Positions 1 through 64,000 of a DNA stretch of 64,000 bases are shown piece by piece; the stretch's first letter is position 1, and every line of letters starts with the position of its first letter. A program made the position numbers and the translations under genes. The DNA lies in contig OZ025877.1 in assembly GCA_964019415.1 (NCBI GenBank), positions 3,613,039 through 3,677,038 on the forward strand. Direction: 5' to 3'. The notes under the pieces are model-generated. The model was not told where the DNA came from. It made no database searches and was given only the letters and a program-made list of their open reading frames with translations. This DNA is from Ianthella basta. Lineage: Eukaryota; Porifera; Demospongiae; Verongiida; Ianthellidae.

Positions 1-973
1 GTACTTATTTAATAGCATACATTCTGTACTAAATGAACTATAATTTTATTGCATTAATGAACTGGTTATTGTTTATTTTATCAGTAACCAGTAGTTATTG
101 GTGGAAGGACATGTAGAGTTGTGAAATGTAGTCAACAAACTTGAAAGGCGATACACATTCATTTTCTATGTATATCAGACAATAGTTAATATGCACTATA
201 TATTATGTTCCATTATGCTGAAGGCTTAAAATTCCAAGCAGTATATTAAACAAGGTAGACACATAACAGTGACTTGAAACTCCTTTGTAGTATATACAAA
301 ATGGAAGTTAATTTTGTAGTTTTGTGTTTATTAACTTCATTTTGCTATATGTTAACGTTATTGCTTTATCCTTTCCTACTTACATAACATCATAACCCTT
401 TACTAAGGGGCCAATAGAATGCTACTGTGCTCCCTGGCAGGATGTTCTGTGGTCTTTTCTGTGTGTTCTGTTAAAATAATTTGAAGGAGCTTGAACCTCT
501 AATATAAGGGAAACCATTGTACCCTAACCTACCTCTGCAACTTGTACATGTATCTCCAACTGCATAATAATATATATATAATTATTACTATTGAGATTGA
601 GCCAAAATGCTGAAATACCATCAACCCCCTCCAGTATTTACCACAAGTATAGTAATACAAAGAGCTATACACAAAATAGCATAATAATATGGTTGGAAAT
701 TTGGTGGAATATATTTTGGCAATTTGGCGTACTGGACAAATCGTGGCATTTGGTGGTCCAGGATTCTAATTTGGCGGCTTGGCAAGCCTTGTGCTATAAT
801 GGTATAATTATGTAAAGAATGGCTCCGAGGTAGGAATTATCGGCGAATAGCTCTCAAAGCCGCCAAAGCGCTAAAATAGATTCCCCAAAACACAGTAGGA
901 ATTGCATACACGATCGGCTCCCTGGCCCATTAATTCTCTCAGCACTCACACAGTGACATACGCAGTGGGATCA
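1..973. other. 5' flank of RTK-1
   Basis: AT-rich non-coding DNA with no supported gene. From about 750 onward it resembles the upstream flank of RTK-2 (about 14130 onward): both have a TTTGGCGG-type stretch, a GCTATAATG motif and a run into the signal-peptide exon. The tandem duplication therefore included part of the 5' flank, and the promoter probably lies here. An upstream in-frame ATG at 902 would add 24 residues before the signal peptide. I prefer the ATG at 974 because the hydrophobic signal sequence follows directly. Confidence 0.5.
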
Positions 974-3900
974 ATGGAGTTCATCGCATGCCAGGTTCCT
1001 TGTGTAGCTGTTCTACTGAGTTTGTTGCTGTTTAATAACCAAGAGCAGATTAATGCGCAAGGCTTTAGGGGTAAGAGAGAGTTCACATAAGTGCATTTTG
1101 ACGCTTCGGGGTCGTAGTAGCTAAACTTTTCCTTTTCGCTTTCTCACTAGATACAGCTTCATCCGTTACAGTCATCACCGGATTGAGAGGAATCGATTCC
1201 CAAGTTTATCTGCATCAGTCCAGGGCGAACGTGCAGGTTATCACCCAAATAGACTTCGCCGAGTGGCAGATTTACGAGTTTCCAGTGGATTACAGTGTCG
1301 ATCCCAAGCTGCGCTGCAGACCAGAGTATCTTGGCCGGTTCCTAAATCACAGCGGCAGAGACTGGGGCTATATTTACAATGTAACTACCACTTCGTTGAT
1401 CTTGCGATCTTTGGTTCTCATTAACAGCAGCGATGAGCAACCGCTAGCTTGCGGCTCAATCAGTCCGTACTCTCTTCCGTCGTATGCCGCCTCTGCCGAG
1501 TTCATGTCTGGAGTGTTTGGGAAGATATACATCTTACAATGGTCAGAAGGTGAGTATCGCATGGCCAAAGCTTCAATCATGTAATGTATTGTTTATAATA
1601 CAACCTTGTATAAAGTTCGAAGAAACATGTGATTGTGAAGCTTAAGAGTGTATGACTAAGTACGTATTAAATTTAATTAAGTTTCAGAACAGGAGCGAGG
1701 ATGAGTAGCTACTCAGTATCACTAAGCATAAGTAGGGACGGTATTACCTACATTACTGTTCACTTCTCAATTGTGCTTAATTCGTCGACATTAAGATATG
1801 CATCCCCGATGTTGGTTTTGAATACAACGTACTGCCTCTTCCTCATGGGTAACTACTTCTTATTATACTGTTTTTAGGCTTATACAGAAGTAGTGCTGGT
1901 ATTACTTATGTGTTCTACCATACCTACATTGATGGCAGTAAGATATACGTAGTGTCTGATAAGAATAAGACAAAATGTGGATTGAAGACACTGGAGGTCT
2001 CCTTCTGTGGGAACACATTTTGGCGCTACATGCAGAAAGTAAGCTTAGACTTGCTTGGCATACAACCAGCCGAAGTGTTTCCTCATGGGTAGCCTCTTTG
2101 CCAATTGCCACACATGCATGCATGTGCATGCTGTCTGATGTGAGAATTTAAAGTCTGTAACAGGAAGCATGCTTAAATCCACAACTAGTTCTTGTACTAT
2201 AATTATATTTTGTCCGTTTAGCGTACTCTCAAATGTTAATCCCATTTATATACCTCTATTCATAGTCTGCAATGTTGTATACTGTATCTAAAACAAGAAT
2301 ATAAGCATATATTTCTTCAACATTCTTGGTCATTGACAATGAGACAATGCTAGCTACATGCATTAATGGCTAAGCATCACAATTTGCTTGCCATGGCATG
2401 TTGTCACCTAAGCTTAAGGTAGTGTGTATAAACGTTCTCTGAATTCATTGACTGGTATAATAATTACGTGTGCATAAATACCATGGGCTTGCCACTTAGA
2501 GCTATAAATATATATTATATTTATATATAATAATATATTTAATAATCTTGCACTCAGGGGAGACCTACCTGCTAGGAGACCTCTTAACAGAGAGCAATCT
2601 TGGCGGTAGTGAGAAGACAATGCTGAATGTTAGCATTATTGTTCACGACAAAGTTATGGTCAGTTTACATGGTATATGTATGCATGTTATGTTATGTATG
2701 TCAATGTGGTGGATGCTTTGTGCTTCTCAGTATAACATAAACCCCTGCTGCCTGTGCTTACTGTGGATGCTTGTTTAAATGTTCTTATTTGCTTGTACAT
2801 AGTATATGTTCAATATAATTAATTATTACAGCTTATGTGCATGACAATACTAAGTTTGATGTTGTGGTGCAGCAGTCTCCGACAATGATAGCGCACACAA
2901 TTAATATTCAAATAGCGAGATACATTATAAGGTAAGCAGATCTCAAATGCACAAGGCACGAAACTCTTGCAAACTAATGAAGACAACTCCAAACACAAGG
3001 TAACACCACAGCTGTGTTTGTGCACCAGTCAGGTGAATACAACCACATTCATAAAAATGACTTATGCATAAACTACACTAAGCAGAATTATCATGATTGA
3101 AAGCATTGTACTTACGGTGATGAGACACAATTATACTGTTATTCTATGCTGCAGGGTCCGTATGACACCATGCTTCATAGATGCGATGGTCTGGAGGGAG
3201 GAATAACTCTAAGGTCTCCCACTACAGATGCCTACTACATGCCAAGTTCTCCCTTTCTGCAAAAGCTTCCTAGAACTACCCTGCTGTCCTCCAACATTAT
3301 TGGTTATGCTGTATCAGTTCAAACCTCTACAGGGGTGGTGATTGGCTGTGCTAGGTTTGAAAATCAATTCCCTGTTGATGCAACCTTCAGAGGTAAACAT
3401 GTATTCAGTCAATTAATCCAGTATCTCCCAGCGATTCTGCCTGATGTGTCAAATTTGGACATCCTCCAGTACAATATCCTTGAAGGCATTGCTGGCACCT
3501 GTTCTAGCAGTGCCAAGTTATTTGATCCCTGGTACCCACCTGGCCTGCAAATTGGCACTGCAATCACAAATGATCAGTTTCCAGTAGGGGATCTCCCTGG
3601 TCATAAGGTAACGCTTTTAAACTTGATTTTTGAAATACCACTAATTGGCAATGCGACCATTCTGGGACATGTGGTGAGCACAGCATCTCTGGTAGGTATG
3701 TTATGATCCTCACTTTATCTGATGCTACCATTTTTAGGAACTACGTAGCTCATAGGTCTTAGTGATAATGGTAGCCTGCCATAATACTACATCTGTTTGC
3801 CATGCAATTGGTTCCAATCTACATTAAATTTACAAGTTTTCTGATTCATGGTGTGTCATTGACTATGTGCAGAACTTCTCATTATGCCTTGTTTTTGTCA

Positions 3901-6900
3901 CTGTTGGATTATAAGCATGCATGAAAGAATATAATTTTATTCATTACAAAATATTCTTGGTTTTCAATCTAGTAATTAAACCTCTATACAAATACGGTAG
4001 TACACTGTAGATGCATAAATTTTGTTTCTGCTGTGGTATGGCTTGCATATTAGGTGTTACATGCATTCTCACACATATTATACATACAGGTGAATGACTC
4101 TGAGTGTAACTCAATAGAACTCTCTGTGACTGGGAGTGGCCACACTGTGAAGGGCTATGCTGTGTTTGATGGACCCACACTCACTGGAAGAGTCACATTT
4201 GTGGGTTCTTACAACATTACAAGTAGGATTTTACTAATTTTATTCAGTCCAGCACTGACAAATGAAGAATATTTGTCATTCCCTGGGCAAATTTACCTGT
4301 ACAAGCACCATAACCATTAACACTGTTGTCACTGATCCGTCCCAACTCTATACTTGTATGGACAAAAATCTCTGTCACCATGTGTTTCCTCGTGTCATCC
4401 AACTTGCTCACCGAGTGTTCTCATATTTTTAGAATGGCGCACACCTGCCCGCCATAATGTATGATTGTACTTTGTTTACAAATGTACATAAGCCATAGCA
4501 GCTTTATATTAATGCTGTATATCCATGTTTGTAGACCCAAGTGGTGCACCAGCCTGACTGGGCTCTGGGACCCACTGTGATCACTGTGGACCTGGCATAT
4601 GTGAACATTACCCAGGTAGGCTGATTGCTGCAATTCAATTACTCAATTAGACACAAGTATTCTCAGTGTGGGGTTCATTCACGCATGTACTCACACAATA
4701 AGTTTGCCGTTACCATCTCTATGAGTTCATTTGCTCATGTATGTACACGCATATTACACATTACATGTTAATTTGAAGGCATTTTGGAAAAAGAGCCATT
4801 CCCATTGCTATATATCCACTGTTGGCAAAACATGTTAGGTGCAGCTATTATTCTGTGTGGTATGCTTTGGTCACTTGTTCACATATCATATGCATATCAA
4901 TGTAGCTGTATAGCCATTTGTATACATGCTCTGGGTTAGATCGTTTTCACTGAGCCTGCATGCATGTCCCCCAGCAGTGGAGTATGATGATTTTCTGCCA
5001 TTACGAAGGAAGTAGACTTCCATATATGATGTGTGCTACGTTACATATACATTGAAATACATTTGTGGTCCTCTCCCTTGGCCTATTTTATTATAATATT
5101 TCGCCAGTCTTGGCATGAGTTGAGTGATCTCATATAGATAGGGCGAGGTTCACCATCCCAGTACTGTGCTCATAGAGACAAGAGAGATTTTATTGTGTCC
5201 TGCTAGAATGTACCTTCTTGATTTCCTTTACCTCAAACGTTGTATATAGAAGACATTCAGACTCACCAGCAGAGCAAACTCTTGCCTAACACATTAATTC
5301 AAAGCAGCATTCAATGATCACTAATCACAGGCTTCCTCCAGTGGCACCGCATTGTACAATGAATTGAATAGTACTAGTACTGTTAATCAAGAATTGATTG
5401 TCCACAAAGGCATCCACTTCATTTCACCATGCCTATGCCTATTGCCTATTTTCATGACAAATATTGATTGCTTCTCCAAGCTAGCCATATGCATTATTCC
5501 CATGTGTTAGGTTGTGTTCACTTTAATGTACATATTTTGCCACTCCTTGCACATACACTGTAGTCCACCAATGGCCATGAATGGTACATTCATGAAGGAA
5601 ACACAGAGAGCAATGGAACCTGCACTAGCCAGATTAATGGAGAGCCTTACAACCCATATGGAGTGAACACTACTGCAGAATCTGGCTACTTTGATGACTG
5701 TACTTCACGAAGGCAGCAGAGATGTGCCATGGGAGACCTCAGTGGGAAGCTGGAAGTGCTTGGGCTGGAACCGGTAACAACCACTGATCGAAAGACCTAT
5801 TCATTCTATGATGAAAACTTGCATCTAGTTGGACCTTTCACCAGTGAGTTGTCCATACATGCAGCCATCTCTGCATGGTCTCTTCTCCAACCATAGTACT
5901 TTATGAACTGTATCTGCACATGCACACATTTTGTGTATGTGGCTCGTGAATATAAGAGCTGCTGTATTCTTCTCTGAGTGATTCACCCCTACTATACACA
6001 GTCTTTAGCCGCTCCATTGTGGTGTATGGCACTGGTGCCCAAAGTGGTCAACTCCTTGGTTGTGCCAACATTGAGCCATCACTTGTAGCAGAGGAGGAGA
6101 TCAGCTTCCCAAGGAATGGGACCAACCCAGAAGACATTGACAGGTGCTTCCCTAAGAATGTATGAAATATTATTTATGCAACATACTACAACTCTTTTGC
6201 AAATCACATTGAATACCTTTTCTGTACACTATAGCATACACATTAATTATTGGTCATATGGTTATAATTATTATAATAATGGTTACACAGATTTTCCTCA
6301 CTATCTTTATGCAGATTTGCAATGGGTCACTTCTTATCCACACTTGCTGGAGTCCCACTTGGAGATGTGTTAGTGAGTGAAGTCCGAGCAGTGAACATTA
6401 GTGGACATGACTGTCTGACTGCTTCACTGTGGATTACAGGAATAGATGGTATGTATGTGTGAGAGGAGGAAGGAGAGAGTTGGATGGATTGCATGGACAA
6501 TGCATGTCAAAGTCAATAATATCAATAATATTAAGAGCAGTAGGATTACATTAAAGACAACTATATTGGGTGCTGTGACAATTATGCATGCTTGCAGTAT
6601 TTTTGCATTTGCATCAATTTGAAAATTGAAATGCTGTCACTTCCTTCTTTCTGTGCAGCTGATAATGCATCTCTGAATGCCCAAAATGTGAGTGCATTGG
6701 ACAGACAGAACCTCAGCCAGTACAGTGCAGGACCATGTGAGTGCTCATGGCATAAACATGTATGATACTGCAACATAAACAAGCCTAGAGACCATGAGAC
6801 ATTCCTTCACACTGGTATGCCACAGGAGACAGAGGTTTGTGTATATAGCACCTCTGCAATTCGCTGAGAGAGCTATATGTTATGCATGGGTTCATTGCTG

Positions 6901-9900
6901 CATAAGGGTACTGGTAGTGGAGAGTTATTGAGCGTAATTGCAACAAATGGATTTCACAGTGAAAACTGATTGATTGCAAAACCCAGTCACTGCAATTATG
7001 CTCAGTAACTCTTCACTACAAGTTTCTCCTTTCTCACTCTATCGGCCACCCGGACACCTTACTGTGTCTTGCATGTGATTTTATACTATTCCTGATGGTA
7101 TGGAAGCCATTTATGGCTATACTTATATAACGACATAGTGAAGGTTGAATTAATACATAGCTGGATAAATTACACAGAGACAGAAACAAAGTTTATTGCT
7201 CTGACAATCTTATTTTTGGCAGACAGTACTGTATCAACCAATTGCAGTACAGCCTGTACATAGCCCTGGCTACCAATGCCTTACGTATATACAAAGGTTA
7301 GAAAGCATAATTATGAGTTTCCTTTCACTGGCCCTGTATAATTGTCCTTCATCAGTTTGTAGGCATTTGTTGTAACAGTGCTAGCTGTTGTTCAGAGTGA
7401 AAGTCCTTATGCATGGGTGCCATGAATAATATTATAGTAAAATTAATACAAGGTATAGTGAAATCCACGACTATTATGTGTAAACAGTGTGTCGTATATC
7501 TTTTTACACATGTGATTCTGTTTCTTATGCCAAATGCCTTTATTAGGTGTACCTCCTCCCACTGAAGGAACGCCTCAGGCTTCGGTCAACACAGACATCA
7601 GTGAGCATTCACTGACAGTCACAGTTTCCTAATATTGCCATAATCGTATTGTCAAATGGTCCTATTACTTCAGTCATATAATTATACAATGCATATTTAC
7701 TTCAAGGGGAGTATCAAGTAATAAATTGCGGCACTTAGCCTCTGCAGCCATGCTGTGATGCTCAGAATAGTTGTATACATACTACAACACCGTAAGTAAG
7801 TACACCACAAGGGACATTCTATATATGTTGCAATTGCTACTAAATTTACTGTAGATCTCCTAGCATCCTTCCAATTAATATATACCTCCAAAGTAGTCTG
7901 CACTGAGGATGGCAATTTCCACAGACTGTCATGCACGCAGATTGAGCTACACCGGATTGTACATACACTGTGCTTCTACTGATGTTTCATCTGTATTCAT
8001 GCTCCAAACTGGCGGATCAGAATAATTTATTATTCACAATAATTACTGGGGAAACTGATTGAGGCTTAGATAGTTTCCTGCAATATAATTAATGGGTTTA
8101 TTATGCTTTCTGCCCTTGATTTGCTGTGCAGTCATCATTTCTGTGTTGGTGACAGTCTTCATTGTTTCTGCAATTGTCATTGGCATACTACTCATCAGGG
8201 CATCCAAAAGAAAGAAGAAAGTGGAACTCATGTTGTGGGTCTCTAACACATTCATACATTGCACACCTCTCTTATCCAAGCCTACAGTGACTATGGTAAA
8301 CTCATTGGCCACTTGAGTGTCTCCTGTTTCATATGCACCCATATAGTGTGTATAAAGTTGAAGGACAACAAGAAAACTGCGAGTTTGAGGTGTGCACCAG
8401 CTCTATACATTGTGAATGCTAGCATGAGAAACTATGCACATCAGTACAGTGGAACCTGTCTACGACAGCCACCTGTGGGCCAGCTGTAACTGACCTTTAT
8501 AGAGAGGTGGCTGCTCTACAAAGGTATTTTCTAGTGCTTTTTGTGCCATTTGCGGACAGGGAAGCTGGCTGTTTTAGAGTGGTGGCTGCCTAACTCAGTC
8601 ATCATCATAGACAGGTTCCACTGTGCATACACATGTATGCACATGTACATACACATGTATTCACATGTACATAAAATTTACATGCCAATTATTGCAGTAC
8701 GTATCTTATAATTTCACACCCACGCTCATACATACTAAAGTATGAACAATTCTCTGTCTTTACAGTATTCCAAAGCACTGGCCAAACTCCTGCCCTCCAA
8801 GGGTGACGAGTGGGAACTTTTTAGCTCTCAATTTAAAGTGGGAACCAAACTGGGTGAAGGGAACTATGGTCAGGTCTACAAAGGCACACTATCCATGGAT
8901 GTTGCCACTGCTCCAGCCAAGAAGTACGTAGCGATGCAGATGCAGGAAGGGAAGCCCCCCTACACAGTGGCCATCAAACTTTTGAAAGGTGGAGTTTTGG
9001 TAGTTTTGGTCAATATTTAGCTACACAATACAATGTCATGCTTATCAGATGTTGATGCTGTCTATATAATATATGTAGGGATGGCAGTGGTTGTTTGTAT
9101 GCTGTAATACAAATGAAAAGTCGCTCCAACTCTGAATAGGACCAGAAATGGGCAAACAAAGCTTCCCCATTAAGAAGCGGGGACTGAACAGTGCATATAG
9201 CTAACCTTGCTTCCTAGCGAAGGTGCATTGTCATGTAGAAAATGTCATGGACTTTCCCATGCTTCGTCTTCTTCCTCTTCTTCTTCTTCTCTGACAGCAG
9301 TAGTGCACGAACCAAGTGGAGCAGGAGAATTCTTCTTGCGTGATATTGCACCAATTATTCCTGGCTATATTCCTTTGTGGTTGGAAGGCGGCATATTTTA
9401 GTGAGACTGCCACCATGGTGTCCAGCTAAGTGGGACGGACACATTTCTAAATTATGTAACCCCTGGATGAAACTAGTGTGACTGGTGCCATTGTGAGCAG
9501 CTGCACACAGTGTCTGGAGGCTATTTCTCCCATTGTTCTGTGCCACAGTGGAATATTTGGCCTTGCTATATGACTTAGCGTGCACGTGACATTTGGATTT
9601 GTGGAATGAAATAATTGCAATATCAAAATGACAATAATAATTCTCAAATGCAAATTACAGCTAATTGAATCAGCTGGCTAGCTATACAAGGAAGTTGTAG
9701 CTATAATTAATATCATGCTTCTTAGCTCAAACTCCATAAAAAGTGCAGTAAGTAGAAATAATAAAAATTCTCTACAAAAATAGTAAGGATGGAATGGCAT
9801 AAAAAGAACAGAAACAAGTAAAGGCTGCTACACAATTGAGCATTAACCATCATCCCTACAATCAAGGATGTAGGACTGTACGGTGCGACATTATTGCATG

Positions 9901-12652
9901 TAGGGACCATGGTTAATGCTCCACTGTGTAACAGCCTTTACTTATTTCTGTACTTTTTGTATTCTCATTATAGCTCGGTTGGTATTTCAACATACAGTAC
10001 TGTATATACTACATATTTATAATAAAATTATAATACATTCTACATGCCCAAAAGCTGTTAAGCATCTTCTGCCCACTCTGGCTATATTCACACAAACACT
10101 GCTGATGACTGCTGCAGGAGGTGCAGAGAAGCGAGAGGTAGAGAACTTCCTGGAGGAGATTGCCATGATGAAGAAGGTGTCCACTGGGGAGTGCAGCCAT
10201 GTGGTCCAGATGGTGGGCTGTGTCTCCACTGCACTGCCACTTGCACTGGCCCTGGAGTTTGTTCCCTTTGGAGACCTCCTCTCCTACCTCAAGTACTGGA
10301 GGCAAAAGGTATAAGCTTAAATTCTGATGTAACGTGAGATGCAAATGCATAAGTAAAGCATTGTAGCACTAAGTAGCATTGCCAAGATCTGTGATATTAA
10401 CTGGACGTGGTGATTGAGCAACTCAATGCTAACTTCCTTTGAAAATGGAAAATTATAGAGCCTCTATCCTACATACTTGGCCACTGTACACAAAATTTTA
10501 GTGATAGCTTTTGAGCTATATATCTCAAGTTGTACATGGGAGGCAAGTTGTACATGGGAGGCATCAAATATTAGAGCTATGTCGGCCTTGTAGGATAAAC
10601 TGAGAATGAGAATGATGGTATTGCTACGGTGACCCGGGATAGCTATGTCCCTTCTGCAACATTAATAGGGTTGCATGATTCTGATTGAAGATATGAATCC
10701 AACGCATGAATGTATGTTAGCTAGTGTATTGCTGTCCTCCTGAATTGTTTATATAAATGTATGTATTCCGTATTATTTGTGCAGTATGATGTTGAGAGGA
10801 AGGGCACTCTCGCCGGACCAAGCATTGTATTATCATCAGCCTATGACAGACTGGAACCTAAGAGAGTGACAGTGGATGGAGCGTACGTTCATGCTACCGA
10901 GGACCTGGAGGTCAATGTGGCTTACGTCAAGGATCAGGAAGGGAAAGAAGTTGTTGAGCAAATTGAGCTTCTGCGCTTGGCTACAACTGTAGATCAAGAG
11001 ACTGAGGACCAGCTCCAAGTAGGTAGCACTAGATGCCCAGGAGCTGTTCTCCCCTCCTACCATGGAAACCCAGGCTATGCATGCCATCAGTACTGACAAA
11101 ATATTCTAAAAAGTCAAACATTCTTCATTTCTAACCCAATTAATGACTTTAGCAGTGTCACTCTGCACACTATCTATAGGGTGAAGAAGATTTCTCCCAA
11201 TTGAGTGTGCCCCTCTTGTCTGGCTATGACCACCTGTACCCCAAAAAGAATGAACAAAGAGTACTGAATGTGGCTGCCAACAAGGACTTGGAAACGTTCT
11301 ACTCACCACTTGGAGAGCCTGACTTGAAGGACATCCCTTACTTTGCCTACCAGATAACACAGGGAATGGTATGCAAAACAAACTATCCATTTTCTTTATC
11401 ACAAATTAAACAGGCTTTGCAAATCAAAGCAAAATGTGAACTCAAGTGGTGACATTTCCAATCCCTTCAGGAATACCTCTCCTCCCTAGGTATCCTCCAC
11501 CGTGACCTGGCCTGCCGCAACATCCTGGTGGATGAGAGGAAGCTGCTCAAGATATCCGACTTTGGTCTCTCCAGAAACACACCTAGTTATGTGTCCTGTC
11601 GTAAGGACAAGTTGCCACTGAGATGGATGGCACCGGAGACAGTGGTTGACAACATCTGCACTGACAAATCTGATGTGTAAGAAATTTTCTTTTACCATGC
11701 TTACATGAATATTCTAAAAGATCTGATTAGCATGAAGCCAGGCTCCAGGCTTCACTCGTTGCATGAATCCAATTTGCACATTTTTGCAAGTAATTCCCTG
11801 TGTTCATATAATGTATAATTATAGCATTAATTATTGCAAGTTGGTAATTAAACAATTAAATGATTGTTCTTCTTGCATATCTTATTGTAGGTGGGCCTTT
11901 GGTGTATGTCTGTGGGAAATGTATACATTTGGTAAGCACTTGCATATTATATTATTATATGCATACTGTAGAATGTCAAAGTTTAAGTAGTTGCTTACAT
12001 GTAACAATTGGATAATTACTATGAGTAAACTTTGTACATGTTTAAAGCGTATGTAAACCGAGTTTGTTTATTTACAAATGACTGCTCATACTCACACATA
12101 CACGCGTTCTAACGGTATCATTAACTACCCAACCCATGTACTTCTCAGGAGAGCTACCGTACAGAGACATTCCACTGGCCACTATTGTGGCAAAGATAGT
12201 CAGTGGCTACAGACTGCCCAAGCCAGAGCATGTCCCTGACCAAGTGTGAGTCATCAATAGACATGAAACAAATTGTACAAAGGAATTGCTGCCATGTTAT
12301 TGCCACTGTGCGTGCAGCTGTAAACTTTAATTTGAAGCTTAGGTATCCAGTGCACACAATGCATAGAACAATGCATTAACCCTGATGTTATAATTAAGCC
12401 CCTCTGCCCTTTGATTGCGATATCAACAGATACCAGCTGATGTTGACCTGCTGGCGGAATGAGCCAGCGGCTCGATTAAATTTCACACAACTGAAGTACA
12501 AATTCAAGGCAATTATTGATGCTAGCCATCCACGGAATGATCATGTGCAGGACTTGATTACACAGGACAGTTTGGGGGTCTCAGAGAGACAAGAGGATCC
12601 CAGTTCTTCATCTGATCATCCTTTGGTTGTTGCCATGACTCCATCTGACTAA
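974..12652 (+). CDS. RTK-1: receptor tyrosine kinase with SOD-like ectodomain
   Basis: Twenty exons join in phase to 1174 aa: 974-1070, 1151-1549, 2558-2658, 3155-3691, 4090-4200, 4535-4615, 5564-5843, 6002-6143, 6315-6448, 6659-6736, 7547-7600, 8132-8238, 8766-8988, 10118-10308, 10785-11018, 11180-11368, 11471-11676, 11891-11931, 12149-12245, 12430-12652. Residues 1-32 are a signal peptide. Residues about 34-653 are SOD-like modules with many N-glycosylation sequons. A transmembrane helix spans about 672-695, followed by a basic stop-transfer run (SKRKKK). The kinase shows a glycine loop GEGNYG (737-742), VAIK Lys778, a probable alpha-C Glu795, HRDLACRN (996-1003), DFG (1016-1018), Tyr1026 in the activation loop and LPLRWMAPE, so it should be active and tyrosine-specific. 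About 140 residues of insert separate the hinge from helix alpha-E. The C-terminal tail is short. Ligand unknown. Splice sites are read by eye; the donors GTGGGT (4201), GTCAGT (2659) and GTCTCT (8239) are weak but fixed by phase and by the paralog. Confidence 0.85.
1718..2094 (+). other. Two possible extra SOD-module exons of RTK-1, probably decaying
   Basis: Two open stretches lie between exons 2 and 3: about 1718-1848 (after an AG, with an [16 protein letters not shown] reading) and 1878 to about 2090 (with [16 protein letters not shown]). Both carry a similar GITY segment and both end at a near-identical CCTCATGGGTA, so they look like duplicates of each other. They join to each other in phase 1, but the second has no obvious phase-1 donor to reach the exon at 2558, and their ends sit in different frames. 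RTK-2 lacks both, though a remnant of the second one's end survives near 15126-15152. Either alternatively spliced or dying exons; left out of the model. Confidence 0.35.
8447..8623. mobile_element. Small TIR element, CAGTGGAACC family
   Basis: A 177-bp element in the intron between the transmembrane and first kinase exons of RTK-1. Its ends are inverted repeats: CAGTGGAACCTGTCTA on the left, TAGACAGGTTCCACTG on the right. Internally, sub-repeats of AGGTGGCTG occur in both halves. A related copy lies at 62253-62443 with the same ends and internal motifs. No coding capacity, so a MITE-like non-autonomous element; superfamily not determined. Confidence 0.75.
9801..9961. mobile_element. Hairpin (fold-back) element in RTK-1 intron
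   Basis: An imperfect palindrome with arms of about 60 bp (about 9801-9860 and 9897-9961) around a loop of roughly 40 bp. The arms share segments such as AGTAAAGGCTG and GAGCATTAACCAT in inverted orientation. It lies in the intron between exons 13 and 14, and I see no equivalent in the matching RTK-2 intron (21653-21836), so it probably inserted after the gene duplication. A MITE remnant is the likeliest reading. Confidence 0.7.
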
Positions 12653-14332
12653 TTTACATAGTGTACCATTACAAAGTGTGTATGAGTAGAATATAGTTCA
12701 GTATAGTGTTGGATGCACTGTAGTCTGCGCCATATGCTAACTGTACATAATTATAGGTTGCACATGTGCAACACATAGACTGTGTTCCATTAGCATGCAT
12801 CTTTTACATACTTACTGTGTAAGAGGATAATAATTGCATTGTTCTGCATCTATCTACAAGTCACTTGCCACTATATTAAGTCCTGTTGGAGTTTGCCACA
12901 TACAAGCTTATTCCTCACAGTAGAAGTCTCTTATTATTGAAAGCTGCAGTTGTTGCTGAACACTCACTCGCAAGTACTATACATGCAGTGACCATAATGG
13001 GTGATAAGAAAGTGTATGTATGTGATCATCGCAGACATTGTGGCTGCATGCACATGGCAGTGCATAAATATATAGCCCATAGATTAGTTGAATTATGCTT
13101 ATGTCTTTATGCTGCACATGGCTGTAAACTACGAAAGTAATACAGTTGAGCCCATCAAGCACAGTATTACAAGGTATAATATATTATATTTATAACACTG
13201 AAAAAAGTCAAGTGTGCACGGCACACCAAAATGCTGGCACACCTAATGGATCGGTGTGCTTGGCACACTATCTAAACCGAGGGTCTGGAAGGAGGTGTAC
13301 AGGGTACACATGCATTATAATAATAATAATAATTATGTTCTATTGAAGCCTCTTCAGAAAGTGGTCACAGTAGGCTAATTCAATTATGCTAGGTAAATAG
13401 CTAAGCTAAATTGGTGTAGTCCCTACCTTTAGGCTCAGGCACCCCCTCCCCCCTCCCCCCTCCCCTCACCTGTGTATATGCATAACACAGTGTCAGAATT
13501 GAATTCTGTACAAATAGATTTCCTACTGGTTCAATGCATATTCAGGATTATACACAGAACTGAATGGACTATACTAGCATTTAGTCAATTTGGTCAATGT
13601 ACAATTGTGATTGAGAGTTACATATTATTAGTGGCAGAAAGACAATTGTTAAAGGTGTATTGTCAGCAAATCACAAGGCAATACATTAAATTAATTAGAA
13701 CTCATAGTGTTGAATAAAGATTATGACATCAACTGCAAGAATGGACCCCTTTCTAACTAAGGGCTGAGCTCCGGTACAATAAGCTTAAGCCATCAAGAGG
13801 CCCACTTATTCTCTCACCATAGAAGTCTGTTTTAAAACACAATTATTACCTTTGCCATGCACTAGCAGTCTAGGAACACTTACCTAAATTAAATGTTATT
13901 GTGGCTCATTGATATAATATTATTCTTCAATGTATCCGAATTGATTGTGAGCAATAATGTTGCAGAGTCGATCAACATCTATACTTTTAGCAGAGCATTT
14001 AGGCCACGTAGGCCTTTGTCAGCTGAATACAAGACTTTGTAAGCAACTAACGATGGACTGAGCATTCTGCTGTTACTGCTGATTGATTCCACATGACTGA
14101 AAAGGTATTAGGAATACTAATTTTACTTTGGCGGTCGGCATGCCTTATGCTATAATGACATTATGTAACAATTTGACTTAATTGGATAGAATTATTGGTG
14201 TATTGTTCTCTAAACCGCCAATATAAATTCCCCCACCATAGTTACTGTAAGACTATATATACCATGCATTGCGCAGTCGTTCTTAGACTCCTAACTCTCT
14301 GTATCCACACAGTGACATACGCGGTGGGATCA
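12653..14332. other. Intergenic DNA between RTK-1 and RTK-2
   Basis: Holds the 3' flank of RTK-1 and the 5' flank of RTK-2. Visible features are a short (TAA)n-type run at about 13316-13335 and a C-rich tract at about 13442-13470. The last 200 bases resemble the RTK-1 upstream flank. No gene is supported. Confidence 0.5.
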
Positions 14333-17300
14333 ATGGGGTTAATCAGATGTCAGGTTCCTTGTGTAGCTGTTCTACTGAGTTTATTTCTGTTTAATAACCC
14401 GGAGGAGATTAAGGCACAAGGCATCTCTGTTTTTGGTAAGAGAGAGTTTGCAGAAGTGCATTTCGACTCGTCGGAGTAGTAGTCCAAACTCTTGCTTTCC
14501 GTTTCTCAATAGATACAGCTTCATCCGTTACAGCCTCCATCGACATGAGAGGATTCAAATCCCAAGTTAGTCTGGGTCAGTCTGGTGCGAATGTGCAGGT
14601 TTACACCGGAATAGACACCATCGAGTGGCGGATTTACGAGCTACCAGTGGATTATAGCGTCGATCCCAAGCTGCGCTGCAGACCAGAGTATCTTGGCCGG
14701 TTCCTAAATCACAGCGGCAGAGACTGGGACTACATCTACAATGTGACTACTACTTCCTTGATCTTGCGATCTTTGGTTCTCTTCGTCGTCGGTAGCGATG
14801 AGCAGCCATCAGCTTGCGGGTCAATCACCCCGACTGCTATTCCATATATCGCCTCTGCCGAGTTCATGTCTGGAGTGTTCGGGAAGATATACATCGTGCA
14901 ATGGTCAGGAGGTGAGTATCGCATGGCCAAACTTCAATATAGTACGTAAAACTTTGTCTTATACGTATGTCACTATATATGCATGTGTTCAAAAAGTGTT
15001 TGCCAATGATTGTTTGGAATGTACAATACCGGTATTATACAGAAGACTATGCTTGTCATGTAAATACTTTCTTGCGTACTTTCACTGGTAGGAAGTAAGA
15101 TAATATATAGACTTACTTGGTATGTAGGCACTTTTTCCTCATGAGTAGCCTTCTTTGCCAGTTACCATAAATTATGCTGTCTGAAAGTGTGTCACTGGCA
15201 AGCTGCAGAGAATCTACTTCAATTTCTAGAACTCTCCAGGGCATACTCTCAAACTCCACCATACCTCTGTCCGTACATAGCTTGCAGTGCTATCTACTAA
15301 CTGTATATGTATAAGAACGAAAATTATTGATCATTATTATTGCTTTAAAATTCTTGGTCAAAAAGACAATACTAGCTGCATTTATTCTGGTTAAACCACT
15401 ACACAACTAGCTTGGCATGTTGTCACCCAAGGGTTGAGACAGTGTGTCTGAATTTCATCTGAATAAATATTCATACTGATTGGTATATGTCAAGGACGTA
15501 TTTGCAAATAACAGGTTTTTATTCATTAATCTTGCTCTCAGGAAGAAACTATCTAGTAGGAGATATATTAACAGAGAGGGAACTTGACAGTAGCGAGAAC
15601 GCAATGCTGAATGTCAGCATTCTTGTTCATGACAAAGTTATGGTCAGTCTGGTACATGTTATTTTGTCAATGTTGACAATGTGCAGTTTCTGTGATTGTG
15701 AATACAGCATAAACCCTTGCTAATGTTTGCTGTGGATGCTTATTTAAATTATTAAAAATTCCCATTCTTAGTATGCTTAATATGAATCATTATTACAGCC
15801 TATGCTTGGTAAGTATGATTGTACACATTGTTACTGTAAAAATATAGTGATATAATATTATTGTGTTCTGCTATGTTGCAGGGTCCATACGACACTATGC
15901 TTCATGGATGTGCTGATCTGGAAGGAGGAACAGCTCTCATGGCTCTAGATACAAATGCCAACTTCCTGCTAAATTCTCCATATTTGCAACAACTCTCTAG
16001 AACAGCTCTTCTGTCCTCCAGCGTTAACAGGCAGGCTGTGTCAGTTCAAACCTCTACAGGGGTGGTGATTGGCTGTGCCAGGTTTGAGCGTCTGTTCCCT
16101 GTGGATGCAACCTTCAGAGGTAAACATGTATTCAGTCAATTCGTCAAGTATTTCCCAGCAAGACTGCTAGATGTATCAGATTTGGACATCCTCCAGTACA
16201 GTATCCTTGAAGGTATCGCTGGAAAATGTACAAGTAGACCAAAGATATTTGATCCCTGGAACCCACCTGGCCAGAGAGTGGGTGACAGAAACACAAATGA
16301 TCTGTTTCCAGTGGGGGATCTTCCCAATCACGAGCATTCTCTTTTGAACTTCATATTTGAAGTGCCACTCATTGGCAACGCGACTATTCTGGGACATGTG
16401 TTGAGCAGCAAATCTTCGGTACGCGCATTATGGTGCTCAGTTAATATGATCATGCCACCACCTTTTGGAGCTTGGTCTTAAATTTAAAGAGTAAAAAAGT
16501 GGTAGCCTACTATGACACATCTGTTTTGCCATGCATTCACTGCCGATCCAAATTTCATTTTTTATATTAATGGTGTGTCAAGGAATATGTACAGGAAGTA
16601 GCTTTTGTTGATTGACACTAGTACTGTTGACTTATAAGCACGCATGAAAGTTAACTTCATTACAAAATGCTCTTGGTTCTCTACTCAGTATAAAGAAATT
16701 TCCATGCAGAACTGATGTATAAATTAAGTTGCAGTATTGTGGTTTGGCTTGCATATATGGGTGCTATATACATGCATTCACACCTGTCCACAGGTGAATG
16801 ACTCTGAATGCAACTCAATAGAACTCTCTGTGACTGGGAGTGGCTGAATATGAGGTCAATAATGTTTTACAAGCAATAGAACTCCACATCCTATCCTGAC
16901 TTTCCCTCTAAGAATTCTTCTTATTGCTTTGATATCACTTTCTCTAAATCTACCAGTTTACTCAAGTGCGTCATGCACATGCACGCACATAAACATCAAT
17001 CCTGAGATCAGTTAGAAGGAGAGACGTGTGTTTTAAACTTTCTATTGCTATAGATATCTGTCGTAGGCAGTTAAAACTTGGTGTGCACAATTGAAGGCAC
17101 TTGTCACTTTCTGTGCTGTACAATAATGTCATTTGTCTACTTGTATAACACAACTGTGTCAGCTAGGGCTTTCAGTGCAGATAACCATATTGCAGGTGAC
17201 GTGGGGTTGATTGCTTTCACTGAGCCTGCATGCATACTAGTATGAACGTTTGCCTACATTACGACTTGTAAATTAATGTGGCACCTTGAGAGAGGTTAAT

Positions 17301-20300
17301 TGGTGGTCCTTTCCTTTGGTCCGTTACGAATAATATATGGCACTGCCCTCATGTGTTGAATGGCCCCATTGGTAAGGTTCCCCTACCCCAGTTCTATGCA
17401 CACAGAGGCAAAAGCAATTCAAATGTGTCCTGCTGGAGCATACTTACTTTCGTGATCTTTCTGTCAATGAGCTTTAGTATATAGCTGGGTAATACTTTCT
17501 TTTAGACATTCATGCTCGCCATGCAGAGCCATTGCTTGCCTGACAGTCTAAGTCAATGCAGCAATTCTCGATCAAACATCACAAGCTTTGTCTGATGACA
17601 GGCAAATGCTACTTATTGTACATCCTGTACAATGACTTACTGTTAATCTAAAATTGCATGATCACCCATGGCCATGAAAAGTATCACACCACTTTCAACT
17701 CATCATGCTTGCCTAATTTCATGACAAGTTGAAGACTTCTCCAAGATAGCTGTGCTACATTGCGTTAGTGTTCATATCAATGTTAATTTTTCCTCCCCAT
17801 GCACACTATAGCCTACCAATGGCCATGAATGGTACATTCATGAAGGACATGTAGGAAGCAATGGTACCAGCACTAACCAACCTTACAACCCGTATGGAGT
17901 GAACACTACTGCAGAGTCTGGCTACTTTGATGACTGCACTTCACGGAACCAACAGAGATGTGCCATGGGAGACCTCAGTGGGAAGCTGGAGACACTTGGA
18001 CTGGAACCAGTCACAACCACTGATCGAAAGACCTATTCATTCTATGATGAAAACGTGAATCTAGTTGGACCTTTCACCAGTGAGTGATCTCGTCCCTAAC
18101 TACAATATTACATATAATATAACTTTACACTCTTCATTAACATGGTTCACTAGAGCTCCTGTACCCTAATCTGTACGATTCACCCCTACTACATGCAGTT
18201 TTTGGTCGCTCCATTGTGGTGTATGGCACTGGTGCCCAAAGCGGTCAACTCCTGGGTTGTGCCAACATTGAGCCATCACTTGTAGCAGAGGAGGAGATAG
18301 AGATCAGCTTCCCAAGGAATGGGACCAACCCAGACGACTTTGACAGGTGCTTCACTCTAAAATGCATGCAATATATGTAACATACTACAACAGTGCTGCA
18401 AATCATACTGTATATCTATTCTGTACATTATTGTATACACATTGAAGCTATAATGGTTCTATAATGGCCATTATACAGATTTTTCCTCACTAACTATGAT
18501 AGGTTTGCAATGGGTCACTTCTTATCCACACTTGCTGGAGTCCCACTTGGAGATGTGCTGGTAAATGATGTTCGAGCAGTGAACATTAGTGGACATGACT
18601 GTCTGACTGCTTCACTGTGGATCACAGGAGTGGATGGTATGTGTTGAGAGGAGGAGGTATGAGGGCATGGGAAGTAAATTATAATGCATGTGAAAGTCAA
18701 TATTGAAATATTGATAACAATCTTAAGTACATTAAAGGCAACTGCAGTGTGTGATGGGCAATTATGTATGCCAGTAACTTTTCTCGCACCGGCATGCGCA
18801 TAAATAATAATAAAGTTACAATAAAGAGATGAGAAACCACATTTGTGTAAATTAAAGAAATGCTGCCACTTCCTTCTTTCTGTGTAGCTGATAATGCATC
18901 TCTGAATGCCCAAAATGTGAGTGCATTGGACAGACAGAACCTCAGCCAGTACAGTGCAGGACCATGTGAGTGGCCATGGTAGTGGGATAAATGTGTATTC
19001 AAGCTGGAATTGGTGAAATAGACAAGCTAACTCAATCTTTTCTGTGCTTTGAATGTAATTTTTAGAATTCCTGTGGTTGTTTATGGCAGCAATTCCTTGG
19101 TAAAATAGTGAAGAATTAAAACATAGCTGGATGATCTACATAGAGACAGACAATCTGTATATACTACCTATTGTAATACTTTGCTGCCAGTACTGTATGA
19201 CTGTGCAGTCACATCATAGCAGTGATCACACTATAGGTTTTAGGCAGACATTAAAATGCCTACCATTGCTTTACTCAACTGATTAGAAAGCATTAGACTT
19301 TCCATTCTCTGGTCCTGTACCTTCAGTGTGTAGGCATTCACTGTAACAGTCCTGTTGTTCAGAACGAAAGTTCGTATGCATGCACTGGTGCCAGGGAATG
19401 TTATTATAGTGAAATGAAACGAGGCATTGTGAAATCTAGGACTGCATGTGCATATTAACAAAGAGTTTTGCTTGTCTGACTCTGTTTCTTATGCCACATA
19501 CCCTTGTTAGGTGTGCCTTCTGCCACTGAAGGAATGTCTCAGGCTTCGGTCAGCCCAGACATCAGTGAGTATTACATACAATAGTCACATAACTTTCCAA
19601 ATATTTTCTTAAGTGTACTATTAGCCTCGTTCTCAGGCCGTCCGAGTTAATTAGCGCAGAGGCAGAAAGGATGGCCTGGGCACCACTGTTCCCTCCCCCC
19701 CCCCCTCCCCCAGTTTTGGGGGGTGCCAGAAAACATCACATATGTTTCCGTAATCTATGTGTAGAAGAGTATAGATTAGCCATGAAATGGACAGCTGGGA
19801 AACGCTCAGAACAGTCGGAACCGGTCCAGTTTGGGTAGAAAATTACCAACGTTAGTCAGTTTGCTGAGATGCTTCAATATGCGGTGCCAGTGATTTTCAA
19901 ACACTGTGCACACAGGACTGACGGGAGCAAAGCAGTCTCGCTAACATCGTCTGGATCTAACACGACTCGCAGTTAGGTTGTGCGCCGACTATTGCATACA
20001 TGTGAGCCTGTCTGACTCTCCGTCTCGTTCCAAAATAGCATTTCTCTGCTATTGTAAGCTGAGCCATTCCTGCTAGCTGCTACATATGCGAGTGCAAATT
20101 AAGGGATATCCACAGCGAGGAAGCTTCCAGAAGCCGTGCTCTTCTCGACAGCCTTGCTGTACGTCTTCTCTAAGGCAAGGCAGGCAAATAACTAGAGCTG
20201 AAGCTCTTACGAGCTAGTTATTTGCTGGAATCTCTTTGCGCATGCGCAAACAGTGGTTCCCAGGCCATCCTTTCTGCCCCCGCGCTAATTAACTTGGACG

Positions 20301-23300
20301 GCCTGGGAACGAGGCTAGTGTACTATAGAAAGGTCCTATTAATTTCTTCATACAACTCATATTTACAAGCTATATAGTGAGAAATTGTGCCAATTATGTA
20401 TAGCCTTTAGCAACCACTGCTGCTCAAAATGTCTGTATACGTGATACAGCACTTGACATCAGAAGTACCAGTACCAGTATAACCATCAGAATATCTATAC
20501 ACATTCCACCAAACAACTTATGCAATGTAACAAAGATTTCTTAATTCCACAATGATTATTGGTAGTACACATACAACAGAGAGGAGACATTCTACGTTGC
20601 AACTCAACTGTGCTAAGCAACCTTCCAAGCTAGCTTGTCCAAGGTAGTCTCCAGAGAGGATGGTAATATTAATGTTAACAGACTGTCAATAATGACATAC
20701 AGGCTGAGTATATATAGGCGTTCGGTATTCTTTGCTCCTGCAAATCTTATTGATGTTCTATATAGCTGCATTTAATAATATGCTATCAAACTGGCGGATC
20801 AATCACACACAATTTCTGAGGGGAAATATGGGTCGAGGATAAAATAGATTACCACAGTTTATGTTATGTTCAAGTATGGTAAAATAGTTTTGTCTATATT
20901 TTAATACTTGATTTAATATGCTTACTAATATTTCTGCCCTTGAATTTGCTGTGCAGTCATCATCTCTGTGTTGGTGACAGTCTTCATTGTTTCTGCAATT
21001 GTCATTGGACTACTACTCATCATGGCGTCCAAAAGAAAGAAGAAAGTGGAACTCATGTTGTGGGTCTCTAACACATCCATACATTGCACTCCTCTCTAAT
21101 CCAAGCCTACAGTGACTATCCGTGTCATACAGGATGAACTCACGCACAATGACCACTTGTGTCTCTCCTGTTTCATATTCACCCATGTAGTGTGTACAAA
21201 GTTGAAGGGCAACAAGAAAGCTGCGAGTTTGAGGTGTGCACACTTCACATTGTGGAGTTACGACAAGAAATGCTATGCACATCAGTACATATATGTGCAC
21301 ATGTATATACAAGTACATGATCATGAATAGCACTGTAATCCATCACAGCATCCTATAATTTCAGTGCCACTCTCATACAATCATACAAGCATGTCACATA
21401 CTTCAGTATACAATTTTCCATCTTTACAGTATTCCAAAGCACTGGCCAAACTCCTGCCCTCTAAGGGTGACGAGTGGGAACTTTTCAGGTCACAGTTTAA
21501 AGTAGGAACCAAACTGGGTGAAGGGAACTATGGCCAGGTCTACAAAGGCACACTCTCCATGGATGTTGCCACGGCACCAGCCAAGAAGTACATGGCAATG
21601 CAGATACTAGAAGGGAAGTCCCCCTACACAGTGGCCATCAAACTGCTGAAAGGTGGGGGGTTGGTCAAATTTTGGCCATACAATATTTCTCTGATGGTGG
21701 TATTTCAACATATAAAAATGTTAATTATACAGAATGAATACTATACATATATTATACGAACACATACACAGAGTTGTTAAACATCTTCTGCTCACGCTGG
21801 CTATATTCACACAAACACTGCTGATGACTGCTGCAGGAGGTGCAGAGAAGCGAGAGGTAGAGAACTTCCTGGAGGAGATTGCCATGATGAAGAAGGTGTC
21901 CTCTGGGGAGTGCTGCCATGTGGTCCAGATGGTGGGCTGTGTCTCCATTGCACTGCCACTTGCACTGGCTCTAGAGTTTGTTCCCTTTGGAGACCTCCTC
22001 TCCTACCTCAAGTACTGGAAACAGAAGGTAACTTCCGATCTGATGTGAGATGCAATTGACTGCAGCGTATACGTATATATACACAGTACTGTATGGCAAA
22101 CAGCTTATTACATACTTTGAAGTAATACAACTACCTTAGAACAATTTTTGAGTCGGTGATAACGTCTGGGCAGTGATAAATAATTGGCTCACTGATAATA
22201 CCCTTAGAGACCCATACATACTCCTGGACCACAACATTTGTATATATAATTATATAATTTATAGTGTGCTAGCTTTTGAACTAAATCTCAAGTTGTAGAT
22301 ATATAGTAAGGACATAACTGTGAATCAGGTGGACACTTACCACATCAGTGACTCATAGTAATTTTGTCCCTTAATTTTTAATTTCTACAATTTTTTGGGT
22401 TTGCTACTCTGAAGACAAGGCATATGTCAGCACCGTGCAGTATGATCTTTTCTTTCCTTCACTGTTTCCATGTGTTGGCATGTAGGACGCTGTTGACAGG
22501 AGGGGAAGCTTGACCACACCAATTATAGTCATAACACCACCCTATGACAGAATAGAACCAAAGAAAGTTATTGCAGTGGGAGGATTGTACTTGAATGCTA
22601 CCGAAGACCTCAAGTGCAAAGTAGCTTCTGCCATGGGCCAGGAAGGAAAGGAAATTGTGGGGCAAGATGAATTTCTGCACTTGGCTACAGCAGTAGATCA
22701 AGAGACTGAGGACCAGCTCCAAGTGGGTTCCACTAGAGATGCTCAGGAGCTGTTCTCCCCTCCTACCATTGAAATCCAGAGTATGCGTGTCACAAGTACC
22801 AACAAAAAGGTATAACACTTCATATGAACCGTATGGCCTTTTTGACTGCATGGACTATGCATATACACCATAGTGTCATATCCATATCAATATCATGTCT
22901 GCATTAATCGCATTTTGCATGTCTTAGTAGTCTAAGGTTTGTCCTATACTGTTCTAATGTTAGTTATTATCCTGTTCCAACATTCTTTCCATTGGCAATA
23001 CATGATCTAAGTTCACTAATGTTGGAATAATATCATTTTTGTACTATTTAGGTTGGAGAGAGTTTCTCCCAATCGAGTGTGCCGCTCTTGTCTGGCTATG
23101 ACCACCTGTACCCCAAGAAAAACAAACAGGAAGAGCTGCATTTGGCTGAAGACAAGGACCTGGAAACGTTCTACTCACCACTTGGAGAGCCTGACTTGAA
23201 GGACCTTCCCTCCTTTGCCTACCAGATTACACAGGGAATGGTATGCAAAACAAACAGTAAAATTCACTTTTTACCATTGCAAACAGCCATTTTTACTTAC

Positions 23301-24620
23301 TTTACTTTTAAGGAAATTGTGTAGCCAAGCCATTGATCAATTGATTGATTGATCAAGTGGTCCATCATGCATAACCTTCCCAATCCCTTCAGGAGTACCT
23401 CTCCACCTTGGGTGTCCTCCACCGAGACCTGGCCTGCCGCAACATCCTGGTGGATGAGAGGAAGCTGCTCAAGATATCAGACTTTGGTCTCTCTCGAAAC
23501 ACACCCACTTATGTGTCCTCCCGCAAGGACAAGTTGCCACTGAGATGGATGGCGCCAGAGACAGTGACTGAGAATGTCTGCACAGACAAATCTGATGTGT
23601 AAGAAAATGCCTTTACTGTGCTTTACATGAACATTAAATAGATTAAGATCTGATTACCAGGCATCAGGCTTCACCCATTGCACAATACCATGTATACAAA
23701 GCACTTCACTGTGTTCATTAATGTAGCATTACACATTGGTGTTTTCATGATTAAATAATTGTTACTATTCGCATTTGGATGTGTTTAATTTCAATCTTGT
23801 TGCATCTCTGATTCATAGGTGGGCTTTTGGTGTGTGTCTGTGGGAAATGTATACTTTTGGTAAGTATTTGCATAATTATTATATCATAGTTAAAATATTT
23901 GATCTAAATACTATGAACACAATAAACTCCATACATCTTTAGTGTACCTGAATCAAGTTGCTTATAACATTATACAAAATTAATGAATAATTGTACAAGT
24001 GCATCCATTACATGTATTACTGCCACTGCTCGCACGCATGCACACACGTCCACACACAATGTTTCATTCACTGTGTCCATCCTATCTAAATATCTCAGGA
24101 GAACTGCCATACAGAGATATTCCACTGGCCACTATTGTGGCAAGGATAGTCAGTGGCTACAGACTGCCCAAACCAGAGCATGCCTCTGATCAAGTGTGAG
24201 TCCTCAATTGAATCACATTGCCAGCACACAATGGACCAGAAGCAAAATTGCACACAAGTAGTGCTGTCATTGCTGCTGTGTGTGCAGTTGTGAACTTTAA
24301 CTTTGACACTTCAGTACCCAGTGCACACAATATGTAACACACATTACACACGATGTTATAATAATGCCTCTCTGCCTTGTAATATCAACAGATACCAGCT
24401 GATGTTGACCTGCTGGCACAATAAACCAGGGGCACGCCTAGATTTTATGCAGTTGAAATACAAGTTTAAAGCAATCATTGATGCTAGCAACCCAAGGGCT
24501 AGCTACACTTCCCAGGACTCAATTACACAGGAAAGCCTGAAGAACTTAGATCTAGAGAGACAAGAGGATCTCAGCTGCTCTTCTGATGCATTGGCTGATC
24601 CTGTGATACCATCGATCTGA
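14333..24620 (+). CDS. RTK-2: tandem paralog of RTK-1
   Basis: Eighteen exons join in phase to 1142 aa: 14333-14435, 14513-14911, 15542-15642, 15882-16418, 17812-18079, 18199-18346, 18503-18636, 18888-18965, 19511-19564, 20957-21063, 21430-21652, 21837-22027, 22486-22809, 23052-23240, 23393-23598, 23819-23859, 24099-24195, 24392-24620. The order is as in RTK-1: signal peptide, SOD-like modules, transmembrane helix, kinase. The kinase keeps the glycine loop, VAIK lysine, [11 protein letters not shown], an activation-loop Tyr and LPLRWMAPE, so it should be active. Two differences stand out. The RTK-1 exon at 4090-4200 survives only as a truncated copy with an in-frame stop, and the RTK-1 exon at 4535-4615 is absent; skipping both keeps frame. 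The first kinase-insert exon is 30 codons longer. No frameshift or stop is seen in the joined reading frame, so it is probably functional. Confidence 0.82.
16794..16847 (+). pseudogene. Relic exon in RTK-2
   Basis: The sequence after the CAG at 16791-16793 matches the start of the RTK-1 exon at 4090-4200 ([17 protein letters not shown]) and then breaks at GGC TGA, losing the rest of that exon. No counterpart of the next RTK-1 exon (4535-4615) is seen before 17812. Both belong to the N-terminal strands of the third SOD-like module, so this module must be incomplete in RTK-2. Confidence 0.75.
19622..20317. mobile_element. Non-autonomous DNA transposon with long TIRs and 9-bp TSD
   Basis: A 696-bp element in the RTK-2 intron before the transmembrane exon. 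It begins TAGCCTCGTTC and ends GAACGAGGCTA; the inverted repeats extend about 69 bp with few mismatches (left 19622-19690, right about 20249-20317). The 9-bp GTGTACTAT flanks it directly at 19613-19621 and 20318-20326. No coding capacity, with a C-rich internal tract at about 19692-19710. Long TIRs and a 9-bp duplication are typical of Mutator-like elements, but the superfamily is inference. Absent from RTK-1, so it arrived after the gene duplication. Confidence 0.88.
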
Positions 24621-26204
24621 GTAACCTAGAGTTCAGTAATATGTGTGAGTAGAGTAGAACACTATAGCTTTGGCTTTGGAGTCACTGTAGTCTGTGCCAC
24701 ATGCTAACAAGTTTCTCATATAGCCCTATTGTGTAAGAGTGCAATTGTTTAATAATAATGATTGAGTTTCCAAATCCACTAATCACTTACCACTTGCTGA
24801 GCCATGCACCACTTACATACAAGTAGCAGTGAAAGGGGTAAACTTAAAAACAACGTCCAATATGTAAAGTATAAACAGGTGGATGTTTAACAATGCTTTG
24901 ATTGCTATTCACATACACTTTAACTTATACCACTAAGCACATTAAAAAGAGAGAGAAAGACTTAGTAAGTATTCAAGTTCTTTGAGACGCACACACACAC
25001 ACACCACACACATGTGCATGCAAAAATTGCATGTTTAAAGCCATTGTTCCTAGCGACGTCTCAGTTTCCAAACAAACGCTTAAGACAAAGGTCCAAACGA
25101 AATTGTCACCCATCACGGATAGTTATCACATTGTTGAAGAAATGCTACCCCAACAATCACTGCCAATAGACATTTAGAGTACCTGAATTATTCTGCAACT
25201 GATCATGAGAGAGAATTCTGTACATTTGAGGTGCATTAATCCATGCACACACACATGCAAGGATGTACATTGCATTGAAGTCTCAACAGTAAAGCTTCAG
25301 AGAATGACAACACCATGTCTGTGGTCACCAAACACAATGCATACAAATCAGCATACTCATTCACACTACACACACTCATCCGTTGATATACTGACGGCAG
25401 TGTACAAACATGCTGAACCTCTTCGTTAATGGCCACAAATGACTTGGACGTGTTTAATGTATTAGCGGGCATCGAAGGGTGGGTCTCTCCGTACGCTCAG
25501 CACTCAACTTCGGCTCAATGTGACATCACATTCTAATGGCAGATTGATACTGTACGTTGTCAAGGGCTGCAAGAGTAGCTACAGTAAAAATGGCATTCCA
25601 GAAATGGGCGGTCCCAGCCTATCGCAAGCCAGCGAGTCGGTACCTTGCCAGTTTGCCGACAATGAATACGTTCTCCCAAAACCAGAAGTCTTAGAGACCC
25701 TTAATTAAAATTGGCGTCTTGGCCCACGGAAAAAGGAAGCACTTTCTTTAGCTGCAGGGCAGCTAGGTGAACGGCACTCTTCTAAGCTCTTGTCCCCCTA
25801 CTCCCTTAACTGCCATGGCTCGTATCAAGTCTGCCAATGACCAGTAGCGGAAGGGCCGGTCAATAATTTGAAAGTGGCGTGTCGGCCCATGGAGAATTGA
25901 CGAAAGACATCTCGCTCTTCAGCCGCAAGGCAGCTAGGTGAACAGCACCCCAGACCCTTAACTGGCCCTGAGCGTCTCAAGCCGATTCCCTACAAGGCGC
26001 TGATTTTACGGCTGAACAAACATACATAAAAATCTGAGATCCCGTAAGATAAACATTATTATGACTGCAGTCACCAATCATCTAGATAAGCACACATATT
26101 TTGGCTAACAGCAACACAAAAACAGCATTTCGCAGAGGCTCACTGTCAAAATGTATACCAAAGATGCTGCTAAAGAAGTTGTGTGTGTGTGCAAGTAAGT
26201 TAGG
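24621..26204. other. Intergenic DNA between RTK-2 and nucleophosmin 3' ends
   Basis: The two flanking genes converge here. No gene is supported. A short (AC)n run lies at about 24990-25012. Between about 25690 and 25970 two related stretches share TTGGCCCACGGA/TCGGCCCATGGA and GGCAGCTAGGTGAAC, suggesting an old imperfect tandem duplication of about 170 bp of unknown nature. Confidence 0.45.
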
Positions 26205-29200
26205 TCACTTCTTGCTCTTTTGCACAAACTCCCACAACTGCTTGTGCACCTGAGGTGATGGGTAAGTGACATAGAATTGAGATGTGGCTACACTATACAA
26301 GGTACTAGCACAGAAATGTTACTTGGTACAGGAGTTATAGGTGAATGAAACCACTCACGCTTGGGTCATCAATCTTAAAGGTGTTTTTCACGAAGTTGGC
26401 AAACTTTTCCGGCTTCTTGGGAAGATTTGGGCTCTGAACAGTACAAAAGACATGCACACATGTAGTACAGTTACGAAACAAAGAGAAGTACAGCAATGTA
26501 CATGTAACCCTATGAAAAAGCAATCACTAGCAGTGGAACCTGTTTAATCCAGACACATTGCCTGCTATAGACAGGTGCAGTGAAGTGTACAGCCACCATT
26601 TGAGCCAGGTGTTGGCGGTCTTACACAAATGCTGTCCAATACAATGACCGTTACAAAAAGAGTGCACTTATTGAAGGTAGTCGAGGAAGGAACACATGCA
26701 CACTATCTTACCTTGAGCAGCCTTGCCTTCACTTGGTCCACTGAGGTTGCGGCAGGCTGTGGAAAGATAGCAGTGGAGAATTAGTTACAAAGAATACTAC
26801 GGGACATAGTCTAAGAGTTCACACTATGTGTCTGCATGTATATGTGTGTGCACGCACGCTTGTGTGTGCTTGCATGTGTGCTTGCATGTGTGCAAGTGCG
26901 TGTGCATGTGCGTCTTCACAGTGTTGGCTCACCTTTGCTTTGGGTGTTGCCTTAACTGTAGCAGGCTGAAAAGAACAGAAAGTGTGTACCGCAAATAACA
27001 AGCTGGTCATGTCTCTCCCGAGCTCCAAATAGTTACAGTCAATTACACATAAACTATGCGACACCACCCAGTGCGTGCTGCACACTCACTGTCACTTCCT
27101 TTCCTTTCTTGCCCGACTGAGGTGTCTTCCCCTTCTAAACAAGTGAAGTGACAGACACGACAATGGAATATGCACATTAAACAAGGGATCTTACATTCCA
27201 AAATGCAATATTCCGAATAGAAATCAAACAGAGTTATAAGGCTACCACTATCTACAACAACACAGGTACATGTAACAATCTTCAACCCATTGTCATCACA
27301 ATTGGTGAAGAGATGACATAGTCACAAACAACAGAAATCTAGGACAGTAGTACCCTATTCTATTGCACACTGCCCAGCATGGTTCATTCAGAGACTGTGA
27401 ACTCACCTGTGGTTTGGCTGCCTGTGGTGTGTCCTTTGCCTTCTGCTGAGGTGCTGGCTGTTTGGCCGACTGTCAGGAAAACAGTATAGACAGAGGGTGG
27501 GAAGCATGTGTGTGCAGATCTGATGTGTGTCTATCTTATGTGTAAACGCATACACACACACAAGGAGTATACAAAGTAAAATACTGAGTAGCTAGATACC
27601 TTGTGCTGCTGTTACTGTGCCACTAGGCAGGCCTGACGCTATTCAAATGTGAAGTACATTGCAGTATGCACAGACAAAATATAGCTGGAAATACATGCAG
27701 ATATTATGTCAGAGCTGTATAGCCATGCAGTAGAAACATAACAAGGAAGGCACATCTGAGGGCATACTTAAGTGAGTGAGAATTCTTGGTTTTGCAAGTA
27801 TCAAGCACACCACACCAACAGACATGCTAACTTGTTTCTTCTTTGGTGCTGGAAGCTGTTCCATCTCTTCTTCCTCTGAGTCGTCTTCCTCTTCATCTTC
27901 ATCATCGTCCTCTTCATCGTCATCTTCGGATTCTTCCTCGTCGTCATCCTTCCGTGCTCCATTAAACATGCCCTTTGCTTTGAGGTACTTTATCACCTCG
28001 TCCCTGTCCAATTCCTCGCCACTGCTCTCGTCATCATCTTCTTCATCCTCCTCATCATCATCTGACCGTCAGTGAATTAGAGATGGAGGGAGGAGAGGAG
28101 TGAATGAGTGAGTGAGGGACAGAAGGAGGGAGGGGAAGGAGGGAGTGGATGGGAGGGAGGGAGTGGAGGAGAGGGAGGGAGTGTTTGTGAAAAGGGAGTG
28201 GTGGCATTGCAGCACGGACACTGCAAGCAGGCATCCACGTTAGCATGTACAAAGTGCAAGTGTAACAAAGTTCAAGGAAAAGTATCGCAGTATCGCACAA
28301 GAACACTGTCCATATACAAGATGCAATCGTGACCAAGTGGACTCAATTTCTATATAAGTAACACGTTGAACTACACACCACGTGACCACATTAAACAGTA
28401 TCACCCCTTCCCAACACACACATGCACACACACCTTCCTCCTCTTCATCTTCCTCCTTCTTCTTCATGACCTATAATGTTGGCAAGCACAAAAGTAAAGA
28501 CTCTTGACCATACCAAACGACACATGACAACATGGCACACACCACACAAGTACCACATGAACACACCTTCTAAATGGCACCACACAAGCACCCTATACAA
28601 GCACACCTCCCAAACAGCACCACACAAGCACACCTCCCAAATAGCACCACACAAGCACACCATACAAGCACACCTCCCAAATAGCACCACACAAGCACAC
28701 CTCCCAAATAGCACCACACAAGCCACATACAAACACACCTCCCAAATAGCACCACACAAGCACACCTCCCAAATAGCACCACACAAGCACCACATACAAG
28801 CACACCTCCCAAATAGCACCACACAAGCACCACATACAAGCACACCTTGGCATCTTTCTTGCCAGCGCTTGTAGCAGGTGATGGAGCAGGCCTTTTCTGC
28901 AGAAAATAGACAAATTTCACCAGCTCTAATAAAGCACCATGAATAGTGGTGTTACTGGTGTACAGAGAGTGTATCACTACCACAACAATGAACACAACAA
29001 CACAACACAAAGAATGATCATAGAGACAAAGGAGACACAACACCTAGAAACATTTGATTTTAGCCACAAGATAAACCAATGGTGTATATAAATGCTTGTG
29101 TGCACTGGGAGCAGACTCACTCGTGACACTTCCTGTGTTATCTTGGATGCGACTTCAGGGCTGGATGCCTCTGGAAGGAGAGAGCAAGGGGGGGAAGTGG

Positions 29201-29606
29201 GGGGCAAACAAGAATAAGTGGAGATGGTGGAGGAGGGAATGGGTGGGACAGAGAGGTGGTACACAGGAGGGGAAGTGGATGGTAGAGAAGAATGGATTGA
29301 GGGTTTGTAGAAGGGAGAGGCACATGGCTGGTTCAACAAGTACACCTAACTAGCATACCTTCCTTCTCTTCCTGGTCCTCCTCTTCTTCTTCTTCATCTG
29401 ATAACCCTATGTCATCCAGAACTGCAGTTAAGGAGACAGAGAATGAAGACATAATGCAGCTTGCCTATACCAATGCACTCTAACAGTGTTCCTTTGCTCA
29501 CCTTGCTCGTGGACGCCGCCAATAGCCACCGGACCACTACCTGTGAAGGCAATGAAGTCACACACACATAAGAGGTATGCATGGTGTACAGGGTATAGAT
29601 ATGCTC

Positions 29607-29668
<62 letters not shown>

Positions 29669-31568
29669 ACGAGGGTATGTACCCATGCTCCTCTAGTATC
29701 TGTGAATGGTAGACATGTACCTTGCGCAAGCTTAAGAACAACAGGTGGGTTAACAGGGAGACGCATGGAAACCTGCACAAGTAAACAAGATGCACTGTAC
29801 CACTGATTCAACATCATATCTATATTCGCATGGCTATGTGGAACAAGTGATGCAACTGCTATAAGAATGACTCAACTCAGCCGAGACAAGACAATCAATG
29901 TATGTGTGTAATCTGTGTGTATGCGTGTAACTATATATCACAATTATATTCATCCCACTCATAGAGTGCCTTCTTTTTTCACTTGCAAAAAGAACTTTGT
30001 TGTGGAATTCGCACATTCTACCTACCAAAACAATAATTCTGGGAAAGCCACTTGTCTAGTGCGTGCAGTGTACTATATGCAGCAGACCTGTGGGTTGTTT
30101 TGTGTGTGCAGTGTACTATATGCAGCAGACCTGTGGGTTGTCTAGTGCGTGCAGTGTACTATATGCAGCAGACAGCTGTGGGTTGTCTAGTGCGTGCAGT
30201 GTACTATATGCAGCAGACAGCTGTGGGTTGTCTAGTGCGTGCAGTGTACTATATGCAGCAGACAGCTGTGGGTTGTTTAGCGTGTGCAGTGTACTATATG
30301 CAGCAGACAGCTGTGGGTTGTCTAGTGCGTGCAGTGTACTACATGCAGCAGACCTGTGGGTTGTTTTGTGTGTGCAGTGTACTATATGCAGCAGACAGCT
30401 GTGGGTTGTTTAGCGTGTGCAGTGTACTATATGCAGCAGACAGCTGTGGGTTGTCTAGTGCGTGCAGTGTACTACATGCAGCAGACCTGTGGGTTGTTTC
30501 CTGAGAGCCATGCAATGGGGAGTGTCAAGTCCTCTCCGTTGCCGTCCTGTGTGGTCAGAGTGATGATGTTGGGCTCACTTGTCTTGGCACCAATGCCAAG
30601 ACAAGCCTGCAGAGAACAAGGAAACACCCTTTGCAGCACCCCACGCGTGAACACAGGCAGTCCATACATACACATACACTTACACAACCTGTACAAACGG
30701 AATTCACTTGTGTACACAAACATACACTTAAACATGCATAACAATTCACACACACTACCACAAGGGATAAACTAGAGTATATTACACAGTAACTCCCCAC
30801 TAGCAGTGAGCAAAGCGTGTATTTGGTATATTTCGAATATTGATTACATGTCTCAGAAAGTTTGGCTATTGGTAAGCTGGAACTTTGTTTTCACCGAGAG
30901 CTGGTGTCTTCATCTGAGCGAACTGCCAGCTGTGGTGTATCCAAGTAAAACAGTCAAAAAACAGAAGGCGCTGGAGGCTTTCGTCCAAAATTGAATTAAA
31001 CAGTCCAAAGTTAGTATAAATTATCCTCTCCATTTAAACAGCTAGTGTTTGATGAAACAAAAATGTGCCCTCCCCCCCCCCCCCCCAACTCCTTCCATTT
31101 CGCTGCATATGCTGGTCTCTCTCAAAAGTGGCTTGCCACTTCAATACTCACTAAGAATGAAGAGTCCAAACCCAATACATCATGCTGGAATGAATCGCAC
31201 TAACAGCGCATGACGTCGCTACCGTCACACTCCTCACAGCGCATAGGCCTAGCAGCGACTCGTCCCACACTGGCGCCCTACTCACGTAATGCAGAAAGAG
31301 GGTGTGCTCTACATCCTCTTCCGACTCTTCTTCGTCCTCATCAGGCCACTGCACAGTCTTCTTCTTGGAGCTTAGCTCCACACCTGCAACGTGCAGGTGC
31401 CAGTTGACAAGGACGGACAAGAAATACGGCTTCAACAGAGGGCATCAGTTTAGCCAAATCAAACACATTCCAAGTTGTACTCAGCATACAGAACATTAAA
31501 AGCAGCATATTCAAAACAGCAGCAAACCTCTTACCCCAGAAGTCTTCCCGACCAGTCTGTGAAAACAT
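26205..31568 (-). CDS. Nucleophosmin/nucleoplasmin family histone chaperone
   Basis: Sixteen exons on the minus strand join in phase to 359 aa: 31568-31535, 31383-31286, 30606-30487, 29772-29721, 29540-29502, 29421-29359, 29170-29121, 28896-28846, 28470-28434, 28061-27832, 27469-27407, 27134-27090, 26965-26933, 26756-26712, 26433-26359, 26249-26205. Residues about 9-115 are the nucleoplasmin core (FWGVELSS, EHTLFLHYACLGIGAK, NPPVVLKLAQGSGPVAIGG), the pentamer-forming beta barrel. Acidic tracts follow at about 120-135 and, very large, about 170-255. A basic Lys/Pro/Ala/Gln-rich linker comes next, then a C-terminal helical domain (KFANFVKNTFKIDDPS, LWEFVQKSKK) like the NPM1 nucleic-acid-binding bundle. 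The presence of that domain favours NPM1-type over NPM2/3. Expected role: nucleolar histone and ribosome-biogenesis chaperone. An in-frame ATG at 31601 would add 11 residues; the shorter start fits the family better. Confidence 0.9.
28081..28190. repeat. Purine-rich GGGAGGGA tract in nucleophosmin intron 9
   Basis: A GA-rich stretch on the + strand, built from variants of GGGAGGGAGTG, lies just upstream of the acceptor of the large acidic exon (exon start 28061, minus strand). On the transcribed strand it is a long polypyrimidine tract. Low complexity, non-coding. Confidence 0.7.
28570..28845. repeat. 27-bp minisatellite in nucleophosmin intron 8
   Basis: About eight to nine copies of a 27-bp unit (core CACCTCCCAAATAGCACC plus ACACAAGCA), some extended by about 11 bp (CATACAAGCAC). 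The array ends at the donor of the exon 28896-28846: on the minus strand the donor GTGTGCTTGT is the same sequence that starts each unit after GGGAG. Long open frames across it on both strands are repeat artefacts. Confidence 0.85.
29608..29667. repeat. (GT)n microsatellite
   Basis: About 30 GT units in the nucleophosmin intron between exons 29772-29721 and 29540-29502. Non-coding. Confidence 0.95.
30053..30498. repeat. 44-46-bp minisatellite overlapping a nucleophosmin 5' splice site
   Basis: Ten tandem units of 44-46 bp, each with GCAGTGTACTATATGCAGCA then GAC(AG)CTGTGGGTTGT. The last unit runs into the end of the exon 30606-30487. On the minus strand the exon ends ACAACCCACAG before GTCTGCTGC, and every unit repeats this junction or a variant of it. 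Four units keep the intact CACAG/GTCTGC form; six carry CACAGCTGTCTGC, which disrupts it. The open frames of 116-150 codons here are periodic artefacts. Confidence 0.9.
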
Positions 31569-31700
31569 TCTCTTATTTCTACCGAATCTTGTGTAATGCA
31601 CGTGGGAACGTTTTACCGAGCATGCGCAGTGGACACAGTAGCGAAAGCGTGGACTTCATTGCTAAAGGTCACGAGGGGATTCCCCTTACCACGCTCCAAC
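31569..31700. promoter_or_regulatory. Putative bidirectional promoter, nucleophosmin/FUOM
   Basis: Only 132 bp separate the start codons of two divergent genes. The interval holds an E-box CACGTG at about 31599-31604 and a GCATGCGCAG motif at 31620-31629 that resembles an NRF1 site. No clear TATA box is seen. Both 5' UTRs must lie in or overlap this interval. If the alternative nucleophosmin ATG at 31601 is used, the gap is 99 bp. Transcription start sites cannot be read from sequence. Confidence 0.65.
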
Positions 31701-33205
31701 ATGGTGATCTTGAAGAACGTGCCTAGGATCCTTTCTCCTCAGCTCCTCTCCGTCCTGGCCCGAATGGGGCACGGCGATGAAATAGGTAGATACACTGATA
31801 CAGCAGAGCTAATGTATGTATCCAGAGAATTAGTAACAAGCTATTTTTAAAATTTGTACAGTCCATCCTTTGTTTGCATGCTGAATGTGGGTTAAGGTGC
31901 ACGTGATGATGTGTTCTCGCTTTATCGGCTGCAGTGTTGGCTGATGCTAACTTTCCAGCTGCCTCTGTGTGTTCAAGTGGCCCTGAAATGGTCAGAGCAG
32001 ATGGTGAGGGATGTGCTGACGTTGGTCATATTAGCGGCACTTAATAACTGTAAGGTGGGATATTAGGTCACTACTGTGCTCTCTCCTTGCTGTTCACTTC
32101 TGTTTCCTTCCTCATTTGCTCCATTCTGTTTTAGTTGCTTCTTGTGTCTCTTCCCCTGTTTGATTCCATCTTTCCTCTACTACACCTCCTTTTTCCTCAG
32201 GGCATGGTATCCCTGCTCTTCTTAAGGCAGTCTTGAAGTTGATGCCTCTGGATGCCTATGTCCCCAAACCAGTAAGAACCAACCAACATATACAGAGAAT
32301 ACTCCTGTTTAGGTCCAATTGCACGATTTGTGTTCGGCAAAGTTTCACTGAAGTTTAAAACATTGTGTGTACTGTTTGTGTGTGTGCCTGTGTATGTATG
32401 TATGTGTATACTTTCTATATGTGTATGTATTTAAGTGTACTTTTTATATGTGTAGATATGTGTATGTCTTGTGTATCTGTTTGTGCTATAGGTGTCTCTG
32501 ATGGACTTGGTTCCCAATGACAAAGCCAAGGGACTCAAGACACCAGTATGGGATGAGTACAAGAAGATTATTAAAGCAGAAGAAGGGATTGAGGTGGGCC
32601 AGTATAAGACAGATCAATGGTTAGATGAGTGTCCTCATGTGCTTACTGCTGCATGCAAATAGCACTGGCCTCTTCTGAAACTTTAGATTTGTATCATTTC
32701 TCTGTCAGGTGGACTTTGAAATGGTTGAACGCTTTGCATTCTATGAAAGGGCTAAGAAAGCCTTTGCTGTAGTCGCAACTGGGTGAGCAGTACTGAGTGT
32801 GTGTGCACATGTAGGGAGGGGGCGTGTAGTCTTGCATGCACCAGCCCTATTATTGCACAATTGCACATCGAAATTGTGCAATGATATACACACAGAGAAA
32901 TGGGGGCTGGAAACGAAACTATAGTGGGTGAGCTATGTACACTGTGTGTGTGCAGGGAGTGGGTGATCTGTATAGGATTGCATGGCCCTACATTAGCTGT
33001 TAATCTCATGCATGCTATGGTGTTTTGGCATGGATATTTAAGCATTCGACCTGGTGCCATGTAGAGGAGATGCTCCACTAGTGTCCAAGTGCTCTGCTAT
33101 ATTGTTGTTATCCCACTTGTCAGTTACTGTGTCCCCTCCCCTTTCAGGGAAGGTGCTCTCTATGGCAACATCATTCTGAAGAAAGGTGTTCTTCCCCCAG
33201 AGTAG
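31701..33205 (+). CDS. FUOM: Fucose mutarotase (FUOM/FucU family)
   Basis: Six exons join in phase to 152 aa: 31701-31785, 31935-32003, 32201-32271, 32492-32593, 32709-32782, 33148-33205. The length matches the family (about 140-155 aa). Family motifs: an N-terminal LKNVPRILSPQLLSVLARMG, then HGDEIVLADANFPA with His24, Asp26 and Asp32; ADGHGIPALLKAV at residues about 51-63; and a C-terminal FYERAKKAFAVVATGEGALY then GNIILKKGV. The enzyme interconverts the alpha and beta anomers of L-fucose in the cytosol, feeding the fucose salvage pathway to GDP-fucose. It is divergently paired with nucleophosmin. No defect seen. A degraded copy of its last exon lies at about 39523-39594. Confidence 0.92.
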
Positions 33206-33788
33206 GATAGGAGAAATGCAGTAGGGACACTCATGTATGCAAGCAGAGAAATGTACTTTAGACCTTGACTCATGCAGTTGTATTAGTCTATTCTTTTTTT
33301 AATTGTAGTTGGTATGATTATGCGCACGCGGGTCGAATGGCTTGAGGTGGTAGCCTACGTACGTAGAATACTGTTATGACCCGTCACTGCACTGGCACAA
33401 CGTATAACTGTTACACTCCTGACCTGTAGTGGGAGGTGCCCATTGCATGAGCTGTGTCAGGCAACGAATTAATGCAACTGGTTGCATGAATGTCACTGCA
33501 CAGGACTGAGCTTGATGATTAGAATTGCTGGAGTCAGCTTCAGCAAACTTAAGGGCCTTTTGGAGGTTGAGCATGCAATGTACAAGCGGAATGCCTGTAC
33601 TATTTCTAGCAGATGTATTCAATATGCTTTTTACCACAAATTGATCACACTACAGTTATGGCACAGCATAAAGTTCTATGCTTTCTATGCAGAGTTCATT
33701 CTAACAACTATGCATGTGTGCTAAGCTATGGAATTCTAAACTTTCACTACTTCTTTCAGTATGTTAGGAATGCCCTTGTGAGGTTATG
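33206..33788. other. Intergenic DNA between FUOM and LCAT-like A (convergent)
   Basis: Contains the 3' UTRs of both genes. No gene seen. Parts (about 33230-33290 and 33415-33460) have recognisable diverged counterparts near 39600-39665 and 40190-40240, marking this as part of the duplicated unit. Confidence 0.55.
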
Positions 33789-36531
33789 CTAATTTACCAA
33801 GGCAGCCAGTAGCACCATTCCAATGACCAGGGTGGCAATGTTAGAAGGGCTGATATCTCCAGATGGAGAAGTGGGATCCACAGGAGCCCCCACAACTTGT
33901 CCAATGGCTGCCAACACATTTGTATCACTAACCATGTCAACGTGAGAGACTTCAAATGTCCTAGTAGTAAAGTTTGCTGACTGATTCATCCAGCGCAAAC
34001 AAATTTCTGAAATTCGCGCATTCACTGTAGTGTCTCCAAGACCGTCGAGCACTAATGTTGGCTCACTATTTGGAAATCCTTCAGCGGCATATATAAATGT
34101 CTCTGGAGTGTTATTTCTGCCAGGAAAGAGTCCATAGAAGCAGTGAGTTGGTACATTTGGGGCCGGCCAACCAGAATTGATTCCCTTCACATTTGTGTAC
34201 TTTGTGAACCCTTCTGCCATTTCAGCTCTCTGGAATAGGGCATCGTACTGGGATGTCGTATAGGTGTCAGATCCCACCCGTGCAATGACCTGACTACCCA
34301 ATGAATCTGAGGATGGTAGCAGCCAAAAGTTGCCTTGCCAGGTGCGCTGTAGGTTTCTCAACTCTGTCCAAAGCCGTTTTGTGATGAAGAAATTCTCCCT
34401 TGGGTTAGCCAAGCCAACGCCAGAGACAAGTGCCTCTATCATTACTGCTCCGCCATCCCAAGCACCAGATAAGGGGATGTACGCATGTATATATTGGTCC
34501 TTCCATGCTTGGTCCAGAACGTTGTTCAGGAAATACAGGGAGACAGGTCCTCCCATACTGTGTACAACAATTGTAACCTTGGTCTGATTGTTTTGTTCAT
34601 ACATCTGCTCAATGACCCCTTGCATTTGACTGTAATAGCCTTGTCTTCTCAGATTATCTGCATTAAATATATTGAGTAATTTATCCAATAAGGTATTGAA
34701 CAGCAATGAATATCTGAAACAAAGATCTAGATGTAATATAAAGTACACTTACCTGCAGCAAATCTCCAGTCATATGGCATTGCTCTGATTGAGTAGTCCC
34801 TGATGTACCCTCGTGCCACAAAGTAATCCACAAAGTCCTTTGCATAACTGATCAAATTAAAGGAATCCAAGTGTTCTACTTTCCCAATGTCTGTTCCAGC
34901 AGCTCCAGGAATCTTTGTGGCCACTCCACATCTAGGACTGTAGTTATTTCCACCTTCATACTGCAGGCTGTGATTCAATAATATGGGGTGCCGTTCAGGT
35001 CAAAACTATGCTATTGAATTTTTGGTCAACTTAGCTATGAAACTGTCCTACATGTAACTGGGACTGTCCTACTTGGAAGTGGGACTGTTCTACTTATACG
35101 TGGGACTGTCTTACTTATAGTAGTTATAGTAGTATAGAAATTATACTTATAGTAGGACAGTCCCACCTATAAGTAGGGTAGTCCCACTTATAAGTAGGAC
35201 AGTCCCACCTATAAGTAGGACAGTCCCACTAATAAGTAGGACAGTCCCACTAATAAGTAGGACAGTCCCACTTATAAGTAGGGTAGTCCCACTTATAAGT
35301 AGGACAGTCCCACCTATAAGTAGGACAGTCCCACTAATAAGTAGGACAGTCCCACTAATAAGTAGGACAGTCCCACTTATAAGTAGGACAGTCCCACTTA
35401 TAAGTAGGACAGTCCCACCTATAAGTAGGACAGTCCCACTAATATGTAGGACAGTTTCATAGCTAAGTTGACCAAAGCTTCAATAGCATAGTTTTGACCT
35501 GAATGGCATCCCATAAATTATACTTATAGTAGGACAGTCCCACCTATTAGTAGGGTAGTCCCACCTATAAGTAGGAAAGTCCCACCTATAAGTAGGACAG
35601 TCCCACCTATAAGTAGGACAGTCCCACTAATATATAGGACAGTTTCATAGCTAAGTTGACCAAAGCTTCAATAGCATAGTTTTGACCTGAATGGCATCCC
35701 ATACAATTATTATAATCATTTGAAAAAATATTCAGCATGGCAGTCTGTTGAAGAGGAATCAAATCTATATACAGAGTTTATTAACTTGTACATCTGCTAT
35801 GAGATATATAGCATGCATATGCATACGTGCACGTGTAACTGCATGTGGGACTTACGTTAGGGCATATTCAAAGCAGCTGATGCCCAGATCACCCTCAACG
35901 ATTTTCACTTCGTTAACCCACATGAGCTCAAAGTCCTCTGAATCGCACAGCAAGCCTTCGGGAGATCCCTGAACCCTTGCTTCAATCTGAGACCCAGTCA
36001 AGCCAGGGACTGTATAAGGAGATCAGAAGGTAGCAATGTCAATAAGCTGGCGTTTTGAGGAGCTGGTCTGAAATAGGTCGTAATTCGCAGGTAGGTGGCA
36101 CGGCGGTGCGCGGCCTTCAATACCAGAGCGAAATTGGATCGTGCTCTAAGCGTCCTATGTGACGGAATCGATTGATTTGCAGTGGCTAGTTAAAAGGCGT
36201 TTCTGGCGCTGAGAACTGATGGCATGATCCGCTGCTACGATGTAGGATATTTCGGTCTTTGGGATATGTTGAACTATATATGTAACAAACTATTGAGGGC
36301 CGGAATATCTTTTCTAAGAGCTATACTACACGTGAACGGAGCTGATCGAAGATCGATTATACATCGTTCAACTTTAGCCTCGATTAATTTAGCTATAACA
36401 AATACTTCAACTCACGTACCAAACAAAATTGGAGACAGTTGCTCAGAACAGTCTGCTCCAAGAGTAGTGCCGACAGAACTCATCCAAAGAACACTCCACG
36501 CCACAAGTGGCACTGTGAACTGCTTAGCCAT
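33789..36531 (-). CDS. LCAT/PLA2G15-like lipase or acyltransferase, copy A
   Basis: Four exons (36531-36420, 36009-35856, 34967-34753, 34657-33789) join in phase to 449 aa. An N-terminal signal peptide is followed by DCSEQLSPILFG and VPGLTGSQIEARV, the family's oxyanion region. MPYDWRFA ends exon 3. The nucleophile elbow VHSMGG places Ser194; Asp369 in GLGDTTVN and His399 in EVSHVDM complete a plausible triad. The protein ends in a Ser/Pro stretch and an uninterrupted hydrophobic tail (SNIATLVIGMVLLAALVN), as for a GPI signal or tail anchor. Family members use phospholipid acyl chains for transfer or hydrolysis outside the cell or in lysosomes; which substrate applies here cannot be told. Paralogs B, C and D share exactly this exon structure. 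Confidence 0.88.
34982..35703. mobile_element. Fold-back element with internal 21-bp repeat array
   Basis: Lies in intron 2 of copy A. The left end (34982 onward) reads TATGGGGTGCCGTTCAGGTC, and the right end is its inverted match, ending GACCTGAATGGCATCCCATA at 35515 and again at 35703. Inside is an array of 21-bp units (TAAGTAGGACAGTCCCACTAA and variants), in one orientation from about 35150 to 35450 and 35520 to 35640, and inverted at about 35040-35115. It is a palindromic element whose subterminal sequence has amplified in tandem; the right end is itself duplicated. No coding capacity. Confidence 0.8.
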
Positions 36532-39500
36532 CATTCGGCTCCTTGAGAAATTGTACTTGCCTAGGCCACAGCACAATCTTCACCCGCATTGAAGTGCTAC
36601 TATAAAGCACGGGCTGAATTTTATAGCCCCTCTCATTCGATCCTGTGTGCATATTAAATAGCTAAATTGATTTAGATCATATCTGATGCCCCTCAAGTGC
36701 CTACAAAGTAGTTGCAATCCACTGCATGCATTCGCGTGTCATGAAGCACATGTCAAGCATATCGTTACTTTCAACAATAATGAAAGGTTGAAATCACAGG
36801 TACACAAAATTCATAACAGCGCTAGCATAACAGCAAACAACGAATACAAGTTCATGCAAGTAACTACTAAGTCAAGACGGACACACCATAGACATATACA
36901 ACTCAGCTGTCATAGTGTTGATATCAAGCATACTCAACATATGTTTGCAGTTTCAACATTCATGGGAGGGGTAAGGCAGGAATGCACTAGCATTCCAACC
37001 TCTACATTCCTATGCCTAGCCTGCATTGTCATACTAGGGAAGCAGAAGGGGCGGAGTGGGGTCGGGACTGTAGCACCCCTTCCATGCCCCTGAATGCCAT
37101 ACCTAACACTACCATGAACTTAGCCTGAAACAAACCAGCTGTAATTGGAGATATTGCACACAAGTCCCAGCAGTGAGGATTAACTGTGCGGTAATTATTA
37201 GGGAGATATATATTATGTGATGCACTATATTGGTTGCACAGTAGCTTCAGTTTCAATATGAAAGGGCTCTATCATGCAGCTCTGTACCAGACAATTCCTG
37301 GCACAAGGAAGGGTGTGTCTTGAGAATAAGTTTATGTGTATTATATGATTGCCCGATTTCAGTTTCAATAGATAAGGGATGGATCCTTGGGGCATGGATA
37401 TTTGCAAGGTGGGCAGCCATACACATGCATGTACTACTCCCATAACTCCTCTGCAAAGCTGCAGCTGAACATGTATAATGTGATAGTGGTATATAGCTAT
37501 AACAGCTATAATAACAGCTATATATAACAGCTATATATATAACAGCTCTATATTTTAAGAACAACTATTTATATTCTATTAATTTCTCTTGCAATGCAAT
37601 TCTTTTTGCATAGCTAAAGCATCTTCCACAGCTACGTACACAGCAATTGCTAGTGCGAATTTTCTCTGCCAGCTTGCTATAGTTATATATGTTATGCGTA
37701 TGTTTATGCATATTTTTTAGTTCCATAAGGGACAGGGATTTGGATATCAACACATGTATGCTTGGAATTCTGCAGGGGAGGCAGATACAATTACACCCAT
37801 GCACTCATTAGTGTGAAGCCCCGCAGTACCTGTGTGATGATCATGAGGCCCTCCATGTTCAATCCATCGACATGCATGCATTCAGCTCACTGATACTTGA
37901 GAAGCTTTTGTAAGCTTGCAAATGGGATAGTATCATTTTCCAGGCAGTGCTTCGCACGGCCTCACACTGAAGCAGTGCCCAACACTGCAGACTGCATGTG
38001 CTGGGTGGTGATTCACATGTCCACATATATACACATGGATAATACGTACATGTGTAGTAAGTATGCTCTGCACTGTATGCTTGACTTGTAGAGCAAGGCA
38101 TCACAAAGAGTATAATAGATAAGATGCAACTCTCTGATGAACAAACGGCTCACAAATCCTTGGTTCAGTGCTGGCCACACACATAATATACCCTGCAACA
38201 TCCCCAATGATGAACTCAAGTATATAGTCATATACATGTACACCCTACACATGTGCACACTGGGTACACACACAGAGTGGCATTAGGCATGTGTTACGTA
38301 AAGAGCAATGTGGAAAATGCAACTGCATGTTATTTCTGTATAGCTAATTGACTGCTACAAAATTTTTAATGTCATTCATCAATTAATGCATGCGCATGCA
38401 GTGTTTCTGATCTGCCCCACAACTCTGAGACATCATAAAATTATGTTCATGTGCAGATATCCATGGTCATTTGAGAGCAGGTATATCTAGCAACCACATC
38501 AGAACATGTACAAAAGAAGTTTGTGTGTCAGCAGAAAATGTACATTTTTCAGGTGCTTCCAATTGCATGGGGTCCAACCTCCCTCACAATCATGTTTTAA
38601 CTGCGGAGAAAGCTCCTCTGTGTGACCTTTCTGACTAGACTGCAAAGCGGAGCTGCTTGTAGCAGTAGCATTGAAATGGGCAATGGAATATCCTCACAAT
38701 CAATATCGTTGGTGAATTCCTCCGAGAGGTTGAGGTCAAAGGCTACAGCTTTGTGAGTGACGGAGCAGTCTGTTCTAGCTATAGCTAGCTGGCTACCCTT
38801 GTATATCTATTAAGCTATAAAGGCATGTGCCTACACTTATGACAGTAGATGATGTATATCAAGCCTGCCAGTGCAGCACAGCTGGGAGGGTAGAACAGGA
38901 TGGTGCAAGTGTCGTGTGTCAGCACACACGGCTATGGAAACTTGGGTTGTATAATATTAATACCTCATTCACTTTAATTAAGAACGTACAGCACACCCCA
39001 TCTGGACCCTGCAGAAAGAGCCTGCTAGGATTGGTTGGCTGTCGCATACAAGCTCTCAAGTGATCAAGACTGTACATGTCTACCTTAGCTATTTCAGAGC
39101 TGGAGTGGGTTTTAATTGTCATCACTGCATAGTCTCGCATAGCCCGATCGCTGTCTGGGGAAGCAGTCGGGCTACGCGAAACTAATCACTCCATCATACT
39201 TTGGTGCATGTGATACCTTGAGTGTGTGCTGCAGGGAGTGGGTTAATTGTCTACTTTAGGGTGTGTGGGACTGAATTACATATTAGGAACATGGCATAGT
39301 TTTGTGCATGGCCCTACATTAGCTGTTAATCTCATGCTATATAATATTATGGTGTTTGGGCATGGATATTCAAACATATGATCTGCGCATGCTGGCATGT
39401 GATCATGATGGATATATGTCCCTTTGGTAGCCGACTCTCACCGCTCTGCCATATAGTTAGGCCTTTGGTGGTGTTGTACCAGATTGATTACATGCAGTTA

Positions 39501-40633
39501 CCTTGTATCCTCTCCTCATCCAGGGAGGGTGCTGTCTATAATGGCAATATATTATTATCATTCTGAAGAGGGTGTTCATCTCCCACAGTAGGGGAGCTGC
39601 AGTTTGAAGTTTCATCCATTCATGGAAACAGCAAAATGTAGTTTAGACCTTGACTTAATAATTGCTTTGTCTAGAATTTACATAATTATGCTAAGTTTGA
39701 TTTGCTGGTCAAGTGACTTCAGCCAACAGTGACAGCAGTGCCCTGTATATTTATATGCAGGTTATGCTCACCACACTAGTGAAGCTAGGGGTGGGGATAG
39801 TACAGCTGTTCTTTACACTGAGCCTGATTGATGGGCTAGAACTTCAAACTATTGAATCAATGGAGCCAATTGTCTATTTCCCTTTATAGTCACTCAATAA
39901 TGATTGAACAACCACATACAGGGTTGCAGTGCATGATGTCTACATATAGCTATAAATAATATAGCAATTGATGTTAACTTGCAATTGCTGATACTGAAAC
40001 TGTTCAAATGCCATGCATGACATTGTGTGAGTAATATACATGTCCCTGTCACATTGTCCAGGTGCAGCTGTAGCAAAATATATAAAGGGCCTCCTGTCAG
40101 TGCCACATGCAATTGCTTGCATTTGTATATGATATAATACACTCAGGCGGCAGATGTCAATTCAAATGCAGTGTATCCCTATTATATGCTCCTGACCTAG
40201 CTATACTGAGAGGTACCCATTATAATGAGCTGGGTTAACCAATTAATATAATATCTCAGTTTGCATATAATAATATGCATGAATATATGTGTCACCACAG
40301 GGCAGAGCTGGCCTAAGGTGTGACCTTGATGAATGGAAGAAGGGCTGGAGTCAGCTTTAGAGAACATGCAACATTATGTTAGATGATTGAGGAATGAATA
40401 AGCAGATTAGCTATTATCGAAGCAGATTAATATTGCTGTTCTTGCTATAATGCATATCAATTTTAAGTATAATAATACAGTATAATTATGATACCTATGG
40501 TATATACAATTCATGGAACTACAAGGCTCTTGACATTATGCATGTGTACGTGAGCACATCTACTTAAGCTATAATTATTTTGCTACTTTCTTCTTTAGGT
40601 AATTGTAGGAATGCATGATGTTTTGTGACTAGG
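36532..40633. other. Intergenic DNA between LCAT-like A and B
   Basis: No intact gene. About 37950-38300 and 38830-39150 are diverged relatives of sequences upstream of the other copies (near 45100-46150, 47560-47660 and 59410-59510). The stretch 39200-40240 resembles the FUOM 3' end and its flank. So it is a mosaic of old segmental duplications plus unique AT-rich DNA. Confidence 0.55.
39523..39594 (+). pseudogene. Relic of the last FUOM exon
   Basis: After a CCAG, the sequence GGAGGGTGCTGTCTATAATG and onward follows FUOM exon 6 (33148-33205) with substitutions and insertions, through CATTCTGAAGA and down to a CACAGTAGG that matches the FUOM stop context. The downstream GTAGTTTAGACCTTGACTTA also matches the FUOM 3' flank. 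No other FUOM exons are seen nearby. It marks the edge of a segmental duplication that carried the FUOM 3' end with an LCAT-like gene. Confidence 0.75.
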
Positions 40634-43600
40634 CTAAATCACCAATACAGCCAGTAGCACCATTCCAATGACCAGGGTGGCAATGTTAGAAGGGCTGATA
40701 CCTCCAGATGGAGAAGTGGGATCCACAGGAGCCCCCACAACTTGTCCAATGGCAGCTAACACACTTGCATCACTAGCCATATCAAAGTGAGAGACTTCAA
40801 ATGTCCTCGAGGTAAAGTTTGCTGATTGATTCATCCAGCGCAAACAAATTTCAGAAATTCGTGCATTCACTGTAGTGTCTCCAAGACCATTGCGCACTGA
40901 TGTTGGCTCATTATTTGGAAATCCTTCAGCGGCATATATAAATGTCTCTGGAGTGTTATTTTTGCCAGGAAAGAGTCCATAGAAGCAGTGAGTTGGTACA
41001 TTTGGGGCTGGCCAACCGGAATTGATTCCCTTCGCATTGGTGTATTTTGTAAACCCTACTGCCATTTCAGCTCTCTGGAACAGGGCATCATACTGGGATG
41101 TCGTATAGGTGTCAGATCCCACCTGTGCAATGACCTGACTACCCAATGAATCTGAGGATGGTAGCAGCCAAAAGTTGCCTTGCATGGTGCGCTGTAGGTT
41201 TCTCAACTCTGTCCAAAGCCGTCTTGTAATGAAGAAATTCTCCCTTGGGTTATCCAAGCCAACGCCAGAGACAAGTGCCTCTATCATTACTGCTCCTCCA
41301 TCCCAAGCACCAGATAAAGGGATGTACGCATGTATATATTGGTCTTTCCATGCTTGGTCCACAACGTTGTTCAGGAAATACAGGGAGACTGGCCCTCCCA
41401 TACTGTGTACAACAATTGTAACCTTGGTCTGGTTGTTTTGTTCATACATCTGCTCAATTACTCCTTGCATTTGACTGTAAAAGCCTTGCCTTCTCAGATT
41501 ATCTGCAAAATAATTATAGTACGGAATAACAGCAAATGAATAGTATTATGATAATATAATAATAGTATGGTATGAATAGTATTATGATATTTTCTAGTCT
41601 CAATCCATGTTTTGTAAAGGCTATATTATATAGCTGAACTTCACAAATGGTGGTCTGGCTGGGTGGTCTTAGTGCCGTCTTCCGCACATATAAACAACCA
41701 CGGCCATCCCTACATAGACAGCAATACGTACCGTGCTGTCTGATTATGCCATATTTAGACTGTATAGTGTTACTGTTATAGCTGGTGTCAGCCAGCATCA
41801 AATGCCAATTTCCAAAATGCAGTGCTAAGGAATTCGAAGTACCATAACTGCAGACTTGGTTGAGTCAAAGTCTGGCACCATTGAAGCCATCCAGATGAAA
41901 GCATGTGCAAATGGAGAGACATCATGCAACCTCTAGATGAAGTGGACAAGTGGCACTTTGACTCCATGAGCATTGATGCACTTGATCATGATGCCCTTTA
42001 GGCCCCATTGTACTTTCGTAATCCACAACATATTTATTATAGTATTGATCTAGTGGCCCATGACCTAGACCACACATGTTGAACATGGCTGTATGTTATT
42101 TTTCGTACACTTGTGGCTCATACATTGTACACTTACCAGTAGTAGATTCTCAGTACAATACATATATGGATACACCTACCTGCAGCAAATCTCCAGTCAT
42201 ATGGCATTGCTCTGATTGAGTAGTCCCTGATGTACCCTCGTGCCACAAAGTAATCCACCATGTCCTTAGCATAACTGACCAAATCCAAGGAATCCAAGTG
42301 TTCCACTTTCCCAATGTCTGTTCCAGCAGCTCCAGGAATCTTTGTGGCCACTCCGCATCTAGGACTGTAGTTATTTCCACCTTCATACTGCAGGCTGCAA
42401 TGATAATGGCAATCGGTTGAAGAGGAAGCTAGTAAACCTATTATGTAGAATTATAGTTCTACTACGAAGTGGGCTTCCTGGCTGGCAGCTTGTCATTGTA
42501 ATGACTACTCCTTCGATTACAACCCACTGATTTATAAGAATAACATAACTTTCGGTACTATATCCTGAAACGCTGCAGATAGCATTTGATAACCATTCAT
42601 GACAGTGCTAATAGGAACTGGTCGTCCTCGATAGACGTCCAGAGTTAGATGTAAAGCAACATCGCGATCTTGCTAGCAACTGTTTCGATAGCGGATGATG
42701 TCTGTAGAGCCCTGAATGTTCTCTGCAACTGATTGAAGCCGTTTTCTAACTTTAATTCTCCACAGGCTAAATAAGGTCTCCCAGGCTAAATAAGACTCCA
42801 AATCCGAATCCAAATCCAAATTCCTTAATACGTGGCATTTCGGTATATCATCATGGTGCTGCAGTTTCTATTGGCAGCCATTAAGTAAATACTACCGTAG
42901 CCATTTTTCAAATTTTGAAAAATGGCTACGGTAGTGTTTACTTTTGAAAGGACAGGCCTGGAGACAGACACTAGGAACCATGGGGAAGCATGCACATCGG
43001 TCAATTGCTGGAAGACTGCTCTTCAATTCTGTGCAGAGTTACCTTTTCATTTCACTTGGACTCGCTACACAAATATTGATTGGTTATGGTCTGATGACAT
43101 CATATATAATTGGGGTAACAAATGATGTCACCTAGCATCTGATGATGTCATATATAGACTAGGTAACAATGATGTCACCTAGCATCTGTCAAAGGGACAA
43201 GAAGGCAGCAACAGAGCAGAGAAGAACCTAGGCCTTGGTGACATCATTTGTACATTTCTAATTTGTGATGTCATCAGTTGCTAGTCCATCAGTGTAGCTA
43301 TACCTAATACTATCAAAATTATTGCAAAGTCCGAACCAGTTACATGCAAGGATTATTGCTATTATAGCAAGTATACCTATAGATTGTGATTAGCAACAGT
43401 ATTGCTGAAACTGCAGTCATGCAAACATGGTATAGCTACCATCACAACGTATTGCATACTTACGTTAGGGCATATTCCAAGCAGCTGATGCCCAGATCAC
43501 CCTCAACGATTTTCACTTCGTTAACCCACATGAGCTCAAAGTCCTCTGAATCGCACAATATGCCTTCGGGAGATCCCTGAACCCTTGCTTCAATCTGAGA

Positions 43601-44208
43601 CCCAGTCAAGCCAGGGACTGTATAAGGAGATCAGGAGGTAGCTATGTCAATGAGCTGGCGTTTGAGGAGCCGGCCCGGAATAGGTAGTAACTAGCATGCA
43701 AGATAGACGCGCAGTGCTTTTGTCATGCATTTCAGTGCTTTTGCCAATTCGAGCCTGTCTACCTCACGCTGCAAGTAGAACAAAGCACCCTGCAGACACT
43801 GATGAACGATCCAACGACGCTGGGATTTCAGTCTTTGAATCATTAACTAGCTAGGGTCGCACGTAGGCTAGCACTAGCTAGCTACCCGCTGTGAACGGTA
43901 CGCACGCGTTCGCCAAACTGTGGAACGCCTCGAACTCTTGCAAATTCCCCGAGCGGAGCTCCAATGCTCTGAACGAAGACAGAGTCGAGTAGCTATGTAG
44001 CACCGGCTTAGAAATACGTACATGCAATCACGTAGCTATATAGCTATACGTGCAATCACGCAACAATGGCCTTAATTGCCACTGTATTTCACGTACCGAA
44101 CAGAATTGGAGACAGTTGATTCGAACAGTCTGTACCAAAAACAGCGCTGACACAGCTCATCCAAAGAATACTCCAGACCTCAAGTGGCACTCTGAACGGC
44201 TTAGCCAT
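40634..44208 (-). CDS. LCAT/PLA2G15-like lipase or acyltransferase, copy B
   Basis: Four exons (44208-44097, 43617-43464, 42394-42180, 41502-40634) with lengths identical to copy A (112, 154, 215 and 869 nt) give 449 aa. Signal peptide, VPGLTGSQIEARV, PYDWRFA, VHSMGG nucleophile, GLGDTTVN and EVSHFDM are all present, and the C-terminal hydrophobic tail ends VLLAVLVI. Very close to copy A, with scattered substitutions. No defect seen. Predicted secreted or anchored at the membrane. Confidence 0.88.
42883..42942. repeat. Near-perfect 60-bp palindrome in LCAT-like B intron 2
   Basis: Two arms of about 30 bp meet at AAATTTT. The left arm carries CTACCGTAGCCATTTTTC and the right arm its near-exact inverse GAAAAATGGCTACGGTAG. 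It could form a strong hairpin or cruciform. Probably the footprint of a small fold-back element. Confidence 0.85.
43082..43187. repeat. Tandem duplication carrying TGATGTCA-type motifs
   Basis: Two consecutive units of about 52-55 bp, each reading GATGACATCATATATA or GATGATGTCATATATA, then GGTAACAA, then ATGATGTCACCTAGCATCTG. The repeated TGACATCA/TGATGTCA words resemble CRE/AP-1-like half-sites. Located in intron 2 of copy B. Confidence 0.6.
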
Positions 44209-46143
44209 CGCTCTGCTCTTTGTGAAATGCTTCTATATACACGGCATACAACGCTCAGTCTTCACCCAAAGTTGGCGCTCCCAAGGTACAAATGAAGAGA
44301 GTCTAGTTTATACCTTGTGTTCTTGCGTGCATAGTTACAGCTGTAATTCCCCCAAGCCCATATATAGATGTGTGGTTGCAACTAGGCCATAGTGATGACG
44401 TCAAACATGGTTTCACTTAGATATAATAGTATTCATTGACGGTCCCCACTCATCCCTGCGAATTGTAAGATAAAACACGGAAAAACTTCTATCAACAGAA
44501 TTTTTACAGCTTCACACAACATTAGAAATCCTAGTCAGACTATAAATAGTAGTACATCAGCAAGTGCCATGTATGTGTGATCATGGCATATATAAATGGT
44601 TGAAAAAATAGTCCACAAATTCTTTATAATTATTTGTTTAAGTTATTTGGCCTAGCTGGGAGTGAACCGTTTATCTTGCTCTATATAGCACTGTACACAG
44701 CATTGTCCTCCCATCTTTAACTATGCAGCTATGTAGACAAATGCAACAATCATTCACTTCCTTCACAGCCATTCACACTCCATGCATGACCATTAACTCC
44801 TTCTACAAGGATGAGCATGTGAAGTTATGTGATAGCCAACAGCATTAGCCATAGCCAATTTTATATAAGGTTCGCTGTCAGCTAGCTATAGTTATAGCTA
44901 TATATAGGGGGCAGGTATTTGGATTTGAACATATGGAATCCTTAGCAGTCATGCGGGGGAGGCAATTATAAACACGCACACACTGATTATAGGGTGAAGC
45001 CCCACAGTACCTGTGTGTGAGGCCCTGCATATTGAATCCATAGGCATGCAATTCAGATTGTGATCACTGACACCTATGTCCATGCAGTGCAATGCTGCAT
45101 ATGCATGGCCTCACTCTGGTGAAGCAGTACTCACAACTGCACTGCATGGGGTTGCACTATATATGTATAAGCTGCTGCCTCAGTTTGCCAGAGTCCAGAG
45201 GTCATTGCAGTGGGTCTCAATTGCATTGCCCCACTGCACGTGGAGGTATGCAATTGCTTACATGCATGTTGCATGAGCTATACCGGAGTAGGTTGGACAT
45301 ACAATGAGTATGCTATGACATTGTACCTATGCACACACACATGGTGTGGCAGTACCTCTCTTTTGCACATGTAATGGGTCATCTAACACGACATATGTAG
45401 TGTGAAAGAGCCAGACGACCAGTTGTGTTTTTGTACTTTACTGTTTTTGTGGACAGGGCCTTCTCCTCTCTGCCAAGGGTGTGTGTACAAAGCATCTCTA
45501 TCATTTATAACCCCTATTGTTCTTGCGTGCATGGCTACAGTTAAATTGAATTGGAATGCTGTGATCCCCCCAATGATGACGTCAAACGTGTTTCACTATA
45601 ATAGTATTCATGGAAGGTCCCAATCACTGGTGTACATTGCAAGGTAAACCACGTACACTTCCATAAACACAATTCGTACAGCTCTCCCACAATCAGGCTA
45701 TATACAGTAGTGCATTAGCAAGTGACATCTATATATGGTTCAAAGAAGAGTCCACAGTTCCCAACATATATAACACACCATAAGTCATAACATCTGAAAC
45801 AGCAACTGAACAACTCAGAATCAGATAAGGCTTAAGACAGAACAGGCAACTATACATGATCAAGTGTACTATTGTAGAGATTGCACTCATGTCTTGTCAG
45901 TGAGGACTATATAACTTTGCTTGGATAATGAACTGAGTTTGGAAGATGAATGCAATGTTGCATCAGACATGCATAGAACTGTGTGTTGGATAATGTTGTG
46001 TGTGATGGATGCACATAGATTCTCACATGTCCACATAAGCCATAATAGTGAGAATGATCTGGTGTACATGCTTGGCAGCTGGAGCAATGTGTCACAAAGA
46101 GAATATAATGTTGCTTTCTTATGAGCAAATGGCTCACCTTGAT

Positions 46144-46146
46144 CCA

Positions 46147-46198
<52 letters not shown>
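46144..46198. repeat. (CA)n microsatellite
   Basis: About 27 CA units. The paralogous site at 58432-58453 has only about 11 units, so the tract has changed length since the segmental duplication. Confidence 0.95.
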
Positions 46199-46204
<6 letters not shown>

Positions 46205-46499
46205 TAGTGTATCCTCATGCTTGTGATCACCGCAGATCTGAGATACCTAACTATTGTAAAGATGTTACTGGTCATTTGAGGGCAGCTATGTCACCACATC
46301 AGTACATACAGTATACAGAGAACTTTGTGTGTCAGCAGGAAATGTAAAAGTTTTCTTTCGCAACCACTCGTCCGGGGTCCATATTTGGGCAAGGCTTTAA
46401 AACTTCTGGAGAAAGGTCTTCTGTGTTACCTCTGTAATGTGGCCTTTACACTCTCTAAACAGGCCAGTTATCATAGCTAACTGGTTTACTGTATGAATT

Positions 46500-47469
46500 C
46501 AGGGCCGTCGGAGGCAATTTAGAAGTGGTAAGGCCATTGGGTGAAGGATAGAAAATGTCGTGAGCGAAGCGAGCGAAAAATTTTTTTAGCTACTTTTCAT
46601 TATCATACAGATAATGTTTGCTACGGATCTGTGCCTCAAGAATAGTGATGCCTTTGCTAGCCCAGCATGCACTCTCGATCAGTCAGTAAGTCGTTTTAAG
46701 AGGGTTACATAGATTTCACAATGATATCAGTAATATACAGCAAAAAGCAGCTAAATCATGTTTACTAAACGTTCAGCATTGCATGAAGCTAGATACGTGC
46801 CCATGCATAGGCTACACATACGTATATATAGCTAAATATTAGATACAATAGCTAGTCTTTGATTTAGCTAGCTAGCATTTCAAAGTTGCTAGCTATTATG
46901 CAAAATCCTCACCTGGTATACCAGCTCTCTTGGAAAGTTCGAGAAACGATCTTCTTCACACCGAATTGACGCTTAGGGTACTAAAAACCTGCGCGAGGCT
47001 GATGAGGCTTGTCACCTATTGTCGGCGTTTCTTAGGTCCACGTGCTTCAACGATGAGACCATTTTGAATTGTTACATCACCGTTAAGGGTATAGCGATTC
47101 GCTGACGTGTGGTGGTACAAGCCATGCTTCGTAGCGCCAGGTGATGTGGGTCGATTGCCTACGTACGCGCTGCTGGCCTCCATCTTTATTACGTTTTGAA
47201 TCGATTACGTAACAAAACATGGCGGAAGAAAGGAGCATGCTTGCAAATCGTGAAGTATTGGACCCTACTTGATATCTCCTGTTTCATTGCATCTGCTAAC
47301 AACCTAAGATCATTGCTTCTTTGTTTCCTCAACGGTTAGTTAAGGTAGGGTAGGGGTTATTTGGTTTAGTTGCTAAAAACACTGCTTTTGAAAATTAAAT
47401 AAACCTGCTAGCTGTTCAAAAAGTGGTACGGCCATGGCCGTACCGGCCGTACCGCCTCCGACGGCCCTG
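46500..47469. mobile_element. hAT-like non-autonomous element
   Basis: A 970-bp insertion bounded by perfect 16-bp inverted repeats, CAGGGCCGTCGGAGGC and GCCTCCGACGGCCCTG. The paralogous site near 59360 is empty (sequence runs on through GCGAATATGTCAG), which proves insertion or precise loss. Flanks share TGAAT, an imperfect remnant of a target duplication. The CAGGG terminus is hAT-like. No transposase frame is seen. Confidence 0.85.
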
Positions 47470-47680
47470 TGAATATGTCGGCATACATGGCTATGGCAAC
47501 TTAATTTGTAGTACAACCTTTTTACTGTAGAAATGTGCTACACTCCCACATCTGTGCCCCTGCAGGAAGAGCTCCCCAGGAGTGGTCGGCTGTTACACAC
47601 AATCCCTCAAGTGGTCAAGGATGTCTATCTTAGATAGCTCAGAACTGAAGCGGATATCATCGGCACTGCATCATATTCTG

Positions 47681-47681
47681 T

Positions 47682-47748
<67 letters not shown>
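47681..47748. repeat. (TG)n microsatellite
   Basis: About 34 TG units with one TATG interruption near the start. The matching tract in the duplicated block is 59528-59618. Confidence 0.95.
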
Positions 47749-47751
<3 letters not shown>

Positions 47752-48693
47752 GCATGTGTGTGTACATTGTGTACAGATAGAGTGTGCTTGATTAGACATG
47801 TGGAAGATAACATGCTGTGTGTTTGCTGATAGCACAAATCTCATTACTGCATTGCCTGCAGCATCAACTATTGCCCCTGTCATGATCATTTGTGCAGGCT
47901 CAAGTTGACACATTCATGAAGTTTGTTTGATGCAGAGCCTTGAGCTCTCATCAAACTTTCTGTCACTCTCGCACATGCACGAGGTGAAAGTGAAGTATAC
48001 ATATGAAGGAGAACCCCAGAAGCTATCAAAGAACACTTGCAAGCAAATTGAAGTCATGCATTGTAGCCATGCATGGTCATGTGTAATAATGTCGGAAGTG
48101 ACATACAATCATTTTCACAGCAATGAATGGCTTCAGAGTTCTTTACTATTTGCTATAGTGCTAGCACTGCACATGGTACATTGATGGTTATAACTATAAG
48201 TCCAATATTGTTTGTTTCAAAGGTAAATATTGTAGGGGATATTATATTATAAATTCAGCATTTCACTGCTAGCTAGCCACTGAGCCGTTACGGTAATAGA
48301 GTGATGGTGTCTAACTAATTCAAGCCATTTGCAATTTCTTTTCATGAGCAGCTGTTGAAACGAAATTAATACCCAGCCACTATATATTTGAATACGTTTT
48401 GGTGTGATGCAAGTATGTAGCTACATAGATGGAAAGAAAGTAACTTCAATATAGCCAGTACATTAACATACAGTTTGATATTATATTTGGTGTACACTAA
48501 ATTATACAGTCCTTTATAACTGTATGCATGCATATAAATTCTATGCAGGTTCTGAAACTAGCTACAATGAATGCTAAAGTTCCTAGTAACATGGTAGTCA
48601 GTTCCACTGTTAACAGATATCTCAAGTAATAATAATTGCAAATTAACACAATCGTGTGTATATCTTAGTAAATCTCCAGAATGGCAAGCATCA

Positions 48694-49172
48694 TCATTCC
48701 ACTGGCAACTTAGCAGAGGGCCTTTTTCTTTGAGATGGTAATGAATAGGAGTTCACAGGCACTCCCACAATTTGTCCAATATAGCTCCTAAAACACTTGC
48801 ATCCGTGACCATGTTACTGTGAGTGACTTCAAATGTCCTCGAAGTAAAGTTGGCAGACCGATTCATCCAGCGCAAACAGATTTCAGATATTTGCGCATTC
48901 ACTGAAGTGTCTCCAAGACCATTGAGCACTGATATTGGCTCTTTATCAGGAAATCCTTCAGCGGCATATATAAATGTCTCTGGAGTGTTATTTATGCCAG
49001 GAAAGAGTCCGTAGAAGCAGTGAGTTGATACATTTGGGGCCAGCCAACCAGAATTGATTCCTTTCACATTGGTGTATTTTGTGAAGCCTACTGCCATTTC
49101 AGCTCTCTGGAACAGGGCATCGTACTGGGATGTCGTATAGATTTCAGAACCCACCTGGGCAATGATCTGACT
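48694..49172 (-). pseudogene. Truncated LCAT-like gene fragment
   Basis: Matches the last half of exon 4 of the family: VGSEIYTTSQYDALFQRAEM, CFYGLFPG, GLGDTSVN, EICLRWMNRSANFTSRTFEV and THSNM are readable. Closest to copy D, sharing its 3' end. A 2-bp insertion shifts frame just before the end, giving a stop at 48753. Upstream of 49172 homology stops, so exons 1-3 and the nucleophile serine are absent and the remnant cannot encode an enzyme. It forms the edge of the segmental duplication shared with copy D. Confidence 0.88.
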
Positions 49173-50141
49173 ATATTCATGTTGCTGTCTAAGATAATAT
49201 ATGCAAGAAAATGTCAAGGTCATCATCATTATCTGTGGGACAAGCATATTCACTTAGAAGTATAAGGGTTGTCCTGAGTGGTATAATTATACAACCAATA
49301 TAGACAGCTGTTTTGTGCTACTAAATATAATCAGTTGTATTATTACAGCTGCAGCATACAAATTACCACCTTCATGCATCGATCCCATGCAACGTACAAA
49401 GACAGCACTTATATATGCACCCTACACGTGTGCACACTGGGTACAGACACACACAGAGTGGCATTAGGCATGTGTTACATATAGAGCAATGTGGACACAT
49501 GCAACTGCATGTCACTTCTGTATAGCTAATTGACTGCTCACAAATTTTTAGTCATCAGTGCAGTATCTGTGATCCCCAGCACAGCTCTGAGGTATCTTAT
49601 GTATACTATCAAATTTTGTATAATTATGATTATGCAGACATCCATGGTTAGTTGAGAGCAGGTATGCATGGAGCAACTACATTAGCCAATTATCCATTAT
49701 TATTGGTCAACCGGCAATTTAATATTACAGGTTGCATCAGGAGTGCAAAATGAGAAGAATGAAAGGGGAACCCCTTCCGTTTTTCTCATTATGCCCTCCT
49801 GGTTGCACAAATATGTTATTCCATATAGGGCAGAGCTAATGTGACCTTGATGAACAGAAGAAGGGCCACTTTAGAGAACATGCATGCAGCATTATGGAAC
49901 ATGACTGAGCAATGAATAAGCAGATTAACTTAGAAGTATAATTGTACTAGATTGCTGAGCTCAATTTTGCATTCCACTAGTACTACATACATACAGTAAT
50001 AATGCTACAGAATACAGTTCTTGGAACTACAGGGTTCAAGCCACATGACTATTCATGTGCACATCTACTATACATAAGCTACGTATGTTCTGCTACTTTT
50101 TTCTTTAAGAAATTGTAGGTAAGATGATATGTATAGCTAGG
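49173..50141. other. Intergenic DNA with an interspersed repeat
   Basis: Between the pseudogene and the 3' end of copy C. About 49185-49420 resembles 63635-63830: both carry AAATATCAAGGTCATT/AAATGTCAAGGTCATC, CACTTAGAAGTATA/CACTAAGAAGTATA and GACAGCTGTTTTG. A repeat of unknown class. The segment near 49430-49520 resembles 38250-38350. No gene. Confidence 0.55.
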
Positions 50142-57673
<7,532 letters not shown>

Positions 57674-59526
57674 CGCTCTGCTCCTTGTGAAATGCTTCTA
57701 TATGCGGTTAGATATAGCGCTCTGTCTTCGGCACCTAAAGTTGGCACTCTCAATTTAGGTATAAATGAAGAGCTGCTATGGCTCAATTTATAACCCCTAT
57801 TGTTCTTGCGTGCATGGCTACAGTTAAATTGAATTGGAATGTTGTGATCCCCCCAGTGATGACGTCAAACGTGTTTCACTATAATAGTATTCACTGAAGG
57901 TCACAACCACTGGTGTACATTGTAAGGTAAACCCCGTGCACACTTCCATAAACACAATTCGTACAGCTCTCCCACAATCAGGCTATATACAGTAGTGCAT
58001 TAGCAAGTGACATCTATATATGGTTCAAAGAAGAGTTCATAGTTCCCAACAGGTAACACACCATAAGTCATAACATCTGAAACAGCAACTGAACAACTCA
58101 GAATCAGATAAGGCTTAAGACAGAACAGGCAACTATACATGATCAAGTGTACTATTGTAGAGATTGCACTCATGTCTTGTCAGTGAGGACTAACTTTAAT
58201 TTGCTTTGATAATGAACTGAGTTTGGAAGATGAATGCAATGTTGCATCAGACATGCAAAGGACTGTGTGTTGGATAATGTTGTGTGTGATGGATGCACAT
58301 AGATTCTCACATGTCCACATAAGCCATAATAGTGAGAATGATCTGGCGTACATGCTTGGCAGCTGGAGCAATGTGTCACAAAGAGAATATAATGTTGCTT
58401 TCTTATGAGCAAATGGCTCACCTTGATCCACTCACACACACACACACACACACATATACATAGTGTATCCTCATACTTGTGATCACCGCAGATCTGAGAT
58501 ACCTAACTATTGTAAAGATGTTACTGATCATTTGAGGGCAGCTATGTCACCACATCAGTACATACAGTATACAGAGAACTTTGTGTGTCAGCAGGAAATG
58601 TAAAAGTTTTCTTTCGCAACCACTCGTCCGGGGTCCATATTTGGGCAAGGCTTTAAAAATTCTGGAGAAAGGTCCTCTGTGTAACCTTTCAGACCATTAT
58701 ACTATTAACCTGAAAACGGAGCTACAGCAGTGGGGATTGGTAGGGCTCCTCAAACTAAGTATACTATTTGTGCAATTTAATGTACCATTAGGTACTTTGT
58801 GTCACCCACAAACAACTAATCACACCAGGTGGTATGCTGTGTACTATATCTGTAGTGAAATGTACCACGAAGTGCTTAGTCTCTTACAAACTGTTCACAT
58901 AAATGTTATGTTGTGTACTGCATGGTTGGAGTGAGCATCACACTGCAAATGGGCGTACTCACAGTGGCAATCAATTCACACCAATTTTGGGTGCTATCAT
59001 CATTGCCTATTTCTAACAGTGTAGCAACCACGTAGCTATCTATCTATTGGCATGTATCTCCACTTATGGCAGTTTAAGTATTCAGCTGGGAGGGTAGCTC
59101 TATTCATTATTGCTAAGGATATTCTGCCTGAGATCAGATTTGATGCACCTACATATCTGTACAGTAACTAGAACCTGTCTAAGATACTCACTGCAGCTGT
59201 ACAAGACAGCCACTGATGCAAAATAGCCAGCCTCACTGACCCCAAACAGCACTAACATAGTTCTAAAACATTGCACACTCAATCTAGCTACCTCTGTAAT
59301 GTGGCCATTGCACTCTCTAAACAGGCCAGTTATTATAGCTAACTGGTTTACTGTGCGAATATGTCAGCATACACGGCTATGGCCACTTACAGTCTACACT
59401 CCCACATCTGTGCCCCTGCAGGAAGAGCTCCCCAGGAGTGGTCGGCTGCTACACACAATCCTCAAGTGGTCAAGGATGTCTATCTTAGATATCTCAGAAC
59501 TGAAGCGGATGTCATCGGTACTGCAT

Positions 59527-59619
<93 letters not shown>

Positions 59620-60543
59620 ATTGTGTACAGAGTGTGCTTGCTTATGCATGTGGAAGATAACATGCTGTGTGTTTGCTGATAGCACAAATCTTATTACTAC
59701 TTTACCTGCAGCACCAACTATTGCCTCTGTCATGATCATTTGTGCAGGCTCAAGTTGACACATTCATGAAGTTTGTTTGATGCAGAGTCTCCAGCTCTCA
59801 TCAAACTCTCTGCCACTCTGGCACATGCACGAGGTGAGAGTAGAGTATACACATGAAGGAGAAACCTAGAAGCTATCAAAGGACACTTGCAAGCAAATTG
59901 AAGTCATGTATATATTGTAGCCATGAATGGGCTTGTGTAATAATGTAGGAAGTTACATGCAATCATTTCCACAGCAATGAATGGCTTCAGAGTTTTTTTA
60001 CTATTATAGTGCTAGCACTGCACATGGTACATTGATGACTATAATTATAAGGCCAATATTGTTTGTTTCAAAGGTAAATATTGTAGGGGATATTATATAA
60101 TAATATCAGCATTTCACTGCTAGCCAGCCACTGAGCCCTTACGTAATAGAGTGATGGTGTCTAACTAATTCAAGCCATTTGCAACTTCTTCCCATGAGCA
60201 GCTGTTGAAACGAAATTAATACCCAGCCACTATATATTTGAATACGTTTTGGTGTGATGCAATTATGTAGCTATATAGATGGAAAGAAAGTAACTTCAAT
60301 ATAGCCAGTACATTAACATACAGTTTGATATTATATTTGGTGTACACTAAATTATACAGTCCTTTATAACTGTATGCATGCATATAAATTCTATGCAAAT
60401 TCTGAAACTAGCTACAATGATTGCTAAAGTTCCTAGTAACATGGTAGTCAGTTCCACTGTTAACAGATATCTCAAGTAATAATAATTGCAAATTAACACA
60501 ATCGTGTGTATATCTTAGTAAATCTCCAGAATGGCAAGCATCA
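57674..60543. other. Intergenic duplicated block upstream of LCAT-like C
   Basis: From about 57788 it duplicates 45505-48693, including the AGTTTGGAAGATGAATGCAA region, short (CA)n tract and (TG)n tract. Relative to that copy it lacks the hAT-like element and has about 600 bp (58690-59290) that the other copy has lost. No gene supported. Confidence 0.65.
59528..59618. repeat. (TG)n microsatellite
   Basis: About 45 pure TG units, the duplicated counterpart of 47681-47748. Confidence 0.95.
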
Positions 60544-63016
60544 TCATTCCACTGGCAACTTAGCAGAGGGCCTTTTTCTTTGAGATGGTAATGAATAGGA
60601 GTTCACAGGCGCTCCCACGATTTGTCCAATGGCTCCTAAAACACTTGCATCCGTGACCATGTTACTGTGAGTGACTTCAAATGTCCTCGAAGTAAAGTTT
60701 GCTGACTGATTCATCCAGCGCAAACAAATTTCAGATATTCGTGCATTCACTGTAGTGTCTCCAAGACCATTGAGCACTAATGTTGGGTCATTATTTGGAA
60801 ATCCTTCAGCAGCATATATAAATGTCTCGGGAGTGTTATTTTTGCCAGGAAAGAGTCCGTAGAAGCAGTGAGTTGGTACATTTGGGGCCGGCCAACCAGA
60901 ATTGACTCCTTTCACATTGGTGTATTTTGTGAAGCCTACTGCCATTTCAGCTCTCTGGAACAGGGCACTGTACTGGGATGTTGTATAGGTGTCAGATCCC
61001 ACCTGTGCAATGACCCGACTACCCAATGAATCTGAGGATGGTACCATCCAAAAGCTGCCTTGAAAAGTGCGAAATAGGTCTCTATAATCCTTCATAATCA
61101 CTTTTGGAATGAGAATCTCCCACCACCAATTCACACTAGCAGAAAGCAGTGCCTCTAGCATTTCTGCTGCACCATCCCAAGCACCAGATAAGGGAATGAA
61201 AGCATTGATGTATTTGTCCTTCCACACTTGGTCCACAATGTTGTTCATGAAGTACAGGGAGACAGGTCCTCCCATGCTGTGAGCAACAAGTGTAACCTTG
61301 GTCTGGTTGTTTTGTTCATACATCTGCTCAATGACTCCTCGCATTTGACTGTAATAGCCTTGTCTTCTTAAATTATCTGCATTGAAAAGGGAATCCAAAG
61401 GTTTGAGCAGTACAAGCAAGGTATATCCAATGTGATGCATGGGGCAGGGCCAGAGTATGTAAGCTTGGATTACATTATATATAATTTATGTGGTTGAAGT
61501 ATTATAGTACTTTTGCCATGAGAACATGGAAACATATTGTTTCCTTACAATATTATGCAGCTATATATATCAGATCAAGCATATGTACAAGCATGAAGAC
61601 AAAGCATATATATTATACCAGAATTTAAAGCAGCTTCACAGTACACTACACATGTACACCTACCTGAAGCAAATCTCCAGTCATATGGCATTGCTCTGAT
61701 TGAGTAGTCCCTGATGTACCCTCGTGTCACAAAGTAATCCACAAAGTCCTTTGCATAACTGATCAAATTAATGGAATCCAAGTGTTCTACTTTCCCAATG
61801 TCTGTTCCAGCAGCTCCAGGAATCTTTGTGGCCACTCCACATTTTGGACTGTAATCGTTCCCACTTCCATACTGCAAGCTATAGTCACGGATTAAATGGC
61901 AAGCACATCATAATACTACTATTGTATCAAAGGGCACGTAATATAAAATAGCTATGTATAGTTGGCCACAGTATGTAAACTACTACATGGTATGAAGCAG
62001 CACGAACTGCAAGACCTACCTCAATGCATACCTAATACAGTCTTCCAACATTTTAATTTCACCAATCCACATTAAATCAAATGACTTTGAATTGCACAGT
62101 AAACCATCAGGAAAGCCTTGAATCCTTGCTGCAATCTGAGACCCCATCATGCCCGGGACTATAAAAGGAAATTTGATTCGAAGGTAAGTCCATCAGTCTG
62201 TTGATACTTTAGAAGCTAGTACTGCTATAAATTATAATATTATGTGTAATTACAGTGGAACGTGTCAATCTAAGCCAGCCACCTGTGGGCTAGTTGAATT
62301 GGCCTTCATATATATAAAGAGGTGGCTGATCTGCAGAGCACGAGGTAGATTGCAATGTTCTACTTGTGGCCAGGGAGGCTTGTTGTTATAAATGTAGAGA
62401 GGTGGCTGCCTACCACAGTTACCATCTTAGACAGTTTCCACTGTATTACAGGAGTATGCAGCCTTACATGCTGCAAATAGCATCAGATTCTACCTCACAT
62501 GCACACACTCAGTTTATAAGACTATAGAAGATGTAATAATTATCATTGATTCCATGCCTTTGGCATAGACATAATGTAGGATAATCAGTCTTCTAAAAGA
62601 CCTTTATTGAGTTACCATGTGCACTGTGACACCTTTTGCTGAAGAGTACTAGTGTCAGTTATGGCAGCAGACTATTGAATACAAATGCCTGCTGACCCTT
62701 TAAACAAGTGCAATGCAACCAAGTTAGAGGCATTTATTGCAAGCTTTTGTTGATTATTAAACATGGATTTCTCCCAGCTGTGAATGTATATGTATGCATT
62801 GTAGCACTGTACCATGTATAGGTATGTATGTAGTTAAATGCACAAAATGGATGAAATCCAAATGAAACTCCACTGTATAATGGAAGGCCTTATTAATTGC
62901 TGACTACCGTGCACTTACACACCAAATAGAATTGGAGACAGTTGATTGGAACAGTCTACAGCAAGAGCAGTGCCGACATAGGTCATCCAAAGAACACTCC
63001 ACACCACAAGAGGCAT
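60544..63016 (-). CDS. LCAT/PLA2G15-like lipase or acyltransferase, copy D (no anchor)
   Basis: Four exons (63016-62923, 62158-62020, 61878-61664, 61376-60544) join in phase to 426 aa. It is the most divergent member. The ATG used by A-C is destroyed (ATTGCGCTAAA in place of ATGGCTAA), but a V-to-M change six codons on supplies a new start and keeps a signal peptide. Exon 2 is 15 nt shorter. The motifs VPGMMGSQIAARI, PYDWRFA, AHSMGG, GLGDTTVN and EVTHSNM are intact, so it should be catalytically competent. Its C-terminus, PSQRKRPSAKLPVE, is polar and lacks the hydrophobic tail of A-C, so it should be a soluble secreted or luminal enzyme. Confidence 0.83.
62253..62443. mobile_element. Small TIR element, CAGTGGAAC family (second copy)
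   Basis: A 191-bp element starting CAGTGGAACGTGTC and ending GACAGTTTCCACTG, with TA on both sides. Shares internal AGCCACCTGTGGGC and GAGGTGGCTG motifs with 8447-8623. Located just upstream of exon 2 of copy D, in intron 1. Non-coding. Confidence 0.75.
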
Positions 63017-64000
63017 TCTGAACGGTTTAGCGCAATTACTCTTCGTCTTAACCAGGCAACCTGGAGCATACAGGGCAAAGTAAAGTGCAGTTAATAGAGG
63101 TTACTTTTTAGGCCCTCTCCTGAGCATAATTATACCATGGCATAGTGATACATAGATTGTTTTGATCTTTAGCTGAGTTTTAGTTCAATCATTAAAATAC
63201 CCTGCAAACCTCCTAACAATGCAATTATTCTTAAGAAACATGTTGAATTCAATCAGCACCATACTCTCTTATAGTATCACACAATGTTTCAACACAGGCA
63301 AGCACAGGCTGGGTGCACAGCCAATTGAATGCATGCCTTACCTTGGTTATAACCAAATCATATGCCCATATATAGATCCTTCAGGGTGTTTGCACAACTA
63401 GCTTTCCTACTAATATAAATTATTATACAGGAATTTTCATTGCAGTCACAAGCTTCTTGGGCTGAGGTACTGCACAGTTTAATACACTTGGAAGTAAAGT
63501 TTGCCCTGCAAGTATGTATGCAATTGTCAGTTACTCATGGGAGGCCATTACCTTGATTACCAGTTCATACAGAAACTGCATCACTTTTGATCGACTGCAT
63601 TACAACATACAGACAACAACCACTGCCATCCCTACATAGACAACACTACAATGCCGTCTGTTAAGAAGATGACATCTGTACAGAAAATATCAAGGTCATT
63701 TTCTGTGAGGTAGGCAAACTCACTAAGAAGTATATATAAGGGGAGTTCTGAGTGGTATACAACTGAGATGGACAGCTGTTTTGCGCTACTTGTTGATCGT
63801 ATTATTGCAGCATACAAGCTACCACCTCCATCCCAGTTGCATACATTGACAGCACTATGCTGTGTTGTCTGATAAAAGCATAGTCATAATCATGTGCAAT
63901 TATAAGCCATGCATCACTGTACCTGCAATTGCAATTTTGCATGCATTAAAATTCCCGATTATCAATAGTCAATTCTTGCATATGAGCGACTGAAACCGAT
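63017..64000. other. Upstream flank of LCAT-like D
   Basis: No gene seen. About 63600-63830 is an interspersed repeat also found at 49185-49420, and its CCATCCCTACATAGACA portion also occurs near 41706. The rest is AT-rich unique DNA. Confidence 0.5.

Follow-up and report, generated by a model that had tools for sequence, protein, structure and literature searches.

A gene in the 64,000-nucleotide stretch of Ianthella basta DNA analysed here (the window) raises the question whether a receptor tyrosine kinase (RTK) can carry an ectodomain built from modules of the superoxide dismutase (SOD) type, and what such modules would do on a receptor. The gene is located on the plus strand, from the ATG at position 974 to the stop codon at 12650-12652, and our model gives 1174 amino acids from 20 exons, which are separated by 19 introns with GT-AG splice sites and whose reading frame is free of stops throughout. 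An earlier note, made from the letters alone, had placed a 20-exon gene at 974..12652 and its ectodomain at residues 34-653; start, stop and exon count are the same in our model and the ectodomain span agrees with it. A spliced aligner with the window protein as query returned identical exons, which checks the coordinates and not the gene model, and the putative donors of exon 5 (4200, gtgggt) and exon 15 (11018, gtaggt) were picked on the basis of the reading frame and of their resemblance to SOD or to gene B, the second copy in the window. Hydropathy and gene model predict a single chain with a signal peptide, an extracellular part and a single transmembrane helix at about residues 671-693, where hydropathy shows its one strong peak and the maximum of the protein (3.06). 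Residues 1-665 contain 14 N-glycosylation motifs, and the 12 ectodomain cysteines past the signal peptide can be assigned, with the pairing deduced from position, to pairs, of which every SOD module has one, module 4 a second one and the membrane-proximal domain another. The architecture, which can be read directly from the predicted chain, is with high probability that of an RTK with an SOD-module ectodomain (Table 1).

Table 1 Features of the receptor gene in the window and of the copy next to it. Positions are those of the window; residues are those of the predicted window protein.
Feature	Position	Strand	Evidence
Exon 1: start codon and predicted signal peptide (hydrophobic residues 3-21)	974..1070	+	hydropathy 2.15, peak at residue 3
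SOD-like module 1, residues 34-140	1153..1473 (exon 2)	+	
Module 2, residues 141-268, least certain module	1474..3361 (exon 2 end, exon 3 (2558-2658), exon 4 start)	+	
SOD-like module 3, residues 269-392	3362..4131 (exon 4 and exon 5 start)	+	weak to moderate profile match
SOD-like module 4, residues 393-563	4132..6084 (exons 5-8)	+	PF00080 and CSRP-type repeat profile matches
Exons 5-8	4090-4200, 4535-4615, 5564-5843, 6002-6143	+	
Membrane-proximal domain, residues 564-654	6085..6736 (exons 8-10)	+	can be aligned with the copper-bearing relatives, which share its contig
Linker exon 11 (7547-7600) and exon 12 (8132-8238)	7547..8238	+	transmembrane helix, basic stop-transfer stretch
Tyrosine kinase with long insert between lobes	8766..12652 (exons 13-20)	+	PF07714, E 3.2e-74 (window protein)
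Gene B, tandem second copy, same exon order	14333..24617	+	

The complete tyrosine kinase and the transmembrane helix, both of which had been claimed before, hold up in our analysis, since the kinase matches PF07714 (Table 1), the hydropathy peak is pronounced and the checked catalytic motifs are intact in the predicted protein (GEGNYGQV at residue 737, VAIK at 775, HRDLACRN at 996, DFG at 1016 and APE at 1040). The nearest solved kinases were a construct labelled EGFR (9p9u), followed by RET, FGFR and PDGFR, and with the latter three, i.e. the long-insert group of RTKs, the window kinase has its kinase type, motifs and long insert in common. Among the 120 kinase relatives listed as nearest, out of 2586 below the threshold, no match to the window ectodomain was obtained at E 10, and the PF00080 mark is absent from all of them. 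In a kinase tree of six family copies and 52 of the 57 relatives tried, all among the 120 listed, the sister (100/96) of the window-family kinase is that of P0017, an unnamed environmental RTK whose ectodomain, composed of CAP and IgGFc-binding parts, is unlike the SOD modules and whose position is unsure because of its long branch. Long open frames of a large family, 29-36% identical to residues ~225-640 of P0017, form arrays on contigs C6 (0.93-1.16 Mb) and C18 (5.34-5.40 Mb). Contigs C22, C15, C8, C4, C11 and C13 also carry very large tandem arrays in which exons of several tyrosine-kinase classes recur, at a minimum of 98 places in one exon search and of 150 in another.

The ectodomain requires closer inspection, module by module. 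SOD-like blocks are indeed present, yet all four peptide blocks quoted in the earlier note fall within module 4. A scan with the Sod_Cu profile PF00080, which that note had proposed, matched module 4 of the window copy when it was scanned in isolation (E 6.8e-4, 20.5 bits, below the cut-off of 28.9), but the profile was not reported for the full-length window protein or for the whole window ectodomain. Among the paralogs, module 4 was matched in eight of 10 cases at E <= 0.05, one of them above the cut-off, and two of 10 gave no match; three of six whole ectodomains had a PF00080 match, the window ectodomain not being one of them. Modules 1-3 gave no Pfam match, and their SOD likeness required profile or structure comparison. 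The fold comparison with SOD, likewise proposed before, succeeded for module 1, where all 50 entries listed were SOD or CCS, so that its predicted fold is that of an SOD barrel; the structure model of exon 4, which covers half of module 2 and module 3, reached a pLDDT of 32. In part-by-part profile comparison with repeats of animal Cu-only SOD repeat proteins (CSRP), in which rows covering less than 60% of a part were dropped and g3943 was left out of module 1, module 4 gave profile matches and module 3 a weak to moderate one (best whole-sequence E 1.3e-8, probability 80 at best), while neither module 2 nor the membrane-proximal domain, each taken alone, had a profile match to CSRP outside this genome. 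The assignment of module 2 rests on its place in the collinear profile alignment and on a single cysteine pair, C209/C264.

By sequence, the modules belong with the CSRP, a class that had been missed before and that includes CUSR in fish and SOD4 in amphibians; as here, these proteins consist of tandem SOD-like modules with one cysteine pair each. A homology search among 5.8 billion proteins (7992 candidates scored) gave a best E of 3.4e-31, with PF00080 repeats in all five matches, and a search with a paralog profile added one match, likewise with PF00080. The ectodomain is collinear with six multi-SOD proteins, which we take as CSRP, over 328-516 columns, module 2 by position only and with g3943 omitted from module 1 and from the whole ectodomain. 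The top score of module 1 was to the N-terminal repeat of CSRP-type proteins, and that of module 4 to the last repeat in three of five proteins and to an earlier repeat in two of five. CSRP are described as secreted or GPI-anchored proteins with 4-12 repeats (PMC13017621, a review of 2026), whereas the window protein has a transmembrane helix and a kinase, and its module 4 lacks the copper set. As further marks of CSRP the review names an E110/D113 signature and the lack of loop VII. The parts of this review available to us mention no receptor, transmembrane or sponge form, and kinases occur there only in connection with CCS and MEK1. According to the same parts, CCS domain II and oyster dominin are SOD-like without a copper site and use the barrel beyond dismutation, which resembles what we propose here, but they are not described there as receptors or as fused to kinases. 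The earlier note knew of no standard RTK family with SOD modules and suggested searching other genomes for the architecture: we did not find it outside this genome among the protein searches and the listed kinase relatives, the protein searches returning CSRP-type matches and no such receptor, and the paralog profile recovered the receptor nowhere else among the 7995 best word-sharing candidates (proteins up to ~1250 aa). Receptor ectodomains are widely shuffled according to an analysis of the holozoan tyrosine kinome (PMC8662651), in the accessible parts of which neither SOD nor superoxide occurs. A literature search for SOD-kinase receptors found no report among the matches listed, which were drawn from open-licence literature and in some cases represent a small share of all matches. 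We describe the window protein as an RTK with an ectodomain class that we found unreported in the searchable literature.

The predicted receptor is one of a large family in this genome, which the earlier note had overlooked. A search of the 209 Mb genome with the module 4 exon located at least 25 ectodomain places, a number that leaves out an SOD-repeat protein on C8. In most of the 12 further copies that we modelled, many exons, among them 5, 6, 9, 10, 13 and 17-19, are of equal or almost equal length, with models g3594 and g3605 covered in part only and the first kinase lobe of g3962 not recovered in its model. In gene B, we located neither exon 6 nor the second half of exon 5, and exon 5 runs into an in-frame stop, which means that its module 4 is either damaged or built differently. 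Across the 91 pairs among 14 copies, median amino-acid identity was 0.41, 0.40, 0.58 and 0.74 in modules 1-4, 0.82 in the membrane-proximal domain, the most conserved part of the ectodomain, 0.80 and 0.78 in the kinase lobes, and 0.27 in the kinase insert (78 pairs), some of these identities being depressed by models containing frame errors. Median dN/dS ranged from 0.20 to 0.41 in the four modules, the membrane-proximal domain and the kinase lobes and from 0.50 to 0.62 in the kinase insert, the transmembrane stretch and the tail; in modules 1-3 synonymous changes are near saturation and many pairs yield no ratio. The pair g3503/g3555 showed 0.96 in module 1 and 1.13 in module 2, on few changes. 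The divergence of modules 1-2 could be due to relaxation instead of ligand-driven change. Some of the modelled copies contain stops or frameshifts, and these, together with the missing part of module 4 in gene B and with copy 3555451, in which kinase exons 13, 14, 19 and 20 were found and exons 15-18 were not, would fit an array that is largely a graveyard, with the window copy or most copies decaying or unexpressed. However, we consider this improbable in view of the 1174 open codons and GT-AG splice sites of the window gene and of dN/dS ratios far below 1 in both halves (0.37 for the ectodomain and 0.23 for the kinase in the comparison with gene B).

The SOD modules could suggest that the receptor senses a redox or metal cue, which was one of two guesses of the earlier note, the other being a scaffold role of the barrel. 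We inspected the four copper-binding His of module 4, i.e. H46, H48, H63 and H120 in human SOD1 numbering. The set is complete in none of 13 receptor copies, the window gene included and gene B standing outside these counts. At H46, one of the 13 copies has His and 10 have Tyr; His is retained by 11 copies at H48 and by none at H63 (with one gap), and at H120 all 13 have Tyr, so that a receptor copy retains at most two of the four. Three relatives on C10 (1691010, 1702086 and 2039590), in contrast, have all four copper His in module 4, and the C22 copy described below keeps only H63, with both H46 and H120 being Tyr as in most copies of the main family. In the copies seen, copper loss accompanies kinase fusion, two combinations being too few for a rule. 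Sensing of copper or superoxide via the SOD modules could draw on the retained set of the C10 relatives, on H48 in 11 of 13 receptor copies and H46 plus H48 in one, and on the oyster CSRP reported in the accessible parts of PMC13017621 to be an active SOD; with H63 and H120 missing from module 4 in all 13 copies it is nevertheless quite improbable, and the guess of a copper or redox cue through the SOD site is not supported, for the same reason; the scaffold role is the better of the two guesses.

The copper-bearing relatives and the C22 copy also bear on the order of events. Sequence of the three C10 relatives was covered from module 4 onward, upstream repeats being assumed. From the end of module 3 on, exons of the same kind continue in 1702086 up to the end of the membrane-proximal domain, followed by a short exon and an end that, according to DNA reading and spliced alignment, encodes a GPI-like hydrophobic tail with the stop at positions 2219-2221 of L048. 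No kinase match was obtained in the 7 kb read for 1702086, the 4 kb read for 1691010 or the 7 kb read for 2039590; a LINE-type endonuclease-like long open frame (L047 6039-6998, by eye) lies ~5 kb downstream of the last. A midpoint-rooted tree of 23 rows, based on module 4 plus the membrane-proximal domain, groups the 14 receptor copies in a single clade (100/100). The C22 copy together with 2039590 joins this clade (100/99), whereas 1702086 (90/79) and 1691010 lie outside. In the C22 copy, a transmembrane-like exon (by eye) precedes a kinase of a different class, inside which the stretch read ends; the best match of this kinase among solved structures is again 9p9u, labelled EGFR, with Eph receptors and BTK next. 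At 22 other places on C22 and C11 one exon of this kinase is 83-97% identical, and an SOD search at these places found the C22 copy only. Its sister 2039590, for which no kinase was found, has all four His. These data are compatible with the possibility, which we put forward tentatively, that a single lineage twice converted an extracellular copper enzyme into a signalling receptor, once in the window family and once, on C22, where a similar ectodomain stands before an unrelated short-insert kinase; tandem arrays might subsequently have diversified in their outer modules, which would be expected of receptors whose partners vary, for example microbes or other individuals. A separate gene on the minus strand of C8 (5947993-5951751) has an 851-aa open frame in which several SOD repeats precede a Ser/Thr-rich stretch, and by eye at least two of its repeats carry copper-type His motifs.

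Taking architecture and mechanism together, we consider it probable that the window gene encodes an RTK whose ectodomain is a four-module, copper-free CSRP derivative with its barrels serving as a binding scaffold. A GPI-anchored extracellular protein of the SOD type would have gained a transmembrane helix and a kinase in place of its GPI exon, and copper would have been lost; as no enzymatic function had to be preserved, the barrels would serve as a scaffold. Modules 1-2, the outer ones that diverge fast, may bind an extracellular ligand, while the conserved module 4 and the membrane-proximal domain might position the receptor or relay binding; ligand binding would then cluster the kinases and lead to mutual phosphorylation and recruitment of downstream proteins. 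An ectodomain with mainly an adhesive or decoy role, combined with a kinase whose output is weak or secondary, would have parallels in those CSRP that lack copper sites and in the non-enzymatic extracellular role of dominin (both from the accessible parts of PMC13017621), but it carries little probability, given that the checked catalytic motifs are intact and that the kinase is among the most conserved parts. How receptors acquire new binding domains is usually reconstructed across distant species. Here, one genome appears to hold several stages, namely a copper-set relative with a GPI-like tail, kinase fusions lacking the copper set, a further fusion in which the kinase is of another class, and arrays whose copies have diversified. 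The copper-free scaffold reading would add SOD barrels to the folds of RTKs and make the step from enzyme to receptor directly testable.

That ectodomain and kinase form one gene is supported by their arrangement across the genome. Close kinase places number at least 23 at 83% identity or above, the next being at 67% (150 of 810 candidates scored). An ectodomain and a kinase counted as paired when they lay no more than 8 kb apart on one strand and in the right order. At 20 of the 25 ectodomain places the same kinase exon follows downstream after 3.4-6.3 kb in the same orientation; 19 of these places are among the 23 on C10, and the remaining one is the single place on C5. Seen from the kinase side, an SOD-type ectodomain lies upstream of 20 of the 23 close places. 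The five unpaired ectodomain places are copy 3555451, the C22 copy and the three copper-bearing relatives; near the kinases at C10 3548684, C10 2098393 and C7 2989639 the module 4 exon search gave no ectodomain, nor was one seen in the part of the flank read before C10 2098393. We rejected the reading as two adjacent genes, which might appeal to the long introns that separate the kinase from the membrane-proximal exon, to the three relatives with module 4 and no kinase match in 4-7 kb and to the three kinase places without an ectodomain found, as very unlikely indeed because of the same kinase, order and strand at 20 of 25 places, the transmembrane exon in between and a frame that stays open through 20 exons.

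Elsewhere in the window, short tandem repeats at 28448-30800 and 35133-35479 produce long repetitive open frames, which are not evidence of genes. Downstream of the receptors, the minus strand from 31000 to 64000 carries an apparent tandem array of genes of the lecithin:cholesterol acyltransferase type (for example 33792-34748, 40637-41545, 50145-51053 and 60547-61485), with PF02450 matches in two pieces (33792-34748, E 1.2e-29; 42136-42450, E 6.3e-6) and the others alike by eye.
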